Origin: Cliona cf. orientalis | Lineage: Eukaryota; Porifera; Demospongiae; Clionaida; Clionaidae | Assembly (NCBI GenBank): GCA_963930775.1 | Contig: OZ005694.1 | Coordinates: 1,736,001-1,800,000, forward strand | Length of the DNA: 64,000 nucleotides | Direction of reading: 5' to 3' | Shown: piece by piece, positions 1 to 64,000 of the stretch | Layout: every line of letters begins with the position of its first letter | How positions within the stretch are numbered: position 1 is the stretch's first letter | Translations under genes and position numbers: made by a program | The notes under the pieces: model-generated | What the model was told of the DNA's origin: nothing | Databases searched by the model: none | The model's input: the letters and a program-made list of their open reading frames with translations, nothing else

Positions 1-410
1 ACACACACAAACACTTAGAGGCCGTTCTGCCACACCGCCCACACAAGAGCTCACCTCATTTCCTGTGTGGGCGGAGTAATAACACGTCATCGCAACCACA
101 TCCGCTTCAAACCATCGTCAGCTTCCGTCCAGCCGTACGGTCCCCTCGATCGCACCGCATTAACTGATATGGCCTCACCTTTGACCTCCTGCCACGCCCC
201 CAAAGCCTCCAGCCAGGGTTCAAAGGTCACCACCGCATCCGGGACACGCCCACCTATCGCCGAGGTCAAGTCTTAGGTGCCGATATCCAAGCACTGGCCC
301 GTGAAGCCACGCCCAATCGGAAGCAATAAAACCTGCATTAACGCACATGCACACACTCCACACAGTGCCAGGAACACGCCCACATGCTTAATTAGGCCTA
401 ATTAAGCCTT
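1..410 (+). mobile_element. Family A repeat, partial copy at window edge
   Basis: This sequence matches the left-half interior of the TTAA-flanked repeat at 23889-26268, 26539-27516 and 29453-30472. It ends in the same CTTAATTAGGCCTAATTA segment and T-run. The outer terminus lies before the window. As in the 23889 copy, the T-run is followed by family B sequence (about 411 on). The open frames inside it begin at GTG and follow repeat identity, so I do not call them genes. Confidence 0.75.
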
Positions 411-1764
411 TTTTTCCATATAATCGAGCTGGATGCATAGTAGAACCATACAATGTAAGCAGGCACCCTAAACTTTAATTTTGTCAATAGTTGGTAAAGG
501 TCGTCACGTTTATGTGCGCGCGAGGCTCCGCCCCTCACGTAGCGCGTGGGCGGAAAACATTGCAACTGCATGGCTTCCTTTACAAACACATGGGGTAACT
601 TTAAAGGGCCGTAACTTTAATTCTAAGGCATGAATCAAAATTCCCCATGGTCAAATCTCTAGTTTCGACCCATTCTGCGTGCCCATGTAAAAATTATTTC
701 CCCAAGTGCTCCCAAACCCCCCAAACATTAATTAATTATATAAATTCTTTTTTTTCAAGCTACCGTGCACACTAAGCAGAAAAAAAACTGCGGCACATAA
801 GTATACGTACCTGCATTGTATAGGTTCGCACAAATTAATATGCACTTAGGCTTATTTTATATTGATCGTTTACCATGTAGAGATACAATACAATACTTTA
901 TGTACATTTGGTATATATTACTATGGTAACAACATCTAATGTCACAAACCATTCTTTAGTAGAGCATCGATAGTCAAGTCATGTTCAAAACAGCTACCCT
1001 AGCCCACAATAATTTAATTAGTGTACAGTGCCTGTATGATTTAGCATTGGTATCACCAATACCTGGCGCAGTTAGAGCTTGTTGGAAATCACATATTACT
1101 ATGGTAACAACATCTAAGAAACCACCACATAGTGGAGCTGGATACTTACATGTAGTAGACCCATACAATGAAAGCAGGCCGTCCGCTATACTCCTAGTAG
1201 AGCCTAGAAAACACAGAGTATAGTATGATCAGTGCTGAGGTTCAGTACCAGTGGCCCCTGCAACACGTTACTTCCTACTAGGTCTCAAGATCACCACAGC
1301 ACAAACACAAGGCTACGGGAAATTAAAAGCACAACAAAACATGCATGTCACGTTCTCAACTCGATGTATCATACTTTCCCACACATCCATGCATGTACAA
1401 TGTCAAATTGTAGCTGTATTATGCCACCTACCTCTCAGCAAACACGGGAGATACTGTTATGGCTGATTCTCCATCCATTCAGGAAGCCTCTGGATACAAT
1501 ACCAGCTGCATGGTATGTACTGGCCTAGCGATTTTCTAAATAACGCACACCGGGACTCAAAACATTGCAAAGACATGGCTTCCCTATACAAACATATGGG
1601 TGAACTTTAAAGGGCTGTAACTTCAATTCTAAGGTGTGAATCAAAATTTTCTCATGTCAAATCTCGTTTTTCGACCCATTCTGCGTGCTCATGTAAAAAT
1701 TACGTTTCCAAGTGCTCCCAATCCCTCCATGAATTATTTTTGTGTCTTTTTTTCTACTTAGTGT
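411..1764. mobile_element. Family B repeats (ACACTAAG termini), degraded
   Basis: There are two consecutive units. The first (about 411-750) matches 24678-25064 but has lost its left end. The second (about 771-1764) begins CACACTAAGCAGAAAAAA and ends TTTTTTTCTACTTAGTGTG, which are inverted repeats of each other. It is homologous to 25083-26015. No coding capacity is visible. This is probably a non-autonomous DNA transposon. Confidence 0.6.
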
Positions 1765-2130
1765 GTAATTTCAAGCTAAACCACAACCTAAGATAAAAGA
1801 ATTTTATCAACCAGTAATAATATTAGTTAACGGTATGTCACCAGTTCCTATCATATATGTCTGCTACAATAGGTCAGGTATGTGGTAAGGCAGAAAATCT
1901 CAACTTGCAAACATACATTGATTAGTATACACACTATAACGTCATAATACTAATGTACAACGTGACATCTGAGATCTGTGTATTTGAGAGTGACTTGGGG
2001 CTTGTATATGTAATCATCCCCCAGTCTAGATCCAACATAAGGAGCATAACCCATAGAATGTTATTTGTGTATGTAGACTGCCTTCCCAGCATCACTGGCA
2101 GTGAAAAAAAAGATGGAAAAAAATTTGCCC

Positions 2131-2206
2131 CGGGTGGGATTCGAACCAGTGCACGCATTTGACACTGGGTGGCAGACACTGAGCTTAACCATTGCACCAT
2201 CTGGAC
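2131..2206 (-). ncRNA. tRNA-like Pol III head of short element, unit 1
   Basis: On the minus strand an A-box-like TGGTGCAATGG is followed about 40 nt later by a perfect B-box, GGTTCGAATCC. The 5' end (GTCCAGA) does not pair with the 3' end (CCCGGGGC), so no acceptor stem forms. This is a tRNA-derived SINE-type head, not a functional tRNA gene. Confidence 0.6.
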
Positions 2207-2737
2207 AGAAGTCATTTCCTGCATGCTTTAGTGGTCAGAAACTACTACGACTCGTATTTCAAAACTGAAAGTGAAAATCAAAAATCTGAGACGATTCAAT
2301 TATTATTTTTGATCCACTCTACATGCTGATATAAAAATTATTGTACAATACCTTTTCCTGTGCTTCGAACGAATTATTTACATTACATTACATTACATTA
2401 CATTTATTACAAGCTAAACCACAACCTAAGATAAAAGAATTTTATCAACAAGTAATTAGTTAATGGTATGTCACCAGTTCCTATCATATATGTCTGCTAC
2501 AATAGGTCAGGTATGTGGTAAGGCAGAAAATCTCAACTTGCAAACATTGATTACTATACCCACTATAACGTCATCTGAGATGTGTATTTGAGAGTGACTT
2601 GGGGCTTGTATATGTAATCATCCCCCAGTCTAGTAGATCCAACGTAAGGAGCATCACCCATGGAATGTTATTTGTGTATGTAGACTGCCTTCCCAGCATC
2701 ACTGGCAGTGAAAAAAAAAGATGGAAAAACATTGGCC

Positions 2738-2814
2738 CCGGGTGGGATTCGAACCAGTGCACGCATTTGACACTGGTTGGCAGACACTGAGCTTAACCAT
2801 TGCACCATCTGGAT
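2738..2814 (-). ncRNA. tRNA-like Pol III head, unit 2
   Basis: Same module as at 2131-2206, with A-box-like TGGTGCAATGG and an intact B-box GGTTCGAATCC on the minus strand. The first bases differ (ATCCAGA). The acceptor ends are again unpaired. Confidence 0.55.
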
Positions 2815-2977
2815 AGAAGTCATTTCCTGCATGCTTTAGTGGTCAGAAACTACTACGACTTGTATTTCAAAACTGAAAGTGAAAATCAAAAATCTGAGAC
2901 GATTCAATTATTATTTTTGATCCACTCTACATGCTGATATTGCACAATACCTTTTCCTGTGCTTCGAATGCATTATT

Positions 2978-3030
2978 TACATTACATTACATTACATTAC
3001 ATTACATTACATTTATTACATTACATTACA
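2978..3030 (+). repeat. TTACA pentanucleotide microsatellite
   Basis: Run of ATTAC/TTACA pentamers at the tail of tandem unit 2. Similar tails lie near 2379-2404 and 3719-3765 at the ends of units 1 and 3. The position fits the A/T-rich 3' tail of a SINE-like element. Confidence 0.8.
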
Positions 3031-3470
3031 CACTCACATATTCTTTTATCTTAGGTTGTAACATTACATTACACACTCACATATTCTTTTATCTTAGGTT
3101 GTAACAAGCTAAACCACAACCTAAGATAAAATAATTTTATCAACCAGTAATTACTTAACGGTATGTCACCAGTTCCTATCATATAGTATGTCTGCTACAA
3201 TAGGTCAGGTATGTGGTAAGGCAGAAAATCTCAACTTGCAAACATACATTGATTACTATACCCACTATAACGTCATAATACTAATGCACAATGTGACATC
3301 TGAGATCTGTGTATTTGAGAGTGACTTGGGGCTTGTATAATATTATGTTGTAATCATCCCCCGTCTAGATCCAACATAAGGAGCATCACCCATGGAATGT
3401 TATTTGTGTATGTAGACTGCCTTCCCAGCATCACTGGCAGTGAAAAAAAAAGATGGAAAAAAATTGGCCC

Positions 3471-3546
3471 CAGGTGGGATCCGAACCAGTGCACGCATTT
3501 GACACTGGTTGGCAGACACTGAGCTTAACCATTGCACCATCTGGAC
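3471..3546 (-). ncRNA. tRNA-like Pol III head, unit 3 (degraded B-box)
   Basis: Third copy of the module. The B-box carries one substitution (GGTTCGGATCC). The A-box-like TGGTGCAATGG is retained. Confidence 0.5.
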
Positions 3547-3835
3547 AGTAGTCATTTCCTGCATACTTTAGTGGTCAGAAACTACTACGACTAGTATTTC
3601 AAAACTGAAAGTGAAAATCAAAAATCTGAGACGATTCAATTATTATTTTGGATCCACTCTACATGCTGATATAAAAATTATTGCACAATGCCTTTTCCTG
3701 TGCTTTGAATGAATTATTTACATTACATTACATTACATTACATTACATTACATTACATTACACGCTCACATATTCTTTTATCTTAGGTTGTAACTACTTA
3801 GTGTATAATTAATGTATAATTTTCAAGCTACCGTT

Positions 3836-4970
3836 CACACTAAGCAGAAAAAAAAAACTGCGGCACATAAGTATACGTACCTGCATTGTATAGGTTCGCA
3901 CAAATTAATATGCACTTAGGCTTACTTTATATTGATCGTTACCGTGTAGATACATACACTGCAATACTCTATCTGCATTTGGTATATATTACTATGGTAA
4001 CAACATCTAATGTCACTAAAAACATTCTTCAGTAGAGCATCCATAGCAAGTCATATTCAAAATAGCTACCCTAGCCCACAATAATTTAATCAGTGTACAG
4101 TGCGTGTACGATTTAGCATTGGTATACCATAGTAACAATACCAAGTACCTGAGATGATTTCCACCCGCTCTAACTGCGCCTGCGGTGCAGTTAGAGCTTG
4201 TTGGAAATCATCTAAGGAGCTACCATGCACACTAAGCAGATAAAAGTGCAACATAATTAGAAACATGCATGTATATAATATTCACACACTACAGTATAAT
4301 AATATTATAGTCATCCCGAGTATTACCAAGTACCTGAGATCATTTCCACCCATTCTAACTGCGCCTGCGGTGCAGTTAGAGCTTGTTGGAAATCATCTAA
4401 GGAGCTACCATGCACACTAAGCAGATAAAAGTGCAATGTAATTAGAAACATATCATGCATGTATATAATAATATTATTCACACACTACAGTATAATAATA
4501 TTATAGTCATCCCGAGTATTACTGTAAAAAATTGTCCAGAAACCACCATATAGTTGAGCTGGATGCCCATACAATCGGAAACAAGGCCATCTATGCTCCT
4601 AATAGAGCGTATTAAATGAAACTTGAATTATAGCTGTATTATCCCCACATACCTTTCAGCAAAAACGGGACAGTTACTGTTGTGGCTGATTCTTCATCCA
4701 TTCAGCAAGTCTCTGGATACACTAAGCAGAAAAAAATGGTCCAAAAATCACCACACAGTCGAGCTGGATGCTTAGTAGAGCCATACAATGCAAGCAGGCA
4801 CCCAAACAGCAATATGCACAAAGAGCAGACATCACCTCTCGCTTCGTTCGGTTTACCATTCTACTATCTATGGGCTATCAATTTCCGTGAATATGGGATT
4901 CCGGTGCGTGGTCCGTTTTCCAAACAGTACTATGATTTCCGGGAAAACACGGACGAATCCGGGTAGTTGG
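3836..4970 (+). mobile_element. Family B repeat with internal duplication
   Basis: Begins with the CACACTAAGCAGAAAAAA terminus and is homologous to 771-1764 and 25083-26015. It contains a 185 bp direct duplication (4151-4335 and 4336-4520). It runs up to the truncated end of the gene relic at 4979. No supported gene. Confidence 0.6.
4151..4520 (+). repeat. 185 bp tandem duplication, each copy with a 60 nt hairpin
   Basis: Two adjacent copies start at 4151 and 4336. Each opens with an imperfect palindrome (4153-4212 and 4338-4397). Outer arms are GATGATTTCCA / TGGAAATCATC and inner arms CTCTAACTGC / GCAGTTAGAG. A single copy of the same hairpin occurs at 25392-25451. Confidence 0.75.
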
Positions 4971-4978
4971 AGGCACTG

Positions 4979-6271
4979 GTGCAAGGATAAAGAACACAAG
5001 GAGGACACCAGCAGCAGCAAAGGCAATCAGAAGCACCACGTTATGGCTGTTGGGACATTCAATGCACGGCGAGAAGATCCAATTGCCAGGCTAAAGCTGT
5101 CCATGCAGGCACCACACAAGATGCCAGTTCGGTTGGAGGCACACTGCTTGCTGGGATCATCTCCAATATCAACTGTCTTGTTGCCTGAATTGCAGTAGAG
5201 TAGGGGACAGAATCTATTGTACATGATACCAGTGCTATGACCCTCATTGAAGGCTGCATTCACCCACACAGTGCCATTCCACTGCAGGAGACCAGTTTTA
5301 TTTTTTACTAAACATCTGAAACCATTGTTAGCCAAGACAGGATAACAGCTGCATGTGGTTTCGTCATGATTTAGAGTCAGTCCTGGAGGGCAGCCTGGGA
5401 GTAAGGTGATATTTATGAAAATTGGGGTAGTTGAGTGTAGATACAACCAGACTGATTATACAAATTATATTCAGATATTTGATTCTTTCATATCTAAAGA
5501 TATCATATTTGTTTGATTCATTGCTAATGTAACCAGATACTGGCAGAGATGATGTTTGTAACAGTAAAAGTTCATAATCATGTTTTGAGGAAACAGTATA
5601 ATTGAAAGGAACACATTTTTCACTATTGATTACCAGTTGCGATTTGTCTCGTTTTGAGTGAGAATCTGAATAAAGGGATCTGGCATGGATCGTACCAACT
5701 GTAGTTCCAAAGTCATAACCCACTATACATGCAGATAACGTGATGGCATCACCACGATAAACACTGGTATTAGTGAAAATGTATGAGATACTTGCACACT
5801 GTGGTTTACCATTGGAGTCACAGAGACACACACGCTGAGGAGTAGAGGATACCGGAGATAGGGTCTTGTCGAAGTCAGGGTCAAAGGAAATGTTTAATTC
5901 ACCGTGGAGACTTTCATGTAGATCAGAACAGTGAGGTTTTCCTTGTTCATTCAAGAAGTCTATGAATTGTGCAGAACATGAAGCATCCCTTACACTTGCT
6001 CCATACATGTGGTGACCAACACCATGTTGTGCATAGTTTCCTGTAAAAGATATTTTAGCAGAGTAGTCTGTGATCATGAATATACAAGGTTGAGAAGACT
6101 GAGAATACACCACTCCACCAACATCAAATGCTGTGTTATTGATAAATTGAATACTCGACTGATATCCCACTGTGGCCACGAGTAATGATGGCATCATAAT
6201 GTTATAATAGACAGCACCTCCTTGAAATGCAGAGTTGTTGAAAAAGAGTAATTTGGAATAACTACCAACAT
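4979..6271 (-). pseudogene. Relic 1 of the beta-helix/multi-membrane family
   Basis: This is a middle fragment of the family, read from 6271 down to 4979. It starts in the last Gly-Gly-Ala rungs, runs through the CLCDSNGKPQC and LPGCPPG Cys-rich modules, and stops in the first membrane segment. Two frame breaks are visible against the paralogues. A deletion near 5485 removes the bases encoding the NIIKNQ-type stretch. One extra base lies near 5070, after the GACMDSFSLAIGSS motif. Both ends are truncated: 6271 lies beside a short element at 6336-6498, and 4979 abuts family B sequence. No start codon, no C-terminal membrane domain, and therefore no functional product. Confidence 0.85.
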
Positions 6272-6335
6272 ATAAGTGTGCGTGGCTACGATAGCTAGCC
6301 GTGTACTATCGATCTTACATAATATTTTTATTATA

Positions 6336-6498
6336 CCGGTAGTTTAGTCCTCATAAACCAGCCATTTGAACTGCATTTTCAAGGGCAGCTACACATGGGT
6401 GCATATTTGAGTAAACATTAGACCTTTAGCAGGAACTTGAGTCCAAAGTGGGGGGTGGGCCGACATTCCGTAGTGGGCCCTCTTTCACGAGGGTACGG
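6336..6498 (-). mobile_element. Family C MITE, short copy
   Basis: The right end reads CTTTCACGAGGGTACGG followed by TA. The sequence is the reverse complement of the terminal parts of the element at 52275-53460, including the Tc1/mariner-like CCGTAC...CTCGCGAAAGAGGGCCC end. TA stands on both sides (6334-6335 and 6499-6500), consistent with a TA target duplication. Confidence 0.55.
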
Positions 6499-6500
6499 TA

Positions 6501-7214
6501 TATATATTATGTTATACAGCTGCATGGTCAAGCGTGGGTGGTAGAAAGACCTGCTCCTGACCAATCAGATCACAGCATTTGTTACAACTAGGATTTAAGT
6601 ATGAGTATCTAGTTGATGAGGAGTCCCCCACTTAATCACTAATGAACCGAAATCAGTGACCAATAATTGATCATGGTTACCATCTTCCCCCAGTGGGTAC
6701 TGTAAAAATTCTAATTACAACGCCAAAAACAGAATCGCGCTTGGCACTCCCATTAGAATTAGCTACTTAAGGTGCCAATATTATATCCCTGACTGTACTT
6801 TGGTGCTCGCTTTAATTAGAACAACAATAATTAATATTATGTAAAGTGGCATTTACATTAGAGCAGCGCTATAATTAGAACTTTTGCGAGAGTAGCTAGA
6901 CACTGTGTAGCAGGGCACTTAGAGTAAGTGTATATATAAACATCCGTTATGTCTCCCAGATCACTGTACCAACTGGGGTCAGATGTTCACTGACATGCAG
7001 CAAGACCACGCCACTGCTTGTTGTGGCATCTACATCTCTCTACCTGTGGCTTCTTAGTATCTATTTCCCATATATTAAACTTGTTAATAAACCTGTAAAT
7101 TTTTCATATAAACCTGTAAAAAAATTGTTGCCTATGGTTAGGATTGTTGCTAGGCAACAGTTTATATGTCAAGCCTATTCATGGGCATTAATATTATTGC
7201 TAGGATCTAAAGTT
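6501..7214. other. Non-coding spacer
   Basis: AT-rich stretch with short fragments that recur elsewhere: a GGTCAAGCRTGG motif near 6530 that is also upstream of the family genes, and several TTCTAATTA-type words at 6715-6880. No open frame with protein-like composition. Confidence 0.4.
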
Positions 7215-7353
7215 GTTAGACACTGTTTAGTTGTTTCTACGTGATTTAGAAGACCTCAGGGCTCAGTAGAACCCTTGCTTCGCTTGGAATTCTACATAGA
7301 GCCCTTTGGTCTTCTAAATCACGTAGCTAGAAATCTCCTAAACAGTGTCTAAC
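7215..7353. repeat. 139 bp hairpin (MITE-like inverted repeat)
   Basis: The left arm begins GTTAGACACTGTTTAG and the right arm ends CTAAACAGTGTCTAAC. The arms stay paired inward through ACGTGATTTAGAAGACC. A short loop (about 7257-7300) separates them. No coding content. Confidence 0.75.
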
Positions 7354-7871
7354 CATTATATTATTATCGTAGCTATAGTATCCCATACATGTAATGACTT
7401 GCAATTTCAAGTCCACATGGGTGCTTACCCAGGATGATTATATTATACAAAATTACAAAAATGTTCCATTTATCATCATTCAGACAAAAAATGGGAGGAT
7501 TTTGCACCATTTCTAATGCAATCCTGCAATGTTTTATTAGTGTACGTGGGATCAGTTTATACATCAATCCTGCAAACGGGTCAGTGTGATGCTTTAAAAT
7601 ACAATACCATCCCATATCAGTATACATTTTGACATTCAGTATCAGAATATTATTATGAACCTGAAAGTGGTTGATTATGGAAAAGTGATCAATACATTTG
7701 CAAATAAAACAAAATAAAGTATAAAATTCTGTTCTTTTTTTCCCAAAATGATCTTTCCAAAATCAAGCTAAAATTAATGATGATAAAAGGTCAACCAACA
7801 TGAAAGTCAGCCTTCCTTTGTAATCTTCCACAAAATAGCTCCTTGGACTCCAGAGACCAACAGCAAAGAAA
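7354..7871. other. Non-coding spacer
   Basis: AT-rich unique-looking sequence. Open frames are short, low-complexity and lack start context. Nothing recognisable. Confidence 0.4.
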
Positions 7872-8330
7872 ATAAAGGACTTGAAATTGATTTCAAACAC
7901 CACGATTGAAAGCTAGTGTACATATATAATATAGCTACAAGGAAAGCAAACAAAGGACTTGAAATTTCAAAGACCGTGATTGAAAATTAATATTATTACA
8001 AGGAAGGCAAACTGAAGGACTTAAAATACCATGATCAAATATGTATAATTATACAAGGAAAAGCAAAGTAAAGAAATTGAAATTTCAAAGACCATATAAT
8101 AATTATTATAAGCTTGATTGAAATTGTGTATACAGCTGCAGAGACGGCAAGCTAAAGGACTTGAAATTTCAAAGACCCCCAGTGTACTCAAACTTTTAAA
8201 TAGCTACCATGACCAGGATTGCTAAAATGAGACTAGAAAGAGGAATAACGTACTTGAAATTCCAAATCTAAGTCACTTGGCACACATGTACAAGCCATGG
8301 GATTTGAAATTTCGAATACCAACAGAGATG
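7872..8330 (+). repeat. Degenerate minisatellite, about seven units
   Basis: The word AAAGGACTTGAAATTTCAAA recurs in increasingly altered form at about 7878, 7952, 8014, 8070, 8155, 8251 and 8295. It is followed by RACCRTGATTGAAA and a variable AT-rich spacer ending AAGGAAAGCAAA. Unit length varies from about 45 to 95 bp. Confidence 0.65.
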
Positions 8331-8359
8331 TAACACTACCAGAAGAGGTTGATCACAGA

Positions 8360-8640
8360 TTCGAATCAATGCATATGTATGCAGAACCCTCATCACTACA
8401 TGCATGACTCATGCGCATGTATAGCATGGCTTACTGTGTATGCTTGTTCAATATCAGGAATATTGAACTACATACCCTGCACCTGAACATGTTTATAGTA
8501 CATTTAAGTCTCTTCAGAGTCAGTGCAGTAGGGGGAAGGCACCTGGCTATGTCACAATACAAACTGAAAGCTTCTGTGACTACCTAAACTGAATCATTGT
8601 AATATGTACTTGAGAGCCACTGCCTGTTTACACTGTATCA
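8360..8640 (+). repeat. Dispersed repeat shared with 43742-43925
   Basis: Both loci share, in order and orientation, GCAGAACCCTCA, TTGAACTACATACCCT, GGCTATGTCAC, ACTGAAAGC and CACTGCCTGTTTACACTGT. Intervening indels differ. No inverted termini were found, so the class is unknown. Confidence 0.55.
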
Positions 8641-9530
8641 ACCACGATCTATACAAATATACGAGCCTATCCTGGGCTGCATTTAGGGGGGGAGAGTGGG
8701 GGAAGGCAATCACCCCCAGCTGGATGTTTAAGCTTACACCTCACCCCCTAGCTTATATTAAGATTTATAATACGGCTTAGACAAATGTGACCATCCACGA
8801 GAAACCATGCATAATGCACACTGTAAACATTTGTTGAGTTATGGTCACCATTACAAAGTATAACCTTTCAATTGTTGCTCCAGCAAACGTGAACTGAGTC
8901 TCTAGCCTGTGTAACTAGTCATGGGATATGAGCAAAAATATAGTGGCTGGACACTTTTTTTGCATGTAGCTGCCACCCTTATCTAATGGTAAGGGCTCTA
9001 TGTCATGGGCGCTCTTTGTAGCTAGTGTCTACATTTCTCACCTGGTCCTAGCCTATAAATGATACCTGCATGCACAGTATGCAGATCATGGCCAGCTCTG
9101 TTCATGATCAGAAAAGGTCACTCATGATCCATTTTGGCCAAGGCATAGCTAAGAGCCCGTAGCTCATCACTCAACGTGTACTTACACCCACAAAGAGCAT
9201 TGGTCACGTCTTCGGGGCACTTGAATAACTTGTAATTTCAGTCCACACGGGTGCTTACTAGCTATAGGTGGTACATTGGCACACAGGCACTCACCCAAAA
9301 CCTTGATCTGGATCTTTTAATAACAGATCACTGTTGCAACACCCTGTGTTAATGTGATAATGATGTTGAAATTCACTGTTTATAGCACCATCCATTCGTC
9401 GCTGCCTGATAGATTTAAGAGGTGGGAGGGGCCAGTGACCGAGAAACACACTCACTTGTCCCTCCATCATCCCTCTTCTCCTTGTAGTCACTGAAATCTG
9501 CAAAATCAGCAATAACAGACGTAGCGACTT
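8641..9530. other. Non-coding spacer
   Basis: No convincing coding region. A minus-strand open frame (9291-9683) has no family resemblance and overlaps a better candidate frame at 9532-9680. Confidence 0.4.
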
Positions 9531-9531
9531 G

Positions 9532-10105
9532 TCAAGTGATAGTTCGTAGTTCTTGAATATCCGCTTCAAAAACATCATCAAAACTATGATCAGAGTTTGG
9601 ATTTTTGCAAGTAGAATCAAATTCCACTGAAGTATCGTTTGCAGAAGTAGGTAGCTCTGTGGATTGAGTTGTTGCCATAGCAACCACTGAGTGGATATGG
9701 GCGGAGTCAGGAGGTGTGGTGCTCAAGGAGGAGAAGAGGGAGGTGATGGAGCCGGAGAAGGGGGGGATTGGATCGGGGCACTCCTATGCTGATTGCAATG
9801 ATGTCCTCCTAAAGAATAGCTAATTAGCTATACAATGTTCATAATAAAATTACACGAATCATGGTCATGTACAATGCATACATACATGTAGCTAGCTCCC
9901 TCAGTTTGCTGTTCTCCCTTCGACAGATTGGCACCAGTAAAACTCCTCCCATTTCATCCAAGGCTCCACCCTCTGCTTCTACCTCATGACCGGTCATGTT
10001 CTTATCTTCTTTCCTCTCTTCTCTGTCAACAGAACTCTCTTTGTAAAGACCATTCTGTCTCTTTTCCCTCACCCTCTCCTCCCTCCAAACAGACCGCTCA
10101 TGCAT
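9532..10105 (-). CDS. Possible exons of an unidentified gene (weak)
   Basis: Two minus-strand open stretches lie close together. The first, from ATG at 10105, is strongly charged (many Glu, Lys, Arg) for about 75 codons. It runs into a GTATGT donor-like site near 9885. An acceptor-like TTCTTTAG near 9812 would give an intron of about 75 bp, but the joined frame meets stops, so this splice is not supported as drawn. The second stretch, from ATG near 9678, encodes a 48-residue Ser/Thr/Asp-rich peptide ending at 9532. No known domain is visible. This may be chance. I list it because it is the only coding-like sequence between the two gene relics. Confidence 0.15.
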
Positions 10106-10884
10106 AGCTATAGCTAATATCTATTCAGAAAAATCCGTGGGTACCCACGGATATTATAGCTACTAGGAAGATGATTTGATAAGGAGCTCTCGATCTATTG
10201 GTAATGGCTATGATGCAATAGTCAGAAATTTTAAGCAGCTATGGGGGTCCCACACCTGTGTAGTACTAGTAGCTATAGCCAAGAGTATAAATGTACAGTC
10301 CTAATTTTTTAATAATAATTATTGTTATTATAAGTATCTATATGCAGAACAATTAATGTAAAGTACAGAAAACTATGTCACTTTTCATAATCAAGAACCC
10401 CGGTGAAAATGCATGCATTTTTTTTATTCTCTATGCCTCCTTCTGCAAAAGACGTTGAAGTTTACACTATAGTAGACATGCTGGAAGAGGTGCCACTGCT
10501 GAGTGCTTTTGAAGGATGAGGGCTAAGGCCTGTCAGCAAACTGTGACAGCAGCTACTCCATCTCAATCAATTCAAACTCTTCTCTCTATTTCATTTTCAA
10601 AGAAGTAGCTAGCTATCCCTAGACTGCGCAGCTACAACAATGAAATTTAATAGTACTGAAACAAAAATAATGAATTGAAAAGGGGTGAGGACTCACTAAC
10701 AATAGTTAATTACTAGTCTAGACCTATTGCAATTGCATGCATAAAACTGTTTAGTATCTGCTCATTAATAAAGATCAATGGCAAAGGAAACGTGTAGCTG
10801 AAAAATTATCACTTAAATAATAAATTGTGTGATTTGAGTGCATTTTATTAGTTATCTATGGCATTCCATAGCTAGCTGCTTTGA
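10106..10884. other. 3' flank of family gene 2, conserved among paralogues
   Basis: About 10440-10760 is similar to 17060-17290 plus 18125-18250 behind family gene 3, and in part to 55440-55605 behind the plus-strand relic. The shared flank shows that flanks were duplicated with the genes. It is not an open frame in any copy once stops are compared. Confidence 0.6.
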
Positions 10885-13800
10885 TCATTTTGTGTATCTA
10901 GCAGAAGCGGGCATTGTAATGGGCCGAGGAGTATCATTAATCAGTGGTTCAAGTTCAGGATCTTCAATTCGCTCATGAGCGATGTCATCATCATCAATGA
11001 TTTCATCGATGACATCATTGCCTTGATTTTGTCTGCACCTCCAACCAGCACTGAGGCAAGGCTTGATCAAACTCCACACAACAATTACACAGAATTGAGC
11101 AAAGGTGATTCCAATTGACACCATAAGTAATTTTAACCTTAATTCAGTAGATTCCCACTTGTACAGAGTTCCAGAACTCAAGACAATAAGGTTACACAAG
11201 ATAGCGCTTTCTAGAATTCTCACATTTATTCGCTTGTAAACATTCTTTATTGATATGAAGAAAAACAAGAAGGCTATGAACAGTAACAGAGCAAACACAT
11301 TCAGTTCTGGATTGTCCACTGAACTTACTGTCAATAGAACCAGTAGTACTCCTCGAATAAGAAGCATTGCTCCAAACCAGTATTGGTGCTTATCCTTCAA
11401 AGGAGAGAAGTAAGCATCGTAGACAGGGGCTAGCTTGTTGATCCACTTGAGTGGCCTTAGATGAGACACTCTTCTCAACGGCTGAATGAACAGAAGCACG
11501 AGTGTGTAGGGAAGCCACAGGAACACAAGAGTAGCAATGGCAGCTACGAAAACGTAAATGTGAGGGTGCTGGCAGTAGCGTAGGTTTCCATTGAGGTACC
11601 ACACAGCATAGGAGGTGTTTTGTGGGTACTGTGCTATCACTGCAACTGAAGTGGCATCTATCACAGTACAAAGGAGCTTCATGTAAGATAGAAGGAAAAG
11701 TGTGGCTAAAAGAGGAACAGCTCTGCTACCGATGAGGTTAGTGAGGCAAGAGGAGTAGCGGCAAGAAACGATGATAACACCAGCAATGGTCCAGATGTAG
11801 AATGGGAATAGAAATTGTAGCCATGTTTTCCAATAAGCATCCAGTCCTACAAAGAAGCAAGTCTCGATTCCAAAATCCAAGTTGAGCCAGGCAATAAAAA
11901 CTTGAAGAAAATAATTTGCTCCAATATCCGTAGGAAAGAGTATTATTTTGTAAGCCCATACAATGTTAGCATAGAAGATGACTCCATTAATGAGTCCTTG
12001 AGTGGCAGTGAGGTTAAGTGCAAGGATAAAGAACACAAGGAGGATACCAGCAGCAGCAAAAGCAAGCAGGAGCGCCACGTTATGACTGTCAGGACATTCA
12101 ATGCATCGGGAAGATCCAATTGCCAGGCTAAAGCTGTCCATGCAGGCACCACACAGGATGCCGGTTCGGTTGGAGGCACACTGCTTGCTGGGATTATCTC
12201 CAATATTGAATGTCTTGTTGCCTGACTTGCAGTAGAGTAGTGGACAGAATCTGTTGTACATGATATCAGTGCTATTACTCTCATTGAAGGTCGCATTCAC
12301 CCACACAGTACCATTCCACTGCAGGAGACCAGTTTTGTTTTTTACTAAACAACTGAAGCCATTGTTAGCCAGGACAGGATAACAGCTGCATGTGGTTTCA
12401 TCATGATTTAGAGTCAGTCCTGGAGGGCAGCCTGGGAGTAAGGTGATATTTATGAAAATTGGTGTTGTTAAAAGTTCAGGCATGATACAACCAGACTGAT
12501 TATACAAATTATAATCAGATATTTGATTCTTGATAATATTTTCATATCTAAAGATATCGTATTCTTTTGATTCATTGCTAATGTAACCAGATACTGGAAG
12601 GGATGATGTTTGTAACAATAAAAGTTCATAATTATATTTTGAGTAAATGGTATAGTTGAAAGGAACACATTTTCACTATCGATTACCAGTTGCGATTTAT
12701 CTTGTTTTGAGTGAGAATCTGAATAAAGGGATCTGGCATGGATCGTACCAACTGTAGTGCCAAAGTCATAACCCACTATACATGCGGGTAATGTGATGGT
12801 TTCACCACGATAAACACTGGTGTTTCTGAAAATATATGAGATATCAGCACACTGTGGTTTACCATTGGAGTCACAGAGACACACACGCTGAGGAGCAGAG
12901 GATACTGGAGATAGGGTCTCATTGAAGCCAGGGTCAAAGGAGATGTCATCGTGATCATTGCCTGGACAGTGAGGTTTTCCCTGTTTATTCACAAAACCTA
13001 TGAACGTTACACTACATGAGCGATCCCTTATACTTGCTCCATACATGTGGTGACCAGCACTGCATTGTGCATTGTTTTCTATAAATTATATTTTAGCAGA
13101 GTAGTCAGTGATCATGAATATACAAGGTGGTGAAGACTGAGAATATACTGCTCCACCAACATCAAATGCTGTGTTGTTGATAAACTGAATACTCGACTGA
13201 TATCCCACTGTGGTCACGAGTAATGATGGTATGGTACTATAGAGAGCACCTCCTTGAAATGCAGAGTTGTTGAAAAAGAATAATTTGGAATAATTACCAA
13301 CAATGATAGAGGGGTGGACACCTGCTTCTATATAAATTGCACCACCACTGACTTGTGCTGAATTCGTAATGAACTTTAGTGTTGTATTAGTGTTAATAAT
13401 TATGCTTCCATATGTAAAATATATTGCTCCTCCAGCTGATGCTCTATTGTCGTAAAATTCAATACCACTTGTGTTTACATGAGCAATTAAATTCTGTAAT
13501 GATAGAGCTCCTCCATAAGCTGCATGGTTGTATTTAAATATCACACATGATTCAGCACCTATAGTGATCATTCCATCATATATGGCCACCGCTCCACCGT
13601 TTTGTCTGGCAATATTATTCATAAAGACCACCCTTGCTTTAGCATCAATGTGTATCATTGAATTCCACACAGTCATTGCTCCTCCATAATTGTTACATGT
13701 TAGGTTGACAAAGTACACAGTTGCACCTGTTGTGATGTTAAGTGAAGATTTGAGCTCAGGGTGAGTGGTTTCTAGATACACTGCGGTACTTGACGATAGT

Positions 13801-14525
13801 TCTGAAGAGAGGATCCCTAAAATACTGTCACTAAAGTTTACATTTCCTGTTAATGTTACTACACTAGAATATGCCATTATAATTGACTGACTTTGATGTC
13901 TGTACGACTGAAATGTGCTATTGCTCACAAGAATCCCATCACTAACATAACTCATAACAAAGCAGTTTTCTTTGAATGTACTGTTATGCAGTAAAGCTTG
14001 TGTGCCTCTGGCTCTAATAAGGATAAAAGAAATGAGGCCGTTAATGCCAGAGTAGCCATAGAGGTTGGAGTTCTTCACTGTAATGTGGCTCTCTTCAAGA
14101 TGCATCGCAGGACATCTCATTGTCAGAGTTGTGATGTTCACAAAGCTGACATTGAAGAATCGAATAACTGTGCACTTGGGCTCACCAAAAAAATGATGGT
14201 CAATGATGACATTTTCTCTAGATTCTGCAGCTCCTTTCATGATAAATGAGTGGAGCTTTTGTACAATTAAGTCCTTTGTATAGTTGTGGCCTCCACACAT
14301 GAATATCAGTGTTACATTGACGTGGTCTGGTGAAAAGAACTCACTGCTCTGCTCAGCTAAGTAGTCCATTGTGTGACAGAGCTGACCAGGTGGGCAGCTG
14401 CTGTTTCCAGGGCAAGAGCTGAGAGGCTCTGTTGGTGAGACGTAATACACCCCTTCCTTCTTGGTCTCAGCTAGCACATAAACCAGTCCAAATATTAAGA
14501 CAGGCGAGAGAAAGAAAGTCTTCAT
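10885..14525 (-). pseudogene. Family gene 2: beta-helix ectodomain, multi-membrane protein, two lesions
   Basis: Nearly full length, about 1213 codons, from ATG at 14523-14525 to TGA at 10885-10887. It has a hydrophobic signal peptide (MKTFFLSPVLIFGLVYVLA), the SCPGNSSCPPGQLCHTMDY Cys-rich segment, and seven Gly-Gly-Ala rungs. These are followed by the CLCDSNGKPQC and LPGCPPG modules, the GILCGACMDSF motif, about ten membrane segments and the acidic ERIEDPELEPLI tail. Two lesions are visible against the paralogues. A TAA at 13086-13088 replaces the Ser codon after YSAKI. One T is missing from a T-run near 12672, which shifts the frame. Everything else is conserved, so decay is recent or one lesion is a sequencing error. 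Function unknown. A cell-surface receptor or transporter-like role is an inference from topology. Confidence 0.85.
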
Positions 14526-15114
14526 TTTTTCACTTTATCGGCTCTATATTTTGTCATGCAGAAGGAGCATGCACAGACACGCAGCTATATAGCTAGTGAG
14601 GTTGACTTAAGTACAGATGGTCAAGCATGGTTGGTAGAGAGGTTAAGAAGCCACAATAAGCAGTGGCGTGGTTTGGGCTTCTTTATCTCTCTACTACCCA
14701 TGCTTGACCAGCTGTAATACTAGGCTAAGGACTACAGATCAGCACATACGCGACACGCTGCATCTATTGTACACTATAATGAAGTAGATTTTTTAATATC
14801 TCATTAGTCACTCAGATGCATAGACCTTGAACAAATGTATATAGCTACACGATGATGAAACAGCAAATAAATCAGTTACAGGACATTATTGTGTACTCGA
14901 CCATGCATCTCACTGACAGGCTACGATGCATGTCTTTGTGTATACAACGTACAGAATTACTATTCATACGTACTGCGCTTGATTTGCATGACATTGTAGA
15001 ATAAATTAAATTAAATAAAAAGAAGGGCCGAGAACCATAGTGGGCTAACCCCAAATTAAATGTGGAGAATTGTCTAAAAAGCCCAAAAATGGACTAAAAA
15101 CCATACACCCAGGG
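14526..15114. other. 5' flank of family gene 2
   Basis: Shares GGTCAAGCATGG and GCATGCACAGACA words with the flanks upstream of the 22082 and 58175 starts, so this is the duplicated promoter-side region. It includes the hairpin at 14613-14715. The rest is AT-rich with no gene. Confidence 0.5.
14613..14715. repeat. Hairpin of about 100 bp upstream of family gene 2
   Basis: The left arm ACAGATGGTCAAGCATGG pairs with the right arm CCATGCTTGACCAGCTGT. Further pairing runs through GGTAGAGAG and AGAAGCC. It lies about 90 bp before the start codon of the gene at 14525. Confidence 0.7.
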
Positions 15115-16020
15115 ACCTAGATCTAAGTATCACCAGGGTAATATGATAATTATTGATATCACTGTAGTACAGTGAGTAGCTATATGTGCCACTTGCCAGT
15201 GCATATCTGGCCCCAATTTGTGATCTGAACATACATCTATAGTACAAATTCATATAGCTATACTGCTATAATATACATGACCTGGTATGAGTAGCTAGTC
15301 CATATAGTTTTCTCAGAGTTGGTCACGTATTTATTTATTTATTAAAAATAGCATGCACATACAAACATTCATGCATGCATGCACTGGACGCATGCACACA
15401 CACACACACACACACTCACACGCACATGCACACATTAAGCTGTCATGACCCACTGTAAGCATTAGAACACGAAATAGTGTCATACACTGCACTTAGGAGT
15501 GTTGTCATGACCCCCTGTAAGCATTAGAATGCGAAACAGTGTCATACACAATACACATACATATGCACACACAGATGCACACATCCGTACACACATGCTT
15601 TGAGTAAGGGTACATAGTAGTAATACCACAGTTAGTTATCGGGTTACATCCCACAGAACCAGCAAGTGACTCAAACACAGCATATCACTAAAATCACATG
15701 GCCCAATAGCAATAGCCTAAGCACATGGTAACAGAGCCAGCCATATACTAAGTCATAAGGAGGGCAAGTCACTAAAATAAGATTAATTTTAATCCAGTTG
15801 AATCAGGCTAAATTCTGGTATAGCTACCTAGTACATATAAAGGGAATAATAAAAAGGTCCAATAAAAACATATTAGCATAATAGCAACTCACTGTAGGTT
15901 AATAATGACTTCCAACAATTTGTTTCACGTGTGTACTGCCTACATACTGATATCTAAAATCAATAAGTAGTATGTGCAGCCAATTGCAAACACACTAAAC
16001 AGGCACGTGACACACATAGA
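15115..16020 (+). repeat. Segmental duplication, copy 1 (other copy 63102-64000)
   Basis: Collinear, same-orientation match to 63102-64000 running to the window end. Anchors are GACCTAGATC...GTATCACCAGGG, the CA-rich microsatellite, GTAAGCATTAGAA, CATCCCACAGAA and AATAGCATGCACATACAAA. A partial inverted copy lies at 62760-63057. No gene is inside. Confidence 0.85.
15396..15424 (+). repeat. CA microsatellite
   Basis: Run of CA dinucleotides inside the segmental duplication. The matching run at about 63389-63414 is slightly longer. Confidence 0.85.
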
Positions 16021-16339
16021 AGGTGAGCCTATCACGTGATAAGAAAAACCGAGAAGGCCAAAGGGCACCGAAGAGCATGCCACCGGACTCCTCGTACGGT
16101 AGTGGTCCCGCCCTTTCTGTAGCTGACCATGGGTCGGGAGATAATGGGACCGAAACCTGTGGCCAGTGAGGATCAGATCGGGTTCTCCCCTGATGACCGG
16201 AACTGAATGTATCTAGATTATATATATAATTAAATTTTGTAACATTATATTAAACATAATATTATTTAAATCCTTTGGTTACATCTCCCATGACTTGCTG
16301 CAAGTTAACTAGCTATATCACTGTCCCTGTAAACACTAC
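16021..16339. other. Spacer, no gene seen
   Basis: Includes a more GC-rich patch (16060-16200) that stands out from its AT-rich surroundings, with GGGTTCTCCCC-type words. I could not assign it to a repeat or RNA. Confidence 0.35.
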
Positions 16340-16745
16340 TCTCAAAACTCACACACACACAAGTCTAGTATTTAGTTCCATGGATGTAATTACACTGCCT
16401 GCTAATAGCCACAAGGGAATCCCTAGGATAAAATGTAGTGGGAAGAGGGCTGGAGCTTGTGATAATATCCAGCAGCCTTCTAGAAGGGTTTAGAAGAGAC
16501 AAAAATAGATTGCAAAATTGCTATACTGAATTTGAGCAACCAGAATGGCATCATCTTCTCTGTCACGTATCTTATATAAAATGTAATTGCGTAAATGTAT
16601 GATCTATGTGTAGGCCATAAACTAAACCCGTCATGCAACTTGTCCATAAACTTGGGGAGCAGTCTGGTTGAGTAGGAAGAGTTCCCCCGGGGACAAACAG
16701 CTACTTTAACCTACCATTCCTGGTTCTCAGAGAACTTGAAAGAGA
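16340..16745 (+). repeat. Duplicated flank, inverted copy at 62390-62760
   Basis: Anchors such as CCAGCAGCCTTCTAGAAGGG, GCCACAAGGGAATCCCTAGG and ATTCCTGGTTCTC recur in reverse complement and in reverse order at 62390-62760. This ties the 3' side of family gene 3 to the 3' side of family gene 5. Confidence 0.8.
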
Positions 16746-17308
16746 AGGACTTGAAGAAGCTACCCATTGTCCCAAAGGATTGAGTGACGATCAGCAGGCC
16801 AATGTGTGGCTATTAGTTACACAGGCTAGCTAGGGGGGATCAGAAGAATGTCGTTGGTGTAACAATGTCTAGAGGGCTTGATCTAGCTATGTAGGCAGGG
16901 GCTGAAGTGTGTATGATGTCTACACCTAGCCTGTGCAAAATTTATTTAACCAAGAGAAACTATAGTTCTGTAAGCACATTGTGATAAAGTGTAATGCAAA
17001 AGTGGCTAGGGAATGCTATGTCTACGTTTTAGGTTGAATATCCATGGTGAAAATGTGTATATTTTTTTGTTCTTTGTTTCTCCTTTTGCTGAAGACGTTG
17101 GAGTTTACACTAGTTAGCACACTGAAAGAGGTGTTGCTGAGCACTTTTGAAGGACGGGAGCTAAGATCTGTCAGCAAAACTGTGACAATAGCTGCTCCAT
17201 CTCAGTCCATTCAAACTCTTCTCTGCTTCATTTTTAAAGATGTATTTCCTTATTGCAGCTACAACAATGAGATTTAATGTCAATACTCTAATTGACTAGT
17301 TATAATTA

Positions 17309-17918
17309 CCCCGCGCGCATGCGCAAGTTACCCCGCGCGCATGCGCAAGGGGTAAAGTAATCGGTCGTCGTTGTTGTCGTTAGCACAAAAATCGCCATAT
17401 CTCGAGGTCTAGGCACCTGAGCGACTAGTAAGCACAATGAATCAGTTGAATTTGGCGAAAAACGGGCTTCAGTGTGCTTCGAATCGAGGGATATGGTCCA
17501 CGAGCATCACAAATAGTGCCTTTTTGTTAGCCTTCGTAACCACGCCTATCGACAGTGCCCACCCAATGCATTATACATGCAGGCCTTGTGCTTTCTGCTA
17601 GCATTGAATATTATGTACTGGTAAAGGTCGTCAATAATGCTAGTGGGACTCGTTTGGCATGGTAGAAGCTATCCGCAGACTGGAATGCAAAACCCCATCG
17701 AATTAGAATGTAAGATACCTACATTTACCTAGTCTATATCTGGTGCAGAGAGAGTCAGTGGTGTTTTAGCTGATATCATAATATTATCACCAAGAGCCCT
17801 ATATTCTCGATATTATACAACCAATGGCTATAGCTAAGTCCATGATACAACCAAGCAGCAACAAAAGTAGATCTATAGATTGCGCAATGTGCGCGCGGGG
17901 TATGTGCTCTATAGAGCT
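17309..17918. mobile_element. Family D element with an 8-9 bp target duplication
   Basis: Begins ATTACCCCGCGCGCATGCGC (with a local repeat of that motif) and ends GTGCTCTATAGAGCT. CTAGTTATA stands on both sides (about 17299-17307 and 17919-17927), fitting a hAT-like 8-9 bp duplication. The corresponding flank behind family gene 2 (near 10640) runs straight through, so it serves as an approximate empty site. Related copies are at 33743-34380 (inverted), 51863-53882 and in part 56080-56230. No open frame. Confidence 0.65.
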
Positions 17919-18351
17919 CTAGTTATATAACTACATTCATCTCCATCTTTAAAACTAATCCATGATATTGTAAGTAAAAAACTTTTGCTTGCTATTTCAA
18001 TGATTTGCTAGATTGCAATTTTTTTCTCCCACGAATTCAATGTTCTAGCACATGCACAACAAAAATTGATGCATGAATTTTAACTTTTGTATAAACCATA
18101 AGCAATAATTAATTCCTCTTAGACTAAAATTTACAGTACTGAAACAAAAAATATTAATGAAAATGAATTCGAAAGGGGTGAGGATTCACTAACAACAGTT
18201 AATTACTAGTCTAGATGCAATTGGTCTACATCTATTGCAATTGCAGGCATAAAAATTTAATTGTTTAGTATCTGCTAATAGAGATAATAAATGAGTAGCT
18301 GAACACTCAAATAAATTTTGTGGTTTGAGTTAATTTTGGTAGCTGCTTCGA

Positions 18352-21300
18352 TCATTTTGTGTATTTAGCAGAAGCTGGCATAGTAATGGGGTGAGGAGTA
18401 TCATTGATCAGCGGTTCAAGTTCAGGATCTTCAATTCGCTCGTGAGTGATATCATCATCATCAATGACATCATGGCCTTGATTTCGTCTGCATCTCCAAC
18501 CAGCACTGAGATAAAGCTTGATTAAACTCCACACAACAATGACACAGAATTGAGTAAAGGTGATTCCAATTGACACCATAAGCAAGTTTGACCTTGAGAC
18601 AGTAGACTCCCACCTGTACAGAGTTCCAGAACTCAAGACAATAAGGTTCAGCAAGGTAGCACTTTCTAGAATTCTCACATCTACTCGCTTGTATACATTC
18701 TCAATTGATATGAAGGAAAGTAAGAAAGCTATGAACAGGAACAGAGCAAACACATTCAGTTCTGGATTATCCATTGAAGTTACTGTCAATAGAACCAGGA
18801 GTATTCCTCGAACAAGAAGCATTGCTCCAAACCAATATCGGTGCTTATCCTTCAAAGGACAGAAGTAAGCATCGTAGACAGGAGCTAGCTTGTTGATCCA
18901 CCTGAGTGGTCTTAGATGAGACACTCTCCTCAAAGGCTGAATGAACAGAAGCAGGAGTGTGTAGGGAAGCCACAAGAATATAAAAGTAGCAATGGCTGCT
19001 ACAAAAAGGTAAATGTGAGGGCGCTGGCAGTAGCGTAGGTTTCCATCGAGGTACCACACAGCATAGGAGGTATTCTGTGGGTACTGTGCTATCACTGCAA
19101 CTGAGGTGGCATCTATCACAGTACGAAGGAGCTTCATGTAAGATAGAAGGAAGAGTGTGGCTAGAAGAGGAATAGCTCTGCTACCAATGAGGTTAGTGAG
19201 GCGAGAGGAGTAGCGGCAAGCAACAATGATAACACCAGCAATGGCCCAGATGTAGAATGGGAATAGAAACTGCAGCCATGTCTTCCAGTAAGCATCCATT
19301 CCAACAAAGAAGCAAGTCTTGATTCCAAAATCCAAGTTGAGCCAGGCAATAAAAACATGAAGAAATGTGAATAAATAACTTTTTCCAATGTCTGCGGGAA
19401 AGATTATTACCTTGTAGGCCCATACAATGTTAGCATAGAAGATGACTCCATTAATGAGTCCTTGAGTAGCAGTGAGGTTGAGTGCAAGGATAAAGAACAC
19501 AAGGAGGACACCAGCAGCAGCAAAGGCAATCAGAAGCACCACGTTATGGCTGTTGGGACATTCAATGCACCGAGAAGATCCAATTGCCAGGCTAAAGCTG
19601 TCCATGCAGGCACCACACAGGATGCCGGTTCGTTTGGAGGCACACTGCTTGCTGGGATCATCTCCAATATCAACTGTCTTGTTGCCTGAGTTGCAGTAGA
19701 GTAGGGGACAGAATCTGTTATACATGATACCAGTGCTATGACTCTCATTGAAGGTTGCATTCACCCACACAGTGCCATTCCACTGCAGGAGACCAGTTTT
19801 ATTTTTGACTAAACATCTGAAACCATTGTTAGCCAAGACAGGATAACAGCTGCATGTGGTTTCATCATGATTTAGAGTCAGTCCTGGAGGGCAGCCTGGG
19901 AGTAAGGTGATATTAATGAAAATTGGGGTTGTTAGGAGTTCAGTGTATAGATACAACCAGACTGATTATACAAATTATATTCAGATATTTGATTCTTGAT
20001 AATATTTTCATATCTATAAATATCATATTCTTTTGATTCATTGTTAATGTGACCAGATACTGGCAGAGATGATGTTTGTAACAGTAAAAGTTTATAATCA
20101 AGTTTTGAGTAAACTGTATAGTTGAAAGGAACACATTTTTTACTACTGATTACCAGTTGTGACTTATCTTGTTTTGAGTGGGAATCTGGATAAAGAGATC
20201 TGGCATGGATCGTACCAACTGTAGTGCCAAAGTCATACCCCACTATACATGTAAGTAATATGATGGTTTCACCACGATAAACACTGGTATTAATGAAAAT
20301 GTATGAGATACTTGCACACTGTGGTTTACCATCGGAGTCACAGAGACACACACGCTGAGGAGCAGAGGATACCGGAGATAGGGTCACATTGAGGCCAGGG
20401 TCAAAGGAGATGTTAATTCCACCTACATGTGGATGTGAACAGTGAGATTTTCCTTGTTTATTTAGGAAACCTATAGTAAATGCATTACATGACCTATCCC
20501 TTACACTTGCTCCATACATGTGCTGACCAACACTGCATTGTGCATAGTTTCCTGTAAATGATATTTTAGCGGAGTAATCTGTGATCATGAATATACAAGG
20601 TGGTGAAGACTTAGAATACACTGCTCCGCCAACATCAAATGCTGTGTTGTTTATAAACTGAATACTCGACTGATATCCCACTGTGGTCATGAGTAATGAT
20701 GGCATGATACTATAAAGAGCACCTCCTTGGAATGCAGAATTGTTGAAAAAGAGTAGTTTGGAATAATTACCAACAATAATAGAGGTTTGGATGCCTATTT
20801 CTATATTAATTGCACCACCTTTGAATTGTGCAGAATTCATAGTGAAATTTACTGACTTGTTGATGTTGATAATCATGGTTCCATAAAAAGAATTTATTGC
20901 TCCTCCATATGGTGCTCTATTGTTGTAAAATTCGATACCACTTGTGTTCACATGAACAGTTGAATTCACTAACTCTAGAGCTCCACCGTTAGAAGTTGCA
21001 CAATTGTGGCTGAAAATCAGGTTTGATTCACTATTTATAATCAATTTTGCACTGGCAAGCTCAATTGCTCCACCATATACAGCACGGTTGTATGTGAATA
21101 TCACACATGATTCAGCACCTACAGTAATCATTCCATCCCGCAATTCCACCGCTCCACCATTACCATAACCTATGGCAGTATTATGCATAAAGACCACTCT
21201 TGCTTTAGTATCAATGTGCATTATTGCACCCCATCCATACACTGCTCCACCATGACCACCGCATGTTAGGTTGACAAAGTACACAGTTGCACCTGTTGTG

Positions 21301-22082
21301 ATGTTAAGTAAAGATTTGAGCTCAGGGTGAGTAGCTTTTAGATACACTGCTGTACCTGATGAGTGGATCACTTTAGTACTGTTGGTAAAGTTTACATTTC
21401 CTGCTAATCTTACTACACTAGAAAGGGCAGTAATAATTGAATGTGATCGATGTCTGTAGGACTGAAATGTGCTATTGCTCACAATTATCCCATCACTAAG
21501 ATTACTCCTAATAAAGCAGTTTTCTTTGAATGTACAATTGTCAAGTAAAGCCTGTGAGCCTCTGCCTGTAATATCAATGAAGGATAAGCTTTCATTTATG
21601 CCAGGGTAGCCATTGAGGTTGGAGCTCTTCACTGTAATATGGCTCTCTGTAAGATATATTGCAGGACATCTCATTGTCAGGGTTGTGATGTTCACAAAGC
21701 TGACATTGAAGAACTGAATAAGTGTGCACTTTGGTTCACCAACTACCAACTTGAACTGATGGTCAATGATGGCATTCTCTCTGGATTCTGCAGTTCCTTT
21801 CATGACAAATGAGTGTAGATTTTGCACAAATAAGGTTTTTGTGTAGTTGTGGATTCCACACATGAATATCAGTGTTACATTGACGTGGTCTGGTGAAAAT
21901 AACTCACTGCTATGTTCGGCTAAGTAGTCCATTGTGTGACAGAGCTGACCAGGTGGGCAGCTGCTGTTTCCAGGGCAAGAGACAAGATGCTTTACTGGCT
22001 TGACATAGTAGACCTCACCTTCAGTTAGCCTGATGCAAATTGATCCAAATATCAAGACGAAGAAAAGGGAGAACAGTCTCAT
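18352..22082 (-). CDS. Family gene 3: beta-helix/multi-membrane protein, one frameshift
   Basis: Full-length family member from ATG at 22080-22082. The first 716 codons hold the signal peptide (MRLFSLFFVLIFGSICIRLT), the Cys-rich SCPGNSSCPPGQLC segment, eight Gly-Gly-Ala rungs, and the CLCDSDGKPQC module. The last 534 codons hold LPGCPPG, RTGILCGACMDSF, about ten membrane segments and the acidic tail. The halves overlap at 19932-19956. Two extra bases (a TA repeat in CTATACAC, against CTACAC in family gene 5) break the frame there. Apart from that site I saw no lesion, so this may be a functional allele with a sequence error or a very young pseudogene. N-glycosylation sequons are numerous. 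The gene is intronless as read. Molecular function unknown. Confidence 0.8.
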
Positions 22083-22990
22083 TATTGGGCATGTATTTTA
22101 TTTTCACAATTTATGTGGCAACAGCCAATTGCAAGAGGTAAGTGCTTTCAAGAAGAGTGAGAGATCCTGCAAAGGTGCATGCACAGACATGCAGCGCAGC
22201 GAGGCTCAATCTGACTAGCGCAATAGAGCTCAGTGACTTAAATATAGCAGGTCAAGCATAGATGCATGGTAGGGTAGGGGGGTAACTAGGGTATCACAAT
22301 ATTTTTCAAACAGTGGCATAAGAACCAGGGGAGCTAGGGGGACTTCAGCCCCCTGATTCAAAATATAGTGGGGGCTTAGCCTTCTCCCCAGTGAAGTTCG
22401 TAATATGCGCTCTAGTAGCTACAAGTATATTAAATTGGGTGAGTTAAACTTTTTACGGATACAATGTGACCATGCAGCTGTGTGAAAAGGGACCCTTTAT
22501 GCGTTGTGTATGGAGTATAAAATACATGATATTGTAATAATCTACTGTAAGTGTATCCGCTGTATGTTGGTGTCTATACACTGATACAAGTATACTCACT
22601 ACTACATCTGTAGAAAGCAAGTTGGCCATTGTCATGATATATAATATTATGCAGGCATATGACTGGTCCCTTTTACATTTATGCTCAGAACATTAGCTAT
22701 AGCTCTAAGAAGACGTGAAAATCTAAATTCTCCTAAAGGGAAGATTCCTTAGCTAGATTTGAGGCAGGCATAGCCTGCCACATCTATGTATTGATTCAAT
22801 TACCACTCCCAGTCCCCTACTCCAAAATATCTTCTTACACCATTGTCAAAATTCTTGTCTATGGGACATATTCTTTTTAAATTAGCAAAGTTTGGATAAT
22901 TTTTTGATGAACAAGAAATTCTAGTAATTCGATTTTGTGATAAGAAAGCAATAATAAAAATTTTAAGACTTAGTCTAATTTTTTGCTCGG
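22083..22990 (-). other. 5' flank of family gene 3, mirrored upstream of family gene 5
   Basis: In reverse complement this matches pieces of 56520-58170. Anchors are AAGAACCAGGGGAGCT, GGACTTCAGCCCC, GAAAAGGGACCCT and the CTACTCCAAAATATCTTC area. The order is kept, with about 900 bp extra (56830-57720) in the right-hand copy. The upstream regulatory region was therefore duplicated with the gene. I cannot point to a specific promoter element. Confidence 0.75.
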
Positions 22991-22998
22991 GTCCCCTC

Positions 22999-23866
22999 CC
23001 CCGCAATACAAATAAAAGTCCACACAGTGCTGTTCCACAGCAGGAGACCAGTTTTGTCTTCTACTAAACAACTGAAGCCATTGTTAGCCAAGACAGGATA
23101 ACAGCTGCATGTGGTTTCATCATGATTTAGAGTCAGTCCTGGAGGACAGCCTGGGAGTAAGGTGATATTTATGAAAATTGGGGTTGCTAGGAGGCTTGAA
23201 AAGATACAATCAAACTGATTATACGAATAAGAGGATATTATTAGAGAGTTGATACTCTCTTTATAACTAAAGATATCTTGTTCTGTTGATTCATTGCTAA
23301 TGTAAGCAGATACTGGCAGAGATGATGTTTGTAGCAATAAAACTTCACTGAGTAAACTGTATAGTTGAAAGGAATACAGTTTTTACTGTCGAATACCAGT
23401 TGCGATTTGTCTCGCTTTGAGAGAGAATCAGAATAAAGAGATCTGATATGGATCGTACCAACTGTGGTTCTAAAGTCAAAACCCACCATACATGCAGGTA
23501 ATGTAGTGGTATCACCACGATAAACACTGGTATTTCTGAAAATGTATGATCGAGCTACTAGCACACTGTGGTTTACCATTGGAGTCACAGAGACACACAC
23601 GCTGAGGAGCAGAGGATACTGGAGATAGGATCTTGTTGAGGCCAGGATCCAAGGAGAATATTTTAACGTACCCACTAGAGTCAGGTTTATCATCATGATA
23701 AAAACGGTGAGGTTTTCCTTGTTTATTCACAAAAATTATGGATTCAATGGAACATGAATCATCCCTTATACTTGCTCCATACATGTGGTGACCAACACCG
23801 CGTTGTGCATAGTTTCCTGTAAAAGATATTTTAGTGGAGTAGTCTGTGATCATGAATATAATGATG
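22999..23866 (-). pseudogene. Relic 4, central fragment of the family
   Basis: Read from 23866 to 22999, this covers the end of the beta-helix (TDYSTKISFTGNYAQ), the MYGASIRD and CLCDSNGKPQC segments, the Thr-rich module, and LPGCPPGLTLNHDETTC. It stops abruptly in the WNSTVW region. An insertion near 23550 disturbs the SYIF segment, and other indels shift frames, so no continuous protein is possible. Its 5' end sits 25 bp from the TTAA end of a family A element. Its position beside the 5' flank of gene 3 matches that of the plus-strand relic at 51682-55285 beside gene 5. I therefore treat the two as inverted duplicates. Confidence 0.85.
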
Positions 23867-24677
23867 TTTATGCGTGCATAAACTATAGTTAAGGTACCAT
23901 TAAATTGCGTGGGCGTGAGGGTGGGGATATGACACCTAAACCACATCAAAGTCATTAGTGAGGTGCGTGTTGTATAACCACGCCCTTTTAATTGCACAGA
24001 TCTCAGGGGTGTGGCTGCTAGAGCCGGAAGTGTTCATTTAATATCCTTCATGGACCGGAAGCCGAGCCGGAAGGGAGGGGCCAGGCCACGCCCAAAACAG
24101 CACCAACCTGCGCCTCAAGGACCATCATTCTCAATCAAGTGCCGACTGGCCACCGGATGTCCACCGGAAGCCCACAATCAATCCCAATTAAAACACACAG
24201 CTTCCTCAAGGCCAAAACACACACAAACACTTGGAGGCCGTTCTGCCACACCGCCCACACCAGAGCTCACCTCATTTCCTGTGTGGGCGGGGTAACAACA
24301 CGTCATCGCAACCACATCCGCTTCAAACCATCGTCAGCTTCCGTCCAGCCGTACAGTCCCCTCGATCGCACCGGCGTACAGTGCCTCATTAACTGACATG
24401 GCCTCACCTTTGACCTCCTGCCACGCCCCCGAAGCCTCCTGGCCGGGTGCAAAGGTCACCACCGCATCCGGGACACGCCCACTTATCGCCGCGGCCAAGT
24501 CCCATGCCCCGATATCCAAGCACTGGCCCGTGAAGCCACGCCCAATCTGAAGCAATAAAACCTGCATTAACGCACACGCACACACTCCACACAGTGCCAG
24601 GAACACGCCCACATGCTTAATTAGGCCTAATTAGGCTTTTTTTTTTTTTTTTTTTTTTTTTTTTCAAGGCGACCAGA

Positions 24678-25064
24678 ACACTAAGCAGAAAAAAAAATTG
24701 TCCAAAAACCACCACATAATCGAGCTGGGTGCATAGTGGAACCATACAATGCAAGCAGGCATCCTAAACTTTAATTTTGTCAAAAAGTTGGTAAAAGTCG
24801 TCATGTTTATGTGCGCGCGTGGCCCCGCCCCTCACGTAGCGCGTGTGTGGAAACATTGCAAACGCATGGCTTTCCTGTACAAACATATGGGGAAGCTTCA
24901 AAGGACCGTAACTTTGATTCTAAGGTGTGAATCAAAATTCCTGAAGGTCAAATCTCTGCATTTGATCCATTCTGCGCGCCGGTACAAAAATTATGTCCCC
25001 AGGTGCTCCCAATTCCCCCCTGAATTAATTAATTAAAGTTTTGTTTTTTTTTTCTACTTAGTGT
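24678..25064. mobile_element. Family B element, unit 1 (387 bp)
   Basis: Terminal inverted repeats ACACTAAGCAGAAAAAA and TTTTTCTACTTAGTGT. Inserted in the T-run at the centre of the family A element. Contains no gene. The interior resembles 411-750. Confidence 0.7.
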
Positions 25065-25082
25065 TTTAACAAGCTACCGTGC

Positions 25083-26015
25083 ACACTAAGCAGAAAAAAA
25101 AACTGCGGCACATAAGTATACGTACCCGCATTGTATAGGTTCGCACAAATTAATATGCACTTAGGCTTATTGATCGTTACCATGTAGATACATACACTGC
25201 AATACTTTATCTGCATTTGGTATATATTACTATGGTAACAACATCTAATGTCACTAAAAACATTCTTAAGTAGAGCATCCATAGTCAAGTCATGTTCAAA
25301 ACAGCTACCCTAGCCCACAATAATTTAATCAGTGTACAGTGCCTGTACGATTTAGCATTGGTATACCATAGTAACAATACCAAGTACCTGAGATGATTTC
25401 CACCCGCTCTAACTGCACCTGCGGTGCAGTTAGAGCTTGTTGGAAATCATCTAAGGAGCTACCATGCACACTAAGCAGACAAAAGTGCCACATAATTAGA
25501 AACATGCATGTATATAATATTCACACACTACAGTATAATAATATTATAGTCATCCCGAATATTACTGTAAAAAAATTGTCCAGAAACCACCATATAGTTG
25601 AGCTGGATGCCCATACAATCGGAAACAAGGCCATCTATGTTCCTAATAGAGCGTATTAAATATGGTACGAAAACCACCACACAGTCGAGCTGGATGCATA
25701 GTAGAGCCATACAATGCAAGCAGGCACCCAAACAGCAACATGCACAATGTTCGGTAAAGGGTCGTCAACGTACGCCGCGCGCCCGTAAAATTTTTTTCGC
25801 GTGCCTGTAAAATTTTTTTGGCAAACATTGCAAGTGAATGGCTTCCTATACAAACTTCAAAGAGCCATAACTTTAATTCTAGGGTGTGAATCAAAAAAGT
25901 CTCTCGATCAAAGTTCATAATTTGAGCCATTCTGCGTGCCCATATAAAACTTACGGTCCCAACCGCTCCCCAGAGTCCCAATAATGGAAATCTTTTTTTT
26001 TTTTCTACTTAGTGT
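25083..26015. mobile_element. Family B element, unit 2 (933 bp)
   Basis: Terminal inverted repeats ACACTAAGCAGAAAAAA and TTTTTCTACTTAGTGT. Homologous to 771-1764 and 3836 onward. It carries the 60 nt hairpin at 25392-25451 and several internal partial copies of the GCACACTAAGCAGA motif, suggesting earlier nested insertions. Confidence 0.7.
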
Positions 26016-26379
26016 GTAATGTCGTTGCGGTTAATAGTTAAGAAAGAATGCTTTGATCTTGCTTTGAAGTGGGCAATTACCGGTGTTTTCTTCAGGGGCC
26101 ACTTCCGGTCGCTAATTACACGCGCATAATCATCCCTGGCCGATTCTAGACACGCCCACCTTCGACCAAAAGCACTCGTATGGCCTCTTCGGCCACGCCC
26201 CTTCACGATTCGCTAATTAAATTAGCCATTCCTGACGCTCACGCCCACGCAATTAAATGGTACCTTAATAGCATCAGGCCGACGTAAAGAGCACGTTCGC
26301 CCATGACGTATGGCGCATGCGCATACGGCACACTAGTATACAATTATTCTAAATAAAGCACACTTTAACTGCGCAACAA

Positions 26380-26538
26380 CTCCTGCGAGCAAAGAAGAAC
26401 ATCCCAGTGGAAAAATCTTTGAATCGCCTTGCCACCGAACAGTTACGAACGGCCACCGCCATGACCAGAGCCTAATACGACAAGCTACCACCATGGTCAA
26501 TGCAGGAGACGATCCGCCTCAGTTCCTTTCGAAGTTAT
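26380..26538 (+). other. Weak coding-like patch split by family A
   Basis: An ATG in a CCACC context near 26492 opens a frame that would read on through the TTAA junction if the element at 26539-27516 were absent. It continues to a stop near 27615. The frame differs from that of the longer coding-like stretch at 27577-28043, so a single gene model is not secure. No family recognised. Confidence 0.2.
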
Positions 26539-26785
26539 TTAAGGTACCATTTAATTGCGTGGGCGTGAGCGTCAGGAATGGCTAATTCAATTAGCGAATC
26601 GTGAAGGGGCGTGGCCGAAGAGGCCATACGAGTGCTTTTGGTCGAAGGTGGGCGTGTCCAGAATCGGCCAGGGATGATTATGCGCGTGTAATTAGCGACC
26701 GGAAGTGGCCCCTGAAGAAAAGGCCGGTAATTGCCCACATCAAAGCAAGATCAAAGCATTCTTGTTTAACTATTAACCGCAACGA

Positions 26786-26826
<41 letters not shown>

Positions 26827-27516
26827 ATTAGGCCTAATTAAGCATGTGGGCGTGTTCCTGGCACTGTGTGGAGTGTGTGCGTGTGCGTTAATGCAGGTTT
26901 TATTGCTTCCGATTGGGTGTGGCTTCACGGGCCAGTGCTTGGACATCGGGGCCGGGGACTTGGCTGCGGCGATAGGTGGGCGTGTCCCGGATGCGGTGGT
27001 GACCTTTGAACCCGTCCAGGAGGCTTTGGGGGCGTGGCAGGAGGTCAAAGGTACGGCTGGACGGAAGCTGACGATGGTTTGAAGCAGATGTGGTTGCGAT
27101 GACGTGTTGTTACTCCGCCCACACAGGAAATGAGGTGAGCTCTTGTGTGGGCGGTGTGGCAGAACGGCCTCCAAGTGTTTGTGTGTGTTTTGGCCTTGAG
27201 GAAGCTGTGTGTTTTAATTGGGATTGATTGTGGGCTTCCGGTGGACATCCGGTGGTTAGTAGGCACTTGATTGAGAATGGTGGTCCTTGGGGAACAGGGT
27301 GGGGCTGTTTTGGGCGTGGCCTGGCCCCTCCCTTCCGGCTCGGCTTCCGGTCCATGGAGGATATTAAATGAACACTTCCGGCTCTAGCAGCCACACCCCT
27401 GAGACCTGTGCAATTAAAAGGGCGTGGTTACACAGCATGCACCTCACTAATGACTTTGATGTGGTTTAGGTGTCATATCCCCCACCTCACGCCCACGCAA
27501 TTTAATGGTACCTTAA
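26539..27516 (-). mobile_element. Family A element, uninterrupted copy (978 bp)
   Basis: TTAAGGTACCATTTAATTGC at the left and GCAATTTAATGGTACCTTAA at the right, with a central A-run of about 35 bp. It is inverted relative to the copies at 23889 and 29453. Both interior halves are present, so this is a good reference for the unit's structure. No transposase frame. Confidence 0.85.
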
Positions 27517-27576
27517 ATTGAATCGCACTATGTACCGAGAAGCCCCACGACCTTTGACCTCGCTTCACCGCTTAAG

Positions 27577-28043
27577 ATGCGGCAAGTTGTGCATGCAACG
27601 AAGTGGATGCACCAGCCTCTGCAGCTGGCTTTATTGAGTAACTTAACAGAACTGACATATCTGCAGGGTGTGATAGGAGATCAGCTGATCCATAGGCAGC
27701 CAACAGAGAGGAAGGTACTTATTCAGACGTTTATGGCTCGACTGAAGTTAGCCTGGGGACGAGGCTAGGCTCGAAGTTATCGGGGAAGAAAGCAAAGTGC
27801 CTTATGTGAGGGTGTTCAACTCTTATATGAACCAACTTATCAGAACTCTAGCCTATGTTGGAGCCACATGTACCAAGGAATGAACAGAAAGGAGCCTATC
27901 ATGAAGAGATCAGAGATTGAACTTCAAGTGACCAGTCTCACAAGACTCATGCATACCATGCAGTTCAACACCCCTACTAGAAGAACGATTGAACAGCACC
28001 ACCTTCCATTCATGATTGGCTTTGGTGTTAATTTAAATTCATA
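27577..28043 (+). pseudogene. Unidentified protein-coding remnant
   Basis: A 63-codon frame from ATG at 27577 reads as a plausible globular protein (many Leu, Gln, Thr). It stops in GRG-TAG at 27766. After a shift, another frame from about 27760 reads DEARLEVIGEESKVPYVRVF and onward to a TGA near 27878. Then a third stretch (KRSEIELQVTSLTRLMHTMQ and onward) runs to a TAA near 28043. Three protein-like stretches in sequence suggest one decayed or spliced gene. I do not recognise the family. Confidence 0.3.
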
Positions 28044-29245
28044 ATATTTTGTCATCAATCATGTAAACTAAGTATCACTAAAATTAATGTTTTTACAATG
28101 GGTCCATCATGCATGATGTGTAGCTACAATAATTACAAATTATCATTCTACAGAGGTTGTAAAAGGAAGACAGTTGTACCAGTGTAGCAGCATGATGGTG
28201 TCAAAGTGGGAGACTTGGGTACACTATTAATATTATGAACAAGTGAACCACTTTTATGAGCTTGACCTTATTTAATAAAGTGAGCCTCTAGGTGAAGACG
28301 CTTGTTCAGTATCCTCTGAAGTTGTGTGAATGTGACTTGTATAATTTGCGGGGTATGATGCTGAATTACTGCCTGCCTACACAATCCTAGCTTGAAAACA
28401 TCTGGTGCAATGAGGTATACTATGCTTACAAATTGCACCCAGCTCAGCCGCGTGCACTAAACTTGATAACTGAACGTGGCTACATTATGTGATAGGCTAG
28501 CCTTCCATACTGATCCGGATTACTGAACTATTCATATTGTGAGAATATTTTTTATTGATTTCTTCTACATAACAGGCAAGTGTTAATTCAATGTTTAACG
28601 TACTTCTACAACGAAAATACAAGGGAGAGAAGGGTATACAATGGTGTTCAACCAATTTGAATGGGCGTGATATGGCGTACTGAATGGTGGCAGATCGTGA
28701 GGGCTGGAAGCTAGCTACATGGCCTAATCTGATATTAGACACTTTACTTACTTTTTTCCAGATCAGAAGGAAGGAGACAGTACTCATATGAACCCCAGAA
28801 AGCATCGCCGAAGTTAATATTAGCATTTATATCATGCCATTATCAATCATAAAATGTATTGTATACAATGCAGTAATGATTATTCAGCTGTTGTAATTGG
28901 TAAAGGGTAATCACACCTGCTGGTTTCAGTACTGTTGACCAGAAGTGGCAATTTTGAACAGGTAAGTGTCGACAGACTAAAAGGCTCGATTTGGCCGATA
29001 ATTGCTGCATTCATGCGGTATGAGCGGCCGATAACAAATGTCCGTTGACGATAATCGAGGCCCAACCATCGGGATTTGGAGGACTATAGCGTCGTCTCTG
29101 ATTGTCGTATTGTCTTCATCTGGATATCCTCTTGTAGAGGAGGTGAAGATCTGTCTGTAGAACTTTGAAGCAAGGTCTGGAAGTGTTCCTAAGTCGACTT
29201 ATGAGCCGAACTTATAACTCGGCCGATAGTCGAGGTCTTACGCTT
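28044..29245. other. Non-coding spacer
   Basis: No homology to other parts of the window and no convincing open frame. The 109-codon minus frame at 28497-28826 has no recognisable composition or motif. Confidence 0.35.
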
Positions 29246-29451
29246 CTCTCTGGATTTTGCAGCTCCTTTCATGACAAATAAGTGGAAATCATGTACAGTC
29301 AAATCCTTTGTGTAGTTGTGGACTCCACACATAAATATCAGTGTTAGCTACATTGACGTGATCTGGTGAAAGAAACTCACTAATATGCTTGGCTAAGTAG
29401 TCCATTGTGTGACAGAGCTGACCAGGTGGGCAGATGCTATTTCCAGGGCAA
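29246..29451 (-). pseudogene. Relic 4, N-terminal fragment of the family
   Basis: Read from 29451 to 29246, it encodes CPGNSICPPGQLCHTMDYLA through the FLSPDHVNV and LHDF-type segments seen in the intact paralogues. It has a small insertion near 29345 that breaks the frame. It begins exactly at the TTAA end of the family A element at 29453, where the paralogues continue with the signal peptide. Orientation and order suit a displaced 5' part of the relic at 22999-23866. Confidence 0.8.
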
Positions 29452-29452
29452 T

Positions 29453-30472
29453 TTAAGGTACCATTAAATTGCGTGGGCGTGAGGTGGGGGATATGACACC
29501 TAAACCACATCAAAGTCATTAGTGAGGTGCATGTTGTGTAACCACGCCCTTTTAATTGCACAGGTCTCAGGGGCGTGGCTGCTAGAGCCGGAAGTGTTCA
29601 TTTAATATCCTCCATGGACCGGAAGCCGAGCCGGAAGGGAGGGGCCAGGCCACGCCCAAAACAGCCCCACCCTGTTCCCCAAGGACCACCATTCTCAATC
29701 AAGTGCCTACTAACCACCGGATGTCCACCGGAAGCCCACAATCAATCCCAATTAAAACACACAGCTTCCTCAAGGCCAAAACACACACAAACACTTGGAG
29801 GCCGTTCTGCCACACCGCCCACGCAAGAGCTCACCTCATTTCCTGTGTGGGCGGAGTAACAACACGTCATCGCAACCACATCCGCTTCAAACCATCGTCA
29901 GCTTCCGTCCAGCCGTACAGGCCCCTCGATCGCACCGCCGTACAGTGCCTCATTAACAGACATGGCCTCACCTTTGACCTCCTGCCACGCCCCCGAAGCC
30001 TCCTGGCCGGGGTTCAAAGGTCACCACCGCTTCCGGGACACGCCCACCTATCGCCGAGGCCAAGTCTCAGGCGCCGATATCCAAGCACTGGCCCGTGAAG
30101 CCACGCCCAATCGGAAGCAATAAAACCTGCATTAACGCACACGCACACACTCCACACAGTGCCAGGAACACGCCCACATGCTTAATTAGGCCAAATAAGG
30201 CTTTTTTTTTTTTTTTTTTTTTTGTCGTTGCGGTTAATAGTTAAGAAAGAATGCTTTGATCTTGCTTTGAAGTGGGCAATTACCGGTGTTTTCTTCAGGG
30301 GCCACTTCCGGTCGCTAATTACACGCGCATAATCATCCCTGGCCGATTCTAGACACGCCCACCTTCGACCAAAAGCACTCGTATGGCCTCTTCGGCCACG
30401 CCCCTTCACGATTCGCTAATTGAATTAGCCAATCCTGACGCTCACGCCCACGCACTTTAATGCTACCTTAAC
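29453..30472 (+). mobile_element. Family A element, uninterrupted copy (1020 bp)
   Basis: TTAAGGTACCATTAAATTGC at the left and GCACTTTAATGCTACCTTAA at the right, with a central T-run at about 30202-30223. The left flank is family-gene coding sequence. The right flank is the fold-back element at 30484, not the continuation of that gene, so this is not a simple insertion into an intact gene. Confidence 0.85.
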
Positions 30473-30483
30473 TGTCCTGAGTA

Positions 30484-31776
30484 GGGTCCGCAAGGTGAAA
30501 ATTTGACCTCCGAATTTCGGATAAATTATAATTGGCACATCAAAATCTCATCGGTACTTAATCAACTGCACCCCAAACCCCCTTCTTTCATCGTCCTTTG
30601 AGGGAGGATCGCGTGATTTGCCGCCGATCTGAGAATAAAGTGGGCGTAGTCACGAGATAACACGCCACAAAATTGTTCTAATTAAGCGAACACCTAGCCT
30701 AGGTACTAGCGCTACAAATGCGCCCCTGTCAGAAGCAGCAAAGCCCTTCGTTTTCGGTGCTGGCAGGGCTCTGTAGGTAAGTGAGAAATGGAGAGATCTG
30801 GGGGCGTTGCGGTTAATTGGGTGTGGCGTTTCGATCCCTACCACTTGCGTTTTATGGGATATGGTCCACATATTGCATGTAGCGGATGAGATGAGATTCG
30901 GTGAACCCTTGCCATCTGGCTGGGAGCACTCTAGTTCTGTCTATTGATAGCGATGTCTAACCAACATTGAAACCTTAGAAATGCACTTCACTCATATCTC
31001 ACAGAACCCAAAATCTTTGCAGATCATTTTGATGTAAGTTTCATTTTCATATCATCTTCTTCCTGAGTGAAGTTATGACGCAAAGTTTACAATGAAATCT
31101 GGAATTTCATCACGGAGCACCAACAGCAGGGACTCCTATAAAGAATTGACAAGCCCAGTTATGAGACTTTAACACATACTTCACATCATAACTTCACTCA
31201 GGAACAAGATATAAAGATGAAACTTCCACCAAAATGATCTGCAGAAATTTTCGGTTCTGTGAGATGCAAGAGTGAAATGCATTTCTAAGGTTTCAATGTT
31301 GGTTTGGTATTGCTATTAATAGACAGAACTATAGTGCTCCCAGCCAGATGGCAAGGGTTCACTGAATCACATTTCATCCACTACATGCAATGTGTGGACC
31401 ATATCCCATAAAACGCAAGTGGTAGGGATTGCAAGGCCACACCCATTTAACCGCAATGCCCCCAGATCTCTCACTTTTCTACAGATAAAACAGCCCTACC
31501 AGCACCAGAAACGAAGGGCTTTGCTGGTACACAGGGGCGCATTTGCAGCGCTAGTACCTAGGCTAGCTGCTGGCTTAATTAGAATAAATTTGTGTTGCGC
31601 CGTCCCATGACCACGCCCACTTCAATTTTGGATCGGTGGCAAATCGTGCAATTTTCCCCCAAAGGAAGCACTAAGGACGGGTATTGGGGTGTGGTTGATT
31701 AAGTACCGGTGACCCCTTGATGCACTGGTTGTAATTTATCCGAACTTCAGAGGTCAAATTTTCACTTCGCGGACCC
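30484..31776. mobile_element. 1.3 kb fold-back element with arms of about 600 bp and TA duplication
   Basis: Starts GGGTCCGCAAGGTGAAAATT and ends in the inverse, AATTTTCACTTCGCGGACCC. TA stands on both sides (30482-30483 and 31777-31778). Pairing continues inward for nearly the whole length: GGGATATGGTCCACA near 30856 mirrors TGTGGACCATATCCC near 31391, and CAGAACCCAAAAT near 31005 mirrors the ATTTTCGGTTCTG area near 31250. The centre is near 31130. The short frames within the arms mirror each other and are not genes. Confidence 0.85.
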
Positions 31777-31787
31777 TAACGTACGTT

Positions 31788-32195
31788 CCCAGCCCCTTCA
31801 GGGTACGAGGTTAATTAAGTCACAAGGAGCTAGCCTGGAGGCTACTTGTAAGCATGTAAAAGTTGCAAAATCGGTGAGCCCGGCTGGGATGGCATCTCCT
31901 CACAGGAATGGACTTCAATATCACCGAGACGCCTACGAAGGCTAAGGGGACAATAAGACTAATAGCCCCATACCCTCACGCTCAAGTTATGTGGAGACTC
32001 GGGATAAGTCAGAGTAGATTTATAAGATCTGGATATAGAAAGTATCTACCTTATGCTCAAACTTAGTCTCGAATTCAGGCTCCTTGAAAATCAACCTGCG
32101 TTCAAGGCTTCTTTGGCCTAATCTCTCAGTTGTAGAGCTATGGTCATCAAGTCCCTCGTCCCCAGCTCCGTATGCTTGAAAGGGGGCTGGGAATG
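31788..32195. mobile_element. MITE-like inverted repeat (GTTCCCAGCCCC termini)
   Basis: The left end GTTCCCAGCCCCTTCAGGGT is mirrored near 32178-32195 by GAAAGGGGGCTGGGAATG. The interior has no coding content. No clear target duplication. Confidence 0.5.
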
Positions 32196-32403
32196 AGACT
32201 ATCTTTCACTGCATCCGAGTCTCAACTTGATGCCCAATGCCCTGAGGAGATGCACCCTTCACCAATTTTCCAAGGGAAATAATCAGCTCTACCTCTACAT
32301 GCTTTATAAATACAAGCAGCTCCTTAGTACATTCATAATCATAGCACATTCTATCGGCCTCCAACGCAATAGAGTTTATTGTTGGAAATGGTCGTCATCG
32401 CCC

Positions 32404-32500
32404 AGCGCACCAGTCCAAAATCGAGTCCAAATCTCAGTCCACAGTCCAGTCCATGAGTCCAGTCCAGAGTCCACAGTCCAGGTTTTACACCAACCCCTCT
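32404..32500 (-). repeat. AGTCCA-rich simple repeat, inverted copy at 44628-44715
   Basis: A short array of AGTCCAGTCC/GAGTCCA words. The reverse complement, including GGTGCAAAACTTGGACTC and GAGATTTGGACTCGATTTTG flanks, appears at 44628-44715. A related GCGCCCAAAATCAAAAATT flank is at 46690. It looks like a dispersed repeat with an internal simple-sequence core. Confidence 0.6.
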
Positions 32501-32934
32501 AGCTCTAAATCCAGGAATTAGGGTGTGGCACGTGAGACTAATAATAACTGAAGCTGGTTCACGAGACTAGGATTCCAAACGCCGTTTCACCATAGGTGCT
32601 ATTGTATGGTCCTTAGGTAAATTGGTGAGTCTATGCTATGGTCTAAGCTAATATCAACACTGTTCTGAATAAAACATTTTCTGATTTGCGCACGACTCAC
32701 ACTGAATAATAAGAATTTAATTATTTATTTTTATGGCCCGCCCCTCGATCAGTGCCATAATAATATGCTTCATGCATGCTGAACCATATGGTTAATAGTA
32801 GAGGAATCCCGAATGAAAATAATTAGTAAGCTTATCTTCCAATCATTGAATATTCTCTGTTTCAATTAATGCTGCACTGATGATATTAACTCTTTTGATA
32901 TGGCATAAAGACGCTTGAACGGAATAGTCTCGCA

Positions 32935-33270
32935 CAGCCAGACTCTCTCTCAGGGAAAAGGGGAGGGAGAGAGTCTGGTAAAGTGCTATACATTGAGTTG
33001 TCCCAGCGCCTCGTACGAGGCGCGACCAATCAGATTGCATCTTTAGTTTGCGGTGGCATATCCGATTGTGAACGGAGAATAAACACGCGTGCGCAATAGT
33101 ATCTCATCCGTTCACAGTCGGATACGCCACCGCAAACTATGTAATGCCATAAAGATGCAATCTGATTGGTCGCGCCTCATACCAGGCACTGGGACAACTC
33201 GATGTATAGCACTTTACCAGACTCTCTTCCTCCCCCTCCCGAGGTGTAAGAGTCTGGCTGCATGAGACTA
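32935..33270. mobile_element. hAT-like MITE (TAGTCTC family), 336 bp
   Basis: Left terminus TAGTCTCGCACAGCCAGACT, right terminus AGTCTGGCTGCATGAGACTA. GAACGGAA precedes it and AAACGGAA follows after one base, fitting a slightly decayed 8 bp duplication. Inner arms pair from CTGGTAAAGTGCTATAC through GCAATCTGATTGG. Confidence 0.75.
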
Positions 33271-33483
33271 TAAACGGAAGTAGTGAGCTGGGGGGGGGGG
33301 GGGGAGTGGGTGGGACAAAGTCAGTCAAATAGACACTCACAAACCTGATATTATTAGTATATACATAAATCTGATCTGTGGTCTGGGTTAGATGATTAGA
33401 TAAAAATTATAAAATTAATGGTGCCTTTCTGGAGGCTTCCATGATACATGTACGAGGGCTTTCAAACTCCTCCATAATTAGCT

Positions 33484-34516
33484 AGGCCACATTAATTTGA
33501 TTTCATGTTTCTTGGACTTGCCGACCGTTTATTTCTGAGATTTGAAAAAAAATTAAACCACAAGCATGTGACCCACCAAGCGTGCCTTAATTGCAATATT
33601 CAGCAGAAGCTGTCCATGACAAAGAGCCAAGAAAAGGAGTTTCTCTTGCTTCATAGTTGGTAAGAACTAGCTATACCATCATAGCTTCATTTTACCAAGG
33701 CTCAGTGTTCTGGAGGAGTCTGGCATCAATTTCTTCGTCAAACTAGAGCTCTATGGAGCACATACCCCGCACGCGCTATGATGTCAAATGAGCGAGAGCC
33801 TGTTGAAGATCTTTACCTACATGTTGTGCCAGGTTGTGCGCATGAGCAGAGAGCACACAGGGTTTCATCCAGGAGGGGTGGGGGGGACAGGGGGGAAGCT
33901 TCCCCTCCAAATTCTCTAGCTTCCCCCCGCTAAATATGCATCATAATATCACAGTAAATCACCAAATACAATCACTATACAGCATTTGTTTTTGATCAAA
34001 AATTATCCGAAATAATATGGAAGAATTAAAGAAATTCTTCTAAATACGTCCCAAGGAACCGTTTGGTATGCTGAATATACCTACTCATTTATCACGCTTC
34101 CACCCCAAATTTTTGTCGCTGGATGAAACCCTGGCGCATAGTGGGCAGTATCCATAGGCGTGGCCAATAAAACGCGGTATTTGCAACGCTCGTGGGCCTT
34201 TCCAAACGATTCAAAGCATACTGAAGCCAGTTTTTCGGCGATATTGACGAATAGGTTGTATTTACGAGTTGCTCAGATGCCTAGACCTCCAGATCTGGCG
34301 ATTTTTGTGCTAACGACAGACGATAACAACGACAGATAAAACCGATTACATTACCTGTTGCGCATGCACATGGGGTAACCAGCTTGTTCATAGCAGGACA
34401 GCGAATTTTAATGATATTGGTAACATTTTAATGAGATTCATAACTTTTTGCCTACCTACCAACCCTATCAGCCTTCCATCTATCCAAGAAACATGAAATT
34501 AATTTGATGTGGCCTT
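33484..34516. mobile_element. Outer inverted-repeat element hosting a family D copy
   Basis: GGCCACATTAATTTG...TTTCATGTTTCTTGGA near 33484-33517 is mirrored by TCCAAGAAACATGAAATTAA near 34484-34516. Between them lies an inverted family D copy (about 33743-34380), from AGAGCTCTATGGAGCACA to GCGCATGCACATGGGGTAA. Confidence 0.55.
33743..34380. mobile_element. Family D element, inverted copy
   Basis: Shares with 17309-17918, in reverse orientation, TTAGCACAAAAATCGCCA, TCTAGGCAYCTGAGC, AACGACAACGAC-type words and the GAGCTCTATRGAGCACATA terminus. Target duplication not clear. No gene. Confidence 0.6.
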
Positions 34517-34874
34517 ATTATTAGTTTGGTATAATATATTATTATAGCTAGCTATAACCCATGATTAGCTGCACAGATAAGGTAAATCGAACTGAATTAA
34601 GGGTTATTTATTTCGCCTTTATATCTCACAATAATAGTTTGTAGATGTCGGTAACATTTATGGTCCTTTGAGTCAGACATGGAGTGATTATAACCGTTGA
34701 AAATCTGGATTTCGACAACTTTTGTTCTGAGTAGCTACTAAATTGTATCACACGAATTACACATTTATCCAGGCCCTGGCTTTCTCATAGTAAAATCTGT
34801 ACACTAAAGAACAGCAATTATACGACACTACTTACGGACAAGCGCCCGCTCCCAAATAAGTGCCCATGTACATA

Positions 34875-35342
34875 CAGTGGAACCTCACTTAGCGGACACC
34901 CCTCAACGGCGGACACCTGTATAACGGACAATTTTGAATGTCCGGATTGTATTTACATAGACTTCAGTACATTTAAACCCCCTCAACAGCGGACACCCTG
35001 CTATTCCGTATAACTGACACTTATTTTGGTCCCATTCGAGCCTGCGCAAGAGTGAACAACCTCACATAACGGACAGTTAGGACACACCCACCATTAAAAT
35101 CAGTCGGTTTCAGTAACTACACAGTAAAGCCTAAATATGTTTCATATTCTTGCTTAGAAGCTGTCAGTTGACAGATCTCTCATCAATACGGTCTTTATCG
35201 TCGTCCACAATAGTGCTTTATCATAGCTGGCCGCGATTGTAGAAGGGGCGTGGTGAACCACTAACCCCTGAGCTAAGGACACCTTGCTACGACGGACAAA
35301 ATGTTTGGTCCCAATGGTGTCCGCTTTAATGGGGTTCCACTG
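34875..35342. mobile_element. pogo/Tigger-like MITE, 468 bp
   Basis: Left end CAGTGGAACCTCACTTAGCG and right end GCTTTAATGGGGTTCCACTG, with TA on both sides (34873-34874 and 35343-35344). The CAGTGGAACC ends and TA site resemble pogo/Tigger DNA transposons. The interior holds repeated GCGGACACC / ATAACGGACA words and no transposase. Confidence 0.7.
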
Positions 35343-35706
35343 TACCTCATTTCAAGTGTTCAATGTATATAGCAGCTACATAATATGTGACTGAATATGA
35401 GAAAATAGACCACTAATTTTGCAATAATTTCTAATTATATATTATATACCACGAAAAATGTTTTTCAGATGGTCATTTTTCTTATATAGTCCGTGTCATT
35501 ACATGAGGGCATGGATACGCGTCTTGGATGCACCCGGTTGCTATGAACGAGCCGCACTACAAGGCTCAGGATTGGTCAGAACTGTAGGGCCGTGTGAACA
35601 AAGAAAGGTGGCTTTAATGCCTTGGGCCATAGCTACAGCTAGAGACGTATTGTCGAACGATCGGCGCAAAAGCGCTGCGCGTTTCGAAAAGCCTGCTAAG
35701 CACGCG

Positions 35707-36086
35707 CTGGCGCTAGCCACCGAGCCTCGAGCGAAGCGAGAGGCGAGGTCTGTTCATACCTATCAATAGTCCGGTAGCAACGTTTGAGCACAGCGAGAAG
35801 GTCGCCATAGCACACTCAATAGTTGGAGCTGCTTGCTTTTAGGGGTGTGGCCTCTGCAACCGCTTCCATCTGCGCATGCACACGGTACTATCGGGCCTGG
35901 CGCTAGCCACCGAGCCTCGAGCGAAGCGAGAGGCGAGGTCTGTTCATACCTATCAATAGTCCGGTAGCAACGTTCGAGCATAGCAAGAAGGTCGCCATAG
36001 CACACTCAATAGTTGGAGCTGCTTGCTTTTAGGGGTGTGGCCTCTGCAACCGCTTCCATCTGCGCATGCGCACGGTACTATCGGGC
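35707..36086 (+). repeat. 190 bp tandem duplication
   Basis: Two copies, 35707-35896 and 35897-36086, nearly identical: CTGGCGCTAGCCACCGAGCC to CGGTACTATCGGGC. Few substitutions separate them, so the duplication is recent. Confidence 0.9.
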
Positions 36087-37153
36087 AATCTTGCCCAGGC
36101 AGGATACTGTTTGTGCATAAATTATGTCTCTATGTTTTGTGAGCATGTACTGTTAACAGATGATCATGGATGCTAGCCACATTATCCCATGATTGTGACA
36201 TTAGACATACTTGTAGCTAATAGGCAAATATTATGGGGGGAATTAGTATTTTTTGTGTTAGTAGCTATTCTGGAAAATGCATACAGAGTTTTGGCTTCGT
36301 ATTGATATAATTTATAGTTGGAACATGTAAAGTTTAGTCATGAACGAAAGTATTAATTTTGCTCGGACACTTACAATGCGCATTTTCCGAAAAATGAATG
36401 TATCTACCCAACTACATAATAATGGTCATAACTCGGCAAGGGTGTGGGGGAGGGGGGGCTTGGGGGGCTTTAGCCGCCCCCGCCCGGTCTGTTCTTTGTC
36501 ATAGCCTTGTGGTATATTCAATAGAGCGAGAATGTTGCCTAAATTTGATGGTCGGCGGTCTACAAAGTAATGCTAATAGGTTTAAAGTTCATGCTGCTGC
36601 GCTTGCATGCGCTCTGTATTAACAATTGACATACGTATACGCTAGGGAGATGATACTATTTAGATTTTCTCTGAGTATATACATGTATGTGAGCTTTAAT
36701 ACTGAAGTAACTCATGCATTATCTACATTATTCCATGATTATATGACATCAAACATACTTGTATACTATATATTATAATCATGGGACTCAAAGACAGATG
36801 AAATTCTAGTTGTGATCATAGTTGGATAGCCAACAAATTTGAGATATAATTGCTGATTTTTTAAGGTTGTGGACACAACAGGATCATATTTTTTTGGTGT
36901 TTTGTGATGGTCGTCACACGGAAATGTAATGATCCCGCCGGCGTATAAGTCCCCTTCCCACCTTTGGCCAATCTTAGCTTGCACAAAGGGGGGGGGGGGG
37001 CATAATCACGGGATTCTACGGTATTATAATACGATTCACAAAGATAATAATTATTATTCAAGTTCGATTTAACTTATTGTTTGATGATTAGCTATATAAC
37101 TAGTGACTATCACGTATTATTGAGTACCCCCCCCCCCCCACACACACACATAC
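36087..37153. other. Non-coding spacer with G- and C-homopolymers
   Basis: Contains G-runs near 36447 and 36988, a C-run near 37127 and short CA repeats. No gene or inverted-repeat element recognised. Confidence 0.4.
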
Positions 37154-37805
37154 ATATGTGACCGGATTTGGGAAAACCCTCCGTATGGGACCCGCGCGCG
37201 ATTCGCGCAATGCGCGTTTTTAGTAGCTCAGGTCTAAATTTGTCGAAGTCCAGATTTTGTCATATACATGTCGAACAACCCTTCTTCTAACTGTTGCCGT
37301 CTTCTACGGAGGCTAGTCGTGCTATACGAAGGCGAAATAAGCCTTCATTTTGACCCACACGGAGCCCGTTGCTTTGGGCGGTAATTAGAATTCTCTACCT
37401 AGAGACAGCTAGATTCATCGATCTACTGTATGTTCGCTCACCTTTTTAGCTTCTTAGGCATCTAAGAACAATCGGCTGTCGTTGTCAACAACGAAATTCA
37501 ACTCTTGCTCGATCTTTACGTTCATTTCGGACGGCTCCGCCCAGGTCCATTTAATTGATTTCCGGGTCACGGTAGTATGCGGAAACGCCATACGCGTGCA
37601 TAGCAACGCCTTTAGACCGTAATTTCTCGATTATTGGGGGTGTGGCGCGATCGCAAACAAAGCGCTGTATCTCCACAACCAAGCACACGATCGGCCTAAG
37701 ACTTGAACGCGGGTTAGCTCTATGGTAGAGCTTATCAACCATGCATCAAACTCAATTTTCTGAAAAAATCCCATACGGAGGGTTTTCCCTAATCCGGTCA
37801 CATAT
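37154..37805. mobile_element. MITE with 34 bp termini (GTGACCGGATT)
   Basis: Left terminus ATATGTGACCGGATTTGGGA, continuing AAACCCTCCGTATGGGA. The right end near 37770-37805 is the reverse complement with one or two changes. Because ATATGTGAC is part of both ends, the target duplication cannot be separated from the terminus. No coding content. Confidence 0.75.
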
Positions 37806-37982
37806 GCACACAGCTATCTCGAGCTCAGGCAGGCAATATACAATACTATAGCAATGTTACGTAGACAGCCAATACGTCATGTGACCCTTGCTGGATCATC
37901 TCCACGCCGTGCACGTGGAAGATTCCCAAGCCTTTGCATTAACTGAAATAAAGTCATTGTGGAAGCACACCAGCCATCATCA

Positions 37983-38848
37983 ATGAGCACAAAAATGTAT
38001 TGTCAAATTGGCACTCCTAATGGAAACAATGTAACTTTTGTTGAGGAACAACGTATAGTTGGAAGAGGAAAATTCCCAAAAATTGCAATTAATGACAATA
38101 ATCAAATTGTTGAAGTCCATGAAGCAACACTTACTAGACGAATATACTACAATGTGGGATATTTACATAACCAGTATATTAGGTGGGAGCGCAAAGCAGT
38201 ATGCATTGGTTTTGGCAGATTCCCTGCTGTAGCAGTGCGTGATAATAGGGTTGTGACACGTACAATTGTGCTTATATTCGATACACGGCACACTATCGCA
38301 TTGGAACTATTAATGAAGGAGGAACAGCAATTAACTGGGGTGAGCAGGGGCTGTTATTTACAGGATTTGGAATAACTGAAACTTCAATTGCCATAAATCG
38401 TGACTTCGCTATTGCAGCAGGTCGTGGATGGACTAGCATTTTGTGTGCTATTGGTCGATTTCAAGATGATGGAGCTCGCATAGAGTGGATCAATCAAACT
38501 CCATTTGATTGCATTGGATACTGCCCTACGATATGCCTGGATGATGATGGGTATACTGTGATGGTTTGGCAGTCTCTCCATTTCAGACATTTATTTTATT
38601 CTGAAGGTATGATCAATCAAAATGCTCAGCAATTGACTGTTCAATGGGAGGAGCAAAAGGAGTACGACTATGGGTATAATCCTACCATTGCTCTCTCTCC
38701 AGTTGATGGCATACTTGTGGAAGAGCACGAAACCAACTTTGCAATAGCCCATGCATACCTCCATCTTCATGTCGGTAGATTTAATGATGCCCTTGAAAAT
38801 AGAGCTGATGTTGATGAAGAGCAACCAGGAGGAGAAAATAGGCATTAG
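37983..38848 (+). pseudogene. Five-repeat (beta-propeller-like) protein gene with one frameshift
   Basis: From ATG at 37983 the frame encodes repeats of about 48 residues with the pattern Y-x-x-G, I-x-W, G-x-x-P-x-I-A-I-x-D, V-E-V-H-E. Repeat 1 starts YCQIG, repeat 2 YYNVG. After about 38258 the repeat pattern moves to another frame (HYRIGTINEGGTAINWGEQG), showing a one-base loss or two-base gain there. That frame then runs open through repeats 3-5 to a TAG at 38846-38848. The end is acidic (DVDEEQPGGENRH). No signal peptide or membrane segment. Five short repeats of this type suggest a small beta-propeller or lectin-like fold; that is inference. Upstream a TGA lies just before the frame, and a MITE ends 178 bp earlier. 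Confidence 0.55.
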
Positions 38849-39050
38849 TATGCTAATAACAAGATATATCTAGACTGCTATAAGCCTTTGCTAATGATAG
38901 ATTATTTTTGTATAATTATAGTGGTAGCTAGCTAATTGAGTTGTACAATGTCATAATAATAGTCACCCACACTGTAATTATTGAACTCATTTTCAATCTT
39001 CTAAAGTAATAATGCAAAAGGTGCAATATTTCCAGATATTGTGCAATATA

Positions 39051-39312
39051 GAACTTTGACTCGTAATGCAAACATAATATGGGAAATGCGTGGGTGGCAA
39101 CACTTATGATAATTTCCCGTATTAATCGAGTTTTTCATATGATCACCATAATTTACAGTTGTTACTCGTACTTTGTGCTCATAACAATATAATATGGCAT
39201 TGAACTCGTGATATTTCCTGGTATTGTTGTTTTACTATGGCAATAAGAATATTATTATCATACATATTGCCACCCACGCATTTCCCATAATTTGTATTAC
39301 AGGTCAAAGTTC
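39051..39312. repeat. Inverted repeat downstream of the five-repeat gene
   Basis: GAACTTTGACTCGTAATGCA with ATGGGAAATGCGTGGGTGGC (39051-39104) is mirrored by GCCACCCACGCATTTCCCAT with TCAAAGTTC (about 39270-39312). Spacer about 160 bp. MITE-like. Confidence 0.7.
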
Positions 39313-40027
39313 GCTGTACAATTATTATGGAGCAACAGATAATATAAGGTCTAAACTTGTTATGGCTCGGATTTACCAAGGTGTGGTTAAAGAATTGGGG
39401 TGTGGTTTGATTTTGATCACTTGAGGCTTACAAACTGTCTCAGGCTAGTACTAGCTCTGAAGGTAACAGCTCTGAACCTGTTTGATCTCAAGAATGAAAA
39501 ACTTGACCACATCCCCAGTAGCTACATAGTTCTAATGGTGCATGTAAAAGGTCGTCAATATACACATCGATGCTGGGGCCTCAATCGCAGAGATGGAGTC
39601 TAAGACCAACTCTCGTCTTCGAATTTCGATCCTTCAATCAAAGGAGATAAACTCGACAGCACAGTAGAGCTTCCGAACTTTAGATCGGTCGTGGCATGAC
39701 GCGTGCTATAAATAGCGCAAGCCTAGCTTTATTTATCCACAGGATTACGTCAGCCAAGAGAACTCGTGAAGTTCGGCTAGCGTTATTTGTCGGAGAAAGT
39801 AGCACTCAGCTTTCAATGTATTCGCTGGATATGTATGTAAGTTAATACATGATTCTGTGGATTTTCAGGTCTCAGATTCTGAAGTGTTCCGTAAAGGCTC
39901 TGACGCTATGATGACAAAGGTTACATCATAATTACAACATAATTACCTAATAACCACAAAAAGTAAATTTATGCTGGGGATCAAAAAAGTAAATTAATAC
40001 TGGGGATGTAATGAAAAACTTTGAGAC
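39313..40027. other. Spacer, no gene seen
   Basis: Short open frames without recognisable features. The last 60 bp carry two copies of AAGTAAATTWATRCTGGGGAT leading into the tandem array. Confidence 0.35.
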
Positions 40028-40481
40028 TACGTCCAGAGTCCCTCACGAATACGCCGCCATAAATTCGAACTAGGACACATTGACAAATTGCGCATGCTCC
40101 GTATGCGCGTACAATATTGGGGCGTGCGGCTTGAGCCGGTTGACCTTCACCTACCATGTGCTCGACTGAATAGGGAAATCCCCCTGCCCTGAAAGCGAGC
40201 TCGCTAGAGAAAGCGAACTGAGAGAGATGCAATAAGGATATCATCGGATAGTCCACGATCTCTTGTACGTTAGGTTCGAATTCTGGGCCCCAACAACCTT
40301 TCATGCGCGCTAAATATTTTAAAACAGTCTTAACCGCATTTTCATCATCATTAATCATCATTACTCATAATTACCTCATCGGTCGGCCGATTTATTTTTT
40401 TCTAATTGGGACTCTGGACATAATGAAAAACTTTAAGACTACGTCCAGAGTCTCTCACGAATACGCCGCCATAAATTCGAA

Positions 40482-40772
40482 CTAGGACACATTGACAACT
40501 GCGCATGCTCCGTATGCGCGTACAATATTGGGGCGCGCGGCTTGAGCCGGTTGACCTTCACCTGCCATGTGCTCGACTGAATAGGGAAATGCCCCTGCCC
40601 TGAAAGCGAGCTCGCTAGAGAAAGTGAACTGAGAGCGATGCAATAAGGATATCATTGGATAGTCCACGATCTCTTCTACGCTAGGTTCGAATTCTGGGTC
40701 CCAACAACCTTTCATGCGCGCTAAACATTTTGAAACAGTCTTAACCGCATTTTCATCATCATTAATCATCAT
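40482..40772 (-). other. Recurrent minus-strand open frame in array units
   Basis: The example in unit 2 has 96 codons from ATG. The same frame is open at 39981-40361 (126 codons), 41284-41568, in part at 42603-42818 and at 43019-43246. They share FAFSSELAFRAGGFPYSVEH and ARPNIVRxxGACA. Units 4 and 5 have lost it. It does not resemble a known domain. It may be a real peptide or only an open frame carried along by repeat identity. Confidence 0.25.
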
Positions 40773-40780
40773 TACTCATA

Positions 40781-41218
40781 CCGTATTACCTCTAATTTAA
40801 CGGACACCAGAAAAATAATTATTTTGGCCAATGTCCACTATAATTAGAGCACACGAAAATAGCCGGCGTTCGAAGTGTCCGATGAATTAGAACACGCTTT
40901 CACGCATGCGCATTCGGTCAAATGGATGTGCGATCGAGCAGCTGCAGAGATTGAGAAAATGGAGATGGTACCTGGAGTTCCCTGTTCATGGTGGGAAAGA
41001 GAACAGCTTGCCTGCTTCATTACCACCAAAGAAGCAGCTTTCCATTGCAAATTTTGCTCGATCAGTACCACGCTAGCGCGAGCTGTCCAACAATGTCCGG
41101 ATAATTAGAACAACAAAAACTCAAACTTCATTGACTGTCCGGTGTAATTAGAGGCAAAAAATAATTCGAAATGGTGTCCGGATAATTAGAGATGTCCGTT
41201 AAATTAGAGACAATACGG
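40781..41218. mobile_element. Tc1/mariner-type MITE inside array unit 2, 438 bp
   Basis: Starts CCGTATTACCTCTAATTTAA and ends TTAAATTAGAGACAATACGG, with TA at 40779-40780 and 41219-41220. The neighbouring units read CTCATAATTACCTCATC straight through, which is the empty site and proves that TA was duplicated on insertion. The 77-codon open frame inside has no known domain. Confidence 0.9.
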
Positions 41219-43408
41219 TAATTACCTCATCGGTCGGCCGATTTGTTTTTTTTCTAATTGGGACTCTGGATGTAATGAAAAACTTAGAGACTACATCCAG
41301 AGTCCCTCAAGAATACGCCGCCATAAATTTGAACTAGGACACATCGACAAACTGCGCATGCTCCGTGTACACGTACAATATTGGGGCGCGCGGCTCGAGC
41401 CGGTTGTCCTTCACCTGCCATGTGCTCGACTGAATAGGGAAATCCCCCTGCCCTGAAAGTGGGCTCGCTAGAGAAAGCGAACTGAGAGAAACGCCATAAG
41501 GATATCATCGGATACTCCACGATCTCTTCTACGCTAGGTTCAAATTCTGGGTCCCAACAACCTTTCATGCGCGCTAAACATTTAGAAACAGTTTCACAGC
41601 AACTATATCATAGGTTTCATCATTACTTTCGTCATCAATCATCAATTACTCATCATTATTCATCATTACTCATCATTACTCATCAATTACTCATCGCGAG
41701 GCCGAATATTTTTTTTGGAATTGGGACTCTGGACGTAATGAACAACTTAGATACTACATCCCGAGTCCCTCATGAAAAGTAGCCGCCATAAACTGTGCAT
41801 GCTCCGTACACGCGTATATTGGGGCGCGAGGCTTGAGCCGGTTGACCTGGACGTGACCTCCACCTGCCATGTGCTGGACTGAACAGGGAAATCCCCCCAA
41901 GTGCGAGCTCGCCAAAGAAAGTGAACTGAGAAAATTGCCATATCTTATCGATAGTCCACGATGTCTTCTAATCTAAGTTCGAATTCTGGGTCCCAACAAC
42001 CTTTCATGCGCGCTAAACATTCTGAAGCAGTGTTCAGAGCACTTACATCATAAGTTTCATCATAGGTTTCATCATCATTTCATCGTAATTTCAGTATCGC
42101 GAGGGCCGAATTGTTTTTTGTGAATTGGGACTCGGGATGTAATGAACAACTTAGAGACTACATCCCGAGTCTCTCATGAAAAGTAGCCGCCATAAATTGG
42201 ATCTAGGACACATCGACAAACTGTGCATGCTCCATACACGCGTATATTGCGGCGCGCAGCTTGAGCCGGTTGACCCGGACGTGACCTCCACCTGTACCTG
42301 CAATGTGCTAGACTGAACAGGGAAAATCCCCCAAGTGCGAGCTCACAAAAGAAAGCGAACTGAGAAAATCGCCATATGTCATGGATAGATAGTCCATGAT
42401 GCCTTCTACGCTAGGTTCGAATTCTGGGCCCCAACAACCTTTCATGCGCGCTAAACATTTTGAAGCAGTGTTCAGAGCAATTACATCATAAGTTTCATCA
42501 TAGGTTTCATTATCATTTCATCGTAATTGCATCATCGCGAGGGCCGAATTGTTTTGGGACTCGCAATGTAATGAAAAAGTTAGAGACTACGTCCAGAGTC
42601 CCTCATGAATACATACGCCGCCATAAATTCGAACTAGGACACATTGACAAACTACGCATGCTCTGTATGCGTACAATATTGGGGCGCACGGCTTGAGCCA
42701 ATTGACCTTCACCTGCCATGTGCTCGACTGAATAGGGAAATCCCCCTGCCCTGAAAGCGAGCTCACTAGAGAAAGCGAACTGAGAGAAACACCATAAGGA
42801 TATCATCGGATAGTCCACGATCTCTTCTACGCTAGGTTCGAATTCTGGGTCTCAACACCCTGTCGTGCGAGCTAAACATTTTGATGCAGTTTTCAACCCA
42901 ATTTCATCATAGGTTCTATCATCATTTCATCATCATTTCATCATAGGTTTCATCATAGCGAGGGCTGAATTTTTTTTCTGGAATTGGGACTCTGGACGTA
43001 ATGAAAAACTTAGAGACTTCATCCAGAGTCCCTCATGAGTACGCAGCCATAATTTCGAACTAGGACACATTGACAAACTGCGCATGCTCCGTACACGCGT
43101 ACAATATTGGGGCGCGCGGCTTGAGCCGGCTGACCTTCACCTGCCATGTGCTTGACTGAATAGGGAAATCCCCCTGCCCTGAAAGCGAGCTCGCTAGAGA
43201 AAGCGAAGTGAGAGGAACGCCATATTGATATCATCTCTTCTATCATCTCTTCTAAGCTAGGTTCGAATTCTGGATCTCAACAACCTTTCATGAGCGCTAA
43301 ACATTTTGAAACAGTTTCATAGCAATTACATTATAGGTTTCATCATTATTCATCATAATTACCTCATCGCGAGGCTGAATCGATTTGTTAATTGGGACTC
43401 TGGACATA

Positions 43409-44460
43409 ACTGCATACGTACTAAGTACCTTTATTATGATTCAGCATAATTCAAGATGTCACGATGTATAATTAATTAGTGATAGTTTTTGTTGATTTTT
43501 ATCATTCTTCAATGTGAGCATAATAGGCCAGGGTTGCAGGCATATGCTGGAATTATGGGCAGAACTCTCAGCATGCATAAAAGAATATAGTAATAGGCAA
43601 TTTTAAATCATTACCACATTCCTAGCTTCATTGTGAAGGGTAACTATGTATATAAGTAACATGCTTACATTATGCAATGTTACGTGCTTTAAAGTGGCAT
43701 AATTTGAGAATGAAAACAGATGACAAACTTTAATGAATGCACAGGAGTGCAGAACCCTCACCGCTACATGCGTATTGAACTACATACCCTATACATTACA
43801 CCTGAACAGGGTACAGGTACTATTGACGGGTTCTGGTACTAGTCAGTGGCTATGTCACCATATAAACTGAAAGCCTCTGTGACATACTTAAATTGAATTA
43901 TGCACTGCCTGTTTACACTGTGACTGTATTGACAACTGACCAGCAAAGCACAAAATGGCAATCAGTCATGTAGTTGAGGTAGGTGCCATGTAAACACAGT
44001 TGCAACAGCTGCACACTACTAATACTGGGCAGGATTTAACATGACCACTCTGGAATGCGTACTCTGGAATGCGTACTTTTTCTATGACGACCCTTACCAT
44101 TTAGCAAAAGAGGGTTGCGACGGACAGACGGACGGACAGACAAAAATCGCCAAACAATTGCAGTAACTCTCCGCCTACGCTTTGCGGCGAGGGTTAAATA
44201 TATAGAAGCATTTCCATAATATTCACCTGTATCTGTACCAAATTTTACGATTAATTTTGATACCCTTACTGTTTCAGAAAATTAAATTGCTACTAGGGAT
44301 GCAATTACATCATAGCAAATAATTGGTCAAAGCCTATTCACAATTAACATTTCTGTGAGCATAATGATAATAATAATTATTATGATGGTGACTGCATGGA
44401 GACTTGTCCCCTGGTTAGCATGTATTATCATTTATGATGACCACTGAGTCAGACATGTAC
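43409..44460. other. Non-coding spacer with a dispersed repeat
   Basis: 43742-43925 is the second copy of the repeat at 8360-8640. A GGACAGACGGACGGACAGAC stretch near 44122 resembles the CAGA repeat at 53831. Otherwise no gene. Confidence 0.4.
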
Positions 44461-44627
44461 ATAGTCTATCGGCGAGCTAGACCCTTTCTTGCGCTTGTGT
44501 ACGCGCGGGGGGAAGGGTCTAGCAAAGGTCACGTTTGGAATGCAATTAATTAAAACGCGAAAAACGTGAGCGAGAAAAGTAGCAAAATGATGATGATGGC
44601 AAGGTTGGCAGCTCTTCGCTGGTACAA

Positions 44628-44715
44628 AGGGATTGGTGCAAAACTTGGACTCTGGACTGGACTCATGGACTGGACTGTGGACTGAGATTTGGACTCGATT
44701 TTGGACTGATGCGCG
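44628..44715 (+). repeat. GGACT-rich simple repeat, inverted copy of 32404-32500
   Basis: GGACTCTGGACTGGACTCA words. The flank TTTTGGGCGCAGTTGGGAGG also occurs inverted near 46680-46700. Confidence 0.6.
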
Positions 44716-45090
44716 CGATTTTTTGATTTTGGGCGCAGTTGGGAGGTCAAAGGTCGATCTTAACCCGTCGGTTACGAACTATTTATGTTGCTTGATGCTA
44801 TGTCTGGTTGGAGGTACTCGAGAACATACCAACCTCATTGCAACCTGGCCAGGAATGAAGAGCTCTTCACTCAACATGCACTAAAATGTAAGTATGAACG
44901 GCATTCAAAGTGATATGAATTAATATGAGCTGTCAGGATTAAACCGTTCTAATATAATTTAATAATAATTCTTATAATTTTTTAATTTTATGTAGATGCC
45001 ATATGGATCCCACTCGTAATCCGTAGTCAAGCTCATTAACCTCTGTGGTTGTCTAGTGGACTCAAGTGGTGGGTACGTTATACACTCCAC

Positions 45091-45431
45091 TAGCCTTGTC
45101 CCCAGGCTCTCTTGGGAGAGGTCGGAAAAGAGAGCCTGGTAACGACTGCATATGCATGCGCAAACCCTTACCAACAAAACATGGTAAGCGAGTCTTCAAC
45201 AAAATGACCTTTAGAGGGGATAAAAAATCAACGTTTTAGTGTTTAAATCTCCTAAACACCATCACTAGCTGATGGTAAGATACTATTCGAGTGCTTGGGC
45301 GACTTTTGAGTTTGGCTAGTAGTACATGTATACGATCAAATGGATAGTATACAGAGATTTTGGCACATGTGCATGCAGTTGTTACCAGGCTCTCTTTTCC
45401 CCTCACCCAAGAGAGCCTGGGGACGAGGCTA
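45091..45431. mobile_element. hAT-like MITE (TAGCCT variant), 341 bp
   Basis: Left end TAGCCTTGTCCCCAGGCTCT, right end AGAGCCTGGGGACGAGGCTA. A perfect ACACTCCAC stands at 45082-45090 and 45432-45440, the 8-9 bp target duplication of hAT transposons. Inner arms CTTGGGAGAGG / CCTCACCCAAGAG. No coding content. Confidence 0.9.
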
Positions 45432-46828
45432 ACACTCCACTAGACAGTCAGCCTTCGTAACCCATATGCATGGTTTCGTTGTCATTTATATTAATCTATC
45501 ATCAGCTACCATTTGAAATATACCAGTTTATTCAAATTTTTCTGTGTCCTCAGACCCTCCCATTCTCCCATATTTCATGCAGATACATTGAAAAACAGGG
45601 AGGTTCTGTGGTATCCACATGATATTGTAGTAGTGTGTCATGTACTGTATATGTATTTATGGTATGTTGACCTTATGTTAACTGGCAAATTGCATGACAT
45701 AATATTATTACTGTAGTAGGTATGGGTCATGGTTCATGATACTCAATGTACATCACTTGATTGGATAGATTTTGGTCTTTAAATATCTACATTTCACCAC
45801 TCTGGATAGTGACAATTATGATTCTGAATAATATTGCAGTCTTGATCCTTGGTCTATAACAACACACAGTAAATAGGCTTAAGGACTTAGAAATTAATCC
45901 TTGTGGGAGGTGATTACTGACAATAATTTCCTCTTTGTATCTCTCAGGTACTTCGTGAATGATATCAGTGACTAAAAATTACTCTGCTGGTCCATAGCAC
46001 AACATTGCCGTTTTGGAGTGAGCAAAGCAGCAATGGAGATTGGCTGGTATCACACTGGAAACCATACTCCATCATGCCGCTGATATGTACAATTTTGAAC
46101 CCTCTTTGCAATTTTTATTATTGTTACACACGTTATTATATTTGCACAAGTATCAAGTGATGATTGTTACGAGATGAAGTTTCAGATGTTGAAGGAAGTT
46201 CAAATTGTACTGAAGTACTGACTTTTAAGTTGGTGCATACATCTATGGTGCATACATGTACGTAGTGTCACCTACATTTGTATTAAAACACCGTAGCATC
46301 ATTGGGCTTAATAAAAACATAGCTACATCCTTTCAGATACAGGCAGGAATTGCATTAATTTATTGATTATTAAATCTACCAATCAGTTCATTTGACTCAA
46401 ACAGCTTAGGGCATACAATGTACTATGAGAAATGAAAATTGATTGACCACAAACATTTTGGATACGTATACATACAATTTTTTTAGCAACAAATAATGAT
46501 TGGCCCAAACATATATAATATATATGCACCCTGCGAGTCCATGCAGCTAGCCCTGTGACACGTACAGCAGTTGTTTGAGTTCCATGCAGTAGGTCAATAC
46601 AAGCAGGTACAAGGCATCATTGATTCATCGATCGTGGATTCAAACATTAAAATTCCCGTACCGAAGGGGTTAAATGTGACCTTTGACCCTCCAACTGCGC
46701 CCAAAATCAAAAATTGCGTCGGTAATTGGCACATTACGCTAGTAGCCGGGAAAAATGAATTCTGAAACTGGGTAGTCCTTGCTGGGATGCTTTTGAACTG
46801 CAGAGGATGGGAGTATCTATTGTTGTAG
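45432..46828. other. Non-coding spacer before LINE 3' end
   Basis: AT-rich, no gene recognised. It may include 3' untranslated sequence of the LINE (below about 46830), but no poly-A or simple tail marks an end. Confidence 0.35.
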
Positions 46829-48597
46829 CTAGTGGATGGCCCTGTACTCGAGTGGAGGCTCCGGGAAGTCTATGAGATGATTGGCAATTTTAAACATGTG
46901 ATGGAGCCTGGCACAAGATCGCCTCTGAGCAAGGGCAGGAATTTTGCTCTGGATATACAGTTCTTCCCTATCACAAGACCAATTTTTTAAGCAAACCCGA
47001 AGAGCGAATCTCTGAACTTTTTCAAGTAGTTCGATGTCTCCAATGCGGTAGGGATCCCAAACTACTGAACAGTATTCAAGATTGGGACGAATGAAGGACT
47101 TGTATAGTTGGAGGAGAGTGGCTGTATCGGCAAGTTTCCCGAAACGACGATAAAGAAGGCCAACGAGCTTTCGAGCTTTAATGCACAACTTGGCCACATG
47201 GGGGGACCAAGAAAGGTCTGAATTGATCTGCAGCCCTAGGTACTTGACTGACGAGACTATTGTAAGAGGAGTACCTTCAACTGTAATGCAAAGAGGAGGG
47301 AAATTAGAATTCCTTTTCCTGGTGAAGAGGATACAGCAGCACTTTGCAGGTTGCAGAGAAAGCAGAGAGTTATTGATCCACGACACAATTGCAGAGACAT
47401 CACTCTGAAGTGTGCAGTAGTCAGCATCGTTAAGGATGGGTCTATAGAGAGCAATATCATCTGCAAAGAGTGAAATCTGACTGCCTATAGAGACCTGGTT
47501 GGCTATCTCGTTGATGAAAATTAGAAATAATAATGGGCCAAGAACGGAACCCTGCGGCACCCCAGAGACAACAGGCAGGGGGGACGACTCCTCACCACCA
47601 ACGACAACAATCTGTAAACGGCAGGTAAGATAACTTCGGATCCATTGAACAATGTATGGGTCTATTGAGATCTCTTCAAGCCTATATAGTAGAAGATGAT
47701 GAGAAACGCTGTCGAATGCCTTCTTCAAATCAAAGAAGACAGAGCACACGTCATTGCCCACTTCAAGCTGCTGCAACCAGTCATGTGTAACTGTTAGTAG
47801 GGCAGACGCGGTACATCTACCTGGCAAGAATCCCCATTGACACATTGATAGGGGGTGGTTGATACACAGGAAGTCAAGTAAGATCTGATGGACATGGCGC
47901 TCCAGGAGCTTGCTCAAAACAGACAAGATGGAAATCGGACGATAGTTGGAAGGAGCAGTCAGAGCATCTGATTTGGGAACTAGAACAATACGGGCAAGCT
48001 TCCATGAATCAGGAAAAGAACCAGTGGCAAGAGATAGATTAAATAAAGTGGTAAGACTGGGTACTATAACATTAACAGTTCCCTTCAGCATCCTTGCACA
48101 AATGCCATCTGGGCCAGTAGACTTGTTGGAATCAAGACCAATGATCAGATCATACACCTCGGCTTCATTGCAAAGCAGTTCTGGGGGGCAATCAGAGGGT
48201 GGTAGGTTCGATGGAGTGACAGCGAGTGGAGGAGACTTAGTGTTAAAGCAGCTATAGAAGAATTTGTTCAAAAGAGATGCCTTTTCACGGCTGTTGGAGA
48301 CTTCTGAACCGTTAGATAGCAACGTTGGAATCATAGAACAATCTTTTTTATTAAGTAGTTTGATGGATTTCCAGAAATCTTTGGAATTACAAGACCTCAA
48401 CTTGCGAAAGTACTTAGTTTTACTAAGACGCAGCATAGCAGTGACTCGGTTTCTGGCGGCTCGGTACTTCTGTTGCATTGAGGTACTCTTGGTCCGCTTG
48501 TGAGCCTTGAACAAAGCGTTACGCCGCCTGATCGCCTGAGTGATAGTCTTAGTAAGCCAGGGTAAATTACGTCTCGCTCGGAGGGTACTCTGAGGAA
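46829..48597 (-). CDS. Reverse transcriptase domain of the LINE
   Basis: A continuous open frame of about 589 codons with all main RT blocks. The active-site FADD lies near 47456-47471. No ATG fits the natural start because the frame is the downstream part of a longer polyprotein broken upstream. The product would copy element RNA by target-primed reverse transcription. Here it is probably not expressed as a complete protein. Confidence 0.85.
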
Positions 48598-49185
48598 TAT
48601 ACAGTCAACCATCACTTCCAGAAATCTAGCTTTCCAATTGGACCAGCAGAGATTGACGTCTCTTGAAGCAAACAGCGAGTCCCAATCAGTCTCGCCAAGG
48701 CACTCACAAGCTCTTTCAAAATTAGCGAGTGAATATCTCCAGATGGTACGTCAAGTTCTCTTTGGATTGCTCTTGGAAGAACCTGCTGCAATGGAAACAT
48801 AAAGGCCCAAATGATCTGAATTGGCCAGTGCAGGGATGGTTGCACAACTGAGGAGATTTGCGGGAGTCGATAAATATAGACCAAGTCAATAAGTGAATTG
48901 GAACTGGATGAGCAACGAGTTGGTTCGGAGACAACTTGAGTGAGATATAAACTAGAAGCAAAACTCTGGAGTTTAAGTAATAAAGGGCAGTGAGGGTTAC
49001 ATAAATTAACATTGAAATCTCCCACCAAAATAAAATTGGACAAAAGAGACATTGTAAAGTATTGAAAAATACTGAAAACTTGAATACTGAAAAAGGGGAA
49101 TATTTTATACTAAAAGACAGGAGAACAGCTTGGAGGCACTGCCCAGTGCAATACAGTTGTAGGCATAAACATTGACTAGACAGCA
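46829..49185 (-). mobile_element. LINE (CR1/Jockey/L2-like), 5'-truncated, endonuclease plus reverse transcriptase
   Basis: The minus strand encodes the C-terminal part of an apurinic-type endonuclease (about 49185-48600; GDFNVN and SLIDLVY motifs) and then reverse transcriptase (561 codons to a stop at 46829). The RT shows NKSTGPDGI, NYRPISIL, FDLKKAFDSVSH, GVPQGSVLGPLLF, the catalytic LFADDIALY, and the thumb region YLGLQINSDLSW...YRRFGKLAD...NLEYCSVVWDP. The RT frame is intact and extends upstream of its first internal start to about 48597. The endonuclease part changes frame several times (about 48597 and 48720-48760, with a stop near 49107), and its N-terminal half is absent. A dead copy: replication would need the missing 5' end. 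No gag-like ORF. Confidence 0.9.
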
Positions 49186-50414
49186 AGTGACTCAGCCCGC
49201 ATGGTATCCATTAGCTGATTTTGTAGTACAACTATACTATCACGCAAGCTCTTAGCTAGTTTCGGTGCCAGTGGCCCACTGAGATCAACTTCATGCACGT
49301 TTTCCTTGTAATGAGATTGTCACAAAACGGATATAGCTACTCATGCAGCTATGAAATACAAATAGCTACAATGTCATGAAGATCTGGCACCCAGACTAGC
49401 AAGCTCTAGGGTTGTGGTTAGCTACATGCTGTAGCTATCTGGCCATCATTGGACTCCACTTTTTTGTTTCTAGCTATTAGCTACTCTGCCAACAAGCAGT
49501 AGTTTAATATGTCACAATTAAGCCAGAGTAGAATTATACACAAGAGATACCTTGGCACAGTCATAAAACACTGTATCACTACATGTCTGAAGCAATTGCT
49601 CTACAATTTGCGAAACCAGTCCGCTTTCTGGTTTTATTGTGAACAATCACAGTAGCTATCACACAATGTACAATATACATACCGATACTGATGTATGTAC
49701 TAGTTTCTAAATTTACGAAAGAAAGTAGCTAATATTAGAATTATTTTTACGACTATCATATATGAAGCTGATTTTTAACAAAGGTGGGTTTATGAATAGC
49801 TATCTTTAGAATCTTGCGAAAATGGTAGCGACAAGAAGGTGAAGGGGCACCTGGGATTTTTGTTGATTAAGTTATTAATTGTAGATAAAACTCCACTGTG
49901 ACGAATAGCTATATATATATATATAATATTATTTTAATCATGATCATTGGATAATGACAATTTAATACAAAAAGGGGCAGGACTCAGGTCTCATTAATTT
50001 TTGTAGTATATAGCTAGCTACCATCTGAAAAGGATCAGGGGTCTGGAGACACTAATTTTGTTCGTTGTCGTAGATTAAATTCCATGAATGTATTCATCAT
50101 CGGCCAATGATCATAAATAGGGACTGAGGGGTCTGAAGGGACCGCTCATTAATTATTATTTTTTTGTCTATAATAGTTTATGCAACGAAGGCAAAGGATA
50201 CACATTTAGCAATATTATGCTAATATAAAAGTGAACCCAGAAATAAAGAGTAATAAGTAATTATATATAACTTAGTGTAGTAAATTAATAATTCAGATGA
50301 TAATAATATTATATAAAATGAGGCATGAACTGTGCAGACATGAAGTCACAAACTTAAAGTTAAAAATTATGAGTATGTAATTTTGACTTAGCTAAAAGTA
50401 CTTAGAGAAGGGGC
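49186..50414. other. Non-coding spacer with minisatellite fragments
   Basis: 49960-50150 contains a degenerate unit (AAAAGGGGCAGG, TCTGGAGACAC, TTGTCGTAGATTAAA, CCATGAATGTATT) that recurs at 51150-51187 and 51545-51670. Otherwise AT-rich with no gene. Confidence 0.45.
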
Positions 50415-51165
50415 ATTAGCTAACAAGTTCTTGTGAGAGCAAGTTCCAATATGATACCGTATGTGCATGGTACAAAAGAATATAAGTATGAATTAGTACG
50501 AGCAAAATGCTGTATGAGAGGGAGTGAGTGTGTTGACCGGGTACTACAGATCAAGGGAGTTTGTTCTCTGGGTAGTATAACACCTTGAGGGAAGAAACAT
50601 AAATTGTGGATAATTTTGAAGAGGTGTCCAAGCTTAAGTTCCAATCTCCTCCTTTCTACAGGGTGAGAATATCCACTAGTGATAGCAGTTCTTGATATAG
50701 TTTGCCTTCCAGTTATGAGTAACCATTTTGCACGCAAATGTTTGTACTCTCTCAAGTGCTTGAATATCCTTAGTAAAGTGAGGTGACCATACAGGGGAAC
50801 CATATTCAAGGTGGGGATGTACCAAAGATATATAGAGTTGAATGAGAGTATCAGAGTTAGAGAAATTGTAAAATTTGCGATACAAAAGTCCGAGAATTTG
50901 CCGTGCCTTAGAGTATATTGCATGGATATGGGGTGACCACGATAGGCTATCTGAGAGCAGAATACCAAGATATTTAAATGTGCTCACTTTACTGAATGGA
51001 AAGTTATGAAGTAGCTAGCAAAGGCACGCTGGGAAGTGTGAGTGATCTCTTCCTCGATATTAGCATATATTTACATTTGGATGGGTTTAAGGTGAGAAAA
51101 TTATCTGCAGACCACTGTTCCATAGCTGTAATGTCATGCTGCACATACTCATAATTATTAATTTT
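50415..51165 (-). mobile_element. Second LINE relic, RT thumb and C-terminal region
   Basis: The minus strand reads LTLNPSKCKYMLISRKR, then KYLGILLSDSLSWSPHI, RKFYNFSNSDTLIQLY and HLEYGSPVWSPH. After a frame change it reads RRLELKLGHLFKIIHNL and SFVPCT, the usual C-terminal RT order. Several frameshifts. The catalytic palm is missing. It differs in sequence from the 46829 LINE, so it is another family or an old copy. It is bracketed by the minisatellite unit at 49960-50150 and 51150-51670. Confidence 0.8.
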
Positions 51166-51187
51166 GTTGTTGTCATAGATTAAACTC

Positions 51188-51541
51188 TAGTCTCGTCCCC
51201 AGACCCTCCAGTATGCGAGAAGAGAGAGGGAGGATCTGGAACATAACCCCAGGCGGAAGTGTCCCGAAGGAATGTTGCGCATAAGTAATCATGACGCGTA
51301 ATCTGGCTCTTGTGGTTTCGCACGCGTACAAAGAATGCAATTACGTAGAATCTTACTGAAGTACGCACGCGCACGAGCAGTGCATGCAGCACGTTTTGCC
51401 GTCCATTCGAGTTTAACACCCTGTATTGTGGCCAATCAACACCTGTCGCGGAATTTCTGCCTTCAGGACACTTCCGCCCAGGGTTATATTCCAGACCCTC
51501 CCTCTCTCTTCTCGCGCACTGGAGGGTCTGGGGATGAGACT
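51188..51541. mobile_element. hAT-like MITE (TAGTCTC family), about 354 bp
   Basis: Left end TAGTCTCGTCCCCAGACCCT, right end AGGGTCTGGGGATGAGACTA. TTAAACTC precedes it and TTGAACTC follows, an 8 bp duplication with one change. Inner arms GAAGAGAGAGGGAGG / CCTCCCTCTCTCTTC. Confidence 0.8.
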
Positions 51542-51681
51542 AATTGAACTCCACAAATGAATTTACCATCTGAGTAAAAAGGATATGACAGTGCACAAAA
51601 GGGGCAGGGATCTGGAGGGACACATTAATTTGTTGGTTGTCGTAGATCAAGTTTATGTATTTTCCATCCGAGAATGATTAC

Positions 51682-51862
51682 AAGTTTTCATAAATATCAC
51701 CTTACTCCCAAACTGCCCTCCAGGACTAACTCTTAATCATGATGAAACCACATGCAGCTGTTATCCTGTCTTGGCTAACAGTGGCTTCAGTTGTTTTAAA
51801 AAAGTTGGCAAAACTGGTCTCCTGCAGTGGAACGGCACTGTGTGGGTGAATGCAACCTTCAA
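51682..51862 (+). pseudogene. Relic 6, 5' piece of the family
   Basis: Encodes the FINITLLP, CPPGLTLNHDETTCSCYPVL and LLQWNGTVWVNATF region, with a change that alters the VKNKTG segment. The N-terminal two thirds of the gene are absent. It stops at GCAACCTTCAA where the insertion 51863-53882 begins, and the protein continues at 53883. Confidence 0.85.
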
Positions 51863-52274
51863 CTAGAGCTCTCTCGAGCACAAAACCCTCGGCGCGCTGC
51901 ATGGCGTTAGCTACATGATTCAACAGTTGCATGCAGAAAAGGGGGTAGCTAAAGGGCTGGGGACAGGGTGAGACAGGGATGAGGCTAATGTTATACTTGC
52001 ACAGCAGTGTTATTATCAAGACAGTTCAACAGCTCATAGCAGCAACAACCCTAGCGTGTTATATCAAACTCCACACTGTGGTGTCGACGTCTACTCAACC
52101 TCCCTCACTGTAGCCCAACCTCCAATTCTTGGGGACTTAGCTAGCTACATCTTAACTTGATGGACTATGATGCAAAGCCTTGGCTCGAGACTGAAGTACA
52201 CTGAGCAATATTGCATGTCCAATATTATCGCAACTCACTTGGTTTCAAGTACTGTAATTCTATGCATGCATATA

Positions 52275-53460
52275 CCGTACACTCGCGAAAGAGGGCCCAC
52301 TACGGAATGTCGGCCCACCCCCCACTTTGGGTTAGTCTCGTGCCCAGCCTCTTTATCGCACGCGGAAAAAGAGTCTGGTGAAACGCGTATTCAATTTTGG
52401 TTCCATACGTACGTGACGTATTCTGACACGGCACAATGAATGTCATTATAAGCGATGGCGCAATCACTGTTTAATATTATTATTCGCGCAAAGTGTTTGA
52501 AAAGCACCTACCGTAGGCTATGGCGCCAGCGGGATCCTTGGAGAGTGGAGTCCGAGTGCTATGCTTGTCTCGTTGCCTGATTTGTACCCACAAGGACGGC
52601 GGTAAGCTTTCAAAGACAGGAAAAATTTTCTCCTGGTAGACTAAGAGAGATGAACACATTCTTGCTGGCCAAAATGTAGCTTACCACTTTCGCCTAAACT
52701 TCACAGACACTAGCATGATTCAAACGTGGGGTAATTTCGATGATCGCTTGCTGAATGTCAGTTTCGCTCTCCAACAACTACATGTAGCCATCTCCTACAA
52801 GTAAAGTGCAAAGTACACGGTTAAGCATCGCAATCTTTTGTTGATGACGTGACACCGTTCTGCAATCTGATTGGACGCGGCCAATCTCGCCGCGCGGAAC
52901 CAAAATTGAATACGCGTTTCACCAAACTCTTTTTCCGCGTGCGATAAAGAGGCTGGGCACGAGACTACACTTTGGGCTCAATATCCTGCTAAGGTCTAGT
53001 GTTTACTCGAATATGCGCCCATGTGTAGCTGCCCTTGAAATCGTAGCTCAAATGGCCAGTTTATGATGACTGAACCTCGAATAATCTATGCAAAATCAAC
53101 AAATAACCTGCAAAACATCCGTAATACTAAGCCTAGCCAGCTCTATGCCACGTTTCAGCACAAATGAACGATCGTGCACGGCTAGCGATTGTGGCCACGC
53201 CCACTGAATACGGCTGCACTCAACGACACACGGTGCAGTATCGCGGCCGCCCTTGCTCTGGATTGGTAACCGTGCTTGAATGAGGCTGAAATCAATAGTA
53301 GCTGCTGCTACTATTCAAATTATGAAGCTAGCTTGGGTAACTTATCTGGGCGCTCTTTCGAGTATAAACGCGATATTGATACCTCGAATATCGGCCCATC
53401 CCCCAATCTTGGCCCAATGTAAGGTGCACCGCCCATGGGCCCTCTTTCGCGAGGGTACGG
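52275..53460. mobile_element. Family C Tc1/mariner-like MITE hosting a hAT-like MITE
   Basis: Left end CCGTACACTCGCGAAAGAGG, right end CCTCTTTCGCGAGGGTACGG. TA on both sides (52273-52274 and 53461-53462). Length 1186 bp including the 637 bp nested element. A shorter relative is at 6336-6498. Confidence 0.8.
52332..52968. mobile_element. hAT-like MITE with perfect 8 bp duplication, 637 bp
   Basis: Left end TTAGTCTCGTGCCCAGCCTC, right end GAGGCTGGGCACGAGACTAC. ACTTTGGG is present at 52324-52331 and 52969-52976. The inverted arms extend about 70 bp, through GCGGAAAAAGAGTCTGGTGA and CAATTTTGGTTCC. Confidence 0.92.
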
Positions 53461-53882
53461 TACAAGCCAGAGAGTCAAAGGGTAGCTACCACAAGAATAC
53501 AGGGAGCTAAGCCTTAGAATTGAAAAGAAGCCACGATCGTCAAAAGCTCACTGGTGGACTGAGCGGCGGGATTGATGCAACCGCGCATGCGCTAAGGGTA
53601 ATAGACGTACATACCGTATATAGCGAGCAACCTATTTATACGTTAAGTCATGCTTTCACTGGCTCGGGCAAAGTCAAGAAGCTTAGAATCGTAAAATGAC
53701 GCCAAACTGGCGAACAAAGCGCTTTCGGAGAAATCCACACAAATCATGAATGGGGAACGCCATAAGGAACCTTGCAACACCGCAAATTGGACTCGCAAAC
53801 GAGGTATGTAGCAGCTAGTGTGGTAACAGACAGACAGACAGACAAACCAACTACCGTAACCCTCGCGCATGCGCCGAGGGTT

Positions 53883-55285
53883 AATGAGGATCATAGCACT
53901 GGTATCATGTACAACAGATTCTGTCCACTACTCTGCTGCAAGTCACATAGCTAATAAGACAGTCAATATTGGAGATGATCCCAGAAAGCAGTGTGCCTCC
54001 AACCGAATCGGCATCCTGTGTGGTGCTTGCATGGACAGCTTTAGCCTGGCAATTGGATCTTCTCGGTGCATTGAATGTCCCAACAGTCATAACATGGTGC
54101 TTAATTCTGCTTGCCTTTGCTGCTGCTGGTGTTTTACTTGTGTTCTTTAATTATCCTTGTACTCAACCTCACTGCCACTCAAGGATTCATTAATGGAGTC
54201 ATCTTCTATGCTAACATTGTATGGGCCTACAAAATAATACTCTTTCCCTCAGATATTGGAGCAAATTATTTATTCAAGTCTTTATTGCCTGGCTCAACTT
54301 GGATTTTGGAATTGAGACTTGCTTCTTTGTTGGACTGGATGCTTATTGGAAGACATGGCTACAGTTTCTATTCCCATTCTACATCTGGACCATTGCTGGT
54401 GTTATCATTGTTGCTTGCCGCTACTCCTCTCGCCTCACTAACCTCATCGGTAGCAGAGCTGTTCTCCTTTTAGCCACACTCTTCCTTCTATCTTACATGA
54501 AGCTCCTTCATACTGTGATAGATGCCACCTCAGTTGCAGTGATAGCACAGTACCCGCAGAACACCTCCTATGCTGTGTGGTACCTCGATGGAAACCTATG
54601 CTACTATTAGCACCCTCACATTTACCTTTTCTTAGCAGCCATTGCTACCTTTATATTCTTGTGGCTTCCCTATACGCTCATGCTTCTGTTCATTCAGCCT
54701 TTGAGGAGAGTGTCTCATCTAAGACCACTCAAGTGGATCAACAAGCTAGCCCCTGTCTACGATGCTTACTTCTCTCCTTTGAAGGATAAGCACCGATACT
54801 GGGTTGGAGCAATGCTTCTTATTCGAGGAATACTCCTGGTTCTATCGACAGTTACTTCAGTGGATAATCCAGAATTAAATGTGTTTGCACTATTCCTGTT
54901 CATAGCTTTCTTACTTTCCTTCATATCAATTGAGAATGTTTACAAGCCAATAGATGTGAGAGTTCTAGAAAGTGCTACCTTGCTGAACCTTATTGTCTTG
55001 AGTTCTGGAACTCTGTACAGGTGGGAGTCTACTGACTCAAGATCAAAATTGCTTATGGTGTCAATTGGAATCACCTTTACTCAATTCTGTGTCGTTGTAT
55101 GGAGTTTGATCAAGCCTTGTCTCAGTGCTGGTTGGAGGTGCAGATGAGATCAGGGCCATGATGTCATCGATGATGATGATGATGACATCACTCACGAGCA
55201 AATTAAAAATCCTGAACTTGAACCGCTGATCAATTTCACTTCTCAGCCCATTACCATGCCAGCTTCTGCTAAATATATGAAATGA
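53883..55285 (+). pseudogene. Relic 6, 3' piece of the family (membrane domain)
   Basis: Continues the fragment at 51682-51862 through the GACMDSFSLAIGSSRCIECP motif, the ten-membrane-segment domain and the acidic tail, ending in a TGA at about 55283. Lesions against the intact paralogue are: an altered YCNSGNK region near 53940; indels near 54105 and 54140 in the first membrane segment; a TAG replacing the Gln codon of YYQHPH at 54607; a missing codon near 55095; and a TGA after GWRCR at 55145. Upstream of the intact gene at 58175 and on the same strand. Confidence 0.88.
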
Positions 55286-58174
55286 TCGAAGCAAATATAA
55301 AAATTAACTTAAACTGCAAAATTGAATTTTTGAATGATAACTTTTCAGCTACACATTTTTATTAGATCTCTATTAGCTAATTAGCTGTTTTATAATAATT
55401 ATGCGTGCAATTATAATAGATCTAGTAATCAATTACTGTTAGTGAATCCTCGCCCCTTTAGAATTCATTATCATTTATTAGTACGTTGAATGTTCGACGA
55501 GTGGTGAGGGTTTTGCACTCCTGTGCATTCATTGCAGGTGCAATCAAGTAATACTTCTTTGAAAATGAAATAGAGAACAGTTTGAATGGATTGAGATGGA
55601 GTAACTAGTGCTAAGGGGTGAGTGCCTATGAGCTTATATATAATAATGATTATATCCAGTGTATTGCCTGGCAGTAGCTTTGATCTACGTCATAGGTGGG
55701 ATACTTTAGGATGTTTATGCATGATGCTATTAATTATAAGACCACTGTAACTTGATTCATTGTTTTCCATCACCCACCCACATGCTTATTTTGTAGCCGA
55801 CTCAAATTCATTATGCATTGCTATAGCAAGCCAACTATAGTTATAGTCTTGGCTTAATACTATACTTTCTTTGTGTGTAATAGAAAACCATGCTCACAGT
55901 AAGTTGAACTTTCATGCTTTTATGGTTATAGTTAGCTAGTTACTTTTCAAACAGGTTAGATACCTCGTCCAATGAGATCTACGCTCTTTAGAGACTCTCA
56001 GACCCATAGAAGCACCCTCATTGTGCTTGGGATGCTGTTACCCCTTGTTATTATCAGTAGCTATTGTCGCCGGGTTGATCTGCACCCCATGCATCTGCCG
56101 GGGTAAAGTAATCGGTTTTGTCTCAGCATAAAAAGCGCAGATCTCAAGATTTAGGCATCTGAGTGACTCATAAGCACAATGAATCAGTTGAGATCTTCAA
56201 AAAACATAGCTACTTCATTAGGGTGCAAATAGATGCAGCATGCTGGGTATGTGCTGATCTGGAGTCTTTAGCCTAATTAGTATGTATCCTTAACCTCCCC
56301 CTCCAACAAAACCACGCCCTGCATATTGTGGCTTCTTTAATGGAGTATATGACGACTTCACCAGAAAATTTGTGTGAAATTTAATTATATTTGGCTTGCA
56401 TTCTATTAGCATGAACACGGCAAATCTTAAAATCAGTTCTTATCACAAGATATGAAATTGAATTCATCGTGACTAGCATATCTTGTTTATCAAAAAATTA
56501 CCGAATTCTCCTAAAAGTGTATGCCCCCTGGCCAAGAACTTTGATAGTGGTGTAGGAAGATGTTTTGGAGTAGGGGGGCTGGGAATGGTAATCAAATTAA
56601 TACAAGCTATGCCCACCACAAATCTAGGTAAGGTATACTCCCCCAGGAAATTTTAGATTTTCAACTGTGGTAGCTAATCGTCTTTCCCAAATGGTCTCTT
56701 TTCTCATAAGAGGTCACATAATATCCAACTTACTTTCTACGAAGAGTATACATGACTATCAGTGTATGGACACAAATATATACTATGGAGCAGAATAAAA
56801 GTCCCAAATGGTCCCTTGTCTTATAGCTGATCAACTTCGTAGCTAGCTAGAAAGCTTGATCAAATTCATGATAAAATTTGATTTGTTTCATAGCTAGCTA
56901 CTAGCTACTAGCTATGTTTCCCATTTTCTCATAGCTGGTCACTATTTCCAAACAGCTGATGAATGATAATACCTCAGTGACCCGGGTATAAGCATCCATG
57001 GACGCTTAAATAAGTAGCTACATGCATAACTCTTGATTTTGGATGTTTGGATTTGGTGGACTGGAATGATGGAATGGAACGGTGGAATGATAGAGGACCT
57101 GTCAGTACTCTAATATCTATGGTCAGCCACGCACATAGCTAATTCACAGCTCTAAGTCTCAATCGTATTGCAAGCCACGCTAGTAAACAACATTCTGGTC
57201 ATCCTAGTATGCATGTATATGGGGGCACATGCATAAAAGAGAAAGCGTAGTCCTTTTTATGAAGGGGTTGGCTACGTAGGTACACCAGCACTGTGAGTAT
57301 ACACTAGTAGTAAGGGTGTGGTTGATCCAAGTGGTTAGCAAGGTTATCCCTACTTATAGTTTTAGCTACTACCTTCAGGTGATAATAATGAAATTATGTT
57401 TAGTGCATGCTTATTATTCATCACACGCCTTGAATATCTCACTCTCATCCATGTAGCTAAATGTGGGTGTGATTAAAAGTTGCTGATTGCCCTACATAAT
57501 ATGGAGCTGTATTTAATTGCTATCCCGAGGGCATCTATTATTGTGGTGCACGTGTGTATTCATACTGCACTAACTTAGCACCTGCTAGCTAGCTATAGTG
57601 TGCGTGGCTGATGTATTGTGTTGTCACTTATGTCATGCAATCACTTATTATCCTATGAATTAGTGTATGCGTGTTATTTCAGGTGTTATTTCACGATAGT
57701 AATTATGTCTGTGTGTGTAGTCAGTCTGTAATATGTTATTGACCCTTGCACAAGTAGGGTCCCTTTTCATACAGCTATACTAGTCACACTGTACATGTAA
57801 AAGCCTAACTTACCCAAAATACAGTAATTTAAATACTGGTACTAGGGCACATAATATTATTGGGTAGAGGAATTTCACTGGGGAGGGGGCTAAGCCCCTC
57901 CCCCCCTTAGATTTTGAACCATGGGGCTGAAGTCCCCCCAGCTCCCCTGGTTCTTATTTGAAAATTATCATGATACCCTAACCTACCCTACCATGCACCC
58001 ACGCTTGACCTACTGTATTTAAGTCACTGAGTTCTGTTGCACTAGTCAGATTGAGTCTGTGCATGCACCTTCACAGGACCTCTCACTCTTCTTAAAAAGC
58101 ACCTATAGCTATCTCTTGGCTGTTGTCATATAAACAGTCAAGATAGAATATTATATATATGCCCAACGTTAACA
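55286..58174 (+). other. Intergenic region between relic 6 and family gene 5
   Basis: 55440-55605 matches the 3' flanks of family genes 2 and 3. 56080-56230 is a family D fragment (GGGGTAAAGTAATCGG). 56520-58170 is the inverted counterpart of 22085-22990 apart from about 900 bp (56830-57720). The last 160 bp hold the GGTCAAGC-type motif, inverted, near 58003 and the AT-rich run near 58150 just before the start codon. This is therefore a duplicated promoter region. No other gene was seen. Confidence 0.6.
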
Positions 58175-61100
58175 ATGAGACTGGTGTCCCTTTTCTTCAT
58201 CTTGATATTTGGATCAATTTGCATCAGGCTAACTGAGGGTAAGGTCTACTATGTCAAGCCAGTGAGGCATCTTATCTCTTGCCCTGGAAATAGCAGCTGC
58301 CCACCTGATCAGCTCTGTCACACAATGGACTACTTAGCCGAGTATAGCAGTGAGTTCTTTTCATCAGACCACGTCAATATAACACTGATATTCATGTGTG
58401 GAGTCCACAACTATACAAAAAACTTGACAGTACAAAATCTTCACTCATTTATCATGAAAGGAGCTACGGAATCCAGAGAGAATGTCATCATTGACCATCA
58501 GTTTGTTGGTAAACTCAAGTGCACAATTATTCGGTTCTTCAATATCAGCTTTGTGAATATTACGACCCTGACGATGAGATGTCCTGCAATGGAGCTTACT
58601 GAGAGCCATATTACAGTGAAGAGTTCCAACCTCTATGGCTATCCTGGCATAAATGAAAGCTTATCCTTCATCGATATTATAGGAAGAGGCTCACAAGCTT
58701 TACTGGACAACTGTACATTCAAAGAAAACTGCTTTATTATGAGTATTCTTAGTGATGGGATAATTGTGAGAAATAGCACATTTCAGTCATACAGACATCA
58801 ATTTCTTTCAATTATCACTGCCCTTTCTAGTGAAGTAACATTAGCAGGAAAAGTGAATTTTACCAACGGTACGATCCACTCTTCATCAGGTACAGCAGTG
58901 TATCTAAAAGGCACTCACCCTGATCTGAAATCTTCACTTAACATCACAACAGGTACAACTGTGCGCTTTGTCAACCTAACATGCAGTAGTACAGGAGGAG
59001 CAGTGTACATGTCAGATGGAATGATCACTGTTGGCACTGATTCATATGTGATATTTACATATAATTGTGCTACGCAAGGTGGAGCAATTTGGCTTACCAA
59101 TGCAAAATTGATTGTTAATAGTGAAGTAAATCTGATTTTCAGCCATAATTATGCAACTTCTAATGGTGGAGCTCTAGAATCAGTAAATTCAACTGTTCAT
59201 ATGAACACAAGTGGTATCAAATTTTACAACAATAGCGCACCATATGGAGGAGCAATAGATTTTTGTTATGGAACCATGATTGTCAACACCAATAAATCAG
59301 TGAATTTCACTATGAACTCTGCACGAGTGAAAGGTGGTGCAATTTATATAGAAGCAGGTGTCCACCCCTCTATCATTGTTAGTGATTATTCCAAACTACT
59401 CTTTTTCAACAACTCTGCATTTCAAGGAGGTGCTCTCTATAGTACCATGCCATCATTACTCATGACTACAGTGGGATATCAGTCGAGTATTCAGTTTATC
59501 AACAATACAGCATTTGATGTTGGTGGAGCAGTGTATTCTCAGTCTATACCACCTTGTATATTCATGATCACAGACTACTCCGCTAAAATATCTTTTACAG
59601 GAAACTATGCACAACGTGGTGTTGGTCACCACATGTATGGAGCAAGTGTAAGGGATAAGTCATGTTCTGCGTATTTCATAAATTTTGTGAATGAACAAGG
59701 AAAACCTCACTGTTCTCTTCCATATGAAGGTTCCTACCGTCAACTGAACATTTCCCTTGACTCTTGCTTCGATGAGACCCTATCTGGGGTATCCTCTGCT
59801 CCTCAGCGTGTGTGTCTCTGTGACTCCAATGGCAAACCACAGTGTACTAGTTTCTCATACATTTTCACCAATACTAGTGTTTATCGTGGTGAAACCATCA
59901 CATTATCTGCATGCATAGTGGGTTATGACTTTGGCACCACAGTTGGAACGATCCATGCCAGATTCCTTTATTCAGATTCTTTCTCAAAACAAGACAAATT
60001 GCAACTGGTAATTGACAGTGCAAAATGTGTTCCTTTCAACTATACAGTTTACTCGAAACATGATTATGAACTTTTATTGTTGCAAACATCCGTTAGCAAT
60101 GAATATGGTATCATTAATAATTATTTTACATATCGAAATGTTATCAAGACTCAAATATCTTATTATAATTCGTATAATCAGTCTGGTTGTATCTACACTG
60201 ACCTCCTAAGGACACCAATTTTTATAGATATTACTTTACTCCCAGGCTGCCCTCCAGGACTGACTCTTAACCGTGATGAAACCACATGCAGCTGTTATCC
60301 TGTCTTGACTAACAATGGCTTCAGTTGTTTAGTAAAAAACAAAACTGGTCTCCTGCAGTGGAACGGCACTGTGTGGGTGAATGCAACCTTCAGTGAGGGT
60401 CATAGCACTGGCATCATGTACAACAGATTCTGTCCCCTACTCTACTGCAACTCAGGCAACAAGACAGTCAACATTGGAGATGATCCCAGTAAGCAGTGTG
60501 CCTCCAACCGAACTGGCATCCTGTGTGGTGCCTGCAAGGACAGCTTTAGCCTGGCAATTGGATCTTCTCGGTGCATCAAATGTCCCAATAATCATAACGT
60601 GGCGCTCCTGCTTGCCTTTGCTGCTGCTGGTGTCCTCCTTGTGTTCTTTATCCTTGCACTCAACCTCACTGCCACTCAAGGACTCATTAATGGAGTCATC
60701 TTCTATGCTAACATTGTATGGGCTTACAAAATAATACTCTTTCCCACAGACATTGGAGCAAATTATTTATTCACATGTTTTCAAGTTTTTATTGCTTGGC
60801 TCAACTTGGATTTTGGAATGGAGACTTGCTTCTTTATTGGACTGGATGCCTATTGGAAGACATGGCTGCAGTTTCTATTTCCCTTCTACATCTGGGCCAT
60901 TGCTGGTGTTATCATTGTTGCTTGCCGCTACTCCTCTCGCCTCACAAACCTCATCGGTAGCAGAGCTGTTCCTCTTCTAGCCACACTCTTCCTTCTATCT
61001 TACATGAAGCTCCTTCGTACTGTGGTAGATGCCACCTCAGTTGCAGTGATAGCACAGTACCCACAAAACACCTCCTATGCTGTGTGGTACCTAGATGGAA

Positions 61101-61789
61101 ACCTATGCTACTACCAGCACCCTCACATTTACCTTTTCGTAGCGGCCATTGCTACTTTTATATTCTTGTGGCTTCCCTATACACTCCTGCTTCTGTTCAT
61201 TCAGCCTTTGAGGAGAGTGTCTCATCTAAGGCCACTCAAGTGGATCAACAAGCTAGCCCCTGTCTACGATGCTTACTTCTCTCCTTTGAAGGACAAGCAC
61301 CGATACTGGTTTGGAACAATGCTTCTTATTCGAGGAATACTCCTGGTTCTATTGACAGTAACTTCAGTGGATAATCCAGAACTGAATGTGTTTGCACTAT
61401 TCCTGTTCATAGCTTTCTTACTTTCCTTCATATCAATTGAGAATGTTTACAAGCGAATAGATGTGAGAGTTCTAGAAAGTGCTACCTTGCTGAACCTTAT
61501 TGTCTTGAGTTCTGGAACTCTGTACAGGTGGGAGTCTACTGACTCAAGGTCAAAATTGCTTATGGTGTCAATTGGAATCACTTTTACTCAATTCTGTATC
61601 ATTGTTGTATGGAGTTTGATCAAGCCTTGCCTCAGTGCTAATTGGAGGTGCAGACAAAATCAAGGCAATGATTTTATCGATTATGATGACATTGCTCATG
61701 AGCGAATTGAAGATCCTGAACTTGAACCGCTGATCAATGATACTCCTCACCCCATTACCATGCCAGCTTCTGCCAAATACACAAAATAA
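58175..61789 (+). CDS. Family gene 5: intact beta-helix/multi-membrane surface protein (1204 aa)
   Basis: The only uninterrupted member, ATG 58175-58177 to TAA 61787-61789. Residues 1-22 form a signal peptide (MRLVSLFFILIFGSICIRLT). A Cys-rich segment (SCPGNSSCPPDQLCHTMDY) follows at about 34-53. About 100-470 is a beta-helix-like ladder. Its seven Gly-Gly-Ala rungs lie at about 274-452 with F-x-N spacing, like chlamydial Pmp repeats. CLCDSNGKPQC is near 543, LPGCPPG near 690 and GILCGACKDSF near 780. Membrane segments lie at about 809-829, 835-856, 899-920, 931-950, 983-1010, 1044-1065, 1069-1090, 1101-1118 and 1128-1150, with perhaps one more. The cytoplasmic tail has an ERIEDPELEPLI motif that includes an ExxxLI sorting-type signal. 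Many N-glycosylation sequons. An AATAAA overlaps the stop codon. No known enzyme motif. A plasma-membrane receptor or channel-like role is inference. Confidence 0.9.
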   Translation: MRLVSLFFILIFGSICIRLTEGKVYYVKPVRHLISCPGNSSCPPDQLCHTMDYLAEYSSEFFSSDHVNITLIFMCGVHNYTKNLTVQNLHSFIMKGATESRENVIIDHQFVGKLKCTIIRFFNISFVNITTLTMRCPAMELTESHITVKSSNLYGYPGINESLSFIDIIGRGSQALLDNCTFKENCFIMSILSDGIIVRNSTFQSYRHQFLSIITALSSEVTLAGKVNFTNGTIHSSSGTAVYLKGTHPDLKSSLNITTGTTVRFVNLTCSSTGGAVYMSDGMITVGTDSYVIFTYNCATQGGAIWLTNAKLIVNSEVNLIFSHNYATSNGGALESVNSTVHMNTSGIKFYNNSAPYGGAIDFCYGTMIVNTNKSVNFTMNSARVKGGAIYIEAGVHPSIIVSDYSKLLFFNNSAFQGGALYSTMPSLLMTTVGYQSSIQFINNTAFDVGGAVYSQSIPPCIFMITDYSAKISFTGNYAQRGVGHHMYGASVRDKSCSAYFINFVNEQGKPHCSLPYEGSYRQLNISLDSCFDETLSGVSSAPQRVCLCDSNGKPQCTSFSYIFTNTSVYRGETITLSACIVGYDFGTTVGTIHARFLYSDSFSKQDKLQLVIDSAKCVPFNYTVYSKHDYELLLLQTSVSNEYGIINNYFTYRNVIKTQISYYNSYNQSGCIYTDLLRTPIFIDITLLPGCPPGLTLNRDETTCSCYPVLTNNGFSCLVKNKTGLLQWNGTVWVNATFSEGHSTGIMYNRFCPLLYCNSGNKTVNIGDDPSKQCASNRTGILCGACKDSFSLAIGSSRCIKCPNNHNVALLLAFAAAGVLLVFFILALNLTATQGLINGVIFYANIVWAYKIILFPTDIGANYLFTCFQVFIAWLNLDFGMETCFFIGLDAYWKTWLQFLFPFYIWAIAGVIIVACRYSSRLTNLIGSRAVPLLATLFLLSYMKLLRTVVDATSVAVIAQYPQNTSYAVWYLDGNLCYYQHPHIYLFVAAIATFIFLWLPYTLLLLFIQPLRRVSHLRPLKWINKLAPVYDAYFSPLKDKHRYWFGTMLLIRGILLVLLTVTSVDNPELNVFALFLFIAFLLSFISIENVYKRIDVRVLESATLLNLIVLSSGTLYRWESTDSRSKLLMVSIGITFTQFCIIVVWSLIKPCLSANWRCRQNQGNDFIDYDDIAHERIEDPELEPLINDTPHPITMPASAKYTK

Positions 61790-62389
61790 AGCACATATTT
61801 TTGAGTAATAATTTTTTACTACAAATATTTTATTGATCTCTGTAGTATAATTATTACTAGGTAGCTACTTAATAATTTTGTGTGACTATATAGTTGTCAG
61901 CGAATCCTCCCCCTTTCATGAAGCAATTTTTTTACTACTGTGTATAACTTAGTTTTGAGGAATAGCTAATAATTATTGCGTGCTTTTTTACAAAGATTAA
62001 TTAGTTATTATTAGCACAGATATTACATTCTATTTAGTAGTCGAGGAGCACTTCCTGAAGTAGAGAACAGTAAACCGAGAAAGCTGCTGAAAGCGATAGA
62101 GTCATATGACGTGTGTGTGTGTGTGTTTGAAAGAAAAGAAGAAGGTTGGGAACTGCGTCTGTCCACTATCTATTAAATGAGTGGAGACTATTATTCTCAC
62201 AATATTAATGTTTTACTTGGGCTGTGACAGTTTATTTCCTATTGATTTAGCATACAAATCCATATTTTCATGCATCACATGATAAGTCACTTCATTCAGT
62301 ACATGCAATTTATATAGCTACTTTTAAAACAGAATTCAATATGTTGGGGTGCTGGGTGCCTGGCCTTGAGAACCAGGAATGGTAAGTTA
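61790..62389. other. 3' flank of family gene 5
   Basis: AT-rich. Includes AGCGAATCCTCCCCCTTTC, the counterpart of the GGGGTGAGGATTCACT flank behind genes 2 and 3, and a GT microsatellite at about 62109-62127. No gene. Confidence 0.5.
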
Positions 62390-64000
62390 ATGGAGCTCTT
62401 TGTCCCCGGAGGAACTCTCCCTACTCACCCAGACTGCTCCCCAAGTTCATGGATAAGTTACACATTGATGGGTTTAGTCACAGTTATGGTCTACACATAC
62501 TATTAGATCATACAGTAATTTTACACAATTTTATGTAAGATACCTGATAGAGAAGATGGTGCCATTCTGATTGCTCAAATTCAGTATAGAAATTTTGTAA
62601 TCTATTTTATCCCTTCTAAACCCTTCTAGAAGGCTGCTGGATATTATAACTAGTGGTTAACACATAACAAGCTCCAGGCCTGAGTCCCACTACTTTTTAC
62701 CCTAGGGATTCCCTTGTGGCTGTTAGCAGGTAGTGTAATTACATCGGATTAAGTATTAGACTTGTGTGTGTGCACGCATGCGTGTTTCTATGTGGATGCA
62801 CATTCTATTTTAATAATAGCTACGTGACCAACTCTGAGAAAAGTATGGACTAGATACTTATACCCGTATATTATAGTAGTATAGCTATATGAATTATAGA
62901 TGTAGCTTTTCAGATCACAAATTGAGGCCAGATATGCACTGGCAGCTGGCACATATACTCACTGTACCACAAGGATATCAATAATTACCCTAACTGGTGA
63001 TACTTTGATCTAGGTCCCTACTTCAAGGATGCTTGATACTATGTACAAAAAATATGTACTAAATTTTTTGTACATAGCATCAAGCATCCTTGAAGTAGGG
63101 ACCTAGATCAAAGTATCACCAGGGTAATATGATAATTATTGATATCACTGTAGTACAGTGAGTATATGTGACAGCTGCCAGTGCATATCTGGCCCCAATT
63201 TGTGATCTGAAAAACATACATCTATAGTACAAATTCATATAGCTATACTGCTATAATATACAGGACCTGGTATAAGTAGCTAGTCCATATTATAGTTTTC
63301 TCAGAGTTGGTCACGTATTTATTTATTAATTTTATTCAAAATAGCATGCACATACAAACATTCATGCATGCACGCACTGCACGCATACACACACACACAC
63401 ACACACACACACATGCACACATTAAGCTGCCATGACCCACTGTAAGCATTAGAACACGAAATAGTGTCATACACTGCACTTAGGAGTGTTGTCATGACCC
63501 ACTGTAAGCATCAGAATGCGAAACAGTGTCATACACAATACATATGCATATGCACACACAGATGCACACTTCCCTACATACATGTTTTGAATAAGGGTAC
63601 ATAGTAGTAACACAACAGTTAATTATGGGGTTACATCCCACAGAATCAGTAAGTGACTCAAACACAGCATATCACTAAATTCACATGGCCCAATAGCAAT
63701 AGCCTAAGCACATGGTAACAGAGCGGCAGCCAGCCATATACGAAGCCATAAGGAGGGTAAGTCACTAAAATAAGATTAATTTTAATCCAGTTGAATTGGG
63801 CTAAATTCTGGTATAGCTAGATACAAAAGGAATAATAAAAAGGTCCAATAAAAACATATTAGCATAATAGCAACTCACTGTAGGTTAATAATGACTTCCA
63901 GCAATTTGCTACACATGTGTACTGCCTACATACTTATACCTAAAATCAATAAGAAGTATGCGCAGCCAATTGCAAACACACTAAATAGGCACGTGACACA
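62390..64000. repeat. Large palindrome centred near 63058
   Basis: The inner arms, 63001-63053 and 63063-63115, are near-perfect inverse copies. Pairing continues outward with small indels to TACGTGACCAACTCTGAGAA (62821) and TCAGAGTTGGTCACGTA (63301). The left arm then continues as the inverted copy of 15115-16745. The right arm continues as the direct copy of 15115-16020 until the window ends. No gene. Confidence 0.88.
63102..64000 (+). repeat. Segmental duplication, copy 2 (of 15115-16020)
   Basis: Direct-orientation match to 15115-16020 with few substitutions and small indels. It includes the CA microsatellite at about 63389-63414 and the CACTGTAAGCATTAGAA repeat. It runs off the window edge. 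Confidence 0.88.

Follow-up and report, generated by a model that had tools for sequence, protein, structure and literature searches.

At the locus lies gene H, a single open frame running from ATG to stop. It belongs, as an intact member, to a very large family in which a variable beta-helix ectodomain is joined to a conserved multi-pass membrane domain; further copies are found in the same window (the whole 64-kb stretch of DNA that was analyzed, part of contig C6). The copies and the layout of gene H are detailed in Table 1. A sequence-only reading of this DNA had described an intact protein of 1204 residues with a signal peptide and several Cys-rich modules, and all three features stand: the frame is unbroken, the signal peptide is indicated by hydropathy (its cleavage site is putative), and 29 Cys precede a GxLCGxC motif. 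Just before the membrane domain there is a match to DUF7630 (PF24633), which at 17.1 bits lies below the Pfam cut-off of 27. The architecture of helix, Cys-rich modules and membrane domain is well supported and, to judge from the length of the single frames, the family genes are apparently intronless.

Table 1. Family copies in the 64-kb window and the parts of gene H (residue numbers refer to the gene H protein).
Feature	Position	Strand	Remarks
Copy A	4980..6284	-	broken fragment
Copy B	10888..14525	-	almost full length; internal stop and frame change
Copy C	18355..22082	-	almost full length; frame change
Copy D	23020..23985	-	truncated; adjoins dispersed repeat at 23889-24658
Copy E	29246..29456	-	small N-terminal fragment; beside same dispersed repeat family as D
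Copy G	51684..55282	+	~2 kb separates its matching pieces; stops
Upstream flank common to H and copy C	57756..58174	+	one 82%-identity match continuing into coding region
Gene H	58175..61789	+	open single frame; 1204 aa and stop
Signal peptide, ~residues 1-22	58175..58240	+	hydropathy peak 2.06 at residues 1-19; cleavage site putative
Ectodomain with predicted right-handed beta-helix, residues 24-480	58244..59614	+	Pmp repeats, motif spacing, predicted structure
Extracellular linker and Cys-rich modules, residues 481-804	59615..60586	+	DUF7630-like edge at 773-803
Multi-pass membrane domain, 9-10 segments, ~residues 805-1150	60587..61624	+	hydropathy
Tail, presumed cytosolic	61625..61786	+	conserved DDIAHERIEDPELEPLI-type motif (residues 1171-1187)

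The ectodomain is built of repeats resembling those of polymorphic membrane proteins (Pmp). Two profiles match the gene H protein above their cut-offs: Pfam Chlam_PMP (PF02415; E 3.3e-15, 55 bits against 20.6) and NCBIfam POMP_repeat (TIGR01376; E 4.2e-15, 54.7 bits against 15). Seven GG[AV] motifs occur between residues 24 and 545 at a spacing of 27–32, where 2000 shuffles gave a mean of 0.38 and a maximum of four. A looser FxxNxA-type motif occurs eight times, against a shuffle mean of 1.92 but a shuffle maximum that is also eight: the Pmp-like rungs of the original reading hold by profile and by GG[AV] count, but not by the count of this second motif. Structure prediction returned the beta-helix that had been anticipated, confident for residues ∼254–393 and below pLDDT 50 at both ends, and structure comparison aligned the ectodomain to solved parallel beta-helices over residues ∼101–456. 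Among the listed matches, which cover the families on the comparison list, those nearest in fold are solved structures of adhesins, of autotransporter passengers and of helices active on polysaccharides.

The gene H ectodomain contains 29 NxS/T sequons against 11.3 expected from shuffles (an excess of ∼2.5-fold), the rest of the protein only three, as expected of a glycosylated extracellular part. Sequons exceeded their own shuffles in all 14 members examined, the smallest excess being that of locus L055 (37 against 27.8). Alignment of copies H, C and B shows that they are distinguished by rung-sized insertions and deletions of ∼30 residues, and across the 14 members the stretch N-terminal to the membrane domain ranges from 753 to 1368 residues. 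The member at L055:80-5821 has 1914 codons and 23 GG[AV] motifs, about three times the number in gene H.

Hydropathy averaged over 11 family members shows nine membrane-type peaks, and a further hydrophobic stretch is visible by eye near residues 835–855. The nine or ten helices first suggested are on this basis a fair count but not a proven one: gene H alone, at a stricter cut-off, gives seven rows beyond the signal peptide, some of them overlapping. The earlier reading placed the combination of helix and membrane domain in no named family; for six membrane domains, no credible Pfam family was found at E values up to 10; 7tm (GPCR) models were absent from the same searches, and the family-averaged peaks number nine. 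Identity between family members in this domain falls as low as 21%, and an AlphaFold2 model of it with the window sequences as sole input reached a mean pLDDT of 34.7, too low for a reliable fold.

In genes of the C6 type (named, like the C7 type, for a contig) the tail carries DDIAHERIEDPELEPLI or close variants. HER is present in 25 of 36 tails, including those of the distant loci L049–L051, and 26 of 36, all of the C6 or C7 type (two subfamilies), have an acidic dileucine pattern that may act as an endocytic sorting signal. It is possible that the membrane domain is an ion channel and the helix its sensor or anchor, the family then being a chemosensory or mechanosensory repertoire of olfactory or TRP type. 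The size and clustering of the family, its long single frames and the constraint on its membrane domain would fit such a role, as would an odd number of crossings, which by hydropathy would put the tail inside. However, no Pfam model for a channel, whether TRP-like (PF06011 and relatives), PKD or of another type, matched any of the six membrane domains at E values up to 10, and no sequence relative was found in the PDB. We consider a channel family unlikely.

The remaining copies in the window are broken, and by different lesions in different copies, as the suggestion of rapid copy turnover would have it. Copies A, B and C, as well as the distant L017, have their frame changes close together, but the changes differ from one another, so that the lesions look independent; programmed frameshifting was rejected on the same grounds, and the predicted RNA fold around the break in copy B is ordinary (z 0.64). 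Since D and E follow each other in the expected order and may derive from a single copy, the intact share in the window is one of six or one of seven.

Various repeats also occur in the window. Four stretches (1-415, 23889-24658, 26795-27516 and 29453-30223) belong to one dispersed family, ∼86–96% alike, two of them beside the broken copies D and E. A reverse-transcriptase frame (46832-48514, minus strand; RVT_1, E 1e-37) marks a retroelement between two groups of family copies. A tandem array at 39999-43367 is diverged and has units of ∼411–438 bp, and there are two-copy tandem duplications at 35707-36086 (unit 190 bp, 97% match) and 4139-4522 (unit 185 bp, 91%). Three further stretches (30482-31778, 32924-33271 and 62766-63377) are 78–82% self-complementary, as expected of palindromic or transposon-like elements.

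A search of the genome (217 Mb, 149 contigs) shows that six copies in a local cluster understated the family, which is dispersed over at least 233 loci on 19 contigs, where loci are matches merged at 2.5 kb and merging may have fused neighboring copies. Membrane-domain similarity accounts for at least 214 loci (126 long) and DUF7630 alone for a further 19 (14 long), of which the three fetched, L053, L054 and L055, are clear family members. The membrane-domain query from C6 gave at least 111 rows, with 109 of 1778 candidates scored, and that from a C7 member at least 109, with 109 of 1545 scored; because no locus was common to both searches, the true family size is above 233. DUF7630 lies above its cut-off at 32 places in the genome. 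Chlam_PMP, a model of 19 positions, was found at two places only at E 0.001 and is thus a poor probe for the family.

That most copies are broken holds within the window but not genome-wide, where 140 of the at least 233 loci have a stop-to-stop frame of 1050 codons or more, a measure that is only a proxy for intactness (the 1112-codon frame of L056 terminates inside the membrane domain). The largest group (C6, 1.45–2.30 Mb) comprises at least 51 loci, 18 of them long; the next largest (C7, 2.21–2.49 Mb) at least 37, of which 28 are long. Long frames are thus the minority in the C6 group and the majority in the C7 group: the family is real, larger and, outside the C6 cluster, healthier than first supposed.

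Might a transposon or retrotransposition have dispersed the copies, making them passengers of a mobile element rather than a host receptor family? Single long frames in many copies, dead copies, and repeats adjoining several of them would all be in keeping with such an origin, as would the fact that matches of gene H to B and C stop at the H stop codon and that, by self-comparison of the window, B has no flank 5′ of its start in common with H or C. Against this, H and C have 419 bp of upstream flank in common, and B, C and G ∼200–320 bp of downstream flank. These partly shared flanks favor duplication of DNA over retrocopying, although this is unproven for each copy. Moreover, 35 of 37 loci in the C7 cluster lie on the plus strand, and purifying selection acts on the membrane domain (see below). 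We therefore regard a mobile-element passenger as very improbable. A viral or bacterial origin was rejected, there being no relatives in viral contigs, prokaryote genome contigs (searched with the whole protein and a membrane profile), phage records or PHROGs (two whole proteins, E 0.001). Among 14 control genomes DUF7630 was found in none and Chlam_PMP in one (Escherichia coli).

Variation was analyzed in 19 loci (171 pairs), 11 of the 30 candidates L009–L038 having no frame of at least 900 codons. In this sample, whose ranking by membrane-domain similarity biases that domain towards conservation, dN/dS (as a ratio of means) was 0.56 for the helix, 0.51–0.61 for two extracellular stretches that follow it, 0.26 for the Cys-rich region, 0.24 for the membrane domain and 0.38 for the tail. 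Along the gene dS varies between 0.14 and 0.61, and in no gene region or 50-residue window did mean dN exceed mean dS. Column entropy was 0.81 in the helix against 0.27 in the membrane domain, so that, among loci chosen by similarity in the latter, a variable ectodomain accompanies a constrained transmembrane part. Within the helix, predicted strands are more variable than loops (1.02 against 0.55), perhaps partly because the invariant GGA columns may sit in loops.

When six rungs of the C6 subfamily are placed in register, entropy is 1.84 at position +4 and 1.91 at position +6 from GGA, a pattern equalled by a single register shuffle in 5000, or by 24 in 5000 when the GGA columns are excluded. 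At these positions, presumed to face outward, pN/pS is 1.01, as against 0.55 at the presumed inward positions +3 and +5; several further rung offsets also lie at 1.0–1.27. The C6 register was not repeated in the C7 subfamily (six sequences, three GG rungs), where entropy is 0 at both +4 and +6, although the ectodomain is again more variable than the membrane domain (0.45 against 0.13).

A pN/pS near 1 at the variable rung sites may reflect relaxed constraint, and it is here that an adhesive or matrix role has to be weighed: the helix would attach to cells or glycans without sensing anything, and most of its diversity would be due to drift, the ectodomain being only loosely constrained. The solved folds nearest to the helix speak for such a role. 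Nonetheless, a multi-pass membrane domain exceeds the needs of an anchor and is constrained, and variation in the C6 subfamily falls at particular rung positions. An explanation by adhesion alone appears improbable to us.

The history of the copies appears to differ from one part of the gene to another. Within nine segments of ∼100 residues, pairwise distances from odd and even codons correlate at 0.12–0.89 (mean 0.45); seven segments are internally consistent (r 0.35–0.89), the remaining two only weakly so (0.12–0.13). Between segments (36 comparisons) the correlation ranges from −0.17 to 0.44 with a mean of 0.08, and distances in the ectodomain show no correlation with those in the membrane domain (r −0.09); ranking by membrane-domain similarity may depress some of these values but should matter less for contrasts of within with between segments. 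That correlation between neighboring segments is near zero suggests exchange among copies. A PHI-like test points the same way for residues 690–1190 and 800–1150 (0 of 1000 permutations each) and more weakly for residues 275–480 (23 of 1000); for residues 480–690 there was no signal (393 of 1000). Divergence does not correlate with distance along contig C6 (Mantel r 0.03, 1859 of 5000; 18 C6 loci, L025 on C7 being omitted), which fits widespread exchange and lends no support to simple neighbor-by-neighbor duplication. The simplest reading is that copies throughout the family have undergone gene conversion or unequal exchange.

Taken together, the pattern of variation leads us to propose, with a probability of roughly 0.5, that the family is a recombining germline repertoire of cell-surface recognition receptors evolving by birth and death. 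The signal peptide would send the protein into the secretory pathway, placing outside the cell a predicted right-handed beta-helix that, from its sequons, is probably glycosylated. In one subfamily, copies were found to differ at residues whose position recurs from rung to rung; alternating hydrophobicity suggests that these residues point outward, and together they would make up a ligand-contacting stripe. The Cys-rich modules would link the helix to the constrained membrane domain of nine to ten segments, which may transmit or internalize the signal, and the acidic dileucine-type pattern in the conserved tail motif makes uptake of bound particles a plausible output. Alignments and recombination tests suggest that new specificities would come from duplication, from rung-sized segments being gained or lost, and from short segments being swapped among copies. 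Dead copies pile up through lesions that differ from copy to copy, and next to repeats. Should the host be a filter feeder, the likeliest ligands would be microbes or food particles, with self/non-self recognition second.

A bolder proposal is more tentative, and on balance we think it doubtful: that an animal lineage has built a very large germline repertoire for immune or self-recognition on the beta-helix, with a hypervariable ladder of rungs comparable to leucine-rich repeats, exchange of segments among hundreds of intronless genes, and readout by a membrane domain of undescribed type. Known large recognition repertoires use leucine-rich repeat, immunoglobulin and NLR scaffolds. Were the receptor reading correct, the beta-helix would join these; at least 233 loci would form a recognition repertoire visible to domain libraries mainly as ‘Pmp repeats’; and the family would be a concrete candidate for the means by which an animal lacking adaptive immunity distinguishes microbes, food and self.

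A search of the open-licence literature (including Pmp in Porifera and DUF7630) found no paper describing the family, which is weak evidence; papers found for pectin lyase in Porifera are off topic by their titles and opening abstract lines. The combination of helix and membrane domain is not mentioned in the available passages of PMC12909245, PMC7385117, PMC4302439 and PMC12345144, and a word search of PMC11229196 yielded none. The chlamydial Pmp proteins are among the closest known systems: they too are multigene and variable, and share the GGA/FxxN-type rungs at scores above curated cut-offs. Here, however, Cys-rich modules and a multi-pass helical domain follow the helix in the same protein, encoded in a genome of 217 Mb; no autotransporter beta-barrel model appears among the Pfam hits of gene H at E values up to 1, and the C-terminal region consists of hydrophobic segments of membrane-helix type. 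SRRP, Vag8 and pertactin, which are bacterial adhesins or autotransporter passengers, show 10–14% identity over the aligned part and differ in membrane attachment. DUF7630, a 45-position model of unknown function for which gene H falls short of the cut-off, is comparable in the short Cys-rich stretch directly before the membrane domain. Finally, sponges are described, in the passages available, as having large duplicated repertoires of NLRs and of rhodopsin and adhesion GPCRs (PMC12909245, PMC4302439): these resemble the present family as big duplicated recognition or sensory repertoires, but are built from other domains.
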